Origin: a virus | Direction: 5' to 3' (one strand) | Virus record (IMG/VR): IMGVR_UViG_3300032893_000083 | Coordinates: 1-47,786 of that record | DNA length: 47,786 nucleotides | Shown: one piece after another, positions 1 through 47,786 of the stretch | Layout of the letters: the number at the start of each line of letters is the position of its first letter | Position numbering within the stretch: the stretch's first letter is position 1 | Notes under the pieces: generated by a model | Seen by the model: the letters and a program-made list of their open reading frames with translations, nothing else | Database searches by the model: none | Told to the model about the DNA's origin: nothing | Position numbers and translations under genes: made by a program

Positions 1-1447
1 CCCGGTTGACCCAATCCCCATAGAGACGGCGCAATCTGCTTAATTCATCGGGGGTAGCACCGCCCGCAATCTGCTGAAATCGCTGGGGCTGATCGAATAC
101 TTCTCCCGCCACATCCGTTGGTTCCATGGACCCGGCAATCTTGCGGCGAAAAGATGTGTCGAATGTGGTGCGATAGGAACGATAGAGTCTGTTGGTAGCT
201 TCGAGTTGCTTGAGTTCCTTCGGTTCAAGAATCCCCGATTGTTCCAGTGTTTTGTCGATTCCGTCGATTACGTCGAATGCTACGGATTTGTCGCGTGGAG
301 CGGCAGTAGAACGAAGGATAGCGCCCGCTTCAGAACGACGCGTAAGTAGTTGCTCTACGGTCGGCCCCGTTGCCCCTTGCGCGATAGCTTGCCCCGTTGG
401 TCCTTCAACCGATGGCGTCAGCTTTTTGGCATTGGCGATTATCATTTGCTGCTCGCCCGGTGCTAGCCGTTTCCATTCCTTTGCCGTGATGCCGAGACTT
501 TGAATGCTCACGCCTTCGGTGGATGCCATCGTGCCGGTCGCATCAAGCAGATTCCGCGTTGGACGCCCATAGGTATAGCCGGTATCCGTGGCAAACTGCT
601 GCGCTCCCTTGATTGCATCGGCCAATGGCGTCGTATCGGGGATAGCGTCGGTTTTAACCTTGCCGAAAATACTCTCGTACTTCTTCCCTAGTTCTTCGCT
701 CGCCCGATGTACCGGACCTAGAATCGTATCGTAGAAGCCACGTTGGCGGCCTATCGTGGCTTCGCTGGGTAATGCCACTCCCGGCGCAACTTTCTGGGGT
801 GCCGCCGCTCGTGCCGCTACGCCCTGTTCGGGAGTCCTGCCTAACGCCCGCGTGATGGCTTCTTGCTTGGCTTGAGGGGCAAGAGCTTCTGCTGCTTCTT
901 GCGGAGCCGCCGCCATTGACTCTGCTGCCTTCGCGCCGGTAGTTGTCTGCTGCGCTTCAAACTTCTCAACCGCTTTCATTCCAGCCGATTCAGCTTCTCG
1001 CGCGCCCGCTGCAAGTTGCGACGATCCAAGAGCGCCGGACACCATGCTGCCTATCGGTAGCATCTCGGTTCCTGCGCCAATCGCAAAATTCACCGCTTCC
1101 TGTGGAAGTACATTCGACATGGAAAGATCGGGATCGCGGCCAAAAAATTTCTTATTGATTTTCGCTGCCGTTATATCGGATGCCACAAGGCCAGCACCAG
1201 CACCCGCCGCCGTACCTAATCCCGGTCCAAGACCCAAGGTGCCAAGGGCAGCGCCGCCTGCCCCAGCGAGTGCGGGTAGGACGTACTCTTCCGCCTTTTC
1301 CACCAAGCTAGGCAGGGGTTTTTGAAATGCCGCTGTACGCTGCGCTTCCGCCGATAGTGGACGCACATCTACTAAGTCGAAAGGATCGACCTTGCGCCCT
1401 TTCGATGCAGAAGCATCCACAAGTTCTGATTCGTCAATAACTGGCAT
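1..1447 (-). CDS. Large virion-associated protein, C-terminus beyond the window (partial)
   Basis: Open minus-strand frame from an ATG at 1447 to the left edge, at least 482 residues, with no stop. The stop TAA of the upstream gene overlaps this ATG (TAATG), so translation is probably coupled. Residues about 55-105 form a Gly/Ala-rich hydrophobic stretch (ALAGAGGAALGTLGLGPG), followed by Ala/Gln-rich helical sequence and a more polar, Lys/Arg-rich C-terminal part. I do not recognise a catalytic domain in the visible part. Its place after the tail nozzle, among other Gly-rich proteins, suggests an internal or DNA-ejection protein of a podovirus-like particle; that is inference. One copy of the 14-bp dispersed motif (842-855) lies in frame and encodes I-T-R-A-L. 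Confidence 0.75.
   Translation of the reverse strand, partial: MPVIDESELVDASASKGRKVDPFDLVDVRPLSAEAQRTAAFQKPLPSLVEKAEEYVLPALAGAGGAALGTLGLGPGLGTAAGAGAGLVASDITAAKINKKFFGRDPDLSMSNVLPQEAVNFAIGAGTEMLPIGSMVSGALGSSQLAAGAREAESAGMKAVEKFEAQQTTTGAKAAESMAAAPQEAAEALAPQAKQEAITRALGRTPEQGVAARAAAPQKVAPGVALPSEATIGRQRGFYDTILGPVHRASEELGKKYESIFGKVKTDAIPDTTPLADAIKGAQQFATDTGYTYGRPTRNLLDATGTMASTEGVSIQSLGITAKEWKRLAPGEQQMIIANAKKLTPSVEGPTGQAIAQGATGPTVEQLLTRRSEAGAILRSTAAPRDKSVAFDVIDGIDKTLEQSGILEPKELKQLEATNRLYRSYRTTFDTSFRRKIAGSMEPTDVAGEVFDQPQRFQQIAGGATPDELSRLRRLYGDWVNR
842..855 (+). repeat. Dispersed 14-bp motif, copy 1
   Basis: TAACGCCCGCGTGA on the plus strand, inside the minus-strand virion gene, where the coding strand reads TCACGCGGGCGTTA and encodes T-R-A-L. 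An identical 14-mer occurs at 4193, 24827 and 29812. Confidence 0.7.
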
Positions 1448-2547
1448 TAAGGTGTCCAGTAGCTTCCATCGGGAAGTTTATAAACGGGCGCACCAGACTT
1501 GGTTGTCTTGTTCGGAACTAGGGATGCACCTTCTGGGAGTTTAGTTTTCGAAGCGGCTTCTACTTTTATCGTCTTCTCATCGATCCCTAGACGGTCAAAA
1601 TATTGTTTCCGATATTGCGCTAACTCGCTGGCGGAAGGCGTTGTCACTGCTTTCTTAAATGGATTTGCCGCCTTCCATTGGCTCAATGCGAATGCATCGG
1701 CTTGTTTATCCAGCGCCATCTTTTGAGCGGGAGTTAATGGCTTCCCACTTCCCACTGATTGCTTTGCAGTTTCAACCGCCGCTTCTTGTGTCGCTTTCGC
1801 CGCTGTTGCTGCGGGTGTAGTCCCTGCCTCAAGTCTTGCCGTTGTTTCAGCCGAAGCCTTTCTTGCTGTTGCAGCGATTGCTTCAGGGGAACCTTCTGCC
1901 CTTATTCGCGCTGTTGTAGTCGCAGTTGTTTTTGCCGCTTCTCCAAGCGTTGGATCGGGAACTTCAAAAGTCTTCATTGCGGATGGATTATTAGGAGTAA
2001 CGTACATAACATACCATTTACCATCCGTACTAGACTTGTATGGTTGTGTATGGTATGCGCCCTTTGTCGGATTCATCAAGTCAGTTACTATGGACTTTCC
2101 CCATTCGGGTGGCATCGCCCCGACAGCTTTTTTTATATCGGGGGATACTTGATTATCGGGAATCAGATTCAGGCCCGTTTTGACTTGATTGCTGAGGATG
2201 GACTGTTTCACCCACTCTTTTGGGTCGGCTAATGCATATACTTGCTGATCTGCCGGAACTGTTTTAGTAATTAAGTCTCGTAGGGCTTGTTCGCTCTGTA
2301 ACGATGCCTCAAGTTGTTGATTCTCCATCTCCATGTGTCGGATGGATGCCTGTTTTTCGGCAAACTCAATGTCACCGCGTTGATTGCCACCCGCCGCTTC
2401 TCCCAGCCCAGCCAATGCGCCGATAGGACCGCCCATTGCAGCACCCGCTGCCAACGGAACGCCGTACTTAAGCGCAAAGGTGCCCAGCGAGCCTAGCCCG
2501 CTGCCAATGCTGCTTAGAATGCCGCCGCCCTGTGAATCGTCAGCCAT
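1447..2547 (-). CDS. Virion structural protein with Gly-rich N-terminus and coiled-coil segment
   Basis: 366 residues. The N-terminus (about residues 8-55) is Gly/Ala-rich and hydrophobic (GGPIGALAGLGEAAGG). Residues about 60-95 are heptad-like, rich in Glu/Gln/Met (EFAEKQASIRHMEMENQQLE). A central Ala/Thr-rich stretch follows, with a C-terminus ending in KLPDGSYWTP. The gene lies 3 bases after the stop of the upstream gene and overlaps the next by one base. No Shine-Dalgarno site is obvious, which fits coupling. Composition and position suggest a minor or internal particle protein, perhaps part of the DNA-ejection machinery. I recognise no named family, so the specific role is unknown. Confidence 0.75.
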   Translation of the reverse strand: MADDSQGGGILSSIGSGLGSLGTFALKYGVPLAAGAAMGGPIGALAGLGEAAGGNQRGDIEFAEKQASIRHMEMENQQLEASLQSEQALRDLITKTVPADQQVYALADPKEWVKQSILSNQVKTGLNLIPDNQVSPDIKKAVGAMPPEWGKSIVTDLMNPTKGAYHTQPYKSSTDGKWYVMYVTPNNPSAMKTFEVPDPTLGEAAKTTATTTARIRAEGSPEAIAATARKASAETTARLEAGTTPAATAAKATQEAAVETAKQSVGSGKPLTPAQKMALDKQADAFALSQWKAANPFKKAVTTPSASELAQYRKQYFDRLGIDEKTIKVEAASKTKLPEGASLVPNKTTKSGAPVYKLPDGSYWTP

Positions 2548-2550
2548 CGT

Positions 2551-3291
2551 CTATATCTGCGGGAACTGGAACTGATAGGTTGATCCCGCCGGTCCTTGAA
2601 TTTGTCCGGGCTGCACGCCACTGGCTATATCGGGTTTTGGCGCTTGCCGTTGCATCGCTGCTAAACGTTGCGCTTCCAAGTATTTTAGGTACTGCTGTCC
2701 CACTTGGCTGGTTCCTTGGAGACTGCCCAATACATAGGGGTTACCCTTACCCTGATCTTGCTCAGTGGTGCTTGCGGGATTAGTACCACCCGCTGAAGTA
2801 GGCTGGAGAGATGCGGGAAGTGTGGGCGATATTCCTTGGATACCACTCATCTGTTGAGCGCCCGGAAATCCCGCGCTTCCAAGATTAGCAAGCTGCATTT
2901 CTGGTGTTGGGGTCGGCGCGGGCGTAGGTGCCGCAGGGGGGATTGCCGCCGATTCAGTCGCCGTTGTCGGTCCAGCCACATAGCCGGTACCAGCATCCAT
3001 CGCGCCTGTTGCGGCCTGTCCAGCGCCCTGTCCACCTAATCCAAGCATACTGCCGATTCCCCCTAATCCGCCGCCAAGCCCTGCTAATCCTCCTAGCGCG
3101 GTCCCTGCGCCCATCCCAATTCCCATGCCTTTGTAGCCGCCGAGGTTCCCGCCTGCCAGTCCGCCAATGCCGCCCATCATCATCGGCAATCCAATAGCTT
3201 GTCCACCGGGTACGAACATAAGGCCCGTCCCAAGCGCGGTCATCAAGCCGCCTGCAATGTCGGAAGTTATCCCCGATCCGCCGCCGCTCAT
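2551..3291 (-). CDS. Gly-rich virion protein, possible ejection or internal protein
   Basis: 246 residues. Residues about 10-95 are almost entirely Gly, Ala, Leu and Met (for example GIGMGAGTALGGLAGLGGG) and could insert into membranes. The middle is Pro/Thr-rich (PPAAPTPAPTPTP), and the C-terminal third is Gln-rich. It overlaps the upstream gene by 4 bases (ATGA). Both this protein and its upstream neighbour begin MSGGGS, a hint of shared N-terminal processing or ancestry. Gly-rich amphipathic proteins next to tail genes are common in podovirus ejection modules; the assignment here is by composition and context only. Confidence 0.7.
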   Translation of the reverse strand: MSGGGSGITSDIAGGLMTALGTGLMFVPGGQAIGLPMMMGGIGGLAGGNLGGYKGMGIGMGAGTALGGLAGLGGGLGGIGSMLGLGGQGAGQAATGAMDAGTGYVAGPTTATESAAIPPAAPTPAPTPTPEMQLANLGSAGFPGAQQMSGIQGISPTLPASLQPTSAGGTNPASTTEQDQGKGNPYVLGSLQGTSQVGQQYLKYLEAQRLAAMQRQAPKPDIASGVQPGQIQGPAGSTYQFQFPQI

Positions 3292-4043
3292 TTGCTACCT
3301 CCTGCTGGCCCGCTCGATATCGTTGTTCCCAGCCCCCCCTTCATCTCACCAATCGCACCGCCCAACTGGGACAAAATGTTGTAGGGCCAGTTCGCTTGCT
3401 GCGCCGCATTCTGTTGCGCCGCATTCAATACGTTCTGTTGCTGCTGCTGCTGTGCTCCGCCAAAGCCATAAAGGGCCTGAGCGGGGGCATACAATCCTTG
3501 CACCGCCGACGGCGCATTCTGAGCCGCATTGAGCATTTGTCCGCTCTCGAATTGGTATGCGGGTTCGTAAGTGTTCGCGCCTAAAGTTGCGAGGCTCTGG
3601 CCTAGCCCATATTGAGCGAGTCCCTGAGCCTGATTAAATCCCGATGAATTGAGCGCTCCAGCCTGCTCATACTGAGCCATCAAGGATGGCGCTGTACCCA
3701 GCATATATTGCTGAGTTAGCTGGTTGGCGGCTTGGTTGTAGTATTGATTCAGGTAGGGATTCGGTCCCAGCATTCCGCCGCCTGCGTACATCCCCACTGT
3801 CCCTGCACTCAAATCAGCTAAGCCTTGTGCCCCTCCGGTTTGTCCCGCGCCAAGCGCAAGCCCCTGATTCTGGTAATCCGAAAACGGAGCCACCTGATAG
3901 TTGAGTCCTTGTGGATATTGCGCAAGCTGTCCGCCCGGAAATACCTGCCCCGCCACCCCGCTCAGATATTCAGTGGCGTAAGGCTTAATCCACTTGGGTA
4001 GCGTGGTCGTTGTCGAGGATGAGTTGCTTCCGCCACCGCTCAT
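3288..4043 (-). CDS. Gln/Ala/Tyr-rich phage structural protein
   Basis: 251 residues starting MSGGGSNSSSTTTTLPKWIKPY. A Ser/Thr-rich tail precedes a motif of the type LPxWIKPYATEYL, which I know from many phage proteins located between tail nozzle and internal proteins. The rest is Gln/Ala/Gly/Tyr-rich (AGALNSSGFNQAQGLAQYGLGQ). It overlaps both neighbours by 4 bases. The likely role is a minor virion component in the DNA-delivery module; no enzymatic motif is visible. Confidence 0.72.
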   Translation of the reverse strand: MSGGGSNSSSTTTTLPKWIKPYATEYLSGVAGQVFPGGQLAQYPQGLNYQVAPFSDYQNQGLALGAGQTGGAQGLADLSAGTVGMYAGGGMLGPNPYLNQYYNQAANQLTQQYMLGTAPSLMAQYEQAGALNSSGFNQAQGLAQYGLGQSLATLGANTYEPAYQFESGQMLNAAQNAPSAVQGLYAPAQALYGFGGAQQQQQQNVLNAAQQNAAQQANWPYNILSQLGGAIGEMKGGLGTTISSGPAGGSK

Positions 4044-4543
4044 GGGTCAATCTCCTTGCGAAGAATAAGCTGGTGAATGCGATATCCCTGCTTACCCAAG
4101 TGGGCCATCCACCCATGCCGGGAAGAAATCCCGTCCACATAACGCAGTCCAAGCTCCCGCGCCCGCTTCTCCAGTCCCGCCTGCACTCCCGGTAACGCCC
4201 GCGTGACGTTCGCTTTCTTGCTGTCCATATAGACAATCCACACGAACAGCGATAATGGCACTCCGACGAATTCATCGGGGAACATCGTTATCACCACAAA
4301 GCCCACTGGCAACTGTTCCCCGTCGGGAACAATCAAATGGCATTCACAGAAGATGCGCTGGGTGAATCCCGCTTCAATCCGCTGGCGGACATGCTCAGGT
4401 ATCCATTGGCCTGATTTCTTGTCCTTCTGCTTGATTCGCTTCAGGCCGGGCAAGATGAGCTTGGGCCATAGCAATGTGAGCAAGTCCCGGTCGCAATGAA
4501 CCAGATGATAACCTTGCTGCGAATTTTCTACCAAATGCTCCAT
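4040..4543 (-). CDS. GNAT-like protein in the tail module
   Basis: 167 residues. It has an N-terminal alternating helix/strand pattern, a central hydrophobic strand pair (LPVGFVVITMFPDEF, SLFVWIVYMDS) and a C-terminal pattern (KRARELGLRYVDGISSRHGW then LGKQGYRIHQLILRKE) that resembles the end of GNAT acetyltransferase folds. GNAT-like proteins of similar size occur in podovirus virion modules (T7 gp13 family is one). The acetyl-CoA loop is not clear, so it may be catalytically inactive. It overlaps both neighbours. The 14-bp motif at 4193-4206 lies inside and encodes V-T-R-A-L. Confidence 0.72.
   Translation of the reverse strand: MEHLVENSQQGYHLVHCDRDLLTLLWPKLILPGLKRIKQKDKKSGQWIPEHVRQRIEAGFTQRIFCECHLIVPDGEQLPVGFVVITMFPDEFVGVPLSLFVWIVYMDSKKANVTRALPGVQAGLEKRARELGLRYVDGISSRHGWMAHLGKQGYRIHQLILRKEIDP
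4193..4206 (+). repeat. Dispersed 14-bp motif, copy 2
   Basis: TAACGCCCGCGTGA, inside the GNAT-like gene; the coding strand encodes V-T-R-A-L in the same frame as copies 1 and 7. Confidence 0.7.
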
Positions 4544-4977
4544 TGACCAGATGCTCCGTCGATCAGCCTCACCGCATCATACTGCGTAGTGAGCGTATAA
4601 CTCGCGCTGCCGTCGATTGTATCCGTTCCATATGCCACAATCACTACCCCAAATGGGTTAGAATCCAGTTTCTTCACAATAAGAATCGTACCGCTTCCCG
4701 TCGATTGTCCAAGGTTTATGGTTTGCGCCTCCGTTGTGGATGCCGACGCACCGATGAATGTATCGGTCGCTTGGACCGCGTAGGGCGATTGGGTCGGGGA
4801 ACTGACGTTGAAGATGCCGAATCCACGAACAATCGTTGAAAGATATGTTTGCAACTTCTGAATAAGCGATTGAAGATACTGGTCGTTTTGCCTGAATCCA
4901 TTGGCGATATCCTGCCATGCTCGCGGGAGTTTCGTAGGCTTCGGGGGCTGAAATTGCGGATTTTGCGGGTAGGGCAC
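4528..4977 (-). CDS. Tail-associated structural protein
   Basis: 149 residues from a GTG at 4977. I prefer this start because GGGAGG lies 11 bases upstream (4989-4994); a TTG at 4998 in frame would add 7 residues. The N-terminus is Pro/Gln-rich, followed by a helix (FRQNDQYLQSLIQKLQTYL) and a beta-rich Ser/Thr/Gly domain (TINLGQSTGSGTILIVKKLD), as in small fibre-like or appendage proteins. It follows the nozzle gene and overlaps the GNAT-like gene by 16 bases. The specific role is unknown. Confidence 0.65.
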   Translation of the reverse strand: MPYPQNPQFQPPKPTKLPRAWQDIANGFRQNDQYLQSLIQKLQTYLSTIVRGFGIFNVSSPTQSPYAVQATDTFIGASASTTEAQTINLGQSTGSGTILIVKKLDSNPFGVVIVAYGTDTIDGSASYTLTTQYDAVRLIDGASGQWSIW

Positions 4978-4978
4978 G

Positions 4979-6400
4979 TCACACTTCGCCTCCCACAAAC
5001 AAGCTCACGTCGCCCTGCGTAATCTCACATTGGGAATAGAAATCCAGCCGGAACCGCTGCAATCGCGCTGTATTTACCAAGTTAATCCAACCATCCGTGG
5101 AGATGGGGAATTGTCCATTACTGACCGGAGTTGTCCCCGCCACATATTGGTTAAGAGGCGTACAGATTACCGGGGCTGGGGCGCCCGATGGGGTGCTTGG
5201 ATAGGTCTGGAATCCCGGTCGTATCCGATTGCACGAATACATGGAATGCCGATCCCCGAAGTCTTGAGATGTGATGTAGCAGCCGCCAGCAAATACCGAC
5301 GAATTCAAGTAATCGTACCCATAAAGGCTGTGATCCCTGAGCGCCACGCCCGATATGGTCGTCGCTCCCGCTTGGCTGGAATCTCCCGTCAGTCCCACCA
5401 AGGGCAGGTCGATATTCAATCGCCCGAATCCCCACGCTCCCGTTCTCCGATACCAGCAAACGTAGCTATCAAGGCTCCCGCGCGGACTGGCATTCTTGCT
5501 CGGATAATGCCAAAACACCATATCGTTTTGCAGGTCGAATCGCCCCGCCGCATTCTGCAAGTACGGCACATCGGCGTCCGTGTTGAAAAACCATTCTTTG
5601 ATGTGATTGGGGATCGGATTTAGGTTGTATCCATCGAACACCCAGAAATCGTCCGGTCCCAAGATGTAGTGATAATCGCCCGCATTTACCACGCACTCAT
5701 TGCCGCGAGCGCCAATCGTAGTCGATACAATCGCCGTGGACCATCCAACCAGACCGCCTGTAAATGTTCCAAAGTGCAGGGCATTCTGCTTGTATAGCGC
5801 CACCCCAGACCGTAGCCGATGCACCGCCGTAATGTTCCCCGCCGTAGAATCAAGTTGATTCACATAGACCTGAGAGGCCGCATCTGGTGCCCACGAAGCC
5901 GTCGCGGATAGATTGCTGTAGAAAAGCTGCGAATTCGGGGGCACTAGAATCAGGTTGTAGTCTGTCATCTCGCACAATGCGGAAATCGGAGCCTGTACCC
6001 CGCCTAGCGTTGGCAGCAATAAGGCAAACTGGCCTGTCGCAAGGGAATAGTAGTAGGGATACGCTACCCCATTGACGGCTACCAAGTACTGGCCGTCCGC
6101 CGTGAAGCGCCAGCGGTTTCCCATGTTCGGGATGCCACCAATCTGATTCGCAAATTGATAATTACTGTCCGCGATATAGAGAGTATCCGCCGTAGCTCCG
6201 GCAAGGACCGGCGTAGCAATCAAGAGCGCCGATGCCATCCCCAACACGGAGCCTTGCAAGGCGTTGGAGATTCGTCCCAGTGCGGGCATCGTCCGAAAGC
6301 CTTTCTCGGTAGGCCAGACATTATTGCAATCCGTGACTACCCCCGGCGTAGTCGAATCTTTATCTGGAGCGTAATCCATCCATGTCAACGGGGTTTGCAT
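4979..6400 (-). CDS. Tail nozzle / P22 gp10-like beta-propeller protein
   Basis: 473 residues, strongly beta-rich with many aromatic and Asn/Asp-Gly turns (ADGQYLVAVNGVAYPYYY, HYILGPDDFWVFDGYN). The repeated pattern of short strands ending in D-G-x-x resembles the beta-propeller of podovirus tail nozzle proteins (P22 gp10, T7 gp12). It begins MQTPLTWMDYAPDKD, matching the type of start seen in these proteins. It lies just after the adaptor candidate, the usual order. It overlaps the small gene upstream by 16 bases. Assignment rests on fold pattern, size and synteny, without a search. Confidence 0.6.
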   Translation of the reverse strand: MQTPLTWMDYAPDKDSTTPGVVTDCNNVWPTEKGFRTMPALGRISNALQGSVLGMASALLIATPVLAGATADTLYIADSNYQFANQIGGIPNMGNRWRFTADGQYLVAVNGVAYPYYYSLATGQFALLLPTLGGVQAPISALCEMTDYNLILVPPNSQLFYSNLSATASWAPDAASQVYVNQLDSTAGNITAVHRLRSGVALYKQNALHFGTFTGGLVGWSTAIVSTTIGARGNECVVNAGDYHYILGPDDFWVFDGYNLNPIPNHIKEWFFNTDADVPYLQNAAGRFDLQNDMVFWHYPSKNASPRGSLDSYVCWYRRTGAWGFGRLNIDLPLVGLTGDSSQAGATTISGVALRDHSLYGYDYLNSSVFAGGCYITSQDFGDRHSMYSCNRIRPGFQTYPSTPSGAPAPVICTPLNQYVAGTTPVSNGQFPISTDGWINLVNTARLQRFRLDFYSQCEITQGDVSLFVGGEV

Positions 6401-6570
6401 TTGAATTCCCGCACTACCTCATCGGCCAATGCCTGTGTATCGACTGGACGTTCCTTGCGTAAGCGTTTAGAGATCATCCGGCCCAACTCGACGTAATCCT
6501 TTGAATTCATTGCCGCTGCCATCTGTTGGCAGGCCCGTTTCATCACTTCCGCTGCAACCGCCGTATTCAT
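6385..6570 (-). CDS. Small helical protein between adaptor and nozzle
   Basis: 61 residues, mostly helical and basic (EVMKRACQQMAAAMNSKD, ISKRLRKERP). It overlaps the upstream adaptor gene by 4 bases (ATGA) and the downstream nozzle gene by 16 bases, so it fills the only gap between two structural genes. I recognise no family. It could be a chaperone or a small assembly factor, but nothing in the sequence proves this. Confidence 0.65.
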   Translation of the reverse strand: MNTAVAAEVMKRACQQMAAAMNSKDYVELGRMISKRLRKERPVDTQALADEVVREFKCKPR

Positions 6571-7229
6571 ATATACTGCTTCATCAAGCTCGGAGTTGCC
6601 AATGTATGCGCCTGAGTAAGCAGCATCATCAGTGCTTCGTCAGTATTCCGGTCGAAATTCATAATCCGGGGCGAATTGGGCACCCCAATTTCCAGATATT
6701 CCCGGCAAATTTCCGCACAAGTCGCGTTAATTAACAAAATCCGCCCATCTGTTACCCAGAAATTGGTACTGTCATCGTCCGGGCTACTGGTATCCGTGGA
6801 CTTAGGAGGCGGCTGTATGGTCCGTTCGATGGTTAACTCCACCGGATATTGACCGTTAGGCGTCGGGAACAGCCGAATATTCTTGCCCAGAACGTAGTAC
6901 ATAGTGACCGGCAACGATGTGAACGGCGGTTGCAAGGGGTCCGCGTTCAACATAACTTCGTATCGTTCCGCGTAGCCAACGGGAATCCAGATGCCATTGT
7001 ACAGCACCCGGACCTGATTGACCTTTTGCGTTCCCGTGGGCAGGGCATAGAAGAACTGCCCCGGATTGGTAACGATATCGTAGTTAGTTTCTTCGGCTGC
7101 CGCCAATACTTGAGGACCGAAAAAATCGATCCTCTCGCGCATCATCGTCTCGACAAAGCTATCGGATAAGTCGGTACGATTCAGTCGCCATTTTATCTGA
7201 TGGCGTAAGTCGCCCCAAGTGAATGCCAT
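6567..7229 (-). CDS. Head-to-tail adaptor candidate
   Basis: 220 residues. The N-terminus (TWGDLRHQIKWRLNRTD) is a helical opening common in podovirus adaptor proteins. The middle is beta-rich (YALPTGTQKVNQVRVLYNG, IRLFPTPNGQYPVELTIER), and the C-terminus is helical (NFDRNTDEALMMLL). Adaptors connect the portal to the nozzle; the gene order adaptor-nozzle fits. It starts 9 bases after the stop of the small gene upstream in transcription. Confidence in a structural role is high; in the adaptor role it is moderate. Confidence 0.6.
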   Translation of the reverse strand: MAFTWGDLRHQIKWRLNRTDLSDSFVETMMRERIDFFGPQVLAAAEETNYDIVTNPGQFFYALPTGTQKVNQVRVLYNGIWIPVGYAERYEVMLNADPLQPPFTSLPVTMYYVLGKNIRLFPTPNGQYPVELTIERTIQPPPKSTDTSSPDDDSTNFWVTDGRILLINATCAEICREYLEIGVPNSPRIMNFDRNTDEALMMLLTQAHTLATPSLMKQYI

Positions 7230-7238
7230 TCATCTGCC

Positions 7239-7427
7239 TCACCCGAAGAAGCGTATCGTCTTGGTCTGGTTCTTTGCAGGATGCTGGGAATGCTGATTCC
7301 CGTCGCCATCCATCTCTTCCAAGTCCTTGGTCAGATACGACATGGAGCCTTCCAGACTGACCGGCAGTGGGCCTTCGACGCCGCCGGGGAATAGCCCCGT
7401 CACCTTGTAGGTTTCTTTAGCGGCCAT
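7239..7427 (-). CDS. Small hypothetical protein of the head-tail module
   Basis: 62 residues, MAAKETYKVTGLFPGG at the start, acidic middle (TKDLEEMDGDGN) and basic end. GGAGAA lies 7 bases before the ATG, and the gene fits the 200-base gap between two structural genes. No family is recognised. Confidence 0.65.
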   Translation of the reverse strand: MAAKETYKVTGLFPGGVEGPLPVSLEGSMSYLTKDLEEMDGDGNQHSQHPAKNQTKTIRFFG

Positions 7428-7436
7428 AATTTCTCC

Positions 7437-8225
7437 TTACAGAATGCACTTCACCGTAAATGCCTGAGCCGTCGGCGTCACGGTCGTAGTGCGGCTCGGA
7501 TTACATAAATAGAGAGTCGCCGTACTTGTCCCGACTGAAATGAACGGATACAGCGCACCTGCATCAATCGTGGCACTCGATCCCCATGCCGGTTGTCCAT
7601 GCACAGATACCGAACACGCGGAAGTCGCCGTAAGGCCGCTGATAGATACCGATCCCTCGTTTATGCACTGAGTTAATCCCACAACGGTCGTGCCGCTCGT
7701 AATGGTCTGCGATGCCGTCTGTGCCAACCCGGTTCCGCCCGCGCCCAATCCCACAACGCTGCCATTGAATACCTTGGTGCCATTCGACCAAATCGATCCG
7801 TCCGTCCCCAAGCTCACCTTCGCGGAACTATCCGGGGTCGTACTGGTGGCGTCGTTTCTCGGCAAGGTGCTGCTGTCAGTCGAGGCGTAAATACTCAACC
7901 AATGGTCTGTCGCAATCGCAAACTGATTGGAGCCGTAACCAATCGCATCCGTCGATCCGTTGATGCTACTGGCAAGCCAGAATTGATGATACTGATTGCC
8001 CGGCCACGGCTGTACCGGGTTGCCCCAACTGTAAGTCGCCGCATGGGTGCTTTGAGTCGGGGTTGCCGTGGCGGTATTCGTCGGACTTGCCGTAACGGTA
8101 GGAGTCGTCATAATCGTAGCTGTTGGCGTCGCACTTACCGTTGCCGTCTGCGCGCTGGCTTGCGGGACCGCATAAAGCAGCCCCACAAGAGCCAGTGTCA
8201 ATGCAATTAAAAGTGGTTTCTTCAT
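7437..8225 (-). CDS. Secreted Thr/Pro-repeat protein with signal peptide
   Basis: 262 residues. A clear signal peptide occupies residues 1-25 (KK, then LLIALTLALVGLLYAV, then QASAQ as cleavage site). Residues 27-62 are low-complexity Thr/Ser/Pro/Ala (TATVSATPTATIMTTPTV), a linker type seen in exported surface proteins. The remaining 190 residues are Gly/Ser/Thr-rich and beta-type, with four Cys in the C-terminal part. GGAGCGACC directly precedes the ATG. An export signal in the middle of a virion operon is unusual: the protein may act at the host surface late in infection or decorate the particle after export. The function is unknown. Confidence 0.72.
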   Translation of the reverse strand: MKKPLLIALTLALVGLLYAVPQASAQTATVSATPTATIMTTPTVTASPTNTATATPTQSTHAATYSWGNPVQPWPGNQYHQFWLASSINGSTDAIGYGSNQFAIATDHWLSIYASTDSSTLPRNDATSTTPDSSAKVSLGTDGSIWSNGTKVFNGSVVGLGAGGTGLAQTASQTITSGTTVVGLTQCINEGSVSISGLTATSACSVSVHGQPAWGSSATIDAGALYPFISVGTSTATLYLCNPSRTTTVTPTAQAFTVKCIL

Positions 8226-8234
8226 GGTCGCTCC

Positions 8235-8393
8235 TTAGCTGCCGTGGTATTTCATATTGTGGACGTACTTTCCACCGTGCGCCTTTTCTTTGCGCTTCTC
8301 CGACATCATGATCGCCACGGCCTGATCTTGGCTCTTAACGACAGGTCCGTGCTTAGAGCCGCTGTGGAGCTTTCCTTTGCCCCACTTGTGCAT
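8235..8393 (-). CDS. Small basic protein, DUF6496-like
   Basis: 52 residues, beginning MHKWGKGKLHSGSKHGPV and containing QAVAIMMSEKRKEK. This matches the small phage and bacterial family with pattern h-K-x-G-x-L-x-S-G-S-K-x-G-P, then Q-A-I-A-I-x-x-S-E (DUF6496 as I recall it). It is preceded by GAGGTA at the ATG and is followed 9 bases later by the signal-peptide gene. The role is unknown; the strong positive charge suggests nucleic-acid contact. Confidence 0.65.
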   Translation of the reverse strand: MHKWGKGKLHSGSKHGPVVKSQDQAVAIMMSEKRKEKAHGGKYVHNMKYHGS

Positions 8394-8414
8394 TACCTCG
8401 CTGCTTGGCACAAA

Positions 8415-8813
8415 TCACCGATTTTTGTTGTTCGGGCTGTCCACGCGGTTATAGGTCTGAGGGCTGGATAGATTCACTTTCTTGCCGCCCGGTCCTTCCA
8501 GCCGCGTCTCGCCTTCCTGCATCGGCGCACCTTCCGTCGCCATCATCCCGATCATGCCCTTCGCCATAGGGTCGGTCTGGCTGAACGTGGTCATGCTGCG
8601 CTCCTCGCTCATCGGATCGAGGTCGTACTGGTTGCCGACTTCCGGCCCGCTGAACATATCCCAATCTTCCGGTACGCCACCCGTGAGCATTTCCATACTA
8701 GTCGTATAACCGGCGCGGTCGGAATACTGAAGTTCGTCATTCATGCCCGGACTCCAGTTATATTTCGGCAAATATTCCGTGCCGCTTTTCATACCAAACT
8801 TGCCGTCAGCCAT
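8415..8813 (-). CDS. Hypothetical virion-operon protein
   Basis: 132 residues, rich in Met, Gly, Asp and Ser (MEMLTGGVPEDWDMFSGP, DPMAKGMIGMMATEGAPM), with a hydrophilic C-terminus. AAGGAGAAATAC precedes the ATG. It belongs to a set of three short genes between the capsid or decoration gene and the tail genes. I recognise no domain. Confidence 0.65.
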   Translation of the reverse strand: MADGKFGMKSGTEYLPKYNWSPGMNDELQYSDRAGYTTSMEMLTGGVPEDWDMFSGPEVGNQYDLDPMSEERSMTTFSQTDPMAKGMIGMMATEGAPMQEGETRLEGPGGKKVNLSSPQTYNRVDSPNNKNR

Positions 8814-8824
8814 TGTATTTCTCC

Positions 8825-9166
8825 TTAGTCCTCGCTCGGACCCGGCTTTTTGCCTGTTACATTTCCCACGCTGATGCGAAACGCCCGCGAGCGCGCATCC
8901 TGTTCGTGTTCCATCGCGTCAGCCGCGCGGAGCATATCCGCCCGTGCTGTCGCCATCATGTCGCCCATCGCTCCCTGCCGCACACCCCGTGGCGGATAAA
9001 CTATCCGGTCGATCCATAGATCGTCCGGTTCCTCCATGTGAGTGCCGCCGGGACCGCGATTGTCGTAACCGTCCCGGTAATGCGGACTGGGATTGGGATC
9101 GTGGTCGAGAATGTCATTGCTCGGCCACGGTCCGTATCCAAATGGAACATAAGGCGGTCCTTTCAT
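8825..9166 (-). CDS. Hypothetical virion-operon protein, Pro/Gly-rich N-terminus
   Basis: 113 residues. The first half is Pro/Gly/Asp/Tyr-rich (GPPYVPFGYGPWPSND), the second a helix (ATARADMLRAADAMEHEQDA) with a basic end. AAGGAGCGGGACA precedes the ATG by a normal distance. It lies in the virion operon between the decoration candidate and another small gene. No family is recognised. Confidence 0.62.
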   Translation of the reverse strand: MKGPPYVPFGYGPWPSNDILDHDPNPSPHYRDGYDNRGPGGTHMEEPDDLWIDRIVYPPRGVRQGAMGDMMATARADMLRAADAMEHEQDARSRAFRISVGNVTGKKPGPSED

Positions 9167-9177
9167 TGTCCCGCTCC

Positions 9178-9729
9178 TTAGAACGTCACCGAATTCGATC
9201 CCAACGGCTGCATCAACAGGTAGCCCTTGATGATTCCAGTAACCGTCCCACTTCCGGGGGCCGTGATGATCTTCAGCATGAAATCAAGGCTCCCGTTGGA
9301 TGCCGTTGCTGCCGTGTACTGCTTCGGCGTGGCTCCCCGGACCGGTGCTTCCGCTGTGGTCCCGTCATTAAAAGACATCAGGGGGTTGATAACGCCCGCT
9401 GCCGTTCCACCAGCCAGCCCATCGTTAAAGTAGGTGGCCTGAAACGCGCCAGCCGATCCGCCTGTGTCGCCCAAGCTGACCCGGATGGTATTGCCGGTAT
9501 CCAATTCGGGAAGTTCGACGTTGTAACCGAGAACCAGCACACCGCCGCCGCCGCCCTTGTAGGGAATCTGGCAGAGCGCCAACGTGTCATTGATGATGAA
9601 GCCGCCCGCCGCAACCAGAGTTGCATTGTTCGCCAGATTGAACGAAAACGGTTGTGCGAATACTCCCATCACTCCCGGAATGAAAACGGGGTTATCGTTG
9701 TAATTGTCCGCGTAGTACGCAGTTGCCAT
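9178..9729 (-). CDS. Decoration-like head protein candidate
   Basis: 183 residues, nearly all beta-type with Gly, Asn, Thr and Val (FNLANNATLVAAGGFIIND, GGGGGVLVLGYNVELPE). It follows the major capsid gene directly (12-base gap) with AAGGAGAAGCGAAC before the ATG. Size, composition and position suit a head decoration or minor capsid protein. This is inferred from context; no family motif is recognised. Confidence 0.6.
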   Translation of the reverse strand: MATAYYADNYNDNPVFIPGVMGVFAQPFSFNLANNATLVAAGGFIINDTLALCQIPYKGGGGGVLVLGYNVELPELDTGNTIRVSLGDTGGSAGAFQATYFNDGLAGGTAAGVINPLMSFNDGTTAEAPVRGATPKQYTAATASNGSLDFMLKIITAPGSGTVTGIIKGYLLMQPLGSNSVTF

Positions 9730-9741
9730 GTTCGCTTCTCC

Positions 9742-10887
9742 TTATTGCGCCGCGTAAGTCGAAATTACGATGGTCGCGTAGTTGCTTGCCGTTCCGCCCA
9801 CCGAGACTTGCGGCTGTGCGCAGCCCCAAATCAGACCGGCTGTTACCCGCAACTGGTTGCCCGCATCCAGAATTTCCTCGTACCAGCGGACCCGGAGCGG
9901 ATGCCCTTCCATGTTGTCGGCGCTGCCGAATGCCACGGTAAGCGCCTGAGCGCCCATGAATACCGCTCGCGCCACGCTTTTCGTACCCAGAACCGTAGGC
10001 GATGCCACCAGCGTTCCGTTGGAGAGCATCATCTGGTTTTGGGTGCTGTCACCCCACGGCACGTTGGCATCCGAGTGTATGACCACGTTCTCGTAGATGC
10101 CGATTGCGCCCGTGAATATCGGATTGCCCGTCACCTGACCGCCCTGCAAGGCCATCCCGAAGATGTTACCCCATTCGCCAGCGGTGAAGTTGTTTTTCAG
10201 ATCGCGGACCTGTGTGGGATGCGAAAACAGCATTCCCGCCACTTCCACGCCTTTCAGAACCGGCGGCTTGATCGGGAAAATCAGGGTGCTTTGCGCTTTG
10301 GCGACTGCACTGGTCAGATATTCCAACTGCATGATGTCGCCATTGGTCAGCGCCGCTTCATTGGCCGCTCCACCTGCCAAAATCTGATGATTGGCATCCA
10401 AGGTGGCGCAACCATTCAGGCCAGTATAGGCGACGTTGGTCTGGTTGGTGTTGCAGGCTGCCTGATTGAGCAAGCCCGCATCGATGATCAGCTTTACCCA
10501 ATTGGCAAGCTGCGCATAGGCCGCGTCACGCATGGACCACGGTACACGCTGCTGGCTCATCTTGCCCACGATCAGCACCGCATTACGTTGCTGGTTGATC
10601 GTGAACGAAGTGGTCTGCCAACTCATGGGTGTTTCCTGACCGGCAATCGGGAAGTCCCCGATTGTACCCGGCCCGGCTAAGTTGGGCAGGAAATCAAATT
10701 TGACGGTATCGCCCGGCCCTTTGAGCGGTTCGTCAAACAACTGGACGATGCTCGTCTGGTCGCGGGCGTTCAGTCCCGGTGCGATAAGCTTCGCAAGAAC
10801 GGGGGTGTGGATGGCTTGAACGAAAACGCGGCGGGAATAAATTACGACTGCCGCCGGGTCATTTTGCGCTACAACAGTTTCGGCCAT
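9742..10887 (-). CDS. Major capsid protein, N4-gp56 family type
   Basis: 381 residues. The N-terminal region shows the pattern of the N4-gp56 capsid family: helical start (YSRRVFVQAIHTPVLAKLI), then GPGDTVKFDFLPNLAGPG and a strand with TSFTINQQRNAVLI. The central helix includes DAAYAQLANWVKLIID, and the C-terminal part contains TKSVARAVFMGAQALTVAFG and RWYEEILDAGNQLRVTAGLI, typical of HK97-fold capsid ends in this family. AGGAG lies about 8 bases before the ATG. The gene follows a 240-base leader with several hairpins and a possible promoter, which would allow separate high expression. Confidence 0.88.
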   Translation of the reverse strand: MAETVVAQNDPAAVVIYSRRVFVQAIHTPVLAKLIAPGLNARDQTSIVQLFDEPLKGPGDTVKFDFLPNLAGPGTIGDFPIAGQETPMSWQTTSFTINQQRNAVLIVGKMSQQRVPWSMRDAAYAQLANWVKLIIDAGLLNQAACNTNQTNVAYTGLNGCATLDANHQILAGGAANEAALTNGDIMQLEYLTSAVAKAQSTLIFPIKPPVLKGVEVAGMLFSHPTQVRDLKNNFTAGEWGNIFGMALQGGQVTGNPIFTGAIGIYENVVIHSDANVPWGDSTQNQMMLSNGTLVASPTVLGTKSVARAVFMGAQALTVAFGSADNMEGHPLRVRWYEEILDAGNQLRVTAGLIWGCAQPQVSVGGTASNYATIVISTYAAQ

Positions 10888-10903
10888 GATAACGACTCCT
10901 TCT

Positions 10904-10985
10904 CCTGCGTCTCCTACGCAGGGCTAAAGTTAGCCGCTATATGGCTGCGGTGGGCCTCACCGCTTTGACCGTCAACACGGTGAGG
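10904..10985 (-). promoter_or_regulatory. Structured leader of the capsid gene (three hairpins)
   Basis: On the minus strand three inverted repeats precede the capsid start. The first is CCTCACCG/CGGTGAGG (10955-10985), with an inner TTGAC/GTCAA. The second is GGCTAA/TTAGCC (10922-10935). The third is CCTGCGT/ACGCAGG with loop AGGAG (10904-10922), ending about 17 bases before the ATG. No U-run follows, so they are not classical terminators. They could stabilise the mRNA, be a processing site, or tune capsid translation. Confidence 0.55.
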
Positions 10986-11078
10986 ACGTAGCAGAGACTA
11001 TTTGTAGGGCGGTTCCCTGAAATGCCGCGCGCCCATTTTCTAGGACTGAAACCTACGGCATGGGCTGCCGCTAATCCA

Positions 11079-11108
11079 TTCTTAGAACGAATCGCCGGAG
11101 CTTGTCAA
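11079..11108 (-). promoter_or_regulatory. Possible sigma70 promoter for the capsid gene
   Basis: On the minus strand TTGACA (11103-11108, perfect -35) is followed after 18 bases by TAAGAA (11079-11084, weak -10). It lies in the 240-base gap before the capsid gene, the only long gap in the late operon. Confidence 0.4.
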
Positions 11109-11128
11109 TAGGGGGAACGAAAAAAATC

Positions 11129-11428
11129 TCACTTAGATGGCGATGGCGATCTGAAATCCCGATTCAGGTCGTACCGGCTGGAATGATACTCGTTGCTGCC
11201 GCTGCGCTTGAAGAAGTCCGGGTCAGTCCACATTTTCTCGCCGCAATGGATACAGAACGGCCCCGCGCCAAAGAAAAACCAGCCCATCACGCTAGGCGAC
11301 TGTCCCGGCCTGTTCTGATTCAAGCCGTGCAGCTTCTTGAGCGAGCTTTTGCAGTAAGCGCAGGTAGTCTCCGCGTCGATGGGGAACATCCCCGTCGCCC
11401 CTTGCCGCCAGTGTGGATTGAAACTCAT
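11129..11428 (-). CDS. Small Cys-rich protein with two CxxC pairs
   Basis: 99 residues with CAYC (residues 23-26) and CIHCGEK (about 59-65), a four-Cys zinc-ribbon arrangement, and a Ser/Arg-rich C-terminus. It overlaps the upstream gene by 4 bases (ATGA). Its place between scaffold and capsid suggests a small assembly or regulatory protein, but no family is recognised. Confidence 0.65.
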   Translation of the reverse strand: MSFNPHWRQGATGMFPIDAETTCAYCKSSLKKLHGLNQNRPGQSPSVMGWFFFGAGPFCIHCGEKMWTDPDFFKRSGSNEYHSSRYDLNRDFRSPSPSK

Positions 11429-11724
11429 TTAAGGTGCCTATTTTTCCCGCTGTTTCTATATGGAGCAAGAAGCTCGCTAATACGGCCTAATGCAAATATG
11501 CACGCTGTACTATCGGAAATGGGGGTGTTGCTTAGTACGTCTTCAATACGCTCTAGGGAATAAGCCATGGCACTCCTTTCTCTCATATTGGCGACTGCCT
11601 CTTGGCGATAGGAATAGAGTTCTAGAGCGGCGCTAGTAAGCGAAGAGGGTACGTCTTTCCCATCGAGCGTCTTTGTGAAAATCTCGCTCCAATTATCTGG
11701 AGTCTCATTTGTATTCTTTGCCAT
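11425..11724 (-). CDS. Hypothetical helical protein
   Basis: 99 residues, largely helical (LTSAALELYSYRQEAVANM, MAYSLERIEDVLSNTP). The ATG is preceded by AGGAGAATCGA, a good ribosome site. It overlaps the next gene by 4 bases. The codon and base composition is more AT-rich than the neighbouring capsid and scaffold genes, suggesting later acquisition. The function is unknown. Confidence 0.65.
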   Translation of the reverse strand: MAKNTNETPDNWSEIFTKTLDGKDVPSSLTSAALELYSYRQEAVANMRERSAMAYSLERIEDVLSNTPISDSTACIFALGRISELLAPYRNSGKNRHLK

Positions 11725-11743
11725 TCGATTCTCCTATGTGTTC

Positions 11744-11980
11744 CTAGTTGTGCCCCGGTATCTCAATCTCAGGCAGTTGCTTGGCAACCTCCAAGAGGGC
11801 TTGCGCCAGCATGATTATGGTTGTCCGCGTCAACCCTTCCACTTGCGCCGACGCTACCACCGATGGCCGCTGTTCCGGGGGATGCACGAAGACGGTGAAC
11901 TTGAACGATCCATCGCTGTAACGATGCGGATTGGTTGCGGAAAATTGAAACGGTACTTCGCCGGGTATGTGGATAGCCAT
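11744..11980 (-). CDS. Small hypothetical protein after the scaffold gene
   Basis: 78 residues with a beta-rich N-terminus (GEVPFQFSATNPHRYSDG) and a helix (TRTTIIMLAQALLEVAKQL). Its ATG overlaps the stop of the scaffold gene (TAATG type, one base), so it is translationally coupled. No family is recognised. Confidence 0.65.
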   Translation of the reverse strand: MAIHIPGEVPFQFSATNPHRYSDGSFKFTVFVHPPEQRPSVVASAQVEGLTRTTIIMLAQALLEVAKQLPEIEIPGHN

Positions 11981-13026
11981 TAGAGTTGCCTGAATTGTCC
12001 GCCCGCGATGAGCGCATCGAGTTGTTCGTCAGAGAGATTCAGAACATCCGCGCGGCTTCTCAGCACCCGCGCACCTTCCGGACTTTCCGTCGAATGCTCA
12101 GAAAGGCTGTTGGCGGCTTCCGCTACCCGTTTCGCCTGCAATACCCGCTGCCGCGCCGCTTCTTCTTCTGCCGGGGGCTTCGCCTGCGGCGTTCCGTTCT
12201 TGTAGCCACGTCCTTCGGCCAATTCGTACACAACGGATGCGATATTCCGGCCCCGCCGCTTTGCCGCCGCGTCAAGCTGGACCTGCCGATTCGTCAGGTA
12301 GATATCGCGGGCGATAAGTGAAGCGGCCATTTCATCCGCCGTCCGGCCTTCCTTTTCGGCCATCTCCGCGACTTCCGGCCTACCGGCAATCTCGTTCACC
12401 GACGCCCGGTACTGCGGAGAACTTAGAACTTCGCCGGTATGCACATCGGCCAATCCGCTGCGCTGCCATTCACCGATCTCCGATTGCACCAAGTATTGGA
12501 GTGCCTTGGGGTAGTCGGGCTTTTCCGCCGTGAATGTCGCTTCCTGCATACGGATATTGTTGAGTTGCTCATCGCGGGCCATTTTCGCCTTGAGCGCCGC
12601 CTGCTCCGCTTTCAACGCTTCCGTCTCGCGCCGCAACACTTCCGCCGGATTGTCCTCAAACGTAGGCTCCGGTTGCTGCTCCCGTTCCTGCCGCGCCCGC
12701 AGCGCCGCCGCTTCCTGTTCCTTTTCCAGTAGTTTGCGCTCCAGCTCACGCGCGCGTGCCTCAGCTTCCCGCGTCCGCTGCTTCTGCGCCGCCCATGCCG
12801 CTCCTGCGCGCCGTTCCTCTTCGCTCTCCACCTTTGGGGCGGGAGGTGTAGCCGCAGCGGGTGGAGGTTCCGCTGCGGCTGGCGTGGGCGGGGATTCTGC
12901 GGGTGTCGCCATTTCCTCGATTGGTTGTGGCGCTTCCGCTGGCTGGCTTTTCAATTCGGCTAGTCTAGCCGCGATGGCCGCTTCTTCGGCGGCTACCTGC
13001 TTCTCCAATTCTGTCGGTTCGGACAT
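11980..13026 (-). CDS. Scaffolding protein candidate
   Basis: 348 residues, highly charged, Ala/Glu-rich and helical. The first 60 residues are Glu/Ala/Pro-rich. Residues about 70-160 form a long coiled coil (QREREQQPE-like heptads, ALKAEQAALKAKMARDEQ), followed by helical segments with basic stretches. This composition, together with the position before the capsid gene and after the portal, is typical of phage scaffolding proteins, which direct capsid assembly and leave the particle. It starts 10 bases after the ATP-grasp gene. Sequence families of scaffolds diverge strongly, so the call is by architecture. Confidence 0.65.
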   Translation of the reverse strand: MSEPTELEKQVAAEEAAIAARLAELKSQPAEAPQPIEEMATPAESPPTPAAAEPPPAAATPPAPKVESEEERRAGAAWAAQKQRTREAEARARELERKLLEKEQEAAALRARQEREQQPEPTFEDNPAEVLRRETEALKAEQAALKAKMARDEQLNNIRMQEATFTAEKPDYPKALQYLVQSEIGEWQRSGLADVHTGEVLSSPQYRASVNEIAGRPEVAEMAEKEGRTADEMAASLIARDIYLTNRQVQLDAAAKRRGRNIASVVYELAEGRGYKNGTPQAKPPAEEEAARQRVLQAKRVAEAANSLSEHSTESPEGARVLRSRADVLNLSDEQLDALIAGGQFRQL

Positions 13027-13036
13027 GGGCTATCTC

Positions 13037-14362
13037 CTACGCGGCCTTTTGTACCGCTTTGTAAATGGCTTCGGGTTTGGGAATCCGTCCGCCGAATTTG
13101 ATTCCTTCTTTCTCGGCTTCCTTGATACATTCGATCAAACTGGCAAAACCTCCTACATTGGCATGGATCGGCAAGCCCTTCAGCAGTGCCAGATTATCTG
13201 TTAGATTTTCGATGGCTGATTCAACCGAATCGCCGCCACCAACAACTACTCCGATTTCATCACAGTGATGCGGCCTGAATTGGTAAAGACCGTTTATCTT
13301 GCAATAGTGATAGAGCTTCGTCCAGCGCAATGCTTCCTCTGGGATATCGAGCGTTTTCCATTCATCATCAATCATCGAGTCTTTGGTGTTCTTGTCGTAA
13401 TGAAGCGTAGCCTCAGCGGCAAATTGCCATGCGAATTCCGGCTTGACAATAATGCCGTTCGCCCCCCGCCAGATCAGGTCCGCAAAATTAACGATGCTCT
13501 CTAGTTGGTGTTCCCCTGTCTGTCCGGGCATTCGGGGCGTTGGATCGATAAAATAGGGAACGCCATCCGCCACGCGCACTTCCGTAGCCCACCAATCCCG
13601 GTATCCATAGTGCGCCAGTACGGGAGACATGGCTTCATTGACTGTCTTGATTTCGTCAGGTAAATCCTCGTCTGCCATCACGGAGCCAAGATAAAGTTCG
13701 TTTTTCTTTTCATACCCTTGAAATGAATAGGCTGGATAGTTTCCATCAATACACCATCCATCGTAGCCAACTTCCATGTCGGATTCGATGTCATCCTGTA
13801 CGACGAATGTAATATATTCCTTAAGCCCCCCGAATATCACCGCGAGATTGGCGAGCGTGCTTTGGCTATGTTCATAGTTTTCGTGGTGCCATGTCTCCAT
13901 GTTCGCACGATACTGATTGACTTTCACCCATTTGTTATCGTTCTCTTTCAGGTATTCAGCTAACGCTGATATGCCCACAATGACTTCGGAATGAACGATG
14001 GGAAGGCCGACGCCCTTCAGTACATCAAGAAAAAAGTCCCGATTTAGTTCAAGATCAGTTGCGCCCATCTGACCCCATACGGCTTTGCCGATACTTCGCA
14101 GGTATTTCTGCAAACCGGAGAATCCAATATCGGTGAATACAAAAAGATCGATGGTTTCAAATATCTCGGGGTCGAATATATCGCTCAACCGCTTGAGACG
14201 ATCCAGCCCATCGCCATTAACGCAATTACGGATGTCCCGGTATTCCGTTTCCATTGGAGAATGGTAATAGACTGTCCGCATCGTTTCGGCAAGTTTCTCG
14301 CCCACGCTGATAAATGTACCGAAATCCACTACGCAAGCAGTTACTTCTTCTACCGGTTTCAT
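13037..14362 (-). CDS. ATP-grasp family ligase in the head module
   Basis: 441 residues. Visible ATP-grasp features are a strand with WVKVN (145-149, nucleotide-binding Lys), FVVQDDIESDMEVGYDGW (186-203, resembling the Q-E-x-I-x-G-x-E strand pair with the substrate loop), EVR (261-263), and PYFIDPTPRMPG (269-280), which closely resembles the D-x-T-P-R end of phosphoribosylamine-glycine ligase-type ATP-grasps. The C-terminus has a small alpha/beta domain. ATP-grasp enzymes join a carboxylate to an amine using ATP. Between portal and scaffold genes it may modify a structural protein with an amino acid or peptide. It overlaps the metallopeptidase-like gene by 4 bases, so the two probably act together. 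Confidence 0.72.
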   Translation of the reverse strand: MKPVEEVTACVVDFGTFISVGEKLAETMRTVYYHSPMETEYRDIRNCVNGDGLDRLKRLSDIFDPEIFETIDLFVFTDIGFSGLQKYLRSIGKAVWGQMGATDLELNRDFFLDVLKGVGLPIVHSEVIVGISALAEYLKENDNKWVKVNQYRANMETWHHENYEHSQSTLANLAVIFGGLKEYITFVVQDDIESDMEVGYDGWCIDGNYPAYSFQGYEKKNELYLGSVMADEDLPDEIKTVNEAMSPVLAHYGYRDWWATEVRVADGVPYFIDPTPRMPGQTGEHQLESIVNFADLIWRGANGIIVKPEFAWQFAAEATLHYDKNTKDSMIDDEWKTLDIPEEALRWTKLYHYCKINGLYQFRPHHCDEIGVVVGGGDSVESAIENLTDNLALLKGLPIHANVGGFASLIECIKEAEKEGIKFGGRIPKPEAIYKAVQKAA

Positions 14363-14841
14363 TTGCGATTCCCCGCCGCGCCGCCATCAAGTGCGATGAA
14401 TGCGGCATCGTATTCCTTTGGATCGACACCGAGCAATTTTGCAAAACCGTATTCTACGCTCTCTGCATAATGATGCTGGGCTCGATAGGGAGAATGAACG
14501 TCCGAACCGGGATCGTCCGTAATTATACAACCGCATTGAGCGCGATGTTCGCCCGCCATCCGCCGTTGTTCATATACGAAATCATATTCATCTACCCGTT
14601 CTTGGGACACGCCGTGATGATAGCAAAGTGTAGCTTCCAGTAATTCGTGAATCGCGGCCAATAATTCATAGCGCCAATTTCCCACATCGGAAATACGAAT
14701 ACGAATATTGTCAGGACCGCCAATAAATTCCCAATCGGCCCATGTCGCATAACGTTGATGTGGGTGCTTAATTGTCGCGATATCGATCTTCACTGTTGCG
14801 TGCCCCGCTGTGGCCCAAACGCTTTGGCCGCCGTCTCCCAT
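14359..14841 (-). CDS. Phage HELLE-motif protein, metallopeptidase-like
   Basis: 160 residues. The signature is LLAAIHELLEATLCYHHGVS (about residues 60-79), a helix with H-E-L-L-E, and D-D-P...S-P-Y-R-A-Q-H-H-Y-A-E-S-V-E (about 109-130), which supplies further His and Glu. I know this pair of motifs from conserved phage proteins; the spacing resembles a zincin-type metal site, although the second His of HExxH is replaced by Glu. The start lies 52 bases inside the portal gene, and the gene is coupled to the ATP-grasp gene by ATGA. The function is inferred. Confidence 0.62.
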   Translation of the reverse strand: MGDGGQSVWATAGHATVKIDIATIKHPHQRYATWADWEFIGGPDNIRIRISDVGNWRYELLAAIHELLEATLCYHHGVSQERVDEYDFVYEQRRMAGEHRAQCGCIITDDPGSDVHSPYRAQHHYAESVEYGFAKLLGVDPKEYDAAFIALDGGAAGNRK

Positions 14842-16973
14842 GCCTTCATGCCCGCCAAATTCTTATCGTGCTGTGCTTGGAAGATATTAAGCAGCATCTC
14901 CGTCATGGCTTTGGCATTATCACGATTAGATGCCTGCGGCATGAGCTTGGCTTCCACCATCGTCTTTTGCGCCCGCGCCATGTGTTCGCCCACCTTGGCC
15001 TGCGTGAGTTGAAGCTGTGCTTGCGCTTCCGCCGGGCTACGCGGCTTCCCGCGTCCGCCCACATTCGCACCCTGCATCGCCATCTGCATTTTCTGCTGCT
15101 CCTGTTGGGCCATTTGCTGCTTCAATTTCTGACGGAACTTGACCGGCAGAGGAACGTAATCGAGCATATCGGGCAGGAAGTTGCCGGTACGGATGAGTAT
15201 CGGGGCGAGTTGAATCAACGAATCCGCATACCATTGCCGCAGGTTCGGGTCTTGATCGTTTTCATCCAAGACCACATCGTAGCGCAAGGCGAACGGCTCT
15301 TTGGCTAGTTGCACGAACATACTATCGTCGGGACCGCCTACCCGCACCCAGCGTTCGTCAGCCATTAGTTTCGTGAACGAATAGATAATCTCGCCTTCCC
15401 GCTTACGGAACCATGAGAGCGAATCGAATTCGGCGGCTAGAATGACCATGCCCGAAGTGAGCCGCCTGCGCAGCGACACTCCCGGTACGTTGCCTTGGTC
15501 GGTGCCAAGCATCGACGTGGATAGTCCCGCCACCTTTTCAATCGTATCCAGACAGAACCCCAATACTTCCATCGACCCGGCGGGAATCTGCGGGATCGGT
15601 TTGGGGGTAATTTTCCCGCCAGAAATGGCTCCGGGCTGAACCATGTTGACTGATCCAGCCCGCGCACCAGTTTCCTCAATGTCCTTTTTATGCGCCGGGG
15701 TAATAGCCCCGGTTTCCGCCAGATATCCGCCCTTGGTGGCCGACCCCATCACTTCCAGCACTTGCCGGAAGAAGGCGTTGGCGTATTTCTGCGGACTCAT
15801 CATCACGCGCATAATACCGTAGAAAACATGGTCCTCTTGGTCCCATGTCCCTGTCATGCAGTTGAAGGTAAAGCCGGGATAATTGTCGTTAGTGGGAAGC
15901 GCCGTCGGCGCATCCAGCATGATTCGCCGCTGGAGCAAAAACATTCGCTTGTAAATACGCTTGTTCTGCTTGTCGAAATCCTTGATGCGGCCCGCACCCA
16001 ACTTGAGCAACCGAGCCTGATACTTCCGGTATTCCGATAAACTCAGCCAAGTATCGTCACGTTCGATAGGATCGAAGAAATAGTAGCCCAGATCGTCCTG
16101 ATAAAATTGGAATTCGCAAATCGGTACCTTGCCCGGCTTGCTTGTGGATGCCCCTCCACTGCTTCTATTGAGCGGCGCAGTCATTATCCACGGCACTACA
16201 TAGGGAATCGGACGCTTTGCGCCGTAACCGAAATCGGGGAACTGGTCTTCGTTGACTGCGCCCCCGGCGGCAGTGCGGAGGAAGATTGCCTGATCGGACC
16301 ATTTGTGGATGGCTTCCTCTACGTCCATGAAGGATTCGCGTGCCAGCCATTTGACGCCATCCAGATTGATGGAATCCGTCTCCGGCCAGAGCATCTGCTT
16401 GCCTTCGATGCGCTTGTACCGGGGCAGCCCGGCGGCATCCGTGGCGCGGCTCACGCCGATATCCACCCAGCCCATGCCGGTAACCAGCTTGTCCTCGAAT
16501 GCCATGCTGCGCCAGTAAGTTGCCATCGACTGATCGCAAAACCATTCGGCAAGCTTGGTGATAAGCTCGCCTTTTCCTGCCGATTGCTGGTCCTCAGCGT
16601 TGCGGGACATGAAAATTAGGGCGGTAGGAGTGCGGCGCTCGATGCCGGATGCGAACTTGATAAACTTCTGGACTTCGTTGATGGCGGTATCGGGACGGCG
16701 CGCGGCCCTTAGGATTGCCTCATCTTCCTTGGAAAGCTGGTGATTGTCGCGGAAGCGGTAGCATTCGGCGGCTTGTTCACGCCAGCGTGAGACATGTTCG
16801 GATTCCGCCCGCGTCATCTCGCGATTGGCCCAGCGAACGATATGGCTGGTGCTGGAAACTAGACTTGCGCCATCGGTGACGCCCACTTCGCCCACGTCAA
16901 AAGACGGGGTTAGCGCGTTAAATGAATCACTGGGAAGTCCCGCTGGCAGTCCCAGTGTGCCTGCATCATCCAT
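14790..16973 (-). CDS. Portal protein
   Basis: 727 residues from the ATG at 16973, chosen because GGAGG lies 9 bases upstream; the in-frame ATG at 16979 and a start at 17000 are alternatives. It has large P22-like portal features: an N-terminal helical region (REQAAECYRFRDNHQLSKED), NEVQKFIKFASGIERRTPTA (the wing and stem helix type), a beta-rich middle, and long C-terminal Gln/Ala-rich helices (QQMAQQEQQKMQMAMQG) like the barrel of podovirus portals. The portal forms the dodecamer through which DNA enters and leaves the head. Position downstream of TerL supports this. It overlaps the next gene by 52 bases. Confidence 0.82.
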   Translation of the reverse strand: MDDAGTLGLPAGLPSDSFNALTPSFDVGEVGVTDGASLVSSTSHIVRWANREMTRAESEHVSRWREQAAECYRFRDNHQLSKEDEAILRAARRPDTAINEVQKFIKFASGIERRTPTALIFMSRNAEDQQSAGKGELITKLAEWFCDQSMATYWRSMAFEDKLVTGMGWVDIGVSRATDAAGLPRYKRIEGKQMLWPETDSINLDGVKWLARESFMDVEEAIHKWSDQAIFLRTAAGGAVNEDQFPDFGYGAKRPIPYVVPWIMTAPLNRSSGGASTSKPGKVPICEFQFYQDDLGYYFFDPIERDDTWLSLSEYRKYQARLLKLGAGRIKDFDKQNKRIYKRMFLLQRRIMLDAPTALPTNDNYPGFTFNCMTGTWDQEDHVFYGIMRVMMSPQKYANAFFRQVLEVMGSATKGGYLAETGAITPAHKKDIEETGARAGSVNMVQPGAISGGKITPKPIPQIPAGSMEVLGFCLDTIEKVAGLSTSMLGTDQGNVPGVSLRRRLTSGMVILAAEFDSLSWFRKREGEIIYSFTKLMADERWVRVGGPDDSMFVQLAKEPFALRYDVVLDENDQDPNLRQWYADSLIQLAPILIRTGNFLPDMLDYVPLPVKFRQKLKQQMAQQEQQKMQMAMQGANVGGRGKPRSPAEAQAQLQLTQAKVGEHMARAQKTMVEAKLMPQASNRDNAKAMTEMLLNIFQAQHDKNLAGMKAWETAAKAFGPQRGTQQ

Positions 16974-17262
16974 GACCATTCCCCTCCGCACCCACCACAT
17001 CCATCATGCTCAAATGCGTACTGACGGCCTGAATGAGTTGCTTGCGCATCAAATACGGATCGTTGCTCAGTTTTTCCGTAGGCAGCACGGTTATAGACAT
17101 TAGCAGATTCATACCGATTGCAAACATCTCTTCCACTGAAAGCGTCGAGCCATGATCCGTATATGCGCTCAAAAAAGCATCATAGGCTTTCTGGCTGATT
17201 TCTTCCACCTTGCGCTTTGAACGGCGCTGAAGGGCTTGGTCGATTGGAGTAGGAGCTTTCAT
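16966..17262 (-). CDS. Hypothetical helical protein before the portal
   Basis: 98 residues from the ATG at 17262, which overlaps the upstream stop (ATGA). Helical throughout (DQALQRRSKRKVEEISQKAYDA... and PYLMRKQLIQAVSTHLSMMD), with a Gly/His end. It overlaps the portal start by 8 bases, so its translation is coupled to the portal. No family is recognised. Confidence 0.62.
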   Translation of the reverse strand: MKAPTPIDQALQRRSKRKVEEISQKAYDAFLSAYTDHGSTLSVEEMFAIGMNLLMSITVLPTEKLSNDPYLMRKQLIQAVSTHLSMMDVVGAEGNGHG

Positions 17263-17438
17263 TTCATTTGAAGTACGAGCTTGTTGTACACTTGATCGTA
17301 GTCCGCCCATTTCGCGTTGCCATCGGGAAGTTCCGATAGGCTCGCATCCCATTGTTTTTCCACCATCTTACAGGCATAAATCATCAAACGGGGAATATAA
17401 AGGGTTCGCGCCAATTCATGGCTAGGTTTGACTTCCAT
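17259..17438 (-). CDS. Small hypothetical protein
   Basis: 59 residues from the ATG at 17438, with AGGAGG about 7 bases upstream inside the end of the preceding gene. The sequence MEVKPSHELARTLYIPRLMI suggests a compact helical protein. It overlaps both neighbours. No function is recognised. Confidence 0.6.
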   Translation of the reverse strand: MEVKPSHELARTLYIPRLMIYACKMVEKQWDASLSELPDGNAKWADYDQVYNKLVLQMK

Positions 17439-18012
17439 TTTCTGCCTCCTGTCTAGCTGTTTCCTTTTTCTTCGGGGGCCGTCCGCGCTTGGCCTTGGGT
17501 TTGGTCGCCATGCCCATCGCAATCAATCCGGCGCTCATCTGTGCAATCTGCTCACGGACCATGATCTGCCGCGCCTGTAATTCCCTAATCTCCGCGTCCA
17601 GCGCCTTATCCTGCGCCCGATAGTCGGTCAGCATTCCTTGCAGCATTTCCATGAAGGAAGGCGGCTTGCCATTCGGGGACGCACGGGATACGGATTGCGC
17701 AGGCTTGGGTACCGCCCCGGAGATTGCCGTTGTCGCGGTAGTCGAAATGCCCCACTGCTCCAAAGCGGTCAGCAATTCATAGACCTGTATATTTCCGCTG
17801 CCGCGAGCGTCCTTCCAGAACTTGATGGCATCTTCGGGTATCGGCTGGTTGTCCTCGGTAGTGCTTGCCAGAGACTTGCGGAAGGCATCCTCGATTCCCA
17901 CCAATGCGACCATTTGGGAATTCTCGCCTTCGATAGTCGCCACATAGCGCCACGGCTTGTTTTCCGGGTTGACCGCCTTGGTGCAAATCAAAGTGAACTC
18001 GAATTTAGGCAT
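17422..18012 (-). CDS. Hypothetical protein with AT-hook-like C-terminus
   Basis: 196 residues. The N-terminus is beta-type (MPKFEFTLICTKAVNPENKP), followed by a helical middle and a coiled segment (DKALDAEIRELQARQIMVRE). The C-terminal stretch KPKAKRGRPPKKK is an AT-hook-like DNA-binding tail. Start chosen at 18012, where TAATG couples it to the upstream gene. It may bind DNA during packaging or regulate late genes; that is inference. Confidence 0.62.
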   Translation of the reverse strand: MPKFEFTLICTKAVNPENKPWRYVATIEGENSQMVALVGIEDAFRKSLASTTEDNQPIPEDAIKFWKDARGSGNIQVYELLTALEQWGISTTATTAISGAVPKPAQSVSRASPNGKPPSFMEMLQGMLTDYRAQDKALDAEIRELQARQIMVREQIAQMSAGLIAMGMATKPKAKRGRPPKKKETARQEAENGSQT

Positions 18013-18197
18013 TAGCCTCCCTCGTGGCTGCGGTTGTTTGCGTACATCTTGTCCAGTTCCTTGCGATAGCAGATGGCGGCGGCTTCGCAGATATGGACAC
18101 ACGATTCCATGCCCTTAATGTCTGCAGGAGTGCCGAGCAATTCAAGCAGCTTGCTGAGCCGCGCCGTTTCGTAAATGTCGAGACGATCTAGGTCCAT
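18012..18197 (-). CDS. Small hypothetical helical protein
   Basis: 61 residues from the ATG at 18197 (AAGGA two bases upstream); a start at 18224 is also possible. The sequence is helical with three Cys (LLELLGTPADIKGMESCVHI, then CEAAAICYRKELDKMY). The stop overlaps the next ATG (TAATG). The 5' part overlaps the end of the upstream zinc-ribbon-like gene by 56 bases in another frame. Confidence 0.5.
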   Translation of the reverse strand: MDLDRLDIYETARLSKLLELLGTPADIKGMESCVHICEAAAICYRKELDKMYANNRSHEGG

Positions 18198-18390
18198 ATT
18201 CCTTAAAATCCTTGTCGCTCCCATCTGGAATCGCGCATTCAGGGCAATAAGGCATTACTACCCACCTTTCGATTTTGCCCCACCAAGTAACCGTTTTGCG
18301 ATACTGCACATTATCGAGGGGAGTGAGCCGTCCGCATTCACAACAGAAAAATACCGCCCATTGCTTCCAATTCACAATGCCGACTCCCAT
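18142..18390 (-). CDS. Small zinc-ribbon-like protein
   Basis: 82 residues with FCCECG (residues about 15-20) and YCPEC (about 48-52), two CxxC pairs separated by about 30 residues, as in zinc ribbons. The C-terminal part, rich in Arg/Gln/Ala, is read across the start of the next gene. It begins shortly after the stop of the upstream gene. The role is unknown. Confidence 0.5.
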   Translation of the reverse strand: MGVGIVNWKQWAVFFCCECGRLTPLDNVQYRKTVTWWGKIERWVVMPYCPECAIPDGSDKDFKEYGPRSSRHLRNGAAQQAA

Positions 18391-18399
18391 CTGATCCCA

Positions 18400-18666
18400 T
18401 CAGCCCTTCACCTGTTTTGCCGTGTTGTTTTTGGCTGGTGGATATAAGCGGAAAATGTTAACCATGCGTTCCAACTGATAGGTTTCCTGAGTTGATGGTG
18501 GTTTCATTTCTTGCACTCGCCATTCCCCCTCTGCGATTTTTGTCACCCATAACTCGCCATTGTCGATATCGGTCTCGCTATACTTGAGATACGCAAGGGC
18601 TTCTTCGATAGCCTTATTTTTGTTGTCAAAACTATGATACAAGGGATTCAATACGCGCTCTCCCAT
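18400..18666 (-). CDS. Small hypothetical protein next to TerL
   Basis: 88 residues (MGERVLNPLYHSFDNKNKAI start), alpha/beta pattern with a charged end. It overlaps the end of the TerL gene by 19 bases and is AT-richer than TerL. No family is recognised. Confidence 0.58.
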   Translation of the reverse strand: MGERVLNPLYHSFDNKNKAIEEALAYLKYSETDIDNGELWVTKIAEGEWRVQEMKPPSTQETYQLERMVNIFRLYPPAKNNTAKQVKG

Positions 18667-20126
18667 GATCCGCCGGTAGGACCGGCATGATCGTAATCTT
18701 CCTCAACGTCTTCGGTTTGTCCGCCCCATTCGACTACCAGTTCCGGTTCGTGTATCCGAGAGAGGCAGTCGAGCATATCATCGTGAGCGACGCTGCCTTC
18801 GCCCGCATAGGGGAGATACTCGCGATTCACAAAATAACTGATTATCTCGAACTTGGTACCGTCGATCAGCGTCCGTTCCATGCGCTTGGGCAACCAGATT
18901 TTAGCGCCCTTGAAATCCGACACAAGTTGAATAATCCGGTCGTACTTCTTGAGTCTGCCGCCATCCATGCCCTTGATGGCTTTGCGGCCCACGCTGGTAA
19001 CGGTCATATCCGCCATGCCCTCCTTCTCCAGCGCGGCCTTGAGAAACACAGAATCGGCGGCTAATGAATATTCTTCTTGAAGAATCTGCTTGGGACGCCA
19101 CTTGCGGGCAAACTTGACCAGCGCATCTATCCGTTCAATGGGGTCGATGCGGTCCAGTACGGCGTCCACAAGAAACCAGCGTTTATCGGGGCCTGCGGCC
19201 AGCACCAAGATGCAAGTACGGTCGTGAGCCTGATCCTTGCCGAGCGCCGGGTCACAGAGAATATAGGTGTTGTAGCGATAGATTTTGTCGAGGTCGTCGG
19301 GCTTGTAGAAACATAACCATTCTTCGTTGAAGCCCTGAGTGATGCGGGGGACGGGTTCCTGTTGCCACTTGGCGTTCCAGATGTAGGAATCCGCTTTATG
19401 TTCTTCGTACCAATCCCTGCCGTAGAATTCTTCCCATAAGTAGGGGCCATCGGGTTTATCTTGGGCTTTCAGAACCAGCACGCTCCATTTCTTGCCTTCA
19501 TCTTCAAGAATACGGCCAGCCAGATCGCGCGGTGCCCATCGGGTAACTACCATGACAAGCCAGCCGTGGGGCCGGAGCCGATCCTTCACAACGCCCTTAT
19601 ACGTCTCGTACAGCATATGCTGCGTGGTTTCGGAGAGGGCTTCTTCGAGGTTTTTGATGGGATCGTCTATCACAATACCGTCGGCGCGGCGTCCCGTATA
19701 ACCGCCATCCATGCCGAAGGAATAGAATGCGCCGCCCTGAATGGTGCGGAAGAAATTGCCCGCATGATTACTGGGGTCGATTTTTACATCGGGGAATGCG
19801 AGATGAAAAACCGGGCTGGTACTCATAGTATTGCGGATGTGGGAACCGAAGTCCTTGGCAAGCGGATCGGTATGCGTGAGTAAGATGAGATTTTTCTTGG
19901 GATTACGACCCAGAAACCACGGCATGAATGTTTTGGTGCATATCTCAGACTTTGCGTGACCGGCGGGCATGAATAGCATGAGCCGCTTGATATCTCCGCA
20001 CTCCACCCTTTTCAATACCGGCACGATGCGTTCCTGCTGGTAGGGGACATATTCGTAGCCGGGGTTAAGAGCCAGATACATCTCCCCAAGGGAATCGTGG
20101 CAGAGTTGTCCGATATCGTCAGCCAT
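18648..20126 (-). CDS. terL: Terminase large subunit
   Basis: 492 residues. The ATPase part has a Walker A-like loop MPAGHAKSE (residues 53-61), an adenine-pocket Gln region near YQQER (29-33), Walker B VIDDP (152-156) and a coupling motif around MVVTRWAPRD (192-201). The nuclease part has LCDPALGKDQAHD (290-302) and a late AHDDMLDC, supplying the acidic RNase H-like residues. It cuts concatemeric DNA and drives it into the procapsid with ATP. The length is usual for the family. It overlaps the Cys-rich gene upstream by 8 bases and is followed by small genes and the portal. Confidence 0.94.
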   Translation of the reverse strand: MADDIGQLCHDSLGEMYLALNPGYEYVPYQQERIVPVLKRVECGDIKRLMLFMPAGHAKSEICTKTFMPWFLGRNPKKNLILLTHTDPLAKDFGSHIRNTMSTSPVFHLAFPDVKIDPSNHAGNFFRTIQGGAFYSFGMDGGYTGRRADGIVIDDPIKNLEEALSETTQHMLYETYKGVVKDRLRPHGWLVMVVTRWAPRDLAGRILEDEGKKWSVLVLKAQDKPDGPYLWEEFYGRDWYEEHKADSYIWNAKWQQEPVPRITQGFNEEWLCFYKPDDLDKIYRYNTYILCDPALGKDQAHDRTCILVLAAGPDKRWFLVDAVLDRIDPIERIDALVKFARKWRPKQILQEEYSLAADSVFLKAALEKEGMADMTVTSVGRKAIKGMDGGRLKKYDRIIQLVSDFKGAKIWLPKRMERTLIDGTKFEIISYFVNREYLPYAGEGSVAHDDMLDCLSRIHEPELVVEWGGQTEDVEEDYDHAGPTGGSWESAY

Positions 20127-20409
20127 TTGCCGCCCAGATTTCGTCGTGTCGGCACTGGTAGGGCCGGAGCTTGGTACTCTTGCAGAGAATGCAGAACTTG
20201 TCGCTCTTTCTGCCGTTCACATTGATCACCTTGATGTGTTCGCCTATCCAGTGGAGAAGCTCGGCGTAATCAGGGATAGGCGGTGTTGCGAATCCTGTCC
20301 CGAACTGAGGATTAGGTTGATCGTTGGTTGCCTCTGCCAGCCGTTCGGCTCGTTTGGCGGCGCGGCCAGCAACCATAGCGGCGATTTGCTCAGGGGTTCG
20401 GGTCGTCAT
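20119..20409 (-). CDS. Small Cys-containing protein between terminase genes
   Basis: 96 residues. The N-terminus is a basic helix (TPEQIAAMVAGRAAKRAERL), the C-terminus has CILC (about 73-76) and a later C-x-H, a possible zinc knuckle. It overlaps both neighbours. It could be a terminase cofactor; the sequence alone does not show this. Confidence 0.62.
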   Translation of the reverse strand: MTTRTPEQIAAMVAGRAAKRAERLAEATNDQPNPQFGTGFATPPIPDYAELLHWIGEHIKVINVNGRKSDKFCILCKSTKLRPYQCRHDEIWAANG

Positions 20410-21046
20410 TTTTTACCTCTTTGGCTTCGGCATCGATAGTCTCGCCCTTCAGGGCTTTGTCACGGCGCTGGCGGGCTTCGAGAAGGCGTTTGCGTTCTGA
20501 TTGGTCGATTCCAGCGGCCCGCTTAATTCCCTGATTGGGGTTGAATTTAGCCGCCAGCACATCGCAATTACGGGCTTCCGTGAGGACTTTAATCAGAAAT
20601 CCGTCCTTTCCTTCCTTAATCTGCAAATTACCATCTTCGTCTTTCTCAAGATATAGGGACTCTAGGGCGAAATACCGGGTCCGATACCACGCCAGCCGCT
20701 TTTCAATATCGGAGGCCGCCGGGAATATCCGGTCGAAAGTAGTCGCCTTAGGTTCCGGCAATGCCGCTCCCAAAGCTTTGAGAATATGGCCCCGGTGACG
20801 GATAACGTGATCGAGAGCGTAGGTGGGACTGACACGTGCGGCGATTTCTTCCAAAGTTTCCCTGCAACTCAGTACCAAGTAATCCAAGAAGCGGCGGTCC
20901 TCGTGCCAGCACATAGAACAACGGGTAGATACATTCCAGACCTTGGGGGGATTTTGCAGGAAATGGGTGTAGGCACGATCCGCGCCCGCCCGCGCATCTT
21001 CTTCGCCCCAAGGGTTAAAGATGACAACTCGGCCCATCTTAGTCAT
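20390..21046 (-). CDS. Terminase small subunit candidate (HTH)
   Basis: 218 residues. RCSMCWHEDRRFLDY (about 42-56), followed by LEEIAARVSPTYALDHVIRH, is the Cys/His plus helix-turn-helix pattern found in phage DNA-binding proteins that recognise packaging sites. A charged helical C-terminus (RKRLLEARQRRDKALKGE) could contact the large subunit. It lies two genes before TerL in a late operon, the usual place. No search was possible, so this remains a candidate. Confidence 0.5.
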   Translation of the reverse strand: MTKMGRVVIFNPWGEEDARAGADRAYTHFLQNPPKVWNVSTRCSMCWHEDRRFLDYLVLSCRETLEEIAARVSPTYALDHVIRHRGHILKALGAALPEPKATTFDRIFPAASDIEKRLAWYRTRYFALESLYLEKDEDGNLQIKEGKDGFLIKVLTEARNCDVLAAKFNPNQGIKRAAGIDQSERKRLLEARQRRDKALKGETIDAEAKEVKNDDPNP

Positions 21047-21106
21047 TTTCCAAAGGGTGGGGTAGGTTTCTCCGGGGAATCATGGGGTCGTATTCGCATA
21101 ATTGGC

Positions 21107-21307
21107 TTATTCTTTAGGTTCGAGATCGTCGCTACTCACCAATCCAAAGGGGTAAAAGTCTTCCTCTGAATCATACCGTGCCCAAATTAATTCCGCTAAC
21201 TTGGAAAGCGCCTTTGCAGTACGATAAAGATTCGCTCGTGGCACAGCTTTCTGCATATAGGCCGCAACATTAGCAACGTCCTGATCTACGATGTCTATTT
21301 TTCTCAT
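21107..21307 (-). CDS. Small hypothetical helical protein
   Basis: 66 residues from the ATG at 21307 with GGGGAAGGAGC directly upstream, a strong ribosome site. Sequence MRKIDIVDQDVANVAAYMQK, then a helix ending in an acidic tail. First well-initiated gene of the late operon after the short leader genes. No family is recognised. Confidence 0.65.
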   Translation of the reverse strand: MRKIDIVDQDVANVAAYMQKAVPRANLYRTAKALSKLAELIWARYDSEEDFYPFGLVSSDDLEPKE

Positions 21308-21328
21308 GCTCCTTCCCCTTATTCGCAT

Positions 21329-21493
21329 TCAGAATCTACAGCCTTCGTCCTGATGATTCCACCAATCTAAAGCCTCTTCCACAATCGCCCTAACCTCATT
21401 CTCCGTTAAAGTCTCCAATCTGCACCGCGCCCGCAGCGAGCAAATAGCCGCTTCACGCAACCCCCACAGCAAAAGATATAGCTCTAATTCCAT
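21329..21493 (-). CDS. Very small protein, first late gene after a leader peptide
   Basis: 54 residues (MELELYLLLWGLREAAICSL start), helical and acidic at the end (ENEVRAIVEEALDWWNHQDE). The ATG has no good ribosome site but lies inside the end of a 20-codon leader frame that does, suggesting coupled translation. A copy of the 14-bp motif ends 5 bases upstream of the start. Confidence 0.55.
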   Translation of the reverse strand: MELELYLLLWGLREAAICSLRARCRLETLTENEVRAIVEEALDWWNHQDEGCRF

Positions 21494-21546
21494 AGCTTCA
21501 CGCCCGCGTGAGACTCAACGTCAGTCCGAAAAATCCCCGTTTTCAT
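21484..21546 (-). CDS. Possible 20-residue leader peptide
   Basis: ATG at 21546 with AGGTGG six bases upstream, reading 20 codons (MKTGIFRTDVESHAGVKLWN) to a TAG that lies beyond the start of the next gene. Strong ribosome site, and the downstream start has none, so it may couple translation. The residues SHAGVK come from the 14-bp motif at 21498-21511. Confidence 0.35.
   Translation of the reverse strand: MKTGIFRTDVESHAGVKLWN
21498..21511 (-). repeat. Dispersed 14-bp motif, copy 3
   Basis: TCACGCCCGCGTGA on the plus strand, perfect six-base arms (TCACGC/GCGTGA) around CC. It lies just before the start of the first late gene. Confidence 0.7.
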
Positions 21547-21554
21547 GAATTCCA

Positions 21555-21572
21555 CCTATAACCCCTTATAGG
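21555..21572. promoter_or_regulatory. Inverted repeat at the late-operon promoter region
   Basis: CCTATAA, four bases, TTATAGG: perfect 7-bp arms. On the minus strand the left arm carries TATAAG, a good -10-like hexamer, 9 bases before the leader-peptide start codon. No good -35 is seen 17 bases upstream, so an activator or a phage-specific factor may be needed. It could be operator and promoter in one. Confidence 0.45.
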
Positions 21573-21600
21573 CTCGGAACAATTAAAGCGCGCATCTGGG

Positions 21601-22002
21601 CTACCCCGCCACGCAGAAGCCGCATTTCGGGTCGGCCCTATGCGGATGGCGGACACAACCTGCCAGCTTAGGCCTGGAGCCGACGGCTGGAGTCGAACCA
21701 GCAACCTGCCCGTTACGAGTGGGATGCTCTACCGTTGGAGCTACATCGGCGTGAGAAGGATCAACGGGCGTTGCCCAGGCCTGGATGCAGTCCCGAACTG
21801 CTCGCGTAGCAGTCGCGACCTGTGTTTTCACAGCCGCCCGCTCATCCTTCTCGGCCCATCGCTTCCTCGCCATCGCCTGCGCTACCGGGTCCGGATAGCA
21901 TCGGCACGTCTTACAGTGCTTCTCAGGCATATGCGCATGGTACGCTTCTGCGCATATGCGGTCAAGCGCTTGTGCGCTGCTGCCTAACTGCTTCAAAGCC
22001 AT
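21601..22002 (-). CDS. Uncertain open frame reading through the tRNA gene
   Basis: 133 residues from the ATG at 22002 (AGGGG upstream), or 139 from a GTG that directly follows the stop of the upstream gene. It has Cys clusters (KHCKTCRC, and CGFC near the end). The 3' part crosses the tRNA-Thr, so residues like VAGSTPAVGS only reflect the T arm. Either a small zinc-binding protein ending in an odd extension, or no gene at all. Confidence 0.3.
   Translation of the reverse strand: MALKQLGSSAQALDRICAEAYHAHMPEKHCKTCRCYPDPVAQAMARKRWAEKDERAAVKTQVATATRAVRDCIQAWATPVDPSHADVAPTVEHPTRNGQVAGSTPAVGSRPKLAGCVRHPHRADPKCGFCVAG
21675..21750 (-). tRNA. tRNA-Thr (anticodon CGU) with encoded CCA
   Basis: Minus-strand cloverleaf of 72 bases plus U73 and an encoded CCA. 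Acceptor stem GCCGATG/CGTCGGC (7 pairs, one G-U), D arm GCTC/GAGC with an 8-base loop, anticodon loop CTCGTAA, variable loop AGGTT, T arm GCTGG/CCAGC with loop TTCGACT. The anticodon stem is imperfect (only three C-G pairs; mismatches at 27-43 and 31-39). Thr identity follows from the CGU anticodon. An open frame reads through the gene on the same strand. Confidence 0.82.
21927..21959. repeat. 33-bp inverted repeat, operator-like
   Basis: GCATATGCGCA (21927-21937), 11-base spacer, TGCGCATATGC (21949-21959): perfect 11-bp arms, each itself rich in palindromic ATGCGCAT. A 10-bp palindrome CAAGCGCTTG follows at 21963-21972. No U-run, so not a terminator. It could bind a dimeric regulator at the boundary between the late operon and the mixed-strand region. 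Confidence 0.55.
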
Positions 22003-22020
22003 AGCCCCTGCTTCGACCAC

Positions 22021-22338
22021 TTAGCGAGGGGTTAAAGGGTATATGAACGGGATGACCGCCCCCTTTCGCACGGTACGCCTAGGGTTTCCCCGTACCACCC
22101 ACAATGCCCAAGCTTTACTGCAGTAATCAGCCGGGTGCCCAGCCTCCCTGCACTGCCTACACTCCCGCTTGTGACGTACCCACCGAGCTACTTGCAGGCT
22201 AGCGGGGCATTGGTTCAGTTTGCCAATGCCGCTATGTCGGAGCAAGTCCAAGCGTGTGGGCTTAACCCTGCCGCCATAGCTGGTGTGGTTTTTGGGCCAA
22301 GGGCCTGATTGAGCGGAAAGTCTGGTGAAGCGACGCAT
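22021..22338 (-). CDS. Small Cys-rich hypothetical protein
   Basis: 105 residues from the ATG at 22338; later starts are possible because the first half is weakly protein-like. The second half VARWVRHKRECRQCREAGHP, followed by a further Cys, resembles small phage proteins with a H...C-x-x-C...C arrangement. It ends one base before the next possible start. Its start overlaps the divergent gene at 22337. Confidence 0.42.
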   Translation of the reverse strand: MRRFTRLSAQSGPWPKNHTSYGGRVKPTRLDLLRHSGIGKLNQCPASLQVARWVRHKRECRQCREAGHPADYCSKAWALWVVRGNPRRTVRKGAVIPFIYPLTPR

Positions 22339-22555
22339 GTGTGAAGCTAAATTCGATGCCGAAACTGGGGGCGGGATTGGACCGGAGACTACAGTCGTGG
22401 TTATCGGACGAGAAGGCCATTGGGCACCTATTGATGCAAAGCTAATCGCCCGCATCAAAGCGAATTGGAGACGTTCGCGCCTACGCCGACCATCAAACGA
22501 GATCGTCCGATTGATTCACAATAATTTGCAGAATCAAGGCGTTATCGGACTTTAA
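22337..22555 (+). CDS. Small basic hypothetical protein
   Basis: 72 residues from the ATG at 22337 (GGTGAAG upstream; a GTG at 22325 is an alternative). N-terminal half TTVVVIGREGHWAPIDAKLI is alpha/beta, C-terminal half basic (RRSRLRRPSNEIVRLIHNN). It stands alone on the plus strand before a minus-strand gene. No family is recognised. Confidence 0.42.
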   Translation: MCEAKFDAETGGGIGPETTVVVIGREGHWAPIDAKLIARIKANWRRSRLRRPSNEIVRLIHNNLQNQGVIGL

Positions 22556-22568
22556 AACGCGGCAGTTT

Positions 22569-22805
22569 TTAGCCCCTTTTCCACCGTGCGACGGCAGCCT
22601 TCCGCGTCAATTCCGTCCGCTTCTTGGCCGACACGCCTTTCCAGCGGTTCTTTCCGCCTTTCGGTCCGCCCAGCTTGCCTAGCGCCACGGCAGCCGGATT
22701 CTTTGCCCTGCCCTCTGGTTCCGGCTCTGCTTGTCCGGTTGCCATTTTCACTACCATTGAGGCAAGCTGGTTTGTGTCGCGGGGCATCCGAGAACGCTTT
22801 TGCAT
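22569..22805 (-). CDS. Small Lys/Ala-rich basic protein (KNPAAVALGKLGG type)
   Basis: 78 residues from the ATG at 22805; MPRDTNQ at 22787 is another start. The C-terminal half, KNPAAVALGKLGGPKGGK then basic residues to RKAAVARWKRG, matches a widespread small family in phages, plasmids and bacteria with this signature. Its function is not established to my knowledge; the charge suggests nucleic-acid binding. It is divergent from the membrane-protein gene at 22847. Confidence 0.62.
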   Translation of the reverse strand: MQKRSRMPRDTNQLASMVVKMATGQAEPEPEGRAKNPAAVALGKLGGPKGGKNRWKGVSAKKRTELTRKAAVARWKRG

Positions 22806-22846
22806 GGCCCCATGATGGCACCAATCGAAAGGGAGCGCAATCCTGG

Positions 22847-23701
22847 ATGCGATTCTCGCAAACGTTATTGGTCCTGACCTTATTTGCGTCGCTGCTAAGC
22901 GCCACCAGTTATGCGCAAAATCCAATTCCAAAGATCGCTTCGGAACCAAATAAATCCAGCACTTTCATAAAGCAGCCAACCAATGATCACCCATCGCCAC
23001 TGACAAGCGCCAATTCGACGCAATCCCCAACAGATACAGCAAGTCCCGATAGTGGCAGCGATTGCCACGATGGCGATTCTAATTCTGGAATAACGATATT
23101 TCTTGCTGCTGTGATGGCCGCCGCAACCATTGCGATTGCGATCTTCAATTATCAGTTGGTCGGCGTTACAGGGAAAATGCAGGAAGCTACAACTAAGGCT
23201 ACCGAGGCTGCGGAGGCCGCGCTTCATGCCGACAGGCCATTCTTGTTGATTTTTAGGGTAACCGTTTTCCACACCGCAATCCCGAATCCATCGGGTCATA
23301 GTTTGGAAGCTCGGATATGGCTGCACAACTTCGGTAACGGTCCGGCGGATATTGTTGATTACATTGCCGAGGCTGCCTTGTTTGATCGAAATCCCCGCGT
23401 AGGTGGTGCCGTGCAAGAGCCGGTGGTCGAATACGGTCCCGCTGATGGCGGTCCCCTTGGCAATTCGCTCATAGCCCCGCATATCGACTCGAAGGGCGAC
23501 GATATTGTCGCTCATTTGACGTTGAGCGACGATGATATGAAAGCGATGCGAGATGAAACAAAACGCGTCGGAATTCACGGACGAATCCGCTATCGAGGCG
23601 CCCCTAAACAAGTTTATGAAAGCCGGTTCTTCTGGTGGTATTTTCCAGATACTCAGGAATGTTTTCGGGCAGCTAATCCTGAACTGAACGCCCATACTTA
23701 A
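22847..23701 (+). CDS. Membrane protein with signal peptide and one further transmembrane segment
   Basis: 284 residues from the ATG at 22847 (GGGAG 11 bases upstream). Residues 1-24 form a signal peptide or first membrane segment (LLVLTLFASLLSAT, then SYAQ). Residues 25-80 are Ser/Thr/Pro/Asp-rich, 82-100 form a membrane helix (ITIFLAAVMAAATIAIAIF), then a helix (MQEATTKATEAAEAALHADR) and a beta-rich C-terminal domain. The same architecture occurs in bacterial hypothetical proteins. In a phage it may act in superinfection exclusion or host envelope change; this is inference. Confidence 0.68.
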   Translation: MRFSQTLLVLTLFASLLSATSYAQNPIPKIASEPNKSSTFIKQPTNDHPSPLTSANSTQSPTDTASPDSGSDCHDGDSNSGITIFLAAVMAAATIAIAIFNYQLVGVTGKMQEATTKATEAAEAALHADRPFLLIFRVTVFHTAIPNPSGHSLEARIWLHNFGNGPADIVDYIAEAALFDRNPRVGGAVQEPVVEYGPADGGPLGNSLIAPHIDSKGDDIVAHLTLSDDDMKAMRDETKRVGIHGRIRYRGAPKQVYESRFFWWYFPDTQECFRAANPELNAHT

Positions 23702-23852
23702 CAAGCCGATCAACAGTCCCATCGGCCATGCCACGCACCCTTTCGCACCCCGCGAAGCGTTGCGGCCATCTTTGCTCTTTTGAAACTGAACTAGTGCCCC
23801 TTGGAAGTAGAGGAGCGAAGGGACTGGCAGATATTGGATTGTCGTTGGGGTG

Positions 23853-24053
23853 TCAGTCTGCATGTTTAGCCTTCCGAAGTGTCGCGAGTCGAGCAATCTC
23901 TGTGAGTGTGCCTTCTGTTTCGCCTATCTGTGCTTTGCGACGAACCGCAATATCGCGAATTCGACCTAAACGCGCCTCAGCGATTCCTACTCGCGTAAGA
24001 AGGTCTTCACGCTCTCCCCGACTCTGCACGCAATAGTCATAGGGACAATCCAT
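23853..24053 (-). CDS. Small helical protein
   Basis: 66 residues, helical (LLTRVGIAEARLGRIRDIAV, then LTEIARLATLRKAKH), with two Cys at the start. It begins 4 bases after the upstream stop, with copy 4 of the 14-bp motif in between. The 150 bases between it and the convergent membrane-protein gene show no clear hairpin with U-run. Confidence 0.55.
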   Translation of the reverse strand: MDCPYDYCVQSRGEREDLLTRVGIAEARLGRIRDIAVRRKAQIGETEGTLTEIARLATLRKAKHAD

Positions 24054-24057
24054 ATTC

Positions 24058-24071
24058 TCACGCGGGCGTTA
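24058..24071 (-). repeat. Dispersed 14-bp motif, copy 4
   Basis: Coding strand TAACGCCCGCGTGA; encodes L-T-P-A and its terminal TGA is the stop codon of the gene. Confidence 0.7.
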
Positions 24072-24252
24072 GACCCTTGCGCCTTGCTTCCCGAACCAAG
24101 GCCCGCCGCTTCATTTCTGCCGATACTTGCTCCGGTCCTAGCGATGCCCAGTGAGCCTTGAGCCTTGCACTTGCCCGGGCTTTTTCGCCGTCTTTGCTCC
24201 AGCGGATTTTTGCCGCGTGGCTCAAATGCTTCTGCAATGCGTTCACGTCCAT
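24058..24252 (-). CDS. Small basic helical protein, possibly DNA-binding
   Basis: 64 residues, basic and helical (LQKHLSHAAKIRWSKDGEKA, then VSAEMKRRALVREARRKG), resembling small phage HTH-like proteins. The last codons L-T-P-A-stop are written by the 14-bp motif. A good -35/-10 pair lies directly upstream, so close to the ATG that the transcript may be leaderless or the start may lie further in. Confidence 0.55.
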   Translation of the reverse strand: MDVNALQKHLSHAAKIRWSKDGEKARASARLKAHWASLGPEQVSAEMKRRALVREARRKGLTPA

Positions 24253-24253
24253 A

Positions 24254-24283
24254 ATCTTATTCGATGCACCTATCGTGTGTCAA
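24254..24283 (-). promoter_or_regulatory. Minus-strand promoter candidate, divergent region
   Basis: Minus strand TTGACA (24278-24283) and TAAGAT (24254-24259) with 18 bases between. The -10 is only one base from the annotated ATG, which is closer than expected. Confidence 0.42.
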
Positions 24284-24370
24284 TATCGCGCGCGCTGTTT
24301 TTCCCGTGAACGCTTCAAGCCCTTCTCCCCGTTAGACTTTATGAGTCTTAAAAATATTTTCGCCACCCCC

Positions 24371-24399
24371 TTGACAATCCATGCATCATGTGATTAAAT
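24371..24399 (+). promoter_or_regulatory. Plus-strand promoter of the accessory operon
   Basis: TTGACA (24371-24376, perfect -35), 17 bases, TTAAAT (24394-24399, 4 of 6). It lies 48 bases before the first gene of the 24.4-29.0 kb operon. No other strong promoter is seen in this operon. Confidence 0.6.
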
Positions 24400-24446
24400 C
24401 TGTGTCGTTGGCAATCACGCCACGGAGAACAAGGGAGAACGGGACA

Positions 24447-24611
24447 ATGGATACTGCGGAACAGACTTTTGAGAAGGCTCACGAGGCTTTCGCTGAAGCC
24501 GCATTTCGGCGGCAACATGCGAAGGGCTTCTTCGCGCGATTCAAGGCGCGGCGGGCCGAAAAGCGGGCGTTCAAGGCGGCTGTTAAGGCGAAAGAGAAAA
24601 TAGGGAGATAA
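24447..24611 (+). CDS. Small basic helical protein, first gene of the accessory operon
   Basis: 54 residues from the ATG at 24447 with AAGGGAGAACGGGACA upstream. Helical and very basic (FFARFKARRAEKRAFKAAVK), probably binding nucleic acid. First gene after the promoter, as in many early phage operons that begin with host-takeover proteins. No family is recognised. Confidence 0.62.
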   Translation: MDTAEQTFEKAHEAFAEAAFRRQHAKGFFARFKARRAEKRAFKAAVKAKEKIGR

Positions 24612-24616
24612 CGACG

Positions 24617-24829
24617 ATGGACTTTCGTAAAGAACTTAGCGCAATGTGGGCACCGTCGCGCCAAAACCGATTCGTTGGTCAACTTTTGCGCGGCGCGGCG
24701 GTTGTGTGGACGTGTGATCATAACCACGATGATTCCGATGACGCCATTGAGTGCGCCGAAGCGGCACTTAATTGCGACGACGGCAGCCTTATGGCTGAGC
24801 GGCTAGAACGCGCTACTCGGAACGCCTAA
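24617..24829 (+). CDS. Small hypothetical protein
   Basis: 70 residues; N-terminal Trp/Arg segment, then an acidic part with WTCDHNHDDSDDAIECAEAA. The stop TAA is the first three bases of copy 5 of the 14-bp motif. No family is recognised. Confidence 0.62.
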   Translation: MDFRKELSAMWAPSRQNRFVGQLLRGAAVVWTCDHNHDDSDDAIECAEAALNCDDGSLMAERLERATRNA

Positions 24830-24840
24830 CGCCCGCGTGA
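24827..24840 (+). repeat. Dispersed 14-bp motif, copy 5
   Basis: TAACGCCCGCGTGA; its TAA is the stop of the preceding gene and the ribosome site AAAGGAG of the next gene follows directly. Confidence 0.72.
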
Positions 24841-24857
24841 AAAGGAGAATAGGGAAA

Positions 24858-24968
24858 ATGAGCTTACTCGCAAGAATCGAACGGATGGCACAAGTCCGCA
24901 TGATAACCCGCCTTGCCGTGGCACTGGCACACGCGGCGGGAACGGCGCAGAAGCAGGGAGGGCGGTAA
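24858..24968 (+). CDS. 36-residue protein
   Basis: ATG at 24858 with AAGGAGAATAGGGAAA upstream. [20 protein letters not shown] then an Ala-rich helix ending QKQGGR. Ends 2 bases before the next gene. Tightly fitted with a good ribosome site, so probably real; the function is unknown. Confidence 0.52.
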
Positions 24969-24970
24969 CA

Positions 24971-25450
24971 ATGGCTGAATTTATCATTAAAAGCTACTTG
25001 GACTTGGACGCGGAATTGTACCGCTGTGAAGCTGCGAGTCAAAAAGCAGCGGTTGAACAAGCAGTCAATCGCGGCGCGGACCTGTACGGCGCGGACCTGT
25101 ACGGCGCGGACCTGCGCGGCGCGAACTTGTGCGGCGCGAACCTGTGCGACGCGAACTTGCGCGACGCGAACCTGTACGGCGCGAACCTGTACGGCGCGAA
25201 CCTATACGGCGCGAAGCTGTGCGGCGCGAACCTGTGCGGCGCGAAAGGCATCCATACCATAGAGGGCGGCAAAGACTCGCGTAATTACGAGTTTCGCGCT
25301 ATCGAACTGCCCGACGGCTGGCGTATCAGTGCCGGTTGCCGATTTTTCACGCTCGACAAAAGCAAAAAGCACTGGCGCAATAACCCCGAATGCGCGGCCA
25401 TCGTCGCCAAGCTGATTGCTGAAACCGAAAAGCTGGATGCGGAGGGCTGA
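24971..25450 (+). CDS. Pentapeptide-repeat protein
   Basis: 159 residues. Residues about 36-90 are eleven consecutive pentapeptides of the A-(D/N/K)-L-x-x type ([15 protein letters not shown]), predicted to fold as a right-handed beta-helix. The C-terminal 65 residues contain [20 protein letters not shown], a small domain often attached to such repeats in phages. Known members (Qnr, MfpA) mimic DNA and protect or inhibit gyrase; most phage members have no known role. The repeats are nearly identical 15-bp units in DNA, suggesting recent expansion. Confidence 0.85.
25074..25245 (+). repeat. Tandem 15-bp repeats inside the pentapeptide gene
   Basis: About eleven units close to GGCGCGAACCTGTAC with changes mainly at two codons. 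Copy number could vary between isolates by slippage. Confidence 0.75.
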
Positions 25451-25452
25451 CA

Positions 25453-25638
25453 ATGGAAGCGAAGGTGTTTAGTCGAGCGGCTGCAACAGCGCTCTTTTTG
25501 CAAGAAAAGCTTAATCCGATAGTCCTGCGACGGAATTGGTATGTGACCCACAACGGCGACGCAAAGGGATATGACACCGAAGCCGAAGCCGTAGCAGCGG
25601 CGGCTAAACTGAATGCGGAGGGGCAGGCTGAGGATTAG
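25453..25638 (+). CDS. Small hypothetical protein
   Basis: 61 residues: a helix (FSRAAATALFLQEKLNPIVL), then a strand pair (NWYVTHNGDAKGYDTEAEAV) and an Ala-rich helix. It follows the pentapeptide gene by 2 bases. The middle looks like a compact alpha/beta fold, but no family is recognised. Confidence 0.6.
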   Translation: MEAKVFSRAAATALFLQEKLNPIVLRRNWYVTHNGDAKGYDTEAEAVAAAAKLNAEGQAED

Positions 25639-25639
25639 C

Positions 25640-25705
25640 GGGCCGGGGCTATTGCGCGGCTGGTCGCCCGGCGGGCCTATCCCGGCCCTCCACCAGACCA
25701 GCCGC
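25640..25705 (+). terminator. GC-rich inverted repeats between genes, possible attenuator
   Basis: GCGGCTGGTC (25656-25665) pairs with GACCAGCCGC (25696-25705); GGGCCGGG (25640-25647) pairs with CCCGGCCC (25681-25688), as an alternative. No U-run follows, so it is not a standard intrinsic terminator. Confidence 0.4.
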
Positions 25706-25717
25706 ACCTAAACCACA

Positions 25718-26050
25718 ATGACACAAAAACAATTAGAAATTTTGCAGCACGCGCTTGGCCTCGATAAATTTGGGCAAGGCGAAATGTACCGAAACGCTTT
25801 TTGCGCTGGGCCAGACGATGAACCCATTTGCCGTGAACTCATCGCGATGGGCCTTATGCAACAGCACGCGACTACCGAGTGGATGCCGTATTTTAATTGC
25901 TCGGTAACTCCCGCTGGTAAGGCGGCAGTCAAGCGTGAAAGCCCGACACCACCAAAATTGAGCCGTGGGGCGATTACTTACCGGCAATTTCTGAAGGCAG
26001 ACTCTGGGATGAAATTTGGCGAATGGCTAAAAACGCGACAACCACGATAA
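25718..26050 (+). CDS. Conserved small phage protein
   Basis: 110 residues: MTQKQLEILQHALGLDKFGQ then CRELIAMGLMQQHA. I know this opening from proteins in several phages and prophages: helix, short loop with Gly and Asn/Tyr, then a winged-helix-like stretch. It may bind DNA, but the family has no assigned function that I can name. No good ribosome site; the start follows the GC-rich repeats. Confidence 0.62.
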   Translation: MTQKQLEILQHALGLDKFGQGEMYRNAFCAGPDDEPICRELIAMGLMQQHATTEWMPYFNCSVTPAGKAAVKRESPTPPKLSRGAITYRQFLKADSGMKFGEWLKTRQPR

Positions 26051-26069
26051 TCGGTACGTAAGAGGGAAT

Positions 26070-26321
26070 ATGGAACTTTGCGATGCTTGCAAACGGGGCC
26101 AACATTGGGACTGCGGAATGCAGACATGGTGCGAATGTGAATGCGACCCCGATGCCTTTGATCACCCCGACAACGCCACGGCGATGAGTGACGAACAGCC
26201 GGATGAGGATGATTACGATCCGCCGTTTGATTGCCACATGGACAAGCGCGGATTTTGCGGGATGGCAGGCTCTGAAGACTGCGACTTTGAATGCCCCTAT
26301 CGCAATGTGAAACGGAACTGA
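26070..26321 (+). CDS. Cys-rich acidic protein
   Basis: 83 residues with eleven Cys (LCDACKRGQHWDCGM, CECECD, CHMDKRGFCG, CDFECPY). Spacing suggests two or three zinc sites or disulfides. AGGGAATA precedes the ATG. No family is recognised. Confidence 0.6.
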   Translation: MELCDACKRGQHWDCGMQTWCECECDPDAFDHPDNATAMSDEQPDEDDYDPPFDCHMDKRGFCGMAGSEDCDFECPYRNVKRN

Positions 26322-26326
26322 TCACT

Positions 26327-26340
26327 TAATGCCCGCGTGG
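26327..26340 (+). repeat. Dispersed 14-bp motif, copy 6 (two changes)
   Basis: TAATGCCCGCGTGG between two genes; it leads directly into the ribosome site GGAGG of the next gene. Confidence 0.5.
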
Positions 26341-26348
26341 AGGATACG

Positions 26349-26627
26349 ATGAGACGAATGCTTGGACAATTTGTAGGACTCCCACATACTGCCCGTGTTC
26401 GACGCGGGTGGTATGCTGATACGCTTTCTGATTTGCGAAGTCTCTTGCGAAAAGGGCGTGTCGCAACAGCCGCCGATGACAATGGATCGCTCACTGTTTG
26501 GCGTCAGAGAGACAACAGATACCGTTGTGAGCGATATTCGTACTGCCGAACCGAAGATAGCGTAATTCTTACCTCACTCTCGGCGGTGTGCGATTGGTGG
26601 AAAAACGCAATCGAGGATATTCAATGA
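26349..26627 (+). CDS. Small hypothetical protein
   Basis: 92 residues from the ATG at 26349 with GGAGG 5 bases upstream. Arg-rich first half (TARVRRGWYADTLSDLRSLL), then strands (GSLTVWRQRDNRYRCERYSY). It overlaps the next gene by 4 bases. No family is recognised. Confidence 0.6.
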   Translation: MRRMLGQFVGLPHTARVRRGWYADTLSDLRSLLRKGRVATAADDNGSLTVWRQRDNRYRCERYSYCRTEDSVILTSLSAVCDWWKNAIEDIQ

Positions 26628-26809
26628 ACTACCTCAACCACGACGAAATCATAACCCGCCGCTCGCTGGCCGACTGGCACCACGGCACCGGGCCGCTCAA
26701 GCCGCTGGAATACGACCCGCCTGAATCGGGCTGGCAGACGTTCCGGGCGCTGGTAGCGGCGGCGCTGGCGTTTGGGCTGGTGGCTGTGGCGATCTATTTA
26801 GGGAGGTAA
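26624..26809 (+). CDS. Small protein with a C-terminal membrane helix
   Basis: 61 residues from the ATG at 26624 (ATGA overlap). Hydrophilic N-terminus and a membrane segment at about 43-60 (LVAAALAFGLVAVAIYLG). It is clearly more GC-rich than both neighbours, a sign of separate origin. Confidence 0.6.
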   Translation: MNYLNHDEIITRRSLADWHHGTGPLKPLEYDPPESGWQTFRALVAAALAFGLVAVAIYLGR

Positions 26810-26815
26810 CTGGAA

Positions 26816-27067
26816 ATGACAATCGAGATTAAACGGCCAGATTTAATGGAGGTAAGCTGTTGGGTTTGTTCCTTAAGTTACTTAGCAGGTATCCTTTCTA
26901 TGTGTATCTTTAACCACTATTGCGTTCCGGCCATCCCTGATTACTCTAACGCAGCCTCGCCAGGCATTCCTATTTTGGGAAGCCTGACGGCATGTATAAT
27001 TTGGTTCGTCACTTTCGTTTCTTACTTGATAGATAAAGTTTCGATCCGCAAGGAGCCACGCCCATGA
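26816..27067 (+). CDS. Small two-helix membrane protein
   Basis: 83 residues with two membrane helices (about 16-36 and 52-72, LTACIIWFVTFVSYLI) and a basic C-terminus. AGGGAGGTAACTGGAA precedes the ATG. It is AT-rich compared with its neighbours. It could be a small inner-membrane protein; the holin role is not supported by context. Confidence 0.58.
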   Translation: MTIEIKRPDLMEVSCWVCSLSYLAGILSMCIFNHYCVPAIPDYSNAASPGIPILGSLTACIIWFVTFVSYLIDKVSIRKEPRP

Positions 27068-27321
27068 CCCCGCTCTTGAGTTGGGCTGAAATCGACGCGC
27101 TCACAAGCGCCGACGCCATCGCGGAGTTGCTGCGGAGCAAGGGCGTGAAGGGGTGCTTAGGTGGTGAGGGCGGAGATTGCCCCTTAGAAGCCGCTACAGG
27201 CGATGAAGGCGTAGGCTACCGTACACGTTATCAAAATGGCGGTCTTTTGACTGAGGCTGAACGCAGTTTCGTTCGCCGCTTCGACAACCGCGAATGGCCG
27301 GACCTGATTGAGGAGGACTGA
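27064..27321 (+). CDS. Small hypothetical protein
   Basis: 85 residues from the ATG at 27064 (4-base overlap). A helix (WAEIDALTSADAIAELLRSK) followed by a Gly/Cys-containing loop (GCLGGEGGDCPLEA) and an acidic helix. The pattern is like small phage proteins with a CxxxxxxxC loop; the function is unknown. Confidence 0.58.
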   Translation: MTPLLSWAEIDALTSADAIAELLRSKGVKGCLGGEGGDCPLEAATGDEGVGYRTRYQNGGLLTEAERSFVRRFDNREWPDLIEED

Positions 27322-27325
27322 GACG

Positions 27326-27634
27326 ATGGCTAACACAGCGAAAATGTCGCGATTCGTCGCGGAGAAGCTAGGGCTGAAAGGACCAGAGCTACGCTACCAA
27401 TACAAAGGGCAGCCACAATCTCCATTCAACGCCACCACGCCCGAAGGCTTCGCGACGCTCACGCAGGCGCTGCTGGATAGTGGGCAAGCGGTGCATTTCT
27501 TTTTGGAGTTTCGCAGTCCAGCTAGATATAGCGCAGTCATCGGGGCGTATGAAGAGTCAACGATTGAACCCACCGACACCCCCGCCAAGGCGCTCTTGGC
27601 CGCAGCGTATGCGGCGCTGGGCGGGAAGGAGTAA
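27326..27634 (+). CDS. Small hypothetical protein
   Basis: 102 residues from the ATG at 27326 (GAGGAGG upstream). Middle beta-type (VHFFLEFRSPARYSAVIGAY), C-terminal Ala-rich helix. No family is recognised. Confidence 0.6.
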   Translation: MANTAKMSRFVAEKLGLKGPELRYQYKGQPQSPFNATTPEGFATLTQALLDSGQAVHFFLEFRSPARYSAVIGAYEESTIEPTDTPAKALLAAAYAALGGKE

Positions 27635-27639
27635 CGACG

Positions 27640-27834
27640 ATGGATGACTACACTCGATATTTAATCCTAAAAACAGCGGCGCGAAGCCTTGTTCTGAAAT
27701 TGGACGAGATTTTCAACAGCGACGAATACAGGTCTATTTTTACGATAGCCTTTGTTCATGGCGTGCAATATCACGGTCAAAACTGCAAGTATCAACTTGA
27801 TATCCTTCGCAATCTGGTGAACGACGATGACTGA
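27640..27834 (+). CDS. Small hypothetical protein
   Basis: 64 residues, helical (YLILKTAARSLVLKLDEIF) with a HGVQYHGQNCKY segment. AAGGAGTAACGACG precedes the ATG. It overlaps a 26-codon frame at its end. Confidence 0.6.
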   Translation: MDDYTRYLILKTAARSLVLKLDEIFNSDEYRSIFTIAFVHGVQYHGQNCKYQLDILRNLVNDDD

Positions 27835-27907
27835 CACCTTCCCCCTCGCCGTCGCGCGAGCGTTGCTCGACCTTGCGGACAAGGAGACTGCCAATGCGAA
27901 AAGCTAA
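27827..27907 (+). CDS. Possible 26-residue protein
   Basis: ATG at 27827 overlapping the upstream end; MTDTFPLAVARALLDLADKE, then five residues. It overlaps the next gene by 14 bases. Kept because it fills a gap and looks helical, but it may be chance. Confidence 0.3.
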   Translation: MTDTFPLAVARALLDLADKETANAKS

Positions 27908-28058
27908 ACTGACCAAGACGGAACGGCTGTGGAAGATCGCAAGATTGATGGCAATGCACCACGATTGGGATTGGCTAAAAAAGACGGTCAGTTTTTCCGA
28001 GAAGCATTATATGGAAATCTACGATCTCGCCCGCGAGCCAAGGAGGAAAGGCAAATGA
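27894..28058 (+). CDS. Small basic helical protein
   Basis: 54 residues from the ATG at 27894 with AAGGAG 8 bases upstream. Basic, Trp-rich helix (LTKTERLWKIARLMAMHHDW). Ends with an ATGA overlap into the next gene. Confidence 0.57.
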   Translation: MRKAKLTKTERLWKIARLMAMHHDWDWLKKTVSFSEKHYMEIYDLAREPRRKGK

Positions 28059-28285
28059 CACACGCTGAGTATAATCAAGAGCGCGGACAAGGCTTACCAC
28101 ATTCGCATTGTTGTAAGAAACACAATAAAGCGGCAATGCAAGCCCACGCTCGGCTCTTTGCCGAGGCGATTGGATTCGTTGAGTATGTCGAAGGCTTGTG
28201 CGCCTGTAAAGAGTATGATTGCATATCTACCGAAGCGCGCAAATTTTTACGCCAATGGAACAGCGAAATGGAGATAGGCAAATGA
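28055..28285 (+). CDS. Small Cys/His-containing protein
   Basis: 76 residues from the ATG at 28055. SHCCKKHNKA and GLCACKEYDC give five Cys and nearby His, a possible metal site between helices. AGGAGGAAAGGCAA upstream. Coupled to both neighbours by ATGA. Confidence 0.58.
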   Translation: MTHAEYNQERGQGLPHSHCCKKHNKAAMQAHARLFAEAIGFVEYVEGLCACKEYDCISTEARKFLRQWNSEMEIGK

Positions 28286-28743
28286 CCCTCGAACAACTCT
28301 GCGCGAAGATTGAGGAAGCGGCGGCGAAGGCTACGGAACTACCGTGGGAAACGCACCATCATTCTCATTGCAATGGCGAGTATTGGTCCAGTATCGGTCA
28401 TCATGGACGCGGCCCGATTACCGATATTGTCGGTGCAGAAGGTAACAAGACAGAGTATTTTCAACCCGCCGCAGGAATGAAGCATTTAGTTACGCCAGTC
28501 GAGGAACAAAAAGCCAACGCCGCCTACATCGTCCTCGCCGCCAACCTTCTCCCGGTGTTGCTGAAGGTGGTGACGGCACAAGCAATACGAATCGCCTGTC
28601 TACGAACTGCTCTCAATGAGGAAAAAATCAAGGTACTTCCGCACTTAAATTTGATTGCCGACGCGACATTGCAAAACGACGATGAGTTAGCTGCCCGCAT
28701 CGACGAGCTACTCAAGGAAGCTGGCGATGGACTTGGATCTTGA
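28282..28743 (+). CDS. Hypothetical protein, Ead/Ea22-like pattern
   Basis: 153 residues from the ATG at 28282 (ATGA overlap). The pattern ALP/TELPWETHHHSHCNGEYW, then NAAYIVLAANLLPVLL and an acidic helix (LIADATLQNDDELAARIDEL) resembles the ead/Ea22-type proteins of lambdoid phages, in which A-A-A-N-P is common. The match is by general pattern only. Confidence 0.57.
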   Translation: MTLEQLCAKIEEAAAKATELPWETHHHSHCNGEYWSSIGHHGRGPITDIVGAEGNKTEYFQPAAGMKHLVTPVEEQKANAAYIVLAANLLPVLLKVVTAQAIRIACLRTALNEEKIKVLPHLNLIADATLQNDDELAARIDELLKEAGDGLGS

Positions 28744-28867
28744 ACCGCTCAACGAGGCAATCAAAAAATTGGAAAAAGCATATCTGCCTTCGATAATTTA
28801 CGGAGTCACTTCCATATGCTGTTTTTGGCTGAAGGCCTTCGCGATGCCGTCGCGTGGCAGGCGTTAG
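28727..28867 (+). CDS. Possible 46-residue protein
   Basis: ATG at 28727 overlapping the upstream end by 17 bases. MDLDLEPLNEAIKKLEKAYL, then a short hydrophobic part with two Cys, basic end. Competes with the frame starting at 28816; one of the two may be spurious. Confidence 0.35.
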   Translation: MDLDLEPLNEAIKKLEKAYLPSIIYGVTSICCFWLKAFAMPSRGRR

Positions 28868-28986
28868 CGATGCTGAATTGTTGTTTTAAGTTGAGTGGTG
28901 ATTACGCAAACGAACCAGCAGAACCCGCATGGCTTAATCCCGGAGAAGGCCCGCATACTGGCCCAGCGAAGGAGGCTGGCGATTAG
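28816..28986 (+). CDS. Possible 56-residue protein, last gene of the operon
   Basis: ATG at 28816 with GGAG 10 bases upstream. MLFLAEGLRDAVAWQALAML, then CC and a Pro/Glu-rich tail ending PAKEAGD. It overlaps the previous frame by 52 bases. Confidence 0.38.
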   Translation: MLFLAEGLRDAVAWQALAMLNCCFKLSGDYANEPAEPAWLNPGEGPHTGPAKEAGD

Positions 28987-29009
28987 GAGACCAGCCTTTG
29001 TGAACTTTT

Positions 29010-29121
29010 CCGGGATCGGTCCCACGAGAGGAAAGCGGTATAGCGGTTTTGACGCCCGCTAACTCCGACCGCTGAATGGAACTTAGCTGGCGTAGCAGCA
29101 AGAAGTTCCAGCCGATCCCGG
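29010..29121. ncRNA. Predicted multi-stem RNA structure at a convergent boundary
   Basis: A closing stem CCGGGATCGG (29010-29019)/CCGATCCCGG (29112-29121) holds two inner arms: AGCGGT (29034-29039)/ACCGCT (29068-29073), itself with AGCGG/CCCGCT, and TGGAACTT (29077-29084)/AAGTTCCA (29103-29110), whose tip has GCTG/CAGC. A T-rich run (TTTCTTAAATTT) follows on the plus strand. It lies between convergent operons, so the simplest role is a bidirectional terminator; a stable ncRNA is possible. Confidence 0.6.
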
Positions 29122-29125
29122 TTTC

Positions 29126-29506
29126 TTAAATTTGAGGGTAGTCCGGCAGTATCCGCCGCACCGCGCTTGGCTCGATGCCCAGCACCCCGCACACCCAATG
29201 GAACGTGAAGGGTGCGTCGCTGTCGCTGGTGAACCAGCCGCGCACCTCTTCCCTGCGCCTCCGCCAGTGTTCCTCGTTAGTCGGCAAGTAGCGCCCCGGC
29301 TTCATCGTTACGAATGCCCGCGTCCAGTCGTCTATCGCCTGCTGCAAGACAGCAGACACTAGCTCGCCTTCCGGCGGCAGTTCCCGATGCTGGCGTAAGT
29401 CCCGGTATTGGCTCAAGGTAAGACAATCCGGCGCTGAGGCGGTTAGGTCGTAGATGTCGCCTTGCCAATAGCTGGCCCGGCTCGATTCTGCGTTTGAGGG
29501 CCTCAT
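29126..29506 (-). CDS. HTH-containing regulatory protein candidate
   Basis: 126 residues from the ATG at 29506 (ATGA overlap). The C-terminus FTFHWVCGVLGIEPSAVRRI has the pattern of a helix-turn-helix of the type aVc..LGl.p.aVR...L seen in phage and bacterial DNA-binding proteins. The middle (EGELVSAVLQQAIDDWTRAF) is helical. Last gene of the minus replication block; probably regulates or aids replication, as inferred from context. Confidence 0.62.
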   Translation of the reverse strand: MRPSNAESSRASYWQGDIYDLTASAPDCLTLSQYRDLRQHRELPPEGELVSAVLQQAIDDWTRAFVTMKPGRYLPTNEEHWRRRREEVRGWFTSDSDAPFTFHWVCGVLGIEPSAVRRILPDYPQI

Positions 29507-30150
29507 TTCATCACCGCCAGCCACGCCGCCGTTGCCGTGTCCATCGCCTCTTGCACCGCCCCCAGCGTCTCCGCTGTGACCGTCCCATGCTCGCTTGCTT
29601 CGTCCGCCGCTCCCGCTACTACCGCCGCCGCGTTGCCGAGAAGGTCCGAGAGGTGTTCCAGCCGCTCCGCCAGCCCTTCGCCAACCATGCGCTTTGGCCC
29701 TTGGGAGCCATTGAGAGCGATTTTTGCCCCGTTCCCGACCGTCGGGCTTGCCTCGTTGCCTAGAAGCCGCTTTACTTCGGCCCGAATAGTTTGACGGTTC
29801 ATCTCGCCCTTTAACGCCCGCGTGATAATCGCATCGCATTCGTCTTTCCGTTTTGCCCGCACAAGCACGGCCATCGACTGATACCACGTCCACGGGATAT
29901 CGACGGAGCGTTCTTCGGGCGGGAACGCACGGGAAGTCGTGAGCATATTTTGAACCGTGCTGTAAGAATATTGGGTTTCAAATTCCCCGATAATCTGCCA
30001 CGCTGGTTCTCCAAAGTCGCGGTAGCCTCGATCCATCCAATCGCCAATCATCCACGGCAGTTGGCCGTGTAACCTAACAGCCCGCCGTAAGCCTTCCGCC
30101 CAATCTTCAAACGTCAGCCGCTCCGGTATCGCTAATGGATTTGCGTTCAT
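29503..30150 (-). CDS. HTH-like regulatory or partition-type protein
   Basis: 215 residues. LTFEDWAEGLRRAVRLHGQL, then WMIGDWMDRGYRDFGEPAWQ and YSYSTVQNMLTTSRAFPPEE match a pattern of phage and actinobacterial-type regulators with this W-x-x-G-D-W signature followed by an HTH. The C-terminal 70 residues are Ala/Glu-rich and helical. It overlaps the nuclease gene upstream and the HTH gene downstream by 4 bases. Copy 7 of the 14-bp motif encodes I-T-R-A-L. Confidence 0.6.
   Translation of the reverse strand: MNANPLAIPERLTFEDWAEGLRRAVRLHGQLPWMIGDWMDRGYRDFGEPAWQIIGEFETQYSYSTVQNMLTTSRAFPPEERSVDIPWTWYQSMAVLVRAKRKDECDAIITRALKGEMNRQTIRAEVKRLLGNEASPTVGNGAKIALNGSQGPKRMVGEGLAERLEHLSDLLGNAAAVVAGAADEASEHGTVTAETLGAVQEAMDTATAAWLAVMK
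29812..29825 (+). repeat. Dispersed 14-bp motif, copy 7
   Basis: TAACGCCCGCGTGA inside the minus-strand gene; coding strand encodes T-R-A-L, as in copies 1 and 2. Confidence 0.7.
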
Positions 30151-30518
30151 CCCCTCAAAGCCTCCTCCACTTCCCGCATTACGCCGTCCACGTCTGTCTT
30201 TACTTGTTGATTCGTGAAGCGTAGCGTCCGCCAGCCGTCCACTTGCGCCCGCGTGTCCCGCCGCCGGTCCTTGCCCCGTTGCCGTCGATGCACGCCACCG
30301 TCGACCTCGATAATCAGCCGCCGCCCCTCATGCGCGAAGTCCGCAATTAGCTGCCATGCGCCGCCATTCTTCGTGCGCCCTTGAATTGGATGCTGGAACT
30401 TGAAGCCGAGCGCCGTCATTGCCTCAAGCAACTGCGCCTCCTGCTTTGTGGGCGCAAGCCTCATCCGAGCCGCGTTGGCGTCCAGAAAGACGCGGGTGTC
30501 GGCGGCTGGGCGTCTCAT
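30147..30518 (-). CDS. DUF559-type endonuclease
   Basis: 123 residues with the Vsr/DUF559 pattern: LAPTKQEAQLLEAMTALGFK (Glu27), LIADFAHEGRRLIIEVDGG (Asp60, Glu71-Val-Asp73) and HRRQ...D..R with His77, then GWRTLRFTNQQV. These residues form a PD-(D/E)XK-like metal site. Such phage enzymes may nick or cut DNA in recombination or exclusion; the substrate is unknown. Overlaps both neighbours by 4 bases. Confidence 0.78.
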   Translation of the reverse strand: MRRPAADTRVFLDANAARMRLAPTKQEAQLLEAMTALGFKFQHPIQGRTKNGGAWQLIADFAHEGRRLIIEVDGGVHRRQRGKDRRRDTRAQVDGWRTLRFTNQQVKTDVDGVMREVEEALRG

Positions 30519-30769
30519 GCGAATTCCTTCATTACGATCTCTGTTTCACTGACAATCGCAGCTTCAACTTGTTCTGGAGTGTAACTTGAATGCGGCCATA
30601 ACTGAGAATTGCCTTCGTGACATTCGCAAACACATGTTGAACGAGCGCGACACGGACAATGAATTTCACCACGCCGCTTTCCTGTACAGATAAAACCGAA
30701 AAAACGGCTTTCAGCTATACCGCGCGGACCTCCCATTAATAACAATATGCCTAAATCTGGAAATAGCAT
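30515..30769 (-). CDS. Cys-rich hypothetical protein
   Basis: 84 residues; a start at 30736 (MGGPRGI) is also possible. CPCRARSTCVCECHEG has five Cys and a His, a metal-binding loop, followed by a helix (TPEQVEAAIVSETEIVMKEF). It overlaps the nuclease gene. AT-richer than neighbours. Confidence 0.5.
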   Translation of the reverse strand: MLFPDLGILLLMGGPRGIAESRFFGFICTGKRRGEIHCPCRARSTCVCECHEGNSQLWPHSSYTPEQVEAAIVSETEIVMKEFA

Positions 30770-30808
30770 CGCTCTCTTCTATGTTTCCCGTATCTCGATG
30801 TCCCTCAA

Positions 30809-31015
30809 TCAGGGATTGCTCTCTAGTTCGTCGATAGCCTTCATCACCTTCTCGATAAATTCGTCGTCTTCTGAATCCACGGAGATGGTATTTCCGCCTT
30901 CGAGCCAAATCACGACTTTGTTTTCTTGCCGCCCAATCCCCATCACAGCGGACGCGCGAAATGCGAGATTCGCAGGTTGCTTACCTAGCCGATTCATTAT
31001 GAAGTTACTCATCAT
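30809..31015 (-). CDS. Small hypothetical protein
   Basis: 68 residues: strand pair (NKVVIWLEGGNTISVDSED) and an acidic helix (DEFIEKVMKAIDELESNP). The ATG overlaps the upstream stop region (4 bases). No family is recognised. Confidence 0.6.
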   Translation of the reverse strand: MMSNFIMNRLGKQPANLAFRASAVMGIGRQENKVVIWLEGGNTISVDSEDDEFIEKVMKAIDELESNP

Positions 31016-31326
31016 GTCTCCTTAATCTCAATGCCCCACAAGGCGAGCATCAGTTTTTTCTTGAGCTTATACTCAGGCGTTTTGAAGCCCTTGCAGTCCT
31101 CCACGATCATTTTACCGTTTTCAATATAGGCAAAATCCGCCCGATATTTGCCTATCGACACGCCATTCACTTTCAACTCGGATTCTGGTTGCTGGACAAG
31201 AGCATGAATCTCCCCCGCTTTTTCCAGCAAACTCAACTCCCCGCAGCGCCGGGCCTCTTTTTTTGAAGCATGGATATGGCCCCCGCCGCACTCGGTACGC
31301 TTCGCCCGGTATTTGTTCGGTTTCAT
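31012..31326 (-). CDS. DUF1064-type PD-(D/E)XK nuclease
   Basis: 104 residues from the ATG at 31326 (ATGA overlap). KYRAKRTE at the start, HASKKEARR (19-27), Q-P (46-47), KYRADFAYIENGKMIVEDCK with Asp64 and Asp77-Cys-Lys79 as the nuclease core, then YKLKKKLMLALWGIEI. This is the order of motifs of the DUF1064 phage family, thought to be nucleases acting in DNA processing. It sits in a replication block, which fits. Confidence 0.8.
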   Translation of the reverse strand: MKPNKYRAKRTECGGGHIHASKKEARRCGELSLLEKAGEIHALVQQPESELKVNGVSIGKYRADFAYIENGKMIVEDCKGFKTPEYKLKKKLMLALWGIEIKET

Positions 31327-31589
31327 TCGCAATCCCCCCCAGTGCCTACAGTCAGGTCATGGAGTAAGGTGTACAATGCTCCAATCAAGTGCATCCGATT
31401 ACTAGTTTTGGATTCCGTCCAACGGCAATGCGTGCTATCTCGATCAACCCAGCAAATCACAAGCGAAGTGCAGCCGGTCTTCTCGATTTCCTGAAGTGCC
31501 TCGGTCAACAATTCCTTGGCCTGCCCCGCAATCTGTATCGGTGTGCATTCGGCCTTTGAGGAAATTAAAGTCGGTTTCTTGTTGTTCAT
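31323..31589 (-). CDS. Small hypothetical protein
   Basis: 88 residues from the ATG at 31589 (ATGA overlap with the zinc-finger gene). Helix (AGQAKELLTEALQEIEKTGC) and beta hairpin (TSLVICWVDRDSTHCRW). No family is recognised. Confidence 0.6.
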   Translation of the reverse strand: MNNKKPTLISSKAECTPIQIAGQAKELLTEALQEIEKTGCTSLVICWVDRDSTHCRWTESKTSNRMHLIGALYTLLHDLTVGTGGDCE

Positions 31590-31759
31590 GCCGCCACCTT
31601 CGCCACGCATTCCTGTACGCATTCCATCCGCGCCGTCAATTCGCCCGGCGATCGCCATCGCTTGCACCGCTTGCACTTCCAGCGGAGCGCGCGCCCTTCC
31701 CAGCGGGCCAGCTTCCGCCCGCCTTTCAAGAAACGGTGACAGTGATCGCACCAGTTCAC
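31586..31759 (-). CDS. Small zinc-finger protein
   Basis: 57 residues from a GTG at 31759 (GAGGATAAGC upstream). MNWCDHCHRFLKGG and WKCKRCKRW give four Cys in two CxxC pairs around a basic centre, a typical small zinc finger. It ends with an ATGA overlap into the next gene. Probably binds DNA or RNA. Confidence 0.58.
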   Translation of the reverse strand: MNWCDHCHRFLKGGRKLARWEGRALRWKCKRCKRWRSPGELTARMECVQECVAKVAA

Positions 31760-31989
31760 CGCTTATCCTCAATCGAAAAGCCTTGGCACTCTTGAAAGGG
31801 GTGTTTTGGCCTCCCTCCCCTAGCACTTGGGGTCTGGCACCCTTCTTGGCACTCTTTAAGTAAGTCCTTATTATTATTATATTTTTTATACATATCTAAG
31901 GGTGCCATCAAGGGTGCCAAAGTGTAAGGGTGCCACCTAAGGGTGCCAACGCCATTATGTAGGAATATGGCATCCTTGGCTCCCTTCAA
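31756..31989 (-). CDS. Uncertain open frame across the iteron region
   Basis: 77 residues, repeated L-A-P/TLRW segments reflect DNA iterons, and it overlaps the 3' end of the primase-helicase gene by 35 bases. It may be the accidental translation of the origin; the 4-base overlap with the zinc-finger gene keeps it open. Confidence 0.25.
   Translation of the reverse strand: MKGAKDAIFLHNGVGTLRWHPYTLAPLMAPLDMYKKYNNNKDLLKECQEGCQTPSARGGRPKHPFQECQGFSIEDKR
31784..31948. repeat. Iteron cluster with AT-rich core, putative replication origin
   Basis: AAGGGTGCCA occurs four times as a direct repeat (31898, 31910, 31926, 31939). Its complement TGGCACCCTT (31835) and the one-base variant TGGCACTCTT (31784, 31847) flank the other side. 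Between them lies an A/T-rich stretch (31857-31897, with TTATTATTATTATATTTTTT). Direct iterons beside an AT-rich segment, next to the primase-helicase gene, match the layout of theta-type phage origins such as that of lambda. Confidence 0.6.
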
Positions 31990-33850
31990 GAAACGCTGTC
32001 CAGCCGTTACCGTCGCGCCTAACTTTGACGCCTGCCATCTTGCGCGCTCGGTTAAGGGTGCGCTCGCTGATATTCATTGCCCGCGCTCGACTTTCGAGGT
32101 CCGCTACTGGGAGGGAATCATTTCGTAGGACTTCCCTCAACCAATCGCAAGTCTGTTCGACTTTGTTCATTGTCTCAGCCTCGCCCCTAGCCGACTCCTG
32201 CTCCCGGCGCATAATCGACTCGAATTTTTCCGTGATAGGCTCATGTTTCCAAGCGATGGTAGCTGCCCCATTTTCCGCTGAGATAATCCGAAATTCCAAC
32301 CCATCCATTTCAGGGCCGATGTTATTTTTTCCTTGGAGCATCAACCGCCGTGAATGATCCTCTGGATCGCGGGTGAAAGTCCATACGATTCGCGCCGCCG
32401 CTGGAAACGCGATACTCCCCGACACCCGCTCAAGGCTATTCCCCGACGCGCCTTTGTTAAAATGCGTCACCGCAAGCACGGTTACATTGCGCCGCTCAGC
32501 TAATTCGGCCAACGGATCGAGAACGTCAATCCTAACTTCCGCATTTTTGTGAGTATCGACATTGGACATATATGCGGAGATCGGATCGACCACGATCAAT
32601 TTCGTGGCAGGGTGCCTGTCAAGTGCTTTTTCCAGTAAGGGCAAGTCTTTTCGGATACTGAATGCTCGCTTCACAATCTGGCCTGACTGATCCGCTTCTT
32701 TCGTCCGACGCACCAATCGAGTGTGACCCTTGACGGCCCCTAAGGCTTCCAATCGCGGAATAATCGTATCCGCCATTGAATCCTCAGCGGAGAAAACAAT
32801 CGAATCCGCTTTGACAGAATTCGGAATTTCGTCGGGCCAATCCGCGCCGTTTGTGAGATGCGCGACTAAATCAAGTGCGGCGAACGATTTGCCAAGGCCG
32901 GGATGCCCAACATAGAGAACAAGCTTGCCGAGCGGGATACGGTTGGGCCAAAGCCAATGTACCTCTTTTCGTTCGATCATGCTGTCTTCAAAAATCTCTA
33001 GGCCGGTTCGCTGAAGTTCAACTGCCCTTGCCTGCTCCAGCAACGCGCCCCATTCCGCCTCGAATCCGCCCGCGTCCCCTAATAGTTTCAGATGCAATTC
33101 GTTCGCATCCTTCACGCCCGCGTGAGAACACTCAACTACTCGAATCGAGCCGTCGTAGTCAAGATTTCCGAGCCTGCCGATGCAACCCTTTTCAAAAGTC
33201 TCGCCACCTTGGTCGTTTTCGCGGCAGATGATGATTTTGGGGAATAGCCGAACGTGGGGCAGTTGAAGTAGCTGGCAATTATCAGCGCCGGGGATACCAA
33301 GCGCCGCCATGCCGTGATGCCAGAATGTCAATGCGTCTGTTTCCCCTTCGCATAGGATCAGCGTGTCCTGCTCCTTGCGCCACGCCTCAAGTTGCCACAA
33401 GCCGTAGGGAACAGGCTTGCCGTCGCCCTTGTTCCACAAAAACCGCTTGTCGCCGCTCAGCGCAAGCCGTAATCGCTGCCGGGGCGCACGTTGACCGCTC
33501 ATCAAAAGATAGTGAAAAACAACCGCTCCCTTGTCTTGCGTAACTCCCATTTTCGAGAGAAATGCTAGATCGAAACCTTTTGCTTCGGCTAATTCGTCTA
33601 TCGTGAAAGTAGTGGCGCTGTGTCCATTACGTTGAACGTAAAACAGATCGTCAAGCTTGAGGCCCATCGCGCCCGTAATATCTTCGGGAGCGCAGCCAGC
33701 GAAACATTTCAGAAGAATGCGATCGTTGGCAGGCGAGACATGGAGTGCCTGAGTGTTGGTATTGTTATGGCCGGGGCAAAACGCGAGCTTGGTATTGCCG
33801 CCAGCCGATTTTACGCCTTTCAGGCGACCTAGAAATTGCTCAAATTGCAC
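31955..33850 (-). CDS. Primase-helicase with zinc, TOPRIM, RecA-like and HTH parts
   Basis: 631 residues. Residues 1-60: zinc-ribbon CHC2-like (CPGH 25-28, KCFAGC 48-53). About 150-250: TOPRIM (LILCEGETDAL 164-174, GIPGADN 185-191). About 300-520: RecA-type ATPase with Walker A GHPGLGKS (315-322), Walker B LIVVDPISAY (418-427) and a later VTHFNKG sensor. About 555-631: HTH (LESRARAMNISERTLNRARK). It makes primers and unwinds DNA at the fork. It probably acts together with the iteron origin at its 3' end. It overlaps the gene upstream by 11 bases. Confidence 0.9.
   Translation of the reverse strand: MQFEQFLGRLKGVKSAGGNTKLAFCPGHNNTNTQALHVSPANDRILLKCFAGCAPEDITGAMGLKLDDLFYVQRNGHSATTFTIDELAEAKGFDLAFLSKMGVTQDKGAVVFHYLLMSGQRAPRQRLRLALSGDKRFLWNKGDGKPVPYGLWQLEAWRKEQDTLILCEGETDALTFWHHGMAALGIPGADNCQLLQLPHVRLFPKIIICRENDQGGETFEKGCIGRLGNLDYDGSIRVVECSHAGVKDANELHLKLLGDAGGFEAEWGALLEQARAVELQRTGLEIFEDSMIERKEVHWLWPNRIPLGKLVLYVGHPGLGKSFAALDLVAHLTNGADWPDEIPNSVKADSIVFSAEDSMADTIIPRLEALGAVKGHTRLVRRTKEADQSGQIVKRAFSIRKDLPLLEKALDRHPATKLIVVDPISAYMSNVDTHKNAEVRIDVLDPLAELAERRNVTVLAVTHFNKGASGNSLERVSGSIAFPAAARIVWTFTRDPEDHSRRLMLQGKNNIGPEMDGLEFRIISAENGAATIAWKHEPITEKFESIMRREQESARGEAETMNKVEQTCDWLREVLRNDSLPVADLESRARAMNISERTLNRARKMAGVKVRRDGNGWTAFLEGSQGCHIPT
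33112..33125 (+). repeat. Dispersed 14-bp motif, copy 8
   Basis: TCACGCCCGCGTGA inside the primase-helicase gene, where it encodes S-H-A-G-V in the TOPRIM-following part (different frame from copies 1, 2 and 7). Confidence 0.7.
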
Positions 33851-34169
33851 CGCCGCTCCGCTCCTGCCAATCCCGCAACCACTTTTCCTTCATCAACCCC
33901 AAGAGCGCCGCGTAGTGCTGTCTGATCGCGCACCTTACCCAATCCGGGGCATCTTGTCCTACCACGATTCTGTTGTCTCGTAATCTCACGTCATAATCCG
34001 CATACCAAATGGTCGCTAAAATAGACTCCATCGGCCACAGGTCGTAAGTCTGCTCTGGCGTCAAGTCGCCTTTCGGCTTGTCGATAGCCTTTTCAAAGGC
34101 GGCAATCGCGCCGACACATATCGTGCGTAAAATATCGGGGGAAATATGATTTAACTTGCGCATAGACAC
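33840..34169 (-). CDS. Small hypothetical protein upstream of the primase
   Basis: 109 residues from a GTG at 34169 (AGGA 7 bases upstream; ATG at 34163 is an alternative). Helical (LRTICVGAIAAFEKAIDKPK, then WVRCAIRQHYAALLGLMKEK). First gene after a strong minus-strand promoter. Likely a replication cofactor by context, no family recognised. Confidence 0.62.
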   Translation of the reverse strand: MSMRKLNHISPDILRTICVGAIAAFEKAIDKPKGDLTPEQTYDLWPMESILATIWYADYDVRLRDNRIVVGQDAPDWVRCAIRQHYAALLGLMKEKWLRDWQERSGGAI

Positions 34170-34263
34170 CGAAAAATCCTGTCCGGCGGGATCGTTGGGT
34201 GTCTGGCAACAACCCCAACCGGGACAGGCAACAAGCCAACGGGCCGTCGCCCGCCGCGCATAT

Positions 34264-34293
34264 ATTCTAGCTTCCCTGCCTTCCCGCTGTCAA
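34264..34293 (-). promoter_or_regulatory. Strong sigma70-type promoter of the replication operon
   Basis: Minus strand TTGACA (34288-34293), 18 bases, TAGAAT (34264-34269; 5 of 6). About 90 bases lie between it and the first gene, containing GC-rich sequence that could fold. It probably drives the primase operon. Confidence 0.7.
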
Positions 34294-34348
34294 GAGAGGA
34301 ACCGCCCACCATACCCACCCGCCAAAATGTATTTTAGCGAGATGGGCG

Positions 34349-34729
34349 TTAGGAAGCTAGAAGCCAATCGATGAGTTCGGAGGCATGAGCAGGGTTCTTT
34401 ACGCTGCCTTCTTCCATCCCATTTTTCGGATCAACTCGAAGAAATTCGACAGCTTCGGGAGAAACAAAGAAAGACAACTCTCTGTTCTTGCGCCATTTGA
34501 TTTGTAGGCTTCCGTCCGATCCAGCGATAATAAGGGGCAACGGGAGATCGTCTCGCTTGAGAGAATTAGCGACTTGGTTCGCTAAGGTCACAATGTGGCT
34601 GGTAGGTCGGTGCGGTGCGAAACTATCTGCGCCCTCAGGCAACTCTCGCTGGAGCTTAGCAAGCTGGCTTTGGAAGTATGCCCGCCAATCACCGTCGTTT
34701 CTATGCCGCGGTAGCGTGAGGCTAGCCAT
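34349..34729 (-). CDS. Hypothetical protein with a GSDGSLQIKW domain
   Basis: 126 residues. LPLPLIIAGSDGSLQIKWRK, then ELSFFVSPEAVEFLRVD forms a small alpha/beta domain that I have seen in bacterial proteins of unknown function. The N-terminus is helical. It stands alone upstream of the replication promoter. No function is assigned. Confidence 0.6.
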   Translation of the reverse strand: MASLTLPRHRNDGDWRAYFQSQLAKLQRELPEGADSFAPHRPTSHIVTLANQVANSLKRDDLPLPLIIAGSDGSLQIKWRKNRELSFFVSPEAVEFLRVDPKNGMEEGSVKNPAHASELIDWLLAS

Positions 34730-34810
34730 GATTTGGACGTTAGTCCCGCGACTGGTCTAAAGATAGCTTATGACAAAACATTTCACCTGCCGCGTCATAC
34801 GTTGCACTCC

Positions 34811-34881
34811 TCTTTGCCATCTTTTCTTCATGCAAAGAGATGGCCTAGATACCCTACCTTGGCGGGCGGGTCTAGGCCATC
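34811..34881 (+). other. Two inverted repeats before the tRNA gene
   Basis: TCTTTGC (34811)/GCAAAGA (34832-34838), then GATGGCCTAGA (34839-34849)/TCTAGGCCATC (34871-34881): 7- and 11-bp arms, with GCCATC also able to pair with GATGGC. They lie immediately before the second tRNA in a 330-base stretch without a protein gene (34730-35055). A tRNA leader, processing site or terminator is possible. Confidence 0.5.
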
Positions 34882-34890
34882 AAAGGTGCG

Positions 34891-34961
34891 GTGAGCGTGG
34901 GCTAACGGTAAGTCATTCGGCCTGTACCCGAAGGACGCCGGTTCGACTCCGGTCGCTCACC
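34891..34961 (+). tRNA. tRNA-like gene, anticodon UGU (Thr) with unusual C33
   Basis: Cloverleaf of 70 bases: acceptor GTGAGCG/CGCTCAC (7 perfect pairs), D arm GGCT/AGTC, anticodon stem TTCGG/CCGAA (5 perfect pairs) with loop CCTGTAC, a 4-base variable loop, T arm GCCGG/CCGGT with loop TTCGACT. Base 33 is C where nearly all tRNAs have U. No CCA is encoded (CTTG follows). A G at 34890 could extend the acceptor by one pair. Confidence 0.68.
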
Positions 34962-35055
34962 TTGTGCACGCCCAATAAATTCACGTGCTTTTCTTTTATA
35001 GCAGGGCGCCGAAATAATGACAACCGTCAAGAGAAAACCGCAGTCTCGTCCATTG

Positions 35056-35259
35056 CTATTTCCTTGCTGAAACTTGATCTTCACGTAGAAAGTTTCGTCC
35101 GATGTTGGCAAGGCCATCGCCTAATGCCTCTGCGCAGCGTCTCTCAAACGCAAATACCGCTTCATCTATCGGATCGGGCGATGTTTCGGTTGGGCATAGA
35201 TGGGGACCGCCGATTTGAAACACCCCCGATGATGGCCTTGAAAAAGTAATTGTACTCAT
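35056..35259 (-). CDS. Small hypothetical protein after the nuclease gene
   Basis: 67 residues from the ATG at 35259, which overlaps the nuclease stop (ATGA). N-terminal beta part, C-terminal helix (DEAVFAFERRCAEALGDGLA). Coupled to the recombination genes; no family is recognised. Confidence 0.6.
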   Translation of the reverse strand: MSTITFSRPSSGVFQIGGPHLCPTETSPDPIDEAVFAFERRCAEALGDGLANIGRNFLREDQVSARK

Positions 35260-35927
35260 CCCCAATACTCCTTGAGCTTTTTGTCATCGTCATACGCATC
35301 ACGGAACCGGCAAAACTGGCCCCATGCTGTTGCTATTGCCGGGTGGTCCGCCGCGAAGTGCCGATGCGTGAAGTCCCCGCCAGCCTTGCCGAATCTCACG
35401 ATATGCACTCCACCAGTAAGTATGCGGTTTGGGTGATTCTCTTGGTACAGATTGAGGTAGGCGGCGCACTGGATTAGGTAATCGTAATAGATGCCTTTGC
35501 TTGACTTCCAATCCAGCAGGCAGAGCTTATCGTCAATCATGGCAATGGCATCGGGCGTCCCGCCAAAGCATACTGTTTCCGATACCAGCGACATCTCTTG
35601 TTCCACTACGGTCAGGTGCGATTGGCGCTCCCACAGCAGGAAGGATTCATACGCCTGATTCGCCATCTTAGCCATGTCGTCGGTGAACGTGGCGGGCGGC
35701 TTGGGCATCTCGGTTCCATTGATGTGCGCCTCTACCAGCGCATGGCAGAACGTGCCAACGTCGGCGGCTTCGTCACGCTTCTCGTAGAGCGTAGCGGCCC
35801 CGGATTGGCCCTGTTTGAAGGCCCATTGAAGCAAACCGCCAGAATCCTTCCAGCGTCCAATGATGGTGGTGCAACCGGGAACTTTGGTCCCGTCTTTGAG
35901 TTTGTACCCTGCTCTCGGTGTCGGCAT
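35256..35927 (-). CDS. PD-(D/E)XK exonuclease, RecB/Cas4-like
   Basis: 223 residues. It shows the ordered motifs of this superfamily: GTFCHALVE (58-66, His62), GGTPDAI (122-128, Asp126), LLDWKSSKG (137-145, Asp139 and Lys141) and QCAAYLNLY (153-161, Gln153 and Tyr157). Next to an SSB-like protein and an ERF annealing protein it is probably the 5'-3' exonuclease of a phage single-strand annealing recombination set. GAGGAGACTACA precedes the ATG, directly after copy 9 of the 14-bp motif. Confidence 0.85.
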   Translation of the reverse strand: MPTPRAGYKLKDGTKVPGCTTIIGRWKDSGGLLQWAFKQGQSGAATLYEKRDEAADVGTFCHALVEAHINGTEMPKPPATFTDDMAKMANQAYESFLLWERQSHLTVVEQEMSLVSETVCFGGTPDAIAMIDDKLCLLDWKSSKGIYYDYLIQCAAYLNLYQENHPNRILTGGVHIVRFGKAGGDFTHRHFAADHPAIATAWGQFCRFRDAYDDDKKLKEYWG

Positions 35928-35939
35928 TGTAGTCTCCTC

Positions 35940-35953
35940 TCACGCGGGCGTTA
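35940..35953 (-). repeat. Dispersed 14-bp motif, copy 9
   Basis: Coding strand TAACGCCCGCGTGA; its TAA is the stop of the SSB-like gene, and the ribosome site of the exonuclease gene follows directly. Confidence 0.72.
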
Positions 35954-36184
35954 GAACGGAATATCGTCATCGTCAACCGAGCGACCGCTGCTTTGCTGAT
36001 CGTCCTTTGGCCTGATTTTGAACGCGACGTACTTTTCGTGGTCCTTTGTCTCGTTGGTCCAGCCGCTCAACCAATACTCCACGCCATCGACTGTCATGGA
36101 GCCGGTTGAATCGGGGTCTTTTGGGCCGCGCTTCTTCTTGTTCTTAAACAGCGACCCGCTCATGTCCTTCTGCTGATAAGCCAT
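35951..36184 (-). CDS. SSB-like protein with DDDIPF tail
   Basis: 77 residues from the ATG at 36184 (GAGGAGGAAACG upstream). MAYQQKDMSGSLFKNKKKRG, then SMTVDGVEYWLSGWTNE and KYVAFKIRP, a small OB-like beta pattern known in phage genomes. The C-terminus DDDDIPF matches the acidic hexapeptide tail by which bacterial SSB binds partner proteins. It may bind single-stranded DNA or recruit host SSB partners. It lies between the ERF and exonuclease genes. Confidence 0.7.
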   Translation of the reverse strand: MAYQQKDMSGSLFKNKKKRGPKDPDSTGSMTVDGVEYWLSGWTNETKDHEKYVAFKIRPKDDQQSSGRSVDDDDIPF

Positions 36185-36198
36185 CGTTTCCTCCTCTA

Positions 36199-36987
36199 TC
36201 AAAAATCAATATCCGGCTGTTCTGGCGGTTGCGTCACTCCTGCCGCTGTCCCGCTCTTGGCAAATTCTTCAATCTCCCGTATCAACAACTTGCCAGACCC
36301 CATCGACAGCTTTTTAGCCGCGCCGCCTAGCGTGGTTTCTGCTAGGGCTTCCACACAGGTAGGGTCGGCGTCCATCTCTTTCAAGCGGCCCCGGAACCAC
36401 TTCGGGCCTTCCTCATCGCCCATTGCCGCCCGTAGCTTTTGCACCAGCGTAGAGGCTTCCTTGGCCGTGAGCCGCCCTATCTGACTGGCGGGTGTCTGGC
36501 TGATGCCGCTATGCTTGGCGCGGCCCTTGTCGGTATCGTGCGGCGCGTCGGCTTCGGGATCATCGCCTACCCGCATCATTAGGGGCTGGCTCAAGGCGTA
36601 CTTGAGGGCATTAGTCATGGCCTTCGCACTGGCCTTGTCGCCGCTGTCCCGACCCTCTCCGATGCTTGCCACACTCAATCGTTCCCCGCTGTCGCCGTCG
36701 CAAAAGACGTAATCCAGCGTCACGATGATACGGGCATCCGTGCGGACTTCACCCCGGCTGTTTGTGGCTTCAATCGTACTGGCAGCGAACGCAAGATTCT
36801 CGCGCGATAGAATCACGTTGACTGCCGCCAGCCGGTCGCCAATCTCCCCCGCAATATCTTCGGCGCGCAGGTAGTCGTAGTTCTGGTGGGTATTGCGCCC
36901 TTTCTTTTCGATGTTCTTCAATTCGCGCCGTATGCTCGCGAGCTTCTTGATCAGCCCGACCGGCACGGCGTTATCTTTGTCTGCCAT
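36199..36987 (-). CDS. erf: ERF-family single-strand annealing protein
   Basis: 262 residues. NYDYLRAEDI (36-45) and SIGEGRDSGDKASAKAMTNA, then LKYAL (108-132) are hallmark stretches of the ERF (essential recombination function) superfamily. After about 150 residues a less conserved linker and a helical C-terminal part follow, ending in an acidic PDIDF. ERF anneals complementary single strands in recombination and end repair. Its start overlaps the stop of the upstream gene (TAATG). Confidence 0.88.
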   Translation of the reverse strand: MADKDNAVPVGLIKKLASIRRELKNIEKKGRNTHQNYDYLRAEDIAGEIGDRLAAVNVILSRENLAFAASTIEATNSRGEVRTDARIIVTLDYVFCDGDSGERLSVASIGEGRDSGDKASAKAMTNALKYALSQPLMMRVGDDPEADAPHDTDKGRAKHSGISQTPASQIGRLTAKEASTLVQKLRAAMGDEEGPKWFRGRLKEMDADPTCVEALAETTLGGAAKKLSMGSGKLLIREIEEFAKSGTAAGVTQPPEQPDIDF

Positions 36988-37301
36988 TAATCGTTCCTCC
37001 CCGGAGCGGCATATAGAAACTGTTTTGCTGTCGGGATCACGATAGACGCCAACTCCGCTTCGAGTTGCGCCGTCCTCTTTTTCGATATTTCGATCTTCTT
37101 TTTTATTTCACGCTGTCGGCGCGTTAAACGTTCAATCTTGCGGCCCAGTCGCAGCGTTTTCTTGATAGCTGACATTGACGGCCCTTCGCAGGCTATCCGC
37201 AACTTCGCCTGCTTAATGGCCATCTCGCTACTGCGTTGTCGGCGTGCTGGATTATTCTGCCACAGCTTCCGTGCGGCCACCGACCGTTTATTGTCTGCCA
37301 T
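36987..37301 (-). CDS. Basic coiled-coil protein, first of the recombination operon
   Basis: 104 residues from the ATG at 37301 (CAGGAGGCGAACACA upstream). Basic N-terminus (RSVAARKLWQNNPARRQRSS), then a coiled coil (KIERLTRRQREIKKKIEISK). It resembles small phage DNA-binding proteins. One-base overlap with the ERF gene. Likely an accessory recombination factor or regulator. Confidence 0.62.
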   Translation of the reverse strand: MADNKRSVAARKLWQNNPARRQRSSEMAIKQAKLRIACEGPSMSAIKKTLRLGRKIERLTRRQREIKKKIEISKKRTAQLEAELASIVIPTAKQFLYAAPGRND

Positions 37302-37323
37302 TGTGTTCGCCTCCTGCCACGTC

Positions 37324-37352
37324 ACTATGGCAAATTAGTGCAGGACCGTCAA
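37324..37352 (-). promoter_or_regulatory. Minus-strand promoter candidate for the recombination operon
   Basis: Minus strand TTGACG (37347-37352), 17 bases, CATAGT (37324-37329). It lies 23 bases before the first recombination gene. It faces the plus-strand promoter at 37377, giving a divergent control region. Confidence 0.42.
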
Positions 37353-37376
37353 GCCCCGTCGTTCTGTTTGGGCCTC

Positions 37377-37405
37377 TTGACACCGCTGGTTCTTTTTGTC
37401 AAAGT
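37377..37405 (+). promoter_or_regulatory. Plus-strand promoter and operator-like repeat of the array locus
   Basis: TTGACA (37377-37382), 17 bases, CAAAGT (37400-37405; 3 of 6). TTGACA and TGTCAA (37397-37402) form inverted half-sites. The -10 ends 6 bases before the ATG at 37412, so the mRNA may be leaderless. Confidence 0.48.
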
Positions 37406-37411
37406 ACGCGC

Positions 37412-37576
37412 ATGGACAGACACACAACCTATCAGGTGAAGGTGCGGATGCCCGTCGAACTACATAAACGGCTCCGTGTATGGGGCGCGACACAGGAACC
37501 ACCTTTGAGCGTTCCAAAGGCCGCGCTCAAGTTGCTCGACAAAAACACGCCGCAAAACGGCCAGAGGGAGAAATAA
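37412..37576 (+). CDS. Arc-like ribbon-helix-helix regulator
   Basis: 54 residues. YQVKVRMPVELHKRLRVWGA, then SVPKAALKLL matches the Arc/Mnt ribbon-helix-helix pattern (strand with alternating residues, M-P-x-E-L, two helices). Such proteins are dimeric DNA-binding repressors. No ribosome site is seen, and the promoter is very near, suggesting leaderless translation. Its stop overlaps the ATG of the RAMP-like gene (TAATG), so it is probably the regulator of the array locus, acting on the inverted half-sites upstream. Confidence 0.72.
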   Translation: MDRHTTYQVKVRMPVELHKRLRVWGATQEPPLSVPKAALKLLDKNTPQNGQREK

Positions 37577-38409
37577 TGAAATCGAAAACGAAAACTGTAA
37601 CAAACGAGACGATTCAAGTTCTGCGGCTGGAAATGAGCCAACTGCATTTCTGCATTCTCGGTCAAAGCCCGCTCATCTACAATGCGGTCAGCGAGAAAGC
37701 GAAACACGAACTGCTCTATCCGGGTGGCCGCAAGAGCGCCGTCGAACGCGCGGGCAATCTCAAGCATCAACCGCTCGATGAATACCGCAATTCCACCTAC
37801 CAGTTTGCCGATGATGAACAGCCGAGCAAGCCGGTGACACGCCTATTCGTACCCGGCGCAATGTTCAAGGCGGCGATGGCGACCGCCGCACTCGACATCG
37901 AAGGGATCAAGAAGACGGAACTGGAACGGCTCTTGTGGGTCGAACCCCGTAAGATTCCGGTATTCGGGGTTCCGCAACTCTTGATGAGCATCACCCGTTC
38001 CAGCGACATCAATCGGACACCCGATGTTCGCACCCGCGCTATCCTTCCCGAATGGGCGTGTTTCGTCACGGTCAATTTCGTCCGTCCCAAGCTCAATGAG
38101 ACTTGCGTGGGCAATGTGCTGGCGAGCGCCGGAATGATTTGCGGCATTGGCGACTGGCGGCAACAGAAGGGGTCGGGCGATTATGGCCGCTTTGAAATCG
38201 TCGCCAAGGATAACCCCGCTTTCGTCCGGCTGACAAAAACTACCGGACGGGAAATTCAAGATCGCGCATTAGCTGCTCCATCAGCATTCGATTTAGAAAC
38301 AGAACGATTGCTGAATTGGTTTCAAGATGAAACGAAAAAGCGGGGGCAACATCTAAACGGCGCTACCCCAAAAGTGGACTCGGCAGGCCAAGTTACGGCT
38401 ATTGATTAA
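37576..38409 (+). CDS. RAMP/Cas7-like protein next to non-coding arrays
   Basis: 277 residues from the ATG at 37576 (TAATG with the RHH gene; AGAGGGAG upstream). After an initial strand (VLRLEMSQLHFCILGQSPLI) come RLFVPGAMFKAAMATAA (89-105), which resembles the hydrophobic-Pro-Gly-x-x-hydrophobic-Lys-x-A motif of RAMP proteins, DVRTRAILPEWACFVTVNFV (150-169) and a late glycine-rich segment, GIGDWRQQKGSGDYGRFEI (190-208), like the RAMP G-rich loop G-x-G...G-x-G/Y-G-x-F. RAMP folds (Cas7, Cas5, Csm3) bind RNA along the guide. No nuclease residues are obvious. The gene has no cas neighbours; it is followed by the period-5 array. I read it as an RNA-binding RAMP-like protein, with the function unproven. 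Confidence 0.6.
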   Translation: MKSKTKTVTNETIQVLRLEMSQLHFCILGQSPLIYNAVSEKAKHELLYPGGRKSAVERAGNLKHQPLDEYRNSTYQFADDEQPSKPVTRLFVPGAMFKAAMATAALDIEGIKKTELERLLWVEPRKIPVFGVPQLLMSITRSSDINRTPDVRTRAILPEWACFVTVNFVRPKLNETCVGNVLASAGMICGIGDWRQQKGSGDYGRFEIVAKDNPAFVRLTKTTGREIQDRALAAPSAFDLETERLLNWFQDETKKRGQHLNGATPKVDSAGQVTAID

Positions 38410-38424
38410 ATATACTTTAGCCGC

Positions 38425-38930
38425 AATGGAAAGATACGGTGCGATACGGTCGGTTGAGGTGTGTTCAGGTGAGATCGGATGAGGCCGCCTTGGTTGGGTC
38501 TGTTACGGTCCTCTCAGGTGGGTTGCGGTATGGAAAGGCCGCTTTGGACAGGACGCGCAAGGAGCGTTTAGGTGCGGATTGGTAGCGTTAGGCCGCTTTG
38601 GTTGGGTGTGAAAGATTCGGAATGGACTGCTCCGGTCTGGCCGCTCAGGATAGGACGAGTCAGGACAGGAAATGAAAGTTCTGGTAGGTCTGGCCGATAT
38701 GATCTGGAGCTTCGAGATAGGAACGGTCAGGAATGGCAGCGTATGATCGGTCGCGGTAACGCCGATATGGAGAGGCAGTGTGGGGTTTGTTCGGATGCGA
38801 TTCGGTGAGCAATGGTCGGGCTGCTGAGATGCGATTCGATGGCGTGCGGTCGAATCGGGTCGGGTAAGTTAACGCCGCTCAGGTATGGAAGATCAGGCAT
38901 GTAGCGGTCTGATTAGGTTCGGCAGGTGAT
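38425..38930 (+). repeat. Non-coding period-5 G array 1 (about 500 bp)
   Basis: No plausible gene lies between 38410 and 38947. In the first 170 bases a G recurs every fifth base: of 23 lattice positions from 38428 to 38538, 19 are G, and from 38547 to 38592 another 9 of 10, with many of these followed or preceded by a second G. The three bases between are variable. The rest keeps the same look with shifts of one or two bases. Some units recur (AGGCCGCCTTGGTTGGGT at 38482 and, with one change, at 38590), but there are no exact long repeats, spacers or palindromes. The plus strand is rich in G and poor in C. Confidence 0.8.
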
Positions 38931-38947
38931 AACAAAGGAGATCGAAA

Positions 38948-39424
38948 ATGGACAAGTTGATAATTGTAAAGGAACTGACAAGGATCGAGGATAGCGAAGG
39001 CCGCTTGACGCCCGATGCGGTAGTCAAGGCGGCGCAAAGCCCGAAAAGCCCGCTGCATCGGTTTTTCGAGTGGGACAATACAGAAGCGGCGCGGAAGTAC
39101 CGCATTGAACAGGCGCGCGAGCTAATCCGCGAAGTGCGAATCGAAATGACCGTCCACGAAAAGACGATCCAGACGGTCGCCTACGTCCGCGATCCTTCCG
39201 CGCCGCCAAACCGACAAGGTTATCGTAGCGTTGTGAAGTTGGCCGATGAACGGACCGAGGCGTGGACGGCAGTAGAAGCCGAATTTCAACGGGCGTTAGG
39301 GGCATTGCGGCGGGCGCGCGACATTGCCACGGCACTAGACTTTGCTGACGAAATCGACCGCCTGCTGACCGATTTGACTAATCTCAGCGGGACACTTGGC
39401 GAGAAAGTAAAACTCGCCGCTTAA
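38948..39424 (+). CDS. Conserved-looking phage protein between the two arrays
   Basis: 158 residues with AAAGGAGATCGAAA before the ATG. GRLTPDAVVKAAQSPKSPLH, then RFFEWDNTEAARKYRIEQAR is a pattern (L-T-P-x-A-V-V-x-A-A...S-P-L-H-x-x-F-E-W-D) that I have seen in phage proteins of unknown function. The middle is beta-type (MTVHEKTIQTVAYVRD), and the C-terminal part is helical (FQRALGALRRARDIATAL). It is flanked on both sides by the G-lattice DNA, so it may be a partner of the RAMP-like protein or the array RNA. No enzymatic residue is evident. Confidence 0.7.
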   Translation: MDKLIIVKELTRIEDSEGRLTPDAVVKAAQSPKSPLHRFFEWDNTEAARKYRIEQARELIREVRIEMTVHEKTIQTVAYVRDPSAPPNRQGYRSVVKLADERTEAWTAVEAEFQRALGALRRARDIATALDFADEIDRLLTDLTNLSGTLGEKVKLAA

Positions 39425-39440
39425 GATTGCCATTATGCAA

Positions 39441-39600
39441 TCTGGTCAGATTTGGGCCGTCAGATTAGGCAAGAATTGGAGCGGTCGGGCCGCTATGGAG
39501 TGGTATCGTGGCATAAGTTCTGGCGGGGCGTCATAAGGCCGCTGAGATGACGACAGGATGGGCGAGTTTTGGAATAGTGCGGAAAGGTAAGGACAGAAAG
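39441..39600 (+). repeat. Non-coding period-5 G array 2 (about 160 bp)
   Basis: Between two genes on the plus strand. G occupies 444, 449, 454 and 459 (added to 39000), then after a one-base shift 463, 468, 473, 478, 483, 488, 498, 503 and 508, that is 13 of 14 lattice points. The same C-poor, GG-rich style continues to the ribosome site of the next gene at 39599. Confidence 0.75.
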
Positions 39601-39611
39601 GAGAATTGACC

Positions 39612-39851
39612 ATGGTAACTGAAAGCAGGATACCGCCTGCGCCGGACCTCGGAGCGGAGTTTCGGGCGAAGGGCAACAAGGACCACGCCATCGGCAAAGC
39701 CCGCTGCGACCTGAACGTGCTGATTGGCGAGTTGGACATGGCGGCAACCGATATGATCTGGGGTGACACCCCCAAGCGGCCCATTGCCGACATCAAGGCG
39801 GATTGCGACCGGGCGTATGCGGCGTTTATGGAAACGGTCACGCGGGCGTGA
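39612..39851 (+). CDS. Small hypothetical protein
   Basis: 79 residues from the ATG at 39612 with AGGAG 8 bases upstream. Helical (KARCDLNVLIGELDMAATDM, then ADIKADCDRAYAAFMETVTR). It ends V-T-R-A-stop, written by copy 10 of the 14-bp motif. It lies directly after array 2 and may belong to the same transcript. No family is recognised. Confidence 0.65.
   Translation: MVTESRIPPAPDLGAEFRAKGNKDHAIGKARCDLNVLIGELDMAATDMIWGDTPKRPIADIKADCDRAYAAFMETVTRA
39838..39851 (+). repeat. Dispersed 14-bp motif, copy 10
   Basis: TCACGCGGGCGTGA, perfect six-base arms; its TGA is the stop codon of the gene, and the next ATG is 5 bases further on. Confidence 0.72.
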
Positions 39852-39855
39852 GACC

Positions 39856-40182
39856 ATGACCCAACTATCCCTACTCGACCGTCCCGCGCCGTCGCGCCCC
39901 CTTCACGCGCTAGCCGACCCGCCCACGTCGCGGCTGGCGGCAAAGGCGCTGGTAGCCTCTGGCGCTTGGGGCAAGCAGGCGCAAGCGGTTCTAGACCTCG
40001 TGCGGGAGCATCCGGGACTTACGGCAGGGGAGTTGGCGCTGGCGAGCGGCGGGCGTTTCGACCGCTATCAGGTGGCGCGTCGGCTGAGCGACCTGCTGGC
40101 GAAGGGAGAGGTGGAACAAGTAGGAACGCGCGCCTGCACGATCAGCGGAAAAGTGTGTGTGACATGGATAACGTGGAAATAG
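39856..40182 (+). CDS. Winged-helix protein
   Basis: 108 residues from the ATG at 39856. QAVLDLVREHPGLTAGELAL, then FDRYQVARRLSDLLAKGEVE and a beta wing (GTRACTISGKVCVTW) form the standard winged-helix pattern known from many phage proteins. It probably binds DNA as a regulator. It overlaps the next gene by 19 bases. Confidence 0.72.
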   Translation: MTQLSLLDRPAPSRPLHALADPPTSRLAAKALVASGAWGKQAQAVLDLVREHPGLTAGELALASGGRFDRYQVARRLSDLLAKGEVEQVGTRACTISGKVCVTWITWK

Positions 40183-40364
40183 AGAAGTTAATCCAAGAGC
40201 GGGATGAGGCTCGGATAGCCGCAAAATTGGCATGGATGAAATGGATGGACGCTGACGTTGCGAAAAAACAAGCTGAAATCGAGATGGAGGCCGCTGAGAC
40301 TAAAGCCACATATCTTTCGACTTGCGTAAAACGAGCCCGTCGTGAAGCAAAGGAACAGCCATGA
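40164..40364 (+). CDS. Small coiled-coil protein
   Basis: 66 residues from the ATG at 40164: helix (EIEKLIQERDEARIAAKLAW), Met/Trp-rich middle, then KKQAEIEMEAAETKATYLST. Ends with ATGA overlap. Confidence 0.57.
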   Translation: MDNVEIEKLIQERDEARIAAKLAWMKWMDADVAKKQAEIEMEAAETKATYLSTCVKRARREAKEQP

Positions 40365-40552
40365 ACGGACAACCCATGCCACGCCGTCCACAACCGCCCC
40401 GCGACGCCGAAGAAGCCGCTGCCCGCGAGGTGCCACATCGCTGCTCGTGCGGCTTCCGCTTCACGGCACCCCCAGCGCGGCAATGGGACGTGGATGACAT
40501 AGACGACCCGCCCATCTGTCTAAGGTGCGGAGATTACGCGGAGGAAGAATAA
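40361..40552 (+). CDS. Small zinc-ribbon protein
   Basis: 63 residues. HRCSCGFRF (26-34) and ICLRCGDYAEE (52-62) give two CxC/CxxC pairs, a zinc ribbon, after a Pro/Arg-rich start. Acidic C-terminus. TAATG overlap with the cupin gene. Confidence 0.62.
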   Translation: MNGQPMPRRPQPPRDAEEAAAREVPHRCSCGFRFTAPPARQWDVDDIDDPPICLRCGDYAEEE

Positions 40553-41043
40553 TGCAAACCGAACATAGCGGAAAAGTGGGGAGAATGCTGACTTGGCTAT
40601 TTGGGACGCCCGAAGAAATTAACGGACACGAACGATGCCCTACTTATCTCTATCGATGGCGTGTGTGGGGAGGTTCGACTCGATACGGGCACAAGACAGG
40701 GCGTGCTATTTACATTCATCATTTTGTTGGTGAAGATTGGTCACGGGATATGCATGATCATCCCAAACGATTTATCTCCATCGGACTGGCTGGAAGCTAT
40801 ATCGAAGAAACGCCTCAAGGTGTCCATCGATTTCGCGCTCCTTGGATTCGGACCTTTCCCGCAACACATATCCATCGAATCCGAACGCCATTAATCAATG
40901 GTAAGCGTAGCTGCTGGACGCTGCTTATCGTACTAAAAGTTCAACGGGATTGGGGCTTTTGGCATGAAGGACAATGGATACCGTGGCTGGAATATGTGAA
41001 CGGAAAAGACGGACTTGCAGACAGGCAAAAGGCATGCGTGTGA
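40552..41043 (+). CDS. Cupin-fold phage protein
   Basis: 163 residues. SRDMHDHPKRFISIGLAGSY (64-83), Glu85-Glu86 and HIHRI (106-110) match the two-motif cupin metal site (H-x-H...E...H), followed by CWTLLIVL and RDWGFW, an arrangement I know from phage and bacterial cupins. Function may be sugar or nucleotide modification, but no substrate can be read from the sequence. Coupled to the upstream gene by TAATG. Confidence 0.78.
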   Translation: MQTEHSGKVGRMLTWLFGTPEEINGHERCPTYLYRWRVWGGSTRYGHKTGRAIYIHHFVGEDWSRDMHDHPKRFISIGLAGSYIEETPQGVHRFRAPWIRTFPATHIHRIRTPLINGKRSCWTLLIVLKVQRDWGFWHEGQWIPWLEYVNGKDGLADRQKACV

Positions 41044-41080
41044 CGTGCCCCGCCTGCGGGGACCCAGCGGAGGTGCAACC

Positions 41081-41239
41081 ATGAAGAAGCCCAAGCTTTC
41101 TAAAGAAGCTCGCACTGCACGTCGGTTCGCGGAGATTAGACGAATCATTAGAACCGTGATCGCGGCGGGTGATGATCATTGGCCTGCTCGTTGCGGCTGC
41201 TCCGAGCATAAAATCCTTCGGTTGGCCGGTGGAAAGTGA
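41081..41239 (+). CDS. Small basic protein
   Basis: 52 residues from the ATG at 41081 (GGAGGT 6 bases upstream). Basic helix (KLSKEARTARRFAEIRRIIR), later a C-G-C-S segment. It overlaps a possible 36-residue frame. No family is recognised. Confidence 0.57.
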   Translation: MKKPKLSKEARTARRFAEIRRIIRTVIAAGDDHWPARCGCSEHKILRLAGGK

Positions 41240-41282
41240 CTGCGCTATCAAGCTGATCGAGCAAGGGAAGGTGACGGAATGA
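41172..41282 (+). CDS. Possible 36-residue exported peptide
   Basis: ATG at 41172, MIIGLLVAAAPSIKSFGW, then a polar end. The start is signal-like. It overlaps the previous gene by 68 bases and has no strong ribosome site. Confidence 0.28.
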   Translation: MIIGLLVAAAPSIKSFGWPVESDCAIKLIEQGKVTE

Positions 41283-41287
41283 GCGCG

Positions 41288-41316
41288 TTGGCGACCGCCA
41301 TGCCCAGTGGTACAAT
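41288..41316 (+). promoter_or_regulatory. Promoter candidate before the holin-like gene
   Basis: TTGGCG (41288-41293), 17 bases, TACAAT (41311-41316; 5 of 6). It lies 18 bases before the ATG at 41335, next to GGAGGAG. Confidence 0.5.
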
Positions 41317-41334
41317 CGCCCCGGAGGAGAAAGC

Positions 41335-41553
41335 ATGAACTGGAACGTATTGAAACAGATCGGCGCGACGATAGCGGCCTTTGTCGGCGGCTACGCGGTC
41401 GTAATGATTAGCTCCGGGCACGATGCGTCTATCGCGTTCTCGTGGTCGGCGCTGCTTTCAGGGCTTACCGCCAGCGGTTTCTACCATGCTGGGTTGGCCC
41501 AACAGAATCCGTGGGGCGCTGACGATCCGACAATCAAGCCGTTAAAACCATAG
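41335..41553 (+). CDS. Small membrane protein, holin candidate
   Basis: 72 residues from the ATG at 41335 with GGAGGAGAAAGC upstream. Two membrane segments (about 8-28, IGATIAAFVGGYAVVMI; about 34-50, AFSWSALLSGLTASGFY) and a short polar Pro/Lys C-terminus. Size and topology suit a small holin. It has its own promoter candidate. No endolysin is found nearby in the window, so the call remains tentative. Confidence 0.5.
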   Translation: MNWNVLKQIGATIAAFVGGYAVVMISSGHDASIAFSWSALLSGLTASGFYHAGLAQQNPWGADDPTIKPLKP

Positions 41554-41565
41554 GGGCAGATTAAG

Positions 41566-41772
41566 ATGAAAAAAGAACGTCCATTAGTTGAAGTAGCACG
41601 ACAAGCAAAGGCGCATCCCGGTACTACGAGTGCGAAAGATATCCGACGGCTATCAGCTTTCATTATGGTGCAGGCTTATGGCAGCAAAAAGGCGCTGACG
41701 ATGTTTCCGAAGCCCAAAGCGGCGCGGGATGCCATCCTTGGGGAAATCGCACGTCGGAAACAGGCAGCCTAA
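41566..41772 (+). CDS. Small basic protein
   Basis: 68 residues (PLVEVARQAKAHPGTTSAKD), basic and helical. Its stop TAA is the first part of copy 11 of the 14-bp motif. No family is recognised. Confidence 0.6.
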   Translation: MKKERPLVEVARQAKAHPGTTSAKDIRRLSAFIMVQAYGSKKALTMFPKPKAARDAILGEIARRKQAA

Positions 41773-41783
41773 CGCGGGCGTGA
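41770..41783 (+). repeat. Dispersed 14-bp motif, copy 11
   Basis: TAACGCGGGCGTGA; TAA is the stop of the upstream gene and the last A is the first base of the next ATG. Here the centre is GG with the TAA arm first, unlike the other TAA copies. Confidence 0.65.
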
Positions 41784-41965
41784 TGATGGCGATGACTGGC
41801 GATATTCCACTTTGTCCTTACTGCGGACAACCCGCTTACTACACGGATCAGGGGCCGCATTACTTAATTCATCTTCCCACGATCCCCTTGCCGCCGCTTC
41901 CCCGTCTTATCAACTTCGAGGAAGAGTACGGCGTCGTAGTAGAACTTCAAGAGGATGCGCTTTAA
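41783..41965 (+). CDS. Small zinc-knuckle protein
   Basis: 60 residues from the ATG at 41783 (or 41792). IPLCPYCGQPAYYTDQGPHY has a CxxC with nearby His, then a Pro-rich stretch and an acidic end. No ribosome site except GGGCG. No family is recognised. Confidence 0.55.
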   Translation: MMAMTGDIPLCPYCGQPAYYTDQGPHYLIHLPTIPLPPLPRLINFEEEYGVVVELQEDAL

Positions 41966-41982
41966 CGCGCGGAGCGATAGCA

Positions 41983-42234
41983 ATGGACTTCTTCGGCCTC
42001 GGCAACACCATAGACGAAGCCAAAAAGGCGGCTACCGATATTGTCGAAACGGCAATGGCGACCGTGCGTGGCAACATCGACGAAGCCCTCCCGCAATGGC
42101 TCGGCACAATCACGAACGCGCTGGACGGCTGGACAGTCACCGTGGAGATGCCGCCCATCCAACTGCCGCTCAACGGGACGCCGCCTATCCGGCTGGGGCC
42201 GGTGACGGTGATACTAAGGAAACCCAAGCCATGA
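41983..42234 (+). CDS. Small hypothetical protein
   Basis: 83 residues from the ATG at 41983 (CGGAGCGATAGCA upstream). N-terminal helix (TIDEAKKAATDIVETAMATV) and C-terminal strands (WTVTVEMPPIQLPLNGTPPI). ATGA overlap. No family is recognised. Confidence 0.6.
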   Translation: MDFFGLGNTIDEAKKAATDIVETAMATVRGNIDEALPQWLGTITNALDGWTVTVEMPPIQLPLNGTPPIRLGPVTVILRKPKP

Positions 42235-42356
42235 GCCGCTACTACGACACCCGCGACCCGCGCCGCTTCCCGCTGTGGCCCATGCTAATTCTGCTGGCCG
42301 CGTTCGCGCTGCTTGCGAGCGCTACGTTCGGCCATTGCCAGACGATTGGAGGGTAG
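42231..42356 (+). CDS. 41-residue membrane or exported protein
   Basis: From the ATG at 42231. Polar/Arg-rich N-terminus, then a hydrophobic segment (LWPMLILLAAFALLASATFG) and a short tail with Cys. Could be a small lysis or envelope protein; nothing more specific can be said. Confidence 0.55.
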   Translation: MSRYYDTRDPRRFPLWPMLILLAAFALLASATFGHCQTIGG

Positions 42357-42358
42357 CT

Positions 42359-42580
42359 GTGAGCGCTACGTATTTTTGCGGGATTCCTGAATATGATTTA
42401 ACACCAATCCGCCCCTTAGCTGACATATATGTTCCTTGCAGAAAGTGCGGAAAAGCGTGGGAATTGCACGGTCTAGTTGGCTGTCGATACGAGCCGTCGC
42501 TTCTAAATTGGCAAAAACCTATTCCTTCAAGTTATCGCTCAAAAAAAAACGATCCTGAATTTTTCATTAGGGATTACTAG
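42359..42580 (+). CDS. Small Cys-containing protein
   Basis: 73 residues from a GTG at 42359 (GGAGGG 6 bases upstream). YVPCRKCGKAWELHGLVGCR gives C-x-x-C, then His and Cys, a zinc-knuckle-like arrangement. AT-rich compared with the flanking membrane gene. No family is recognised. Confidence 0.58.
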   Translation: MSATYFCGIPEYDLTPIRPLADIYVPCRKCGKAWELHGLVGCRYEPSLLNWQKPIPSSYRSKKNDPEFFIRDY

Positions 42581-42582
42581 CC

Positions 42583-43140
42583 ATGACCCGCCTTCTCGCC
42601 CTCTGCCTGCTCGCCGCGATGCTGTTCTGCTCGCGCGTGGAGTGGCGCAACGGCCATTTCCAGTGGCAGGCCGTCGGCCCCTACAGCGGCGACGAAAAGG
42701 GCTACGACATCGAAATCCGCTCCCTACTATTTGAGCGCAGCTTAGAGATGGAATCCGCCTACGACCATTACCCCGCGCAACCCGCGCATCAAGTGTTCTG
42801 CGTGAACCGGCTTACCGGGCAGTCCGTCAACTGGTTCGTGGCAACCCCGGCGCAATGCGCTCCTGCTGTGGCGTACCAAGAGGCGTCCCATCCACTGGCG
42901 TTCGCGGCGCTAATGACGGTCATCCTGTGGACGGCGCGGGCGACCCCGGAGACGATGTACCGCGTCATGGCGGATGCAATGGTGGTGATGGCGTGGGCGG
43001 GCGTGATGATCGCGTGGCGGCTGGCGGGCTGGCAAGCGGCGGTGGTTCTGCTGGCGTCGCCATGGTTGGCTTACGAGAAAAGCTTGTTTAGCGAGATACC
43101 AGCGGGTGTGTGCTTGGCGATGGCGTGGTGGGTGAGATGA
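42583..43140 (+). CDS. Membrane protein, N-terminal half of a split multi-pass protein
   Basis: 185 residues. Signal-type start (LLALCLLAAMLFCS), then an outside loop and three hydrophobic segments. It ends LASPWLAYEKSLFSEIPAGV...WWVR. The last part (S-L-F-S-E-I-P-A-G) is the kind of motif found inside multi-pass glycosyltransferase-like membrane proteins, and the missing remainder is at 45065-45643. Very GC-rich, unlike the genes after it. I read it as the first part of a gene interrupted by inserted genes. Confidence 0.62.
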   Translation: MTRLLALCLLAAMLFCSRVEWRNGHFQWQAVGPYSGDEKGYDIEIRSLLFERSLEMESAYDHYPAQPAHQVFCVNRLTGQSVNWFVATPAQCAPAVAYQEASHPLAFAALMTVILWTARATPETMYRVMADAMVVMAWAGVMIAWRLAGWQAAVVLLASPWLAYEKSLFSEIPAGVCLAMAWWVR

Positions 43141-43718
43141 GTCAGTCTAAGTTGTCCCATGCGGAGTTGTGTCTTCGAGCCTTGCGATGGCTTCGAGGTA
43201 CGCGCCGATGTCATCCTGTTTTTGGCGACGTGGCCTCATGCGAGGAAATCCCCGACGCCATCGGTTGGACGAGTTGTTTTCGATGGCGTGGCAGCACAGT
43301 AGTCGAATGTAAAACGAGTGTGTCAGATTTCTATGCCGACAAGATGAAGGTGGTTGGTTTTGAACATCCGACTGACGGCGATTATCAATTACGCGGGAGA
43401 CTCGGAAGGCGTACCGCGCGAGAGCTGGGCTACAGAGAAATAACGCTGCCACGAATGGGCGATTTCCGCTTTTACATGAGCGAACCAGGCGTATTGACGC
43501 CGAAATTGATAGAAAACCATGCGCCCGATCACGGATTGCTGCACGTTGTGGGACGCAAAATCCTGATAGTCCGCGAGGCAATAAGACGAGAAATAGTGGA
43601 CCATCAAACCGAGGTGCGTTATCTACGTTTTGCCATTGTCAATAATAAAAAACCTTACGAATTACCAAAAGGGGCGGACATGAACGCAAATCTATTAGCG
43701 ATAAGCGGCGCAGTATGA
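43137..43718 (+). CDS. PD-(D/E)XK nuclease-like protein
   Basis: 193 residues from the ATG at 43137 (ATGA overlap). EEIPDAIGW (36-44, Asp40), STVVECKTSVSDFYADK (53-69, Glu57-Cys-Lys59, Asp64) form a PD-(D/E)XK core, and MGDFRFYMSEPGVLTPKLIE, then HGLLHV follows the pattern of a phage and bacterial family of E-C-K-x-S-x-x-D-F nuclease-like proteins. It may cut host or rival DNA or repair DNA. First gene of a set inserted in the membrane-protein gene. Confidence 0.75.
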   Translation: MSQSKLSHAELCLRALRWLRGTRRCHPVFGDVASCEEIPDAIGWTSCFRWRGSTVVECKTSVSDFYADKMKVVGFEHPTDGDYQLRGRLGRRTARELGYREITLPRMGDFRFYMSEPGVLTPKLIENHAPDHGLLHVVGRKILIVREAIRREIVDHQTEVRYLRFAIVNNKKPYELPKGADMNANLLAISGAV

Positions 43719-44320
43719 GAGTCTTGGTTGGCTGTGAATGTAGCGGGCGCGTCAGGGATGCCTTCCTACGGCGCGGACACGATGCGGTTTCTTGCGATTT
43801 GGAGCCTAGTGAAGTTCCAGGGCCGCATATCCAAGACGACGTGCGGAATCACTTGGACGAGGGATGGGATATGGGGATTTTCTTTCCGCCGTGTACGCAT
43901 CTTTGTGTGAGCGGTGCGCGTTGGTTCAAACGAAAGCGATCGTCGGTCGATGATGCGGTGCAATTTGTCTTGACGTTGATGGATGCTCCTATTCGGCGTT
44001 GGGCGATAGAGAACCCGGTTGGTATCTTATCGAGCCGGATACGTCGCCCCGATCAGATTATCCAGCCCTATGAATTTGGCGATCCGGCAAAAAAGACAAC
44101 GTGCTTGTGGATGAAAGGGTTGCCTGGCTTGTTTCCAACCAACGTGGTCAAACCGAAGTACGTTCAAAGTGCCAGCGGGCGAATATGGTCAGAATGGTTC
44201 CTGCGGACATCCTCTTTGCCTATCAAGATACGGAGCCGCGAACGCTCACGGACTTTTCCTGGCATTGCAGAGGCTATGGCCGAACAATGGGGCATTCTAG
44301 GGGAATCGAGGGCAGCATGA
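43715..44320 (+). CDS. DNA cytosine methyltransferase-like protein
   Basis: 201 residues from the ATG at 43715. MRVLVGCECSGRVRDAFLRR (SAM-type loop), SCDLEPS (26-32), FFPPCTHLCVSG (56-67, with the P-P-C core that stands where C5-methyltransferases have P-C-Q), AIENPVG (97-103, E-N-P-V) and RIRRPDQIIQPYEFG. This belongs to a phage family usually annotated as cytosine methyltransferase. It may modify phage DNA against restriction; activity is unproven. It overlaps both neighbours. Confidence 0.8.
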   Translation: MRVLVGCECSGRVRDAFLRRGHDAVSCDLEPSEVPGPHIQDDVRNHLDEGWDMGIFFPPCTHLCVSGARWFKRKRSSVDDAVQFVLTLMDAPIRRWAIENPVGILSSRIRRPDQIIQPYEFGDPAKKTTCLWMKGLPGLFPTNVVKPKYVQSASGRIWSEWFLRTSSLPIKIRSRERSRTFPGIAEAMAEQWGILGESRAA

Positions 44321-44364
44321 ACCGCCCCAAGCTCGCCGCCTTTTTCAAGGAGATTTGCAAATGA
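44317..44364 (+). pseudogene. 15-codon remnant of the membrane protein's second part
   Basis: ATG at 44317; MNRPKLAAFFKEICK then stop. The first 30 bases match the start of the gene at 45065 in 28 of 30 positions, and the frame then breaks off into the ribosome site (AAGGAG) of the next gene. It is a duplicated start left behind by an insertion. Confidence 0.65.
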
Positions 44365-44684
44365 AAACTGTACTGTTTTTGCTCGCGTTGACCTGTTTTG
44401 GCTGTTCGGCGCTTGGTTGTCTGAATGGCCCATGCAGCTTGCTGCCCGAAGCAAAGTCCGCCATAGCGGTTATACCGCCCGAAAATCTGGCCTGTTCCGA
44501 AGCAGGCATGAAAGGGCTAATCTCGGAAGATCAGATTTGCACTATCACAACCAGAACGGGCGAGATCGAGGATTCTTGGTGTGGCCGAGAGAATCTTGAT
44601 TGCGATGACCAGACGGCGCAGTTACATACGCTGGTCAAATGCCCCTACAGCCACGAAGGGACGAACGATCTGTATTGTCCGTGA
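44361..44684 (+). CDS. Exported Cys-rich protein
   Basis: 107 residues from the ATG at 44361 (ATGA overlap, AAGGAG upstream). Signal peptide (KTVLFLLALTCFGCSALG), then about eleven Cys over the mature part (CTITTRTGEIEDSWC, LDCDD, VKCPY, YC), suggesting disulfides in the periplasm or outside. C-F-G-C could be a lipobox, though an unusual one. No family is recognised. Confidence 0.6.
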   Translation: MKTVLFLLALTCFGCSALGCLNGPCSLLPEAKSAIAVIPPENLACSEAGMKGLISEDQICTITTRTGEIEDSWCGRENLDCDDQTAQLHTLVKCPYSHEGTNDLYCP

Positions 44685-44687
44685 GTG

Positions 44688-45068
44688 ATGGGTGAGATGA
44701 ACCGCGCAAATTATTTATCCGTGCCCGAAGCCTTCAATCTGCGGAACGTGATCGACATCGTGAACCGTTCTTTCGGGATGTGCTATCTCGTCGGTTCTTG
44801 TCTAACTAAGCGCGATTATCGCGACGTGGATATTCGCTGCATCATGGATGACGAAGATTTTAATCGCCGTTTTCCGGGCGTGGCGGAAGAACCGATGTAC
44901 GATGCGGAGTGGTCACTGATATGCGCGGCGGTTTCCGAATGGCTGGCGAAGCGAACAGGGCTGCCGATAGATTTTCAGATTCAGCGAATGTCTTACGCGA
45001 ACAAACTGTTCGGGCAACCAGAGCATCAACGGCAGGCTATTTTCACTATTGAGAGGTCGTCGCCATGA
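44688..45068 (+). CDS. Nucleotidyltransferase-like protein
   Basis: 126 residues from the ATG at 44688 (or 44697). YLVGSCLTKRDYRDVDIRCI (33-52) has the G-S...D-V-D core of minimal nucleotidyltransferases (Gly36-Ser37, Asp46, Asp48), and GLPIDFQIQ may supply the third Asp. Such phage proteins may be antitoxin-like or modify RNA; the substrate is unknown. ATGA overlap with the membrane gene. Part of the inserted set. Confidence 0.7.
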   Translation: MGEMNRANYLSVPEAFNLRNVIDIVNRSFGMCYLVGSCLTKRDYRDVDIRCIMDDEDFNRRFPGVAEEPMYDAEWSLICAAVSEWLAKRTGLPIDFQIQRMSYANKLFGQPEHQRQAIFTIERSSP

Positions 45069-45643
45069 ATCGCCCCAAGCTCGCCGCCTTCTTCGTCGTG
45101 CTGGCCTCTCTGTTCCGCCCCGCCTTCGGCGTGTTCGGCGCGGGCCTCGTCATCGAACGCGCCTATCGTCGCCAGTGGCGCGACGCTGCCCAGATGACAG
45201 CGGTGCTGGCCGTGGGGACCGCTGCCGTATTGGCATGGAACCAATGGCTGGCTCATGTGTGGCTGATTCCGAGCAGCTTGGGGCTGGCCGATCCCGTCGC
45301 ATACTCGACCGTGGCTTATAACTTCTTCTTCGCGCCCCTCTACGGCGTGGTCTGGTTCTGCCCGTGGGTGCTGGCGGCGCTGTGGGCGCTCAGGCATGAT
45401 CTGGCGCTGGCCGTGGGGCTGGCGCTGTACGTTGCCGTTGTGGTGGCGTTCAAGTCGGCGGACCCGGCGGCATCCTACGGTCCGCGCTACTGGGTGTCGG
45501 TGTTGCCGCTGTTGGCGGTCATGACGGCGCAAGAGGGCGGCTGGAAGTGGGCGCTGGTGCTGCCGAGCGCAGTTATCTCCGTGCTGGCGCTGTTCAAGTA
45601 CACGCAGGTTTGGCTGGCTCCGGTGACGGGGGTGTTTCGGTGA
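45065..45643 (+). CDS. Multi-pass membrane protein, C-terminal part of a split protein
   Basis: 192 residues from the ATG at 45065. It starts MNRPKLAAFFVVLASLFRPA, then about five hydrophobic segments (AVLAVGTAAVLAWNQWLAHV, FAPLYGVVWFCPWVLAALWA) and ends at a C-terminal segment. The pattern with L-F-R-P-A-F-G and E-R-x-Y-R-R-x-W is like the second half of dolichol-phosphate-mannose-type membrane glycosyltransferases. Together with 42583-43140 it would make one multi-pass protein. High GC, like that gene. May modify host surface glycans. Confidence 0.62.
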   Translation: MNRPKLAAFFVVLASLFRPAFGVFGAGLVIERAYRRQWRDAAQMTAVLAVGTAAVLAWNQWLAHVWLIPSSLGLADPVAYSTVAYNFFFAPLYGVVWFCPWVLAALWALRHDLALAVGLALYVAVVVAFKSADPAASYGPRYWVSVLPLLAVMTAQEGGWKWALVLPSAVISVLALFKYTQVWLAPVTGVFR

Positions 45644-45867
45644 AACGCGCTGAGGACGCACTTGAAGAAATCACCGTGGGGCCGCATGAAGTTCCGTTGC
45701 CTGATAGAACAACGGAACAGCTGCTGGCGAGTTTTCGCGAATCCCACAAGGTGCGACCCGATTATCGATCTGCGACTTGCCGACTTGACCAATTTGGAGA
45801 CACCCGATGTGGCCTATGTAAGGAATACGATGCCAAGTATGGACCTACCACAAAGATAGCTGTATGA
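45640..45867 (+). CDS. Small hypothetical protein
   Basis: 75 residues from a GTG at 45640 (GTGA overlap). Acidic helix (MKRAEDALEEITVGPHEVPL), then a stretch with C-R...D-T-R-C-G-L-C-K, a possible zinc knuckle. ATGA overlap at the end. No family is recognised. Confidence 0.57.
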   Translation: MKRAEDALEEITVGPHEVPLPDRTTEQLLASFRESHKVRPDYRSATCRLDQFGDTRCGLCKEYDAKYGPTTKIAV

Positions 45868-46142
45868 CTCGCGCCCTGCTCATTCTCACGCTACTGTCCG
45901 GCTGTGCCGCCGTCCACTGCCAGCCCGTCAAGGACCGCGACACGGGGAAACTGGTGCTGACCGCCTGCTCCGCTCGCACGGGACCGCCGCTCATTGGCGA
46001 AATGCACCCGTTTGTGTATTATCCCAAGCAGACCCCGTGGACCATCATACCTGAGAATGCCAACCAGTCGGGGCTGAGTGAGTTGGGGAGTCCGGTAGGC
46101 GCGGCAATAAGTCATTTTCAATGGGGAGTAGGAGGACCATAG
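45864..46142 (+). CDS. Predicted lipoprotein
   Basis: 92 residues from the ATG at 45864. MTRALLILTLLSGCAAVHCQ has a signal and a lipobox L-S-G-C with Cys14 as the lipid site. The mature part is Pro-rich (TGPPLIGEMHPFVYYPKQTP). It may be an outer spanin or an exclusion lipoprotein. ATGA overlap. Confidence 0.62.
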   Translation: MTRALLILTLLSGCAAVHCQPVKDRDTGKLVLTACSARTGPPLIGEMHPFVYYPKQTPWTIIPENANQSGLSELGSPVGAAISHFQWGVGGP

Positions 46143-46143
46143 T

Positions 46144-46440
46144 ATGAAACCAGTGGAACCACCAAAGCGAGAGGGTTTTGATCGGGTTGTATTTGCGAAG
46201 GATCAACGTGAATACATACCGCTTCCAGCCAACATTTCTCGCGATTTACATGGATCGGTCGAAACGCGCTGGCGATTGACATGGCGCGAATGGTTCAAAC
46301 TCCTATTCGGAGCGGATGTCTATCTTAATATTTTGACATTTCGCAACCCTCTTCAACCGATTTTATTGACTGTGGGGGAACATCACGATAACAATACGAA
46401 CGCGCACGATATAAGTGCAGCAAAGGCAGAAATAGCATGA
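46144..46440 (+). CDS. Conserved small phage protein
   Basis: 98 residues. WRLTWREWFKLLFGADVYLN, then ILTFRNPLQPILLTV matches a pattern W-R-L-T-W-R-E...L-F-G...N-P-L-Q-P-h-h-L-T-V that I know from phage genomes of unknown function. N-terminus basic and polar. GGAGTAGGAGGACCATAGT precedes the ATG. Confidence 0.65.
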   Translation: MKPVEPPKREGFDRVVFAKDQREYIPLPANISRDLHGSVETRWRLTWREWFKLLFGADVYLNILTFRNPLQPILLTVGEHHDNNTNAHDISAAKAEIA

Positions 46441-46652
46441 AACATCTACGATGGCTGGTAATAGGGGCGCTGGCGCTGGCAGGTTGCAGCACCACGGCGC
46501 CTATCGTCACAGGCGACCGCGACTGTCAATCGACGTTCTCCAGTGTCGTAAGTTGGAACGTCAACATTAGTGGCTGCAACCAAGCTGACCGCGCGGCTGC
46601 TGCTGGCACCGTGGGCAGCGGGGCGTCTCACAACAGCGATGCGGGGAAGTAG
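46437..46652 (+). CDS. Predicted lipoprotein, small
   Basis: 71 residues from the ATG at 46437 (ATGA overlap). MKHLRWLVIGALALAGCSTT has lipobox L-A-G-C with Cys17. The mature part is Ser/Asn/Gly-rich. It could be an Rz1-like outer spanin, but Pro content is low. Gram-negative host implied. Confidence 0.62.
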   Translation: MKHLRWLVIGALALAGCSTTAPIVTGDRDCQSTFSSVVSWNVNISGCNQADRAAAAGTVGSGASHNSDAGK

Positions 46653-46662
46653 GAGGACAGCA

Positions 46663-46851
46663 ATGTTGAAATTATTTAGGGATGTGCGATTTAAGGGCGA
46701 TTGGGAGTTAGATTATATCCATCGCAAATTTCAGCTACGGATCGGACGCTCTCAAATCGCCTGTTGGATAGGGGATGAACAGCGGCCATTGTTCAATTTT
46801 CTATTAAACGCGCATCGGTCAAATGGCACTTGCCTGTCTAGACCGCGATAA
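46663..46851 (+). CDS. Small hypothetical protein
   Basis: 62 residues from the ATG at 46663 with AGGAGGACAGCA upstream. Beta-type (WELDYIHRKFQLRIGRSQIA), polar end. No family is recognised. Confidence 0.57.
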   Translation: MLKLFRDVRFKGDWELDYIHRKFQLRIGRSQIACWIGDEQRPLFNFLLNAHRSNGTCLSRPR

Positions 46852-46874
46852 TACAACCCGGCGGGGAAGTAGCG

Positions 46875-47180
46875 ATGAAATCGAAACGACAACCAAAATC
46901 TGATAATAGCTGGTCCGCGATTCGAGCCGAATTATTGAAGCTCAAAGAAGAATTGGAGAAACGGCAGACCGCCACGGCGCTATGCCCAAATTGTGGGTTT
47001 TGCCCTCATTGCGGAAGATGGAATCAACCCGTCATTATTCCATTGCCCGCACCCGCGCCATCTCCGTGGGGACCGTATCCACCATCACCTATCTGGATGG
47101 ACGATCCGAATGGTTCTCCGATTTTTCAGACTAACACTACTGGCGGCTCGGCAGATTCCAGCATCTTAACGTGGAATTGA
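46875..47180 (+). CDS. Zinc-ribbon and Pro-rich protein
   Basis: 101 residues. Basic coiled start (IRAELLKLKEELEKRQTATA), CPNCGFCPHCGRW (37-49) with four Cys, then a Pro-rich segment (PLPAPAPSPWGPYPPSP) and a Gly/Ser end. A small metal-binding protein of unknown role. Confidence 0.6.
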   Translation: MKSKRQPKSDNSWSAIRAELLKLKEELEKRQTATALCPNCGFCPHCGRWNQPVIIPLPAPAPSPWGPYPPSPIWMDDPNGSPIFQTNTTGGSADSSILTWN

Positions 47181-47202
47181 CAACAGCGGCGTGGGCAAGT
47201 AG

Positions 47203-47394
47203 GTGCGTATTTTCGATTTCATCGTGCGCACAGAGATTAAGCGCATCCATCGCAAGCGTCCTTTCGCCCGATGGTCCCGCTTCATAATCTGGCGCGGCGG
47301 TGTTTGGAAACTCGACGTGAAATACTGTGGCACGGAAGAGGAAATGGACGCCCGTGCTGCAATGGTAACTGGCGATAACCCGGCGGCCAAGTAG
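47203..47394 (+). CDS. Small hypothetical protein
   Basis: 63 residues from a GTG at 47203. Basic (FIVRTEIKRIHRKRPFARWS), then a strand and an acidic helix. Weak ribosome site, so the start is uncertain. Confidence 0.5.
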   Translation: MRIFDFIVRTEIKRIHRKRPFARWSRFIIWRGGVWKLDVKYCGTEEEMDARAAMVTGDNPAAK

Positions 47395-47443
47395 CCGCCC
47401 AAAAACAAGAGGATAGCCGCCTATTTGCGGCATGGAGGATAGA

Positions 47444-47786
47444 ATGGCATCGTTTTTAACAGGGATAGCGAGTTTATTTGGGTCGAGCTTCTTTCAGGAA
47501 GCGGTCAATCAGATGCCCGCAATCGTGGCGACGGTTTATCAGGACGTGAAAGACCTGATCAATCCAGCCCCCACGAGTCCGGCTGAAGTTGCCGTTGCAG
47601 CCATGTTCAAGAAGGCCATCCCGTCAGGGACCGCCGATGTGCTTGCCAAGGTGAAGAACATCTACGGCGAAGCGGTTGCGGAATACCTGACCCAGAACAA
47701 GGGAGCCGACATGAATACCGCAGCGACGCAGAGCGGCATTCAGGCGCTCGCCAATGCGGGAGTTACGGCCTATGCGAAGAAGAACG
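47444..47786 (+). CDS. Hypothetical protein, partial at the right edge
   Basis: At least 114 residues from the ATG at 47444 (GGAGGATA upstream), open to the edge. Starts MASFLTGIASLFGSSFFQEA, then helices (AIVATVYQDVKDLINPAPTS, VAAMFKKAIP). A hydrophobic start with Gly/Ser/Phe suggests membrane or virion association. No family is recognised in the visible part. Confidence 0.62.
   Translation, partial: MASFLTGIASLFGSSFFQEAVNQMPAIVATVYQDVKDLINPAPTSPAEVAVAAMFKKAIPSGTADVLAKVKNIYGEAVAEYLTQNKGADMNTAATQSGIQALANAGVTAYAKKN

Follow-up and report, generated by a model that had tools for sequence, protein, structure and literature searches.

A putative phage replication origin at the end of a primase-helicase gene, probably read by the winged helix of the helicase itself

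What is the role of a cluster of short repeats located at the end of a phage primase-helicase gene, and which protein reads it? The question is raised by a single virus record of 47786 bases, analyzed over its whole length (the window), that contains portal, major head, virion structural and terminase genes and also encodes an ERF annealing protein, an exonuclease and the primase-helicase. A DNA methyltransferase is found at 43715-44320 on the plus strand (phrog_757, E 4.3e-64). The preliminary description of this DNA reported seven copies of a 10-bp repeat around an A/T-rich stretch. All seven are where it placed them, namely the reverse copies at 31784 (one change), 31835 (exact) and 31847 (one change) and the four exact forward copies at 31898, 31910, 31926 and 31939, but two further reverse copies with one change (31968 and 31977) had been overlooked. 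The features of the region are the following:

31784..31986, no strand: whole repeat array, putative replication origin; nine copies with at most one change, score 7.4 against a shuffle maximum of 2.2
31784..31793, minus strand: iteron copy, one change
31835..31844, minus strand: iteron copy, exact
31847..31856, minus strand: iteron copy, one change
31857..31897, no strand: A/T-rich stretch, putative strand-opening site; 85% A+T, overlapping the 41-mer at 31855
31898..31907, plus strand: iteron copy, exact
31910..31919, plus strand: iteron copy, exact
31926..31935, plus strand: iteron copy, exact
31939..31948, plus strand: iteron copy, exact
31968..31977, minus strand: iteron copy, one change, within the last codons of the helicase gene
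31977..31986, minus strand: iteron copy, one change, again within the final helicase codons, spaced 9 bp from the copy at 31968
31756-31989: open frame across the array, 77 aa, TTG start
31955..33850, minus strand: primase-helicase gene, 631 aa, putative initiator; AAA_25, Toprim_2 and profile matches, 58% identical relative in L120
31988..32128, minus strand: C-terminal winged helix, putative iteron reader; residues about 575-621, from two predicted models
32033..32065, minus strand: putative recognition helix; residues 596-606 in the full model, H62-72 in the domain model

We scanned both strands of the 47.8-kb window for AAGGGTGCCA with at most one change and found nine copies, all within 31784-31986. 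By chance 3.2 copies would be expected, scattered across the whole window, versus the nine found within 203 bp. Read along the plus strand, three reverse copies come first; the 41-bp A/T-rich stretch follows, then the four exact forward copies and, beyond the helicase stop at 31955, the last two reverse copies. The best 10-mer array score of this 400-bp region was 7.4, against a mean of 1.64 and a maximum of 2.2 in 300 dinucleotide shuffles. When the window was divided into 600-bp tiles (n=158), just one outscored the array, a tile with a 15-bp coding repeat at 25.1 kb. This one belongs to a gene for a pentapeptide-repeat protein (159 aa, 24971-25450, plus strand), whose 15-bp DNA repeat at 25071-25245 is the strongest of the window. 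The A/T-rich stretch noticed before was borne out, the 41-mer at 31855 being the most A/T-rich of the window (88%). As to the position at the 3' end of the primase-helicase gene, the array lies partly within the gene end, but mostly just downstream of the stop at 31955. From our reading of the sequence, the next gene probably starts with the ATG at 31589, behind AAGGTGG, and most of the array would therefore be intergenic.

In Pfam the primase-helicase matched only AAA_25 (E 3.4e-29), ATPase and, weakly, Toprim_2. A profile of the gene and nine relatives, compared with solved structures, recovered RSF1010 RepA (E 3.9e-14), a DnaG-type primase (9.4e-11) and T7 gp4 (8e-5). In the full-length predicted model (mean pLDDT 74), residues about 290-540 form a RecA-type core and residues 575-621 a winged helix, and the part at about 151-241 can be read as a TOPRIM domain. 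Twinkle, T7 gp4 and RSF1010 RepA were among the best Foldseek matches of the whole chain. With the first two, the top matches of the whole model, the protein shares the order of a TOPRIM primase part and, behind it, a RecA-type ring helicase; T7 gp4 and Twinkle are not known to have a C-terminal winged-helix origin reader or an iteron origin. The likeness to RSF1010 RepA (1g8y/1olo) concerns the helicase domain, with a Foldseek TM of 0.66 over the target besides the profile match, but RepA is a separate helicase, whereas here primase, helicase and winged helix form one chain. Modelled alone, the C-terminal domain was predicted with confidence as a winged helix (core pLDDT about 95). Its Foldseek matches were generic winged helices only (best E 0.011, mostly ArsR-type repressors) and its best match in VIA was a cullin winged helix (Z 8.4), so that no initiator relative can be named for it.

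No match at the DNA level to 28000-40000 was found among phage records, and scans with single proteins gave no close relatives in viral contigs or genome contigs. A search of viral contigs with a helicase-core alignment did give relatives (70 loci). The helicase of L120 is 58% identical over residues 6-620. At the end of its gene a different repeat, TGAACCCCTT, occurs seven times, on both strands, with the same place and layout as in the window; this array begins 92 bp ahead of the stop and reaches 137 bp past it, and an A/T-rich stretch lies at +92. In L123, whose helicase is 35% identical, eight copies of TTGGCAACCT, near-identical to the window repeat, accompany A/T-rich DNA at +88. The remaining 73 of the 76 loci compared, mostly short AAA_25 proteins, had scores of 3.2 or less at the 3' end. 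Many of the short AAA_25 proteins have a C-terminal domain of this kind although no array stands at the end of their gene; the domain alone therefore does not predict one. In the SaPIbov1 origin, iterons stand on both sides of an A/T-rich stretch, and the same layout is found in the window, in L120 and in L123. The earlier reading of an iteron origin is thus supported, since place and layout are kept in the relatives while the repeat changes. It had been proposed that absence of the repeats in close relatives would speak against an origin; they are present there, with another sequence.

The surroundings of the array are less constant. By reading, it is followed by an unknown frame in the window, by short frames in L120 and by a methylase-like frame in L123. 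The L120 fragment contains, also by reading, an integrase, an HTH frame, the helicase gene and the array, and we recognised no other replication gene in it. Apart from antisense frames, only the helicase and one small gene upstream of it, among the window frames, had a match in the L120 contig. This small gene (33840-34169, minus strand) is located directly upstream of the helicase, and its weak relative, directly upstream of the helicase of L120, is found in L190 (same contig as L120) at 3250-3414, with 34% identity over 55 aa (E 4e-4). It possibly belongs to the replication module. In L123, slightly more than 2 kb behind the array, the frame at 7297-7860 (plus strand) looks by eye like the DNA-binding end of DnaA.

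Inverted repeats might also act in RNA, by forming a hairpin that, for example, ends or protects a transcript. The minus strand does fold better than 200 of 200 shuffles (z -4.58). However, the L123 copies at 5133 and 5166, either side of the A/T-rich part, share one orientation and are unable to pair across it. A hairpin would not need a row of four forward copies either, and no terminator-like site was found in the array region. We have rejected this explanation on the geometry of L123 and give it hardly any credence. An operator, where a repressor or activator bound to the repeats would control the downstream minus-strand genes or a plus-strand transcript, appears very unlikely to us, if slightly less so. 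Three promoter-like sites were found in the array region against 0.7 expected and, as these hexamers overlap the array, it may have a regulatory role, alone or besides that of an origin. On the other hand, nine sites plus an A/T-rich stretch exceed the usual operator, and the arrays stay at the primase-helicase 3' end regardless of which gene comes next.

The latter point was examined in 24 loci picked by protein likeness and not by repeats. They came from a genome scan with the window and L120 proteins (15 loci, found mainly via the N-terminal, primase-like stretch), from the top of the helicase-core scan, from L191 and from the window itself; L125 and L205, where the gene runs off the locus, were excluded. 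For each one we sought the strongest 10-mer array of the locus and asked if it fell between 250 bp before and 450 bp after the stop. It did so in 12 of 24 loci, with 1.09 expected (11 of 23 without the window), a count that is possibly favoured because, for split primase and helicase frames (L197, L199, L202, L206), the end of the helicase frame was chosen after the array positions had been seen. L127 is included in the 12 with a weak score of 3.2, and L123 had rank 1 instead of 0, being outscored by a coding Ala repeat. The repeats themselves differ (GGACAAATGG, TTGACGGCTT, TGCGAATTTA, AGTGACGGCA, AATGTAGCCA, TGTGCACGAT, AAACCGGACA and others). Across loci, the sequence of the array changes and its place is constant. 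By Pfam, arrays accompany AAA_25 (L120, L191, L206), D5 (L196, L198, L204) and DUF3987 helicases (L202 and, weakly, L203), and L199 and L201 gave no helicase match in Pfam. The primase-helicases with an array at the gene end belong, then, to three helicase families or more. A further scan added L332, L333, L337 and L338, with arrays at the end of the helicase part, only L333 being rank 0 automatically and the others recognised by reading; that of L338 falls within a frame continuing past the winged helix. A clear gene-end array was absent in the relatives L121, L122, L124, L126, L128, L335 and L339. On a Candidatus Poribacteria contig (L204, 8323-8877), more than 15 copies of TGTGCACGAT/GGTGCACGAT follow a D5-type primase-helicase.

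Which protein reads the repeats? The preliminary description had considered the proteins encoded at 29126 and 29503 and the C-terminus of the helicase. We favour the last one, because it is a predicted winged helix and because the helicase is matched in L120; the other two went unmatched in the five loci used for comparison. It is probably the helicase itself that recognises the array. It could alternatively be an origin at which another protein, of phage or host, binds the iterons and hands over the helicase. That is how RSF1010 works, where RepC binds the iterons and hands over RepA, and RepB' does the priming. The helicase part is closest in sequence to precisely this RepA, the C-terminal domain is present too in AAA_25 proteins without a gene-end array, and the genes at 29126 and 29503 provide two candidate DNA-binding proteins nearby. 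The product of the latter (29503-30150, minus strand) weakly resembles LmbU-family transcription regulators, with a score (31 of 125 bits) that falls far short of the cut-off. Nevertheless, it is the helicase gene with which the array stays in L120 and L123, while these two proteins are unmatched in the relatives compared, and arrays track the primase-helicase gene across helicase families. None of the ten nearby window frames scanned was an iteron binder of RepC type or a primase of RepB' type. A separate binder seems to us improbable, although less so than an operator.

The region 31784-31986 is very probably the replication origin of this phage. The arrays in the same place behind at least three helicase families, and the presence of the motif in or beside replication initiator genes of other phages (see below), give further support to this reading. 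The inspection of GC skew that had been suggested failed to help, since there is no sign change at 31-33 kb and the cumulative minimum falls near 38 kb; we have dropped skew as support. Unlike in a host DnaA-dependent iteron origin, no exact DnaA box (TTWTNCACA) is located at the array; the only one of the window is at 23265. The repeats, their place, their persistence with another sequence in relatives and the domains of the gene (by profile and predicted fold) are established here. We consider it likely, with good if not full confidence, that this origin is read by the C-terminal winged helix of its own primase-helicase, acting as a self-loading initiator. On either side of the A/T-rich stretch the winged helix would bind the 10-bp iterons, the protein assembled there would open this stretch, the RepA-type ring would load itself and unwind, and the primase part of the same chain would make the first primers.

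Such an origin type is known. According to PMC7581432, the Rep protein of SaPI has its origin, with short repeats, directly downstream of the helicase gene and reads them with a C-terminal domain; for Cch2 of SCCmec the same arrangement and reader are proposed, the origin being putative. Satellite initiators that combine helicase and primase activity are summarised in PMC7145576. The likeness to Rep and Cch2 is that an initiator helicase gene is directly followed by short repeats (in the window, L120 and others), which a C-terminal domain reads in those systems and probably reads here. The differences are that the Rep and Cch2 helicases have DUF927 or D5/Primase_Cterm, absent here by Pfam, where an AAA_25 RecA fold is found instead, and that the window helicase is fused to a TOPRIM primase and belongs to a phage with its own structural genes. 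It is the helicase fold and the phage setting that are new. We found no description of an AAA_25 origin among the open-licence papers searched, which does not mean that there is none. If our reading is right, one-protein initiators, which join primase, helicase and origin reader in a single chain and have the origin behind their gene, extend beyond the helicases of satellites and cassettes to the RepA-type ring helicases of phages. Besides, origins in unannotated phage contigs could in practice be located by searching the 3' ends of primase-helicase genes for repeat arrays. Repeats that change along with the recognition helix would be a natural series to study the DNA choice of such winged helices.

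We also compared the putative recognition helices with the iterons found beside them:

Window: helix ISERTLNRARK, iteron TGGCACCC
L338: helix ISERTLTRARG, iteron TGGCCCCA
L123: helix IADRTLNRAKE, iteron TGGCAACC
L120: helix ISETTLKRARW, iteron TGAACCCC
L332: helix ISTGTLRRAKE, iteron CAACTTTGCG
L333: helix LSKYAITRAKI, iteron TTGATTTC

The three iterons whose helix has R third after I have TGGC in common and the other three lack it, in a comparison of six cases, which are few and were read after the fact. This might reflect a recognition code, where the winged-helix motif S-x-R-T-x-x-R corresponds to the iteron core TGNCACCC (GGGTGNCA in the other direction) across unrelated phage initiators, and reader and array drift together. 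It would cover AAA_25 primase-helicases, whose array follows the gene, as well as O-like or HTH_36 proteins, whose array lies inside it. We advance this code tentatively, and consider it rather doubtful. If true, given that reader and array drift together, arrays would mark origins and predict the binder in unannotated phages.

Pairs of AAGGGTGNCA were reported in 93 stretches of viral contigs, and by script 80 loci held a pair. The raw count was discarded as proof of enrichment, as a control pattern (the complement) gave at least 120. Among the control matches listed, 12-bp coding repeats from a single family of tail proteins predominate; the control therefore shows that bare counts are misleading, and gives no clean background rate. 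Motif and control do differ in spacing and gene context. Among the matches listed, 21 of 98 motif pairs were spaced at 11 bp and 15 at 13 bp, against 180 of 181 control pairs at 12 bp. Of the ORFs holding or abutting the pairs, 57 were scanned in each set, out of 85 motif and 89 control candidates, the rest (mostly overlapping frames) being dropped by eye. For the motif, ten matched phrog_270 and eight phrog_1032 (replication initiation proteins), eight phrog_678 and five phrog_391 (O-like), and integrases and UvsX-like recombinases seven each, where one ORF may match several families and some, including among the ten of phrog_270, are close homologues. None of the 57 control ORFs, among the matches listed, was in a replication-initiation family.

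Pairs are found inside genes of winged-helix proteins (L030, L035, L037, L040, L045, L055, L068 and others). Among the protein sequences read, R stands in the corresponding place in L030, L037, L040, L045, L055 and L068 and not in L035, these proteins having been picked by the repeat. VapE (L010) and PrimPol-D5 (L096) helicases carry the same repeat behind their genes. The helicase of the window was found in none of seven records with pairs of AAGGGTGCCA. Where O-like and HTH_36 proteins of other viral contigs have AAGGGTGNCA inside their genes, the layout resembles that of a lambda-type origin, located within the O gene. The window shares with this type the iterons placed together with the gene of the initiator, but its array is at and behind the 3' end and the initiator would be the helicase. 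At L030 (9688-9890, also in L031), the window motif is found on both strands inside the gene of an HTH_36 protein, in a lambda-like layout. In L022 no frame of at least 210 aa lies beside the repeats within the locus. There, at 13021-13216, two reverse copies and four forward near-copies, 11 bp apart, flank about 140 bp, in what looks like another origin.

What the first reader, a model, noticed from the sequence alone, without database searches (positions are those of the whole stretch)
37576..38409. RAMP/Cas7-like protein outside any cas locus, next to the array
The 277-residue protein has a Pro-Gly-x-x-Phe-Lys-x-A segment and a late glycine-rich loop (G-x-G-D-W-R...G-D-Y-G-R-F), as in RNA-binding RAMP proteins. 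It lies directly before the period-5 array. Cas7-type proteins bind guide RNA in regular steps. A RAMP-like protein beside regularly spaced non-coding DNA suggests a phage RNA-guided system, perhaps against rival phages or host genes.
Basis: inference. Interest (0 to 1): 0.9.

Follow-up and report, generated by a model that had tools for sequence, protein, structure and literature searches.

The report
Phage RNA-guided VIPR locus with array
A bacterial virus carries a small CRISPR-like protein beside a string of RNA guides written in a gapped five-letter code, most likely to silence rival viruses; such "VIPR" systems were first described in a 2026 preprint, so this is a good new example rather than a new kind.

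Summary
The observation and most of the interpretation hold. The 277-aa protein has a Cas7/Csm3 (RAMP) fold (AlphaFold pLDDT 85.6; the best PDB matches are Csm3/Cas7 subunits, VIA Z 9.1). Its family profile finds the solved SUSP1 Vipr protein (PDB 36pp, E 1.5e-11). The neighbouring DNA is a real array with a 4.86-nt G period (spectral power 38.1; maximum of 500 shuffles 10.4). Its units are T/A-N-N-G-G, with GCCGC junctions separating guides of about 9-13 units. Nearly every homologous locus with enough flank has the same array on the gene's strand (85/86 and 67/69; distant flanks 1 and 0). A second conserved gene (phrog_15946) lies beside it in 75 of 80 loci. All this matches VIPR (Viral Interference Programmable Repeat), published as a preprint in April-June 2026 (PMC13142463): Vipr RAMP plus vrRNAs of alternating GGY/NN, recognising DNA through NN pairs with a one-base skip. 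One relative's guide matches another phage's prohead-protease gene under that rule at 24 of 26 bases, exactly between two junctions. No convincing target was found for the window's own guides. Verdict: a new VIPR member, in a distinct clade with a longer Vipr and a looser array.

The parts
37576..38409 (+). vipr gene: Cas7/Csm3-like RAMP, 277 aa, with a clade-specific C-terminal helical extension (about residues 213-262)
   Evidence: phrog_4652 E 9.7e-16; AF2 pLDDT 85.6; Foldseek and VIA hits to Csm3/Cas7; profile hit to SUSP1 Vipr 36pp E 1.5e-11
38410..38947 (+). Array 1: about 105 units of T/A-N-N-G-G, about 9 candidate guides
   Evidence: G period 4.86 nt, power 38.1 vs shuffle maximum 10.4; unit profile T 60% / N / N / G 83% / G 64%
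38420..38424 (+). Junction GCCGC (start of the first guide); further 4-nt junction units CCGC/CCGA/CTGC at about 38485, 38539, 38593, 38641, 38694, 38763, 38820, 38875
   Evidence: GCCGC occurs 6 times vs 0.37 expected in shuffles; positions
38425..38484 (+). Candidate guide 1, 12 units, NN = AT AA AC GC AC CG GA GT CA GA CG GA
   Evidence: segmentation
38489..38538 (+). Candidate guide 2, 10 units, NN = TT TG CT AC CC CA GG GC AT AA
   Evidence: segmentation
38543..38592 (+). Candidate guide 3, 10 units, NN = TT CA CG AA GC TA GC TT AG TA
   Evidence: segmentation
38948..39424 (+). Partner gene, 158 aa (phrog_15946), candidate vipr-accessory protein (vap)
   Evidence: homologue beside vipr in 75 of 80 loci; found in nearly the same phages as vipr; AF2 pLDDT 94.7, no confident PDB fold match
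39425..39612 (+). Array 2, about 3 candidate guides, CCGC junctions at 39490 and 39539
   Evidence: power 13.4 vs shuffle maximum 11.7
37412..37576 (+). 54-aa possible ribbon-helix-helix protein whose stop overlaps the vipr start (TAATG), likely the same transcript
   Evidence: RHH_10 E 0.0092, below the curated cut-off; sequence

Best explanation
A VIPR (Viral Interference Programmable Repeat) locus of a tailed phage. The two arrays are transcribed on the + strand and yield vrRNAs of about 9-13 five-nucleotide units. Vipr subunits coat each vrRNA, one per 5 nt; the GG(T/A) part is held by the protein and the two variable bases of each unit pair with DNA, with one skipped base between pairs. 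The bound complex silences a gene of a competing phage or prophage; the partner protein probably helps at the DNA. Shown here: RAMP fold, homology to SUSP1 Vipr, array periodicity and unit structure, near-universal linkage of gene, array and partner gene, and one strong guide-target match in a relative. Inferred from the preprint: transcription, RNA loading, DNA binding by the 1-nt skip rule, repression, and phage competition as the purpose.
For: Fold: all top Foldseek PDB hits are Csm3/Cas7 chains (E 8.6e-5, prob 1.00); VIA Z 9.1 over 157 residues. Membership: profile to PDB 36pp 'SUSP1 Vipr protein' E 1.5e-11; hhalign prob 97.8 with phage SUSP1's protein, including GVGDWRP..FGRF. Array. Linkage: 85/86 long-clade and 67/69 short-clade loci carry the array within -1.5/+2.5 kb, distant flanks 1 and 0; partner gene in 75/80 and in nearly the same cultured phages. 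Guide punctuation: 4-nt units recur mostly every 8-12 units, in line with the 9-16 repeats per vrRNA in the preprint. Targeting: in the window's clade, L172's 13-unit guide matches L158's prohead protease at 24/26 bases exactly between two CAGG junctions, skip base = wobble; other-clade guides match vipr, terminase and portal genes; short-clade guide clusters under skip 1: 18 vs 4 and 6 shuffled, other skips at background. Mechanism and biology: PMC13142463.
Against: No natural target was found for the window's own guides. Its units are looser than canonical (fifth base G in 64%, first base A in 22%). In the long clade the aggregate skip-1 enrichment is absent apart from the single L172 match (12 vs 9 and 13 shuffled), and in a larger database it is weak (55 vs 41 and 44). 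The partner protein is not detectably related to SUSP1 Vap1. The preprint's supplement could not be read, so the type could not be assigned.
Confidence: 0.93

Rival explanations
1. The arrays are DNA-level elements (replication origin, packaging or partition site) and the RAMP-like protein binds the DNA lattice directly.
For: The arrays are non-coding, and in this window a recombination module (ERF recombinase, SSB, exonuclease) lies next to the locus.
Against: The fold is an RNA-binding RAMP homologous to Vipr, shown in the preprint to bind vrRNA (PMC13142463). Strand polarity is fixed relative to vipr. The NN positions are near-uniform in base use, unlike a binding site, and some guides match phage genes under the skip rule.
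Confidence: 0.03
2. A degenerating VIPR copy: the looser lattice and missing targets mean the array is no longer functional.
For: Fifth-position G only 64%, irregular units and internal 4-nt slips in several guides, weaker array 2.
Against: vipr and the partner gene are intact and keep the conserved residues. Array 1 keeps phase over 538 nt with recurring junctions. Relatives such as L007, L009 and L011 also show weaker lattices, so looseness may be normal in part of this clade.
Confidence: 0.1
3. A member of CRISPR-Cas proper (for example a minimal type III/IV effector with an odd array).
For: Csm3/Cas7 fold.
Against: No other cas genes were recognised nearby, no PADLOC hit for either protein, no CRISPR-type repeat of constant sequence and length; the closest solved relative by sequence is Vipr.
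Confidence: 0.01

Closest known systems
VIPR systems of Escherichia phage SUSP1 and a Pseudomonas fulva prophage (type II; PMC13142463; PDB 36pp)
   Same: Homologous RAMP protein, arrays of NN plus GG-pyrimidine pentamers on the gene's strand, a small accessory gene next to vipr, phage-encoded.
   Different: Window Vipr is longer (277 aa; SUSP1 195 aa) with a C-terminal helical extension. Guides follow one another in tandem, separated by a 4-nt CCGC unit, whereas SUSP1 vrRNAs are separate and carry a structured 3' tail. The partner protein is phrog_15946, not detectably related to SUSP1 Vap1.
VIPR-like loci of Mycobacterium phages Saal and Brocalys and Gordonia phages UmaThurman and Ecliptus (unannotated; found here)
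   Same: Same Vipr family (phrog_4652) and same partner gene; NNGGC/NNGGT arrays.
   Different: Short Vipr (about 200 aa conserved region), regular NNGGC units with CAGG junctions; the array may lie upstream of vipr (Saal, Brocalys).
CRISPR type III Csm3/Cas7 backbone subunits
   Same: RRM core, glycine-rich loop and overall fold, Z 9.1; periodic binding along a guide RNA is the known role of Cas7.
   Different: Single RAMP, no Cas10/Cas5/Cas6, no CRISPR repeats, period 5 rather than 6.

Membership tests
VIPR | RAMP-fold protein homologous to characterised Vipr | tested here: met
   Profile hit to PDB 36pp SUSP1 Vipr E 1.5e-11; hhalign prob 97.8; Csm3/Cas7 fold
VIPR | Intergenic array of pentamers with conserved GGY and hypervariable NN | tested here: met
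   Period 4.86, power 38.1 vs shuffle maximum 10.4; unit profile T/A-N-N-G-G with near-uniform NN. Looser than canonical: A in 22% at the Y position, second G 64%
VIPR | 9-16 repeats per vrRNA | tested here: met
   Window guides of about 9-13 units between junctions; clade-wide mode 8-12 units between 4-nt units. Guide boundaries are inferred from junctions, not from RNA
VIPR | Accessory (vap) gene next to vipr | tested here: inconclusive
   A conserved partner gene is present in 75/80 loci, but whether phrog_15946 is one of vap1-6 could not be checked; unrelated to SUSP1 Vap1 by hhalign
VIPR | Target recognition by NN pairs with 1-nt skip | tested here: inconclusive
   One strong match in the window's clade (L172 to L158, 24/26) and enrichment in the short clade, but none for the window's own guides
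VIPR | vrRNA transcribed and bound by Vipr | not testable with these tools
   Needs RNA sequencing and pull-down
VIPR | Vipr phylogenetic type (I-VII) | not testable with these tools
   Supplement not readable; on the tree here the window sits in a 28-row clade (SH-aLRT 100) apart from SUSP1
CRISPR-Cas (class 1) | Linked further cas genes | tested here: not met
   Neighbours are ERF, SSB, exonuclease, primase and small phage ORFs; no PADLOC hit for either protein
CRISPR-Cas (class 1) | CRISPR array with constant repeats | tested here: not met
   No such array in the tandem-repeat scan; the array has pentamer units and 4-nt junctions instead

The most novel reading that the evidence does not exclude
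The window belongs to a distinct VIPR type: a long Vipr whose extra C-terminal helical domain and the phrog_15946 partner replace parts of the type II complex, with tandem guides punctuated by a 4-nt unit (CCGC or CAGG) and no long structured tail, aimed at conserved motifs of phage structural genes such as the prohead protease.
Probability: 0.35. Interest if true: 0.6.

Novelty: new member of a known kind. Interest (0 to 1): 0.48.

Why it matters
VIPR is proposed to be an ancestor of CRISPR and the first RNA-guided system with a gapped code. This locus, found from raw sequence alone, belongs to a large phage clade (over 400 relatives reported in one viral collection) whose Vipr is longer and whose guides are packed in tandem. 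It provides a concrete test of whether the code and the 1-nt skip rule hold far from the one phage and one prophage studied so far, and a candidate partner protein of unknown fold.

Tried and rejected
CRISPR-Cas membership was rejected (no cas neighbours, no CRISPR repeats). A known structured RNA in or near the array: Rfam found nothing at E<=1. Promoter and terminator consensus scans found no + strand site. Targets of the window's guides: exact 16- to 18-base gapped searches of viral contigs gave 2, 0, 19, 1 and 12 stretches. Guide-1 hits lost the match outside the searched pairs, including an in-frame small-terminase-like hit (L088). Guide-11 hits were perfect in one portal-like protein family but out of wobble phase, and in one unidentified protein (L184) in phase; for a 9-pair guide with 19 stretches returned, neither was taken as a target. 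Guide 3 had no match with up to 3 mismatches in 38 related phage records. Aggregate skip-rule enrichment at hit level (83 vs 4) was mostly a few guides hitting many related vipr genes, so the cluster-level counts are used instead. A larger database gave only weak aggregate enrichment. The partner protein's model had no PDB match at E<=0.001; VIA rows cover only its C-terminal helical hairpin and are uninformative. The host could not be inferred: the large terminase is under 30% identical to its best-listed relatives.

Full report
What was claimed.

The protein. The ORF 37576-38409 is real. Pfam has no match; PHROGs gives phrog_4652, unknown function, E 9.7e-16, and all 55 homologues aligned here hit the same family. 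An AlphaFold2 model from that alignment has mean pLDDT 85.6 and pTM 0.80. Foldseek against the PDB lists CRISPR Csm3/Cas7-type chains at the top (best E 8.6e-5, probability 1.00), and VIA-align 2 gives Z 9.1 over 157 residues to Csm3. Z 9 alone would be modest, but the list is consistently RAMP. The family profile also finds PDB entry 36pp, 'SUSP1 Vipr protein', at E 1.5e-11, and hhalign pairs it with the phage SUSP1 protein at probability 97.8.

The array. From 38410 to 38947 G recurs with a period of 4.86 nt: power 38.1, shuffle maximum 10.4. Segmentation gives units T/A-N-N-G-G with near-uniform second and third bases. A 4-nt unit, CCGC (in the context GGCCGCTNNGG), recurs every 48-69 nt; GCCGC occurs 6 times against 0.37 expected. 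These junctions delimit about nine guides of roughly 9-13 units. A shorter second array lies at 39425-39612.

Linkage. I fetched 80 relatives from viral contigs with a general profile, and 13 from bacterial genomes and 80 rows from viral contigs with a profile of the window's own clade (404 relatives reported in the last scan). Among loci with more than 1.5 kb of 3' flank, 85 of 86 in the long clade (window included) and 67 of 69 in the short clade carry a strong G-periodic array on the gene's strand within -1.5 to +2.5 kb; distant flanks gave 1 and 0. A second gene, 38948-39424 in the window (phrog_15946), is encoded beside vipr in 75 of 80 loci. A reciprocal search with it retrieves nearly the same cultured phages as vipr does: 27 Mycobacterium, 5 Gordonia, one cyanophage. 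Gene, array and partner form a unit.

What it is. A literature search found PMC13142463, a bioRxiv preprint of April 2026 (version 2, June), describing VIPR: phage-encoded ancestral RAMPs with vrRNAs of alternating GGY/NN, 9-16 repeats, recognising dsDNA through the NN pairs with one skipped target base between pairs, acting on competing phages, with seven types and accessory vap genes. Its model phage SUSP1 is among the homologues retrieved here (hit H67). The window locus is therefore a VIPR locus.

Where it differs. The window Vipr lies in a strongly supported clade (28 of 58 rows, SH-aLRT 100) of proteins with a conserved C-terminal helical extension. SUSP1 vrRNAs are separate and carry a structured 3' tail (preprint), whereas here guides follow one another, separated only by a 4-nt unit. 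Across loci the commonest such unit is CAGG and the spacing is mostly 8-12 pentamers. The window's lattice is looser than canonical. The partner protein is not detectably related to SUSP1 Vap1 and its confident model has no PDB match. The preprint mentions staggered and other array architectures; its supplement could not be read here, so whether this clade is already one of its types is open.

Testing the code. Using guides from all loci against the held loci, guide clusters with at most 2 mismatches in 20 numbered 18 under a 1-nt skip in the short clade against 4 and 6 in shuffles, with 0, 2 and 3-nt skips at background. In the long clade the aggregate showed no excess (12 vs 9 and 13), but one match is striking: a 13-unit guide of L172 pairs with a caudovirus prohead-protease-like gene in L158 (around ALDVRALVDHD; identified from the sequence by my own knowledge of the family, not by a profile search) at 24 of 26 bases, starting and ending exactly at the CAGG junctions, with the skipped base on the codon wobble position. 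Other guides match terminase-like, portal-like and vipr genes of other phages (the terminase and portal labels are likewise by eye). A larger set of related phage DNA gave only weak aggregate enrichment (55 vs 41 and 44). For the window's own guides, searches of viral contigs and of 38 related phage records found no convincing target.

Mechanism. Shown: fold, homology, array, linkage, and one strong guide-target match in the clade. Inferred from the preprint: + strand transcription, vrRNA loading, one Vipr per pentamer, NN pairing with a 1-nt skip, transcriptional repression of rival elements, and help from the partner protein.

Verdict. I file it as a new member of a known kind, with a fair chance that its clade is a distinct type.

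Noticed in passing
24971-25450 (+): Pentapeptide-repeat protein (PF00805, E 3.4e-32) with a 15-bp tandem repeat; it gives a second, coding period-5 signal in C that is unrelated to the VIPR array.
   Followed up: yes
37412-37576 (+): 54-aa possible ribbon-helix-helix ORF (RHH_10 E 0.0092, under the cut-off) whose stop codon overlaps the vipr start (TAATG), suggesting coupled expression and perhaps regulation.
   Followed up: partly
L001:3120-3365, L004:3120-3370, L002:4125-4450, L003:4110-4340: Cultured Mycobacterium (Saal, Brocalys) and Gordonia (UmaThurman, Ecliptus) phages carry unannotated NNGGC arrays beside 'hypothetical' vipr genes; in UmaThurman part of the array is annotated as gene gp40.
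   Followed up: partly
L172:5301-5366 and L158:950-1010: A relative's 13-unit guide matches a prohead-protease-like gene of another VIPR-carrying phage at 24/26 bases under the 1-nt skip rule.
   Followed up: yes
L030:4602 to the vipr gene of L023; L074:5051 to vipr genes of L015 and others: Guides of some loci match the vipr genes of other VIPR loci, as if VIPR systems attack each other.
   Followed up: partly
34890-34962 (+) and 21675-21750 (-): Two tRNA-Thr genes (anticodons tgt and cgt) in the phage record.
   Followed up: no
35256-36987 (-): Recombination module: exonuclease (phrog_298), SSB and ERF-type annealing protein, divergent from the VIPR operon.
   Followed up: partly

What the first reader, a model, noticed from the sequence alone, without database searches (positions are those of the whole stretch)
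38425..38930. Non-coding array with G at every fifth base
About 500 bp without a gene. In the counted part (38428-38592) 28 of 33 lattice points, spaced five bases apart, are G, and many form GG. The three bases in between vary. The plus strand is rich in G and poor in C. This is not a codon signal, because the period is 5, and not a CRISPR array, since there are no equal repeats or spacers. Five-base spacing on a single strand suits a helical protein coat along RNA, where one base per step is anchored. It could be a transcribed guide array with discontinuous 3-nt variable segments.
Basis: partly seen in the sequence, partly recalled or inferred. Interest (0 to 1): 0.95.

Follow-up and report, generated by a model that had tools for sequence, protein, structure and literature searches.

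The report
Phage guide-RNA array (VIPR system)
A phage genome carries a non-coding stretch with G pairs about every five bases that matches the guide-RNA arrays of VIPR, a CRISPR-related, phage-encoded RNA-guided DNA-binding system first described in a 2026 preprint; here the array is cut into guide-sized units by regular four-base "commas".

Summary
Window 38419-38930 is a non-coding chain of about 103 cells, 86% of which start with G (consensus G-G-T/A/C-N-N), period 4.86-4.87 nt, never reached in 2000 dinucleotide shuffles. The period is below 5 because 4-nt cells (mostly GGCC here) break the chain every 9-14 cells. A second array lies at 39430-39605. Both flank a two-gene module: ORF 37480-38409 and ORF 38948-39424. 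The first is a RAMP/Cas7 fold (VIA-align Z 10 to Csm3), and its family profile hits PDB 36pp, "SUSP1 Vipr protein", E=2.2e-13. This is therefore a VIPR locus (Viral Interference Programmable Repeat; PMC13142463): Vipr protein plus vrRNAs of alternating GGY/NN repeats that bind DNA by gapped pairing. The same lattice lies beside 76 of 86 viral loci carrying both genes, on the gene strand. In 75 loci the arrays share a 4-nt comma (GGCA), 8-13 cells apart; the preprint's main text does not describe it. No target was found for this window's guides. New member of a known kind.

The parts
37480..38409 (+). vipr gene: RAMP/Cas7-fold RNA-binding protein (309 aa from the first ATG; the conserved core is about residues 50-244, and an N-terminal stretch and a C-terminal helical extension are peculiar to this protein)
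   Evidence: phrog_4652 E=1.3e-15; family profile A3 hits PDB 36pp_D 'SUSP1 Vipr protein' E=2.2e-13; AlphaFold2 model pLDDT 79.6 matches Csm3/Cas7 subunits, Foldseek E 4e-6, VIA-align Z 10; G-loop-like motif GIGDWRQQKGSGDYG with invariant G218, G222, R227, G236
38419..38930 (+). vrRNA-type guide array R1: about 103 cells of GGYNN type in nine units
   Evidence: period 4.86-4.87, 0/2000 shuffles; cell segmentation
38419..38482 (+). unit 0 (64 nt): comma AGCC + 12 cells
38483..38536 (+). unit 1 (54 nt): comma GGCC + 10 cells, NN = TT TG CT AC CC CA GG GC AT AA
38537..38590 (+). unit 2 (54 nt): comma GGCC + 10 cells, NN = TT CA CG AA GC TA GC TT AG TA
38591..38638 (+). unit 3 (48 nt): comma GGCC + 9 cells, one of them 4 nt
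38639..38691 (+). unit 4 (53 nt): comma GGCC, extra 4-nt cell near its end
38692..38759 (+). unit 5 (68 nt): comma GGCC followed by GATAT, with a further 4-nt cell inside
38760..38818 (+). unit 6 (59 nt): comma CGCC + 11 cells
38819..38872 (+). unit 7 (54 nt): comma GGCT + 10 cells
38873..38930 (+). unit 8 (about 57 nt): comma CGCC; runs into the ribosome-binding site of the next gene
38948..39424 (+). accessory gene (vap-like), 158 aa, mostly helical; the conserved partner of vipr
   Evidence: phrog_15946 E=1.5e-19; adjacent to vipr in most loci; model pLDDT 95.6, no clear PDB match
39430..39605 (+). second, shorter guide array R2, with GGCC commas at 39488 and 39537
   Evidence: G period 4.9, 0/2000 shuffles; GG 6/2000; segmentation; GGCCGC sites

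Best explanation
The stretch is a guide-RNA (vrRNA) array of a phage-encoded VIPR system. The + strand is transcribed (inferred) and the RNA is bound by the RAMP-fold Vipr protein encoded just upstream (37480-38409). Each Vipr subunit takes one 5-nt cell: it holds the GG(Y) part and presents the two variable bases (inferred from the published system). About 9-14 cells make one guide. The dinucleotides together pair with double-stranded DNA of a competing phage, prophage or satellite, skipping one target base per cell, and binding represses the target. The 158-aa partner (38948-39424) helps. In this clade the guides are strung head to tail and separated by a 4-nt cell (GGCC here, usually GGCA elsewhere) that probably marks guide ends or the processing point. 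Shown here: lattice, comma grammar, gene identity, fold, synteny, free variation of NN. Inferred: transcription, RNP assembly, targeting, silencing, role of the comma.
For: Lattice significance. Vipr identity by profile and fold. Published description of Vipr + vap + GGY/NN vrRNAs and of the gapped code. The lattice lies near vipr on the gene strand in 76 of 86 viral loci with both genes, against 1 on the other strand and 2 plus 1 at distant places; it is present in Gordonia phages, mycobacteriophages, a cyanophage, P. aeruginosa LESphi2 and bacterial genomes. It keeps its period while the sequence differs, e.g. L003 at 4.88. Cell statistics over 4754 cells: G .95, G .87, Y .89, then two near-uniform positions; within-locus identity of the NN positions is 0.24-0.30 away from commas. 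The SUSP1 vipr gene, the experimentally studied one, is recovered by our profile at 1.7e-16 with GG lattices beside it.
Against: The window's lattice is looser than the family average (second G 61% against 87%; 3 of 8 units have an extra -1 slip), so it could be partly decayed. No target of this window's guides was found: four guides gave no exact 1-nt-skip match in the collections scanned, and one gave a single hit that looks like chance. No 3' tail like that of SUSP1 was recognised and Rfam gives nothing. No expression data.
Confidence: 0.93

Rival explanations
1. The array is a decaying remnant of a VIPR guide array, no longer making working guides.
For: The second G is present in only 61% of cells against 87% in the family, and three units have an extra -1 slip.
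Against: Slips are nearly all -1 (4-nt cells); 6-nt cells are absent or nearly so, whereas random indels would give both. Phase is held over 500 nt, vipr and the partner gene are intact, and some other arrays with intact genes are also loose (L003).
Confidence: 0.12
2. The element is a protein-binding leader rather than a guide array, for example a TRAP-like attenuator in which a ring protein reads a base every 5 nt to control the downstream gene.
For: It lies directly upstream of a gene with a good ribosome-binding site, and TRAP reads triplets spaced about 5 nt (own knowledge).
Against: Arrays sit upstream, between or downstream of the genes in different phages. The neighbour is a RAMP/Vipr, not TRAP. 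The constant part is GGY, not NAG.
Confidence: 0.03
3. The periodicity is a by-product of tandem duplication or composition bias without function.
For: Some units share 10-21 nt similarity.
Against: Tandem Repeats Finder reports nothing here, dinucleotide shuffles never reach the signal, and the same lattice recurs beside the same genes in unrelated phages with different sequence.
Confidence: 0.01

Closest known systems
VIPR systems (Viral Interference Programmable Repeat), PMC13142463 / bioRxiv 2026.04.26.720920; studied example Escherichia phage SUSP1 (type II)
   Same: Phage-encoded RAMP-fold Vipr next to a small accessory gene; non-coding RNA region of GGY/NN pentanucleotide cells on the gene strand; about 9-16 cells per guide.
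   Different: SUSP1 guides are discrete RNAs of about 100 nt with their own flanks and a structured tail, with a different accessory gene (our partner-gene profile finds nothing in the SUSP1 pieces searched). Here guides are chained head to tail with 4-nt commas, the partner gene is of phrog_15946, and the third base is mostly T and the second G looser. The preprint mentions staggered arrays with overlapping vrRNAs (its fig. S18, not readable here), which may be this layout.
CRISPR type III / Cas7-family RAMPs (Csm3, Cmr, type VII)
   Same: Fold of the protein (VIA-align Z up to 10.1) and the idea of a repeating protein backbone on a guide RNA.
   Different: No other recognised cas gene beside it, no equal repeats, 5-nt instead of 6-nt step, guide information in separated dinucleotides.
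TRAP-type RNA (11 NAG triplets spaced about 5 nt; own knowledge)
   Same: A base read every 5 nt or so on single-stranded RNA.
   Different: Different protein fold and a different constant motif.

Membership tests
VIPR | Vipr protein homologous to known Vipr, RAMP/RRM fold with G-loop | tested here: met
   A3 profile to 36pp_D E=2.2e-13; SUSP1 vipr found by the profile at 1.7e-16; Csm3-like fold Z 10; conserved GxGDWR..G motif. The thumb was not examined separately.
VIPR | vrRNA made of GGY/NN tandem cells with hypervariable NN | tested here: met
   Cell composition in the window and in 102 arrays; within-locus identity of NN 0.24-0.30 away from commas.
VIPR | 9-16 repeats per guide | tested here: met
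   Window units of 9-14 cells; commas mostly 8-13 cells apart in the family.
VIPR | Associated vap gene | tested here: inconclusive
   A conserved partner gene (phrog_15946) is adjacent, but it could not be matched to vap1-6; SUSP1 vap1 is not hit by its profile.
VIPR | Invariable structured 3' tail after the repeats | tested here: inconclusive
   No tail seen by eye and no Rfam match; the preprint shows the tail for the SUSP1 clade, other types not readable.
VIPR | Guides match DNA of competing elements under the 1-nt-skip rule | tested here: inconclusive
   No target for four window guides and one probable chance hit for a fifth. Among relatives one 19/20 match, L054 guide to the vipr gene of L081.
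VIPR | Array is transcribed and co-purifies with Vipr | not testable with these tools
   Needs RNA-seq and pull-down.
VIPR | Mostly carried by phages or proviruses | tested here: met
   The window is a virus record with terminase, portal and major head genes.
CRISPR-Cas type III | Equal repeats with spacers and further cas genes | tested here: not met
   No equal repeats; neighbouring genes are phrog families of unknown function or have no match, and none of those scanned is a cas gene.
TRAP-binding leader | NAG triplets about every 5 nt | tested here: not met
   The constant part is GG then T/C/A with G excluded at position 3.

The most novel reading that the evidence does not exclude
This clade stores many gapped guides in one continuous array whose only punctuation is a one-base-short cell (GGCA, or GGCC/GGCG) followed by G[G/T]C, a 7-nt handle that sets guide length (8-13 cells) and phase and is read by Vipr or by a processing enzyme. 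That would be a compact multi-guide format not described in the main text of the VIPR preprint.
Probability: 0.4. Interest if true: 0.7.

Novelty: new member of a known kind. Interest (0 to 1): 0.6.

Why it matters
VIPR is proposed as an ancestral relative of CRISPR and uses a gapped RNA code. This window adds an unlabelled example in an uncultivated phage. The survey around it gives about 100 arrays and, in 75 loci, 467 clean commas that define a grammar for multi-guide arrays: guide ends can be read from sequence alone, which makes target decoding and tests of processing possible. It also shows that a reader of raw sequence can spot such arrays without homology.

Tried and rejected
Rigid 5-lattice: best phase 21/33 G, rejected in favour of a 4.87 period. 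Tandem-repeat origin: nothing from Tandem Repeats Finder, only short shared blocks. BLASTN of the region in the phage collection: no match. Pfam and NCBIfam for the vipr family: nothing real. Rfam on 37400-40000: nothing up to E=1. PDB search with the partner-protein model: no clear match. Target searches with the 1-nt-skip rule: window units 0, 1, 2 and 6 gave no exact match in viral contigs, and unit 1 none in genome contigs. Unit 7 gave one hit (L146) that fails at the tenth cell and whose skip base is not at the wobble position, so probably chance. Guides of relatives in Aureimonas and Paraburkholderia were searched against several hundred genomes: nothing convincing. Local test of 390 guides with skips 0-3: skip 1 only slightly ahead (one 19/20 hit), too weak to prove the rule in this clade. 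First literature queries found nothing; the PDB entry name led to the VIPR preprint. Supplementary files of the preprint could not be read, so the VIPR type number was not assigned.

Full report
Observation. The region 38419-38930 lies between two + strand genes and has a strong G periodicity. The spectral peak for G in 38411-38930 is 39.7 at period 4.86; 2000 dinucleotide-preserving shuffles have mean 5.6 and maximum 15.9. GG pairs autocorrelate at lags 5, 10, 14-15, 19-20, 24, 29, 34 and 39, i.e. a period just under 5. A second array at 39430-39605 has the same period.

Anatomy. Segmenting the DNA into cells of 4, 5 or 6 nt gives about 103 cells in the first array, nearly all 5 nt, with position 1 G .86, position 2 G .61, position 3 T/A/C and never G, and positions 4-5 close to free. 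About every 10-14 cells comes a 4-nt cell, GGCC or a variant, followed by GC or GA. Unit lengths are 64, 54, 54, 48, 53, 68, 59 and 54, i.e. 5n-1, or 5n-2 where an extra 4-nt cell occurs. This -1 step per unit explains the 4.87 period.

Neighbours. The upstream gene (37480-38409) belongs to phrog_4652 and the downstream gene (38948-39424) to phrog_15946, both of unknown function there. Relatives of both genes occur together in Gordonia phages, mycobacteriophages, a cyanophage and many uncultivated phages; P. aeruginosa phage LESphi2 has the first gene with a different second gene. All those first inspected carry a GG lattice beside the genes, in sequence otherwise unrelated. Over the wider set, 76 of 86 viral loci with both genes have a lattice (power 14 or more, period 4.78-5.12) near the genes on their strand, 1 has one on the other strand, and 2 and 1 have one at a distance (+ and - strand). 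In bacterial genomes it is 13 of 18 with the partner gene and 18 of 32 without. The threshold misses weak arrays such as L003.

Protein. The AlphaFold2 model of the upstream protein matches Csm3 and other Cas7-type RAMPs, Foldseek E down to 4e-6 and VIA-align Z up to 10.1 over about 155 residues. A profile of 69 relatives hits PDB 36pp chain D, 'SUSP1 Vipr protein', at E=2.2e-13. In the SUSP1 genome the profile finds the vipr gene at 1.7e-16, with GG lattices next to it.

What is known. The preprint PMC13142463 describes VIPR: a RAMP homolog Vipr, accessory genes, and vrRNAs of 9-16 YNNGG repeats whose NN dinucleotides together specify DNA with a 1-nt skip per repeat; Vipr binds these RNAs and represses targets, mostly competing phages and satellites. 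The window locus meets the protein, RNA-pattern, guide-length and phage-carriage criteria. Transcription was not testable; target matching, the vap identity and the tail are unresolved.

Array grammar. Across 102 arrays there are 4754 cells of 5 nt and 501 of 4 nt, of which 375 are GGCA; successive 4-nt cells are mostly 8-13 cells apart, mode 10-11. Around 467 clean commas in 75 loci the NN positions of ordinary cells have within-locus identity 0.24-0.30, as expected for free positions (up to 0.33 just before the comma), while the comma's fourth base is A in .77 and the next cell starts G[G/T]C with slightly constrained NN (0.36-0.38). The comma's first three bases were used to select it, so only its fourth base and the following cell are independent evidence. 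Type II SUSP1 guides look different: discrete, with flanks and a tail. The comma may correspond to the preprint's staggered arrays, which could not be checked.

Targets. No convincing target for this window's guides was found with exact gapped patterns. In relatives one guide (L054) matches the vipr gene of a related phage (L081) at 19 of 20 positions with skip 1, in line with the preprint's remark that some guides aim at other VIPR systems; by itself it is weak evidence.

Verdict. The finding is a real VIPR guide array. It is a new member of a system described in 2026; the comma-punctuated multi-guide layout may be a variant worth naming.

Noticed in passing
window 24971-25450: ORF with a 15-nt tandem repeat (25071-25245, consensus GCGGCGCGAACCTGT), looks like a pentapeptide-repeat protein; it is the strongest other period-5 signal in the window and is coding.
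   Followed up: partly
window 21675-21750 (-) and 34890-34962 (+): Two tRNA-Thr genes with different anticodons (CGT, TGT).
   Followed up: no
L005 4571-4894 (Gordonia phage UmaThurman gp40) and L008 4557-4826 (Pipp gp43): The guide arrays are annotated as hypothetical protein genes in the public records; probably annotation artefacts.
   Followed up: partly
L054 about 3570 and L081 about 3453: A guide of one phage matches the vipr gene of a related phage at 19 of 20 positions under the 1-nt-skip rule.
   Followed up: partly
L010 3230-3590 (Pseudomonas phage LESphi2): GG-lattice arrays next to a vipr relative in a P. aeruginosa phage, with a different second gene.
   Followed up: no
L113-L142: Distant vipr relatives in Caldilineaceae, Dehalococcoidia, Boseongicola and other genomes, most without the phrog_15946 partner (L128 has it), many with a lattice just downstream; probably other VIPR types.
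   Followed up: partly
L048 3241-3480 and L025 3940-4200: Period-6 GG repeats near the VIPR loci that look like Gly-Tyr-rich coding repeats.
   Followed up: partly
L003 4950-5070: Tandem repeat of about 9 nt (ctgcaactt/ctgcgactt) near the start of an ORF just downstream of the VIPR genes.
   Followed up: no

What the first reader, a model, noticed from the sequence alone, without database searches (positions are those of the whole stretch)
38948..39600. Second array and a shared partner gene
After the 158-residue gene (38948-39424) the same lattice returns (39444-39508, 13 of 14 points G). The gene is therefore embedded in the array DNA and probably part of the same unit. Two arrays of different length around one gene suggest separate transcripts or an insertion of the gene into one array.
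Basis: partly seen in the sequence, partly recalled or inferred. Interest (0 to 1): 0.83.

Follow-up and report, generated by a model that had tools for sequence, protein, structure and literature searches.

The report
Phage VIPR guide arrays around vap
This phage gene sits between two arrays of RNA-guide DNA belonging to a VIPR system, a recently described CRISPR-like weapon that phages use against rival phages, and the gene is that system's regular accessory partner.

Summary
The lattice on both sides of the 158-residue gene is far beyond chance once one-base slips are allowed: array 1 scores 75 against shuffles of -10±3, and array 2 scores 24 against 1±2. The rigid "13 of 14" count is not reproduced (9 of 14).

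The locus is a VIPR system (bioRxiv 2026, PMC13142463): a RAMP-like Vipr (37576-38409), guide arrays of NN-GG-T pentamers, and an accessory gene (Vap). The Vipr family profile matches the solved SUSP1 Vipr (36pp, E 3e-13), and its model matches Cas7/Csm3. Starting from the partner gene, 78 of 80 loci carry vipr (the other two have little upstream sequence) and 73 carry an array. This Vap is unrelated to SUSP1 vap1.

Guides are delimited by a one-base-short unit (GGC-A-GGC; here GGC-C-GCT). In relatives, whole guides match rivals' vipr genes under the published one-base-skip rule, with the skipped base at the codon wobble position and the guide's own vipr mismatched. No target is proven for the window's twelve guides; one (38767-38820) reads the tyrosine-recombinase motif DSGLRASE.

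Arrays lie after, between, before or on both sides of the genes, so the two-array layout is ordinary variation.

The parts
37576..38409 (+). vipr: RAMP/Cas7-fold guide-RNA-binding protein, 277 aa (phrog_4652), with a C-terminal extension of about 60 aa
   Evidence: PHROG E 9.7e-16; profile A4 matches solved SUSP1 Vipr 36pp_D at E 2.9e-13; model pLDDT 88 with Foldseek top hits Csm3/Cas7, E 3.5e-6, VIA Z 10.1
38415..38945 (+). Array 1: about nine tail-less guides of NN-G-(G/A)-(T/A) pentamers, separated by GGC-C-GC(T/A) junctions (G of GCCG at 38420, 38484, 38538, 38592, 38640, 38693, 38761, 38874; a variant junction near 38819)
   Evidence: Cyclic model 75.3 vs shuffles -9.6 sd 2.8; junction positions
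38767..38820 (+). Guide in array 1 with NN = AT GA AG GG TT CG GC TC GA AT CG; read with one skipped base per pair it spells (M/I)(D/E)(S/R)G(L/F)RAS(E/D)(I/M)R, the box I motif of tyrosine recombinases
   Evidence: Sixteen-position match in an integrase reading frame of L182; the only one of 862 guides that reads this motif, shuffled expectation 0.15-0.23; suggestive only
38948..39424 (+). vap: accessory protein of the VIPR system, 158 aa (phrog_15946); predicted winged-helix-like N-terminal half plus a C-terminal helical hairpin
   Evidence: PHROG E 1.5e-19; 78 of 80 loci with this gene carry vipr; model pLDDT 95, order H3-17 H22-28 H44-62 E64-69 E72-77, helices 102-129 and 133-157
39436..39605 (+). 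Array 2: about three guides, junctions at 39456, 39489 and 39538
   Evidence: Cyclic model 23.8 vs 1.3 sd 2.3; generic lattice scan 26.6

Best explanation
The locus 37576-39605 is a phage VIPR system. Vipr, a Cas7-like RAMP protein, is inferred to bind RNAs transcribed from the two arrays, contacting the fixed G-(G/A)-(T/A) triplets of each pentamer and leaving the two variable bases free. Each guide runs from one four-base junction unit to the next and holds about 9-12 NN pairs. It is inferred to recognise double-stranded DNA of competing phages or prophages, pairing two bases, skipping one, and so on, and to block expression there. The 158-aa gene is the system's accessory protein (Vap), probably a DNA-binding helper of the Vipr complex. 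Shown here: the lattice, the RAMP fold and homology to SUSP1 Vipr, the near-obligate association of the three parts, and the one-base-skip rule with wobble alignment in relatives of the same Vipr/Vap family. Inferred: RNA expression, Vipr binding, repression, and the role of Vap. The window's own targets are not established.
For: Lattice statistics. Vipr homology to 36pp SUSP1 Vipr and to the SUSP1 vipr gene; RAMP fold. Co-occurrence: 77 vipr+vap loci, array detected in 71, 99 arrays on the vipr strand vs 2 on the other; 78/80 from the vap side. Skip rule: of 862 distinct guides, 6 have a match run of 17 or more outside arrays with a one-base skip, against 0-1 for skips of 0, 2, 3 and 4 and a mean of 0.77 (max 3) for shuffled guides. 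Guides hitting vipr or vap at 16 or more: 7, against 0 for the other skips and a mean of 0.7 for shuffles. Printed examples: L076 guide to L035 vipr 19/20, L039 to L024 vipr antisense 19/20, L086 to many vipr genes 16/16 at EDMVRVGM, all in wobble phase. The guide's own vipr matches less well: 15/20, 16/20, 13/16. Published system: PMC13142463.
Against: No target was found for the window's guides: exact scans for four guides in viral contigs gave 0, 0, 5 and 7 mostly chance-level hits, and two genome-collection scans gave 0. The window motif is looser than the published GGY/NN (second G 0.61, third base T 0.64 or A 0.25). Array 2 includes one short guide of six pairs. The guides lack the 3' tail of SUSP1 vrRNAs. 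One guide (L014) matches its own vipr best (20/24), although with four mismatches.
Confidence: 0.9

Rival explanations
1. The arrays are binding sites for an RNA-binding ring or filament protein, like the TRAP attenuator, and only the fixed triplets matter; the NN bases are neutral filler.
For: Five-base period and about 10-11 triplets per unit resemble TRAP-bound RNA (own knowledge).
Against: The NN bases carry information: in relatives whole guides match rivals' vipr genes in wobble phase under a one-base skip, far above shuffled guides. The protein is a RAMP, with Cas7/Csm3 as best fold matches.
Confidence: 0.03
2. The arrays are DNA iterons, for replication or partition, bound as double-stranded DNA.
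For: Repeats next to a replication module (ERF recombinase, primase/helicase in the window) and a ribbon-helix-helix gene upstream.
Against: Strict strand bias with the vipr operon, 99 to 2; arrays move around the genes; the guide-to-target matches.
Confidence: 0.03
3. The system is VIPR but decayed in this phage: the looser motif and slips inside guides mean many guides no longer work.
For: Weaker GG (0.61) and T (0.64) positions than in L002, L004 or L014; extra slips inside several guides; no targets found.
Against: Both genes are intact; the lattice is still about 30 standard deviations above shuffles; relatives of the same clade (L009, L010) show a similar looseness, so it looks like a clade trait.
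Confidence: 0.12

Closest known systems
VIPR type II, Escherichia phage SUSP1 (NC_028808; PDB 36pp; PMC13142463)
   Same: RAMP-type Vipr homologous by profile; pentamer arrays with two variable bases; accessory gene beside vipr; one-base-skip targeting holds in this family's relatives
   Different: The accessory protein is unrelated to SUSP1 vap1 (hhalign probability 0.1); guides are head-to-tail with a four-base junction and no tail; Vipr has a C-terminal extension; the motif is looser
Other VIPR types of PMC13142463 (staggered arrays; DNA-binding Vap in types VI and VII)
   Same: Continuous arrays and a predicted DNA-binding accessory protein fit the description in the text
   Different: The supplement with type definitions could not be read, so the type number is not assigned
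Class 1 CRISPR-Cas (type III Csm3/Cas7 backbone)
   Same: RAMP fold of the guide-binding subunit
   Different: No CRISPR repeats and spacers, no multisubunit effector genes beside it; noncontiguous guide code
TRAP (MtrB) RNA-binding attenuator
   Same: RNA with a triplet every five bases
   Different: Different protein fold; the spacer bases carry target information here

Membership tests
VIPR system | Vipr protein: RAMP fold with glycine-rich loop, related to known Vipr | tested here: met
   Profile hit to SUSP1 Vipr 36pp_D, E 2.9e-13; Csm3/Cas7 fold, Z 10.1, rmsd 3.6 over 152 residues; invariant G186, G190, G192, R195, G204
VIPR system | Array of pentamers with a fixed GG(Y) and two variable bases, next to vipr | tested here: met
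   the third base is T or A here instead of a strict pyrimidine
VIPR system | Accessory (vap) gene in the locus | tested here: met
   P0001 family in 77 of 82 non-duplicate vipr loci and vipr in 78 of 80 vap loci
VIPR system | Noncontiguous target recognition with a one-base skip | tested here: inconclusive
   Met in relatives of the same family; no firm target for the window's own guides
VIPR system | Array transcribed and bound by Vipr | not testable with these tools
   Needs small-RNA sequencing and pull-down
VIPR type II (SUSP1 clade) | vap1 accessory protein | tested here: not met
   hhalign of the Vap profile with SUSP1 gp38: probability 0.1; no hit in SUSP1
VIPR type II (SUSP1 clade) | Invariant structured 3' tail after each guide | tested here: not met
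   Guides here follow each other with only a four-base junction unit
CRISPR-Cas class 1 | Identical direct repeats separated by spacers, with cas genes | tested here: not met
   No tandem repeat array called here; the flanking genes that were searched match no cas family
TRAP-RNA system | TRAP (MtrB) protein | tested here: not met
   No TRAP hit in Pfam for the seven proteins scanned; the Vipr model is a RAMP

The most novel reading that the evidence does not exclude
The window represents a VIPR branch with its own accessory protein (winged-helix-like, phrog_15946), tail-less guides separated by a single four-base unit, and guides chosen to hit the most conserved coding motifs of rivals. Those motifs include rivals' own vipr genes (in relatives) and a tyrosine integrase (in this window), while the phage's own copy carries mismatches.
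Probability: 0.5. Interest if true: 0.7.

Novelty: new member of a known kind. Interest (0 to 1): 0.6.

Why it matters
VIPR is a very recent proposal for the ancestor of CRISPR and for programmable phage-phage warfare. This locus adds a clear environmental phage example. It also shows, from sequence alone, that the one-base-skip code holds outside the SUSP1-type (vap1) clade, that guides aim at conserved motifs of rival VIPR genes with the skipped base at codon wobble positions, and how guides are delimited when there is no tail. It gives a function-linked name to two PHROG families listed as unknown (4652 and 15946), which makes many phage annotations testable.

Tried and rejected
Rigid 5-base lattice counts: rejected, because slips break them. 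Window-wide lattice hit at 25071-25245: a coding pentapeptide repeat. Targets for window guides: four nine- or eight-pair patterns in viral contigs, two patterns in the genome collection, three patterns with up to 3 mismatches in 50 related virus records (one hit with 3 mismatches, no better than the control), and one in the window itself. The 5 hits of guide 38539 and most of the 7 hits of guide 38762 look like chance; the integrase hit is suggestive only. Rfam, including hammerhead ribozymes, on the window stretch and 13 loci: nothing. Vap against the PDB by sequence and fold: nothing significant; VIA matches cover only the helical hairpin. The upstream ribbon-helix-helix gene is not conserved in the nearest relatives. 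No similar DNA in the plasmid collection.

Full report
CHECK. The gene is at 38948-39424 (158 aa) and lattice DNA lies on both sides. A rigid lattice does not give 13 of 14 G at 39444-39508; the best phases give 9 of 14. The lattice slips by one base at 39456 and 39489, and with slips allowed it is strong. A five-state cyclic model scores 75.3 on array 1 and 23.8 on array 2; 30 dinucleotide shuffles give -9.6 (sd 2.8) and 1.3 (sd 2.3). The learned pentamer is N-N-G(0.84)-G(0.61)-T(0.64), with A as the usual substitute at the last two positions.

WHAT IT IS. Upstream lies a 277-aa gene (37576-38409) in PHROG 4652; the partner gene is in PHROG 15946, both of unknown function. Both genes occur together in Gordonia phages and in Mycobacterium F1 phages, and Cyanophage Cy-LDV1 has the partner gene and a vipr found by profile. 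All six annotated phage records fetched with these genes have a GGCNN array in the locus. In Mycobacterium phage Gorge one 405-aa open frame carries both domains. A literature search found the VIPR preprint (PMC13142463), which describes a phage RAMP protein (Vipr), accessory genes (vap) and guide RNAs of alternating GGY/NN.

EVIDENCE FOR VIPR MEMBERSHIP. The Vipr family profile hits the solved SUSP1 Vipr (36pp_D, E 2.9e-13) and finds the SUSP1 vipr gene. The predicted model (pLDDT 88) matches Csm3/Cas7 subunits (Foldseek E 3.5e-6; Z 10.1). Searching viral contigs with the Vipr alignment gave 421 relatives, of which 80 were kept. With near-identical copies removed, 77 loci carry both genes and 71 of these have a detectable array. 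Arrays are after vap only in 36, between only in 18, on both sides of vap in 8, and in other layouts in the rest. Ninety-nine arrays are on the vipr strand and 2 on the other. Searching from the partner gene instead, 78 of 80 loci carry vipr and 73 carry an array; in the two exceptions the gene starts 31 and 671 bases from the start of the fetched stretch.

GUIDE ANATOMY. In relatives the array is cut into units by GGC-A-GGC, a pentamer one base short. In the window the same place reads GGC-C-GC(T/A). Units hold about 9-12 NN pairs, so array 1 holds about nine guides and array 2 about three. Unlike SUSP1, there is no tail between guides.

TARGETING RULE. I extracted 862 distinct guides and searched 1.1 Mb of fetched loci with skips of 0 to 4 bases, leaving out arrays. 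At a match run of 17 or more, one-base skip gives 6 guides, other skips 0 or 1, and 30 shuffles of NN order a mean of 0.77 (max 3). Guides hitting vipr or vap at 16 or more number 7 for skip one, 0 for other skips, and a mean of 0.7 for shuffles. The printed cases are wobble-aligned: EKKGDFGTF, LLDAGGM (antisense), GIGEW and EDMVRVGM of rival Vipr proteins. The carrier's own vipr has mismatches at the same site: 13/16 against 16/16, 15/20 against 19/20, 16/20 against 19/20, 17/28 against 23/28. One exception is the L014 guide, which fits its own vipr best with four mismatches. The DNA searched is enriched for vipr (8.6 percent), but the other skips and the shuffles were run on the same DNA.

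TARGETS OF THE WINDOW'S GUIDES. None is established. The guide at 38767-38820 reads (M/I)(D/E)(S/R)G(L/F)RAS(E/D)(I/M)R in the wobble frame, the box I motif of tyrosine recombinases, and matches 16 of 16 central positions (19 of 22 in all) in an integrase frame of L182. Other hits of the same pattern are chance, and dataset-wide 0.15-0.23 such motifs are expected after shuffling, so this is suggestive only.

THE PARTNER PROTEIN. It is not related to SUSP1 vap1. The model (pLDDT 95) has helix-helix-helix-strand-strand and then a long helical hairpin. I read this as a winged-helix DNA-binding domain with a dimerisation hairpin; no PDB match is significant, so this is inference. The preprint says some Vap proteins are predicted DNA binders and that vap1 enhances protection; the same helper role is the most likely one here.

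LAYOUT. In the closest relatives with arrays behind the genes (L009, L010, L013, L014), vipr and vap are adjacent with the array after vap. The window therefore most simply gained array 1 between the genes; insertion of the gene into an array is not needed.

Noticed in passing
25071-25245: A 15-bp tandem repeat scores on the lattice scan but is the coding sequence of a pentapeptide-repeat protein (24971-25450); it is a decoy for period-5 searches.
   Followed up: yes
37412-37576: A 54-aa ribbon-helix-helix-like gene whose stop codon overlaps the vipr start codon by one base (TAATG), so it may be translationally coupled; it is not conserved upstream of vipr in the nearest relatives.
   Followed up: partly
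36199-36987: ERF-type single-strand annealing protein on the minus strand, divergent from the VIPR operon.
   Followed up: no
21675-21750 and 34890-34962: Two tRNA-Thr genes with different anticodons (CGT and TGT) on opposite strands.
   Followed up: no
31894-31948: A 13-bp tandem repeat (ATCTAAGGGTGCC, about four copies) just outside the primase/helicase gene; possible origin iterons.
   Followed up: no
L014:4372: A guide in the window's own subclade fits the vipr genes of that subclade (L014 20/24, L012 19/24, L009 19/24) on the antisense strand, always with mismatches; its true target may be an unsampled relative, or it may tune its own gene.
   Followed up: partly
L031:4407-4796: One of only two arrays found on the strand opposite to vipr.
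   Followed up: no
L032:3660-3740: A run of TGGTTCTGGTTC direct repeats near the start of a very long array, perhaps a site of array expansion.
   Followed up: no
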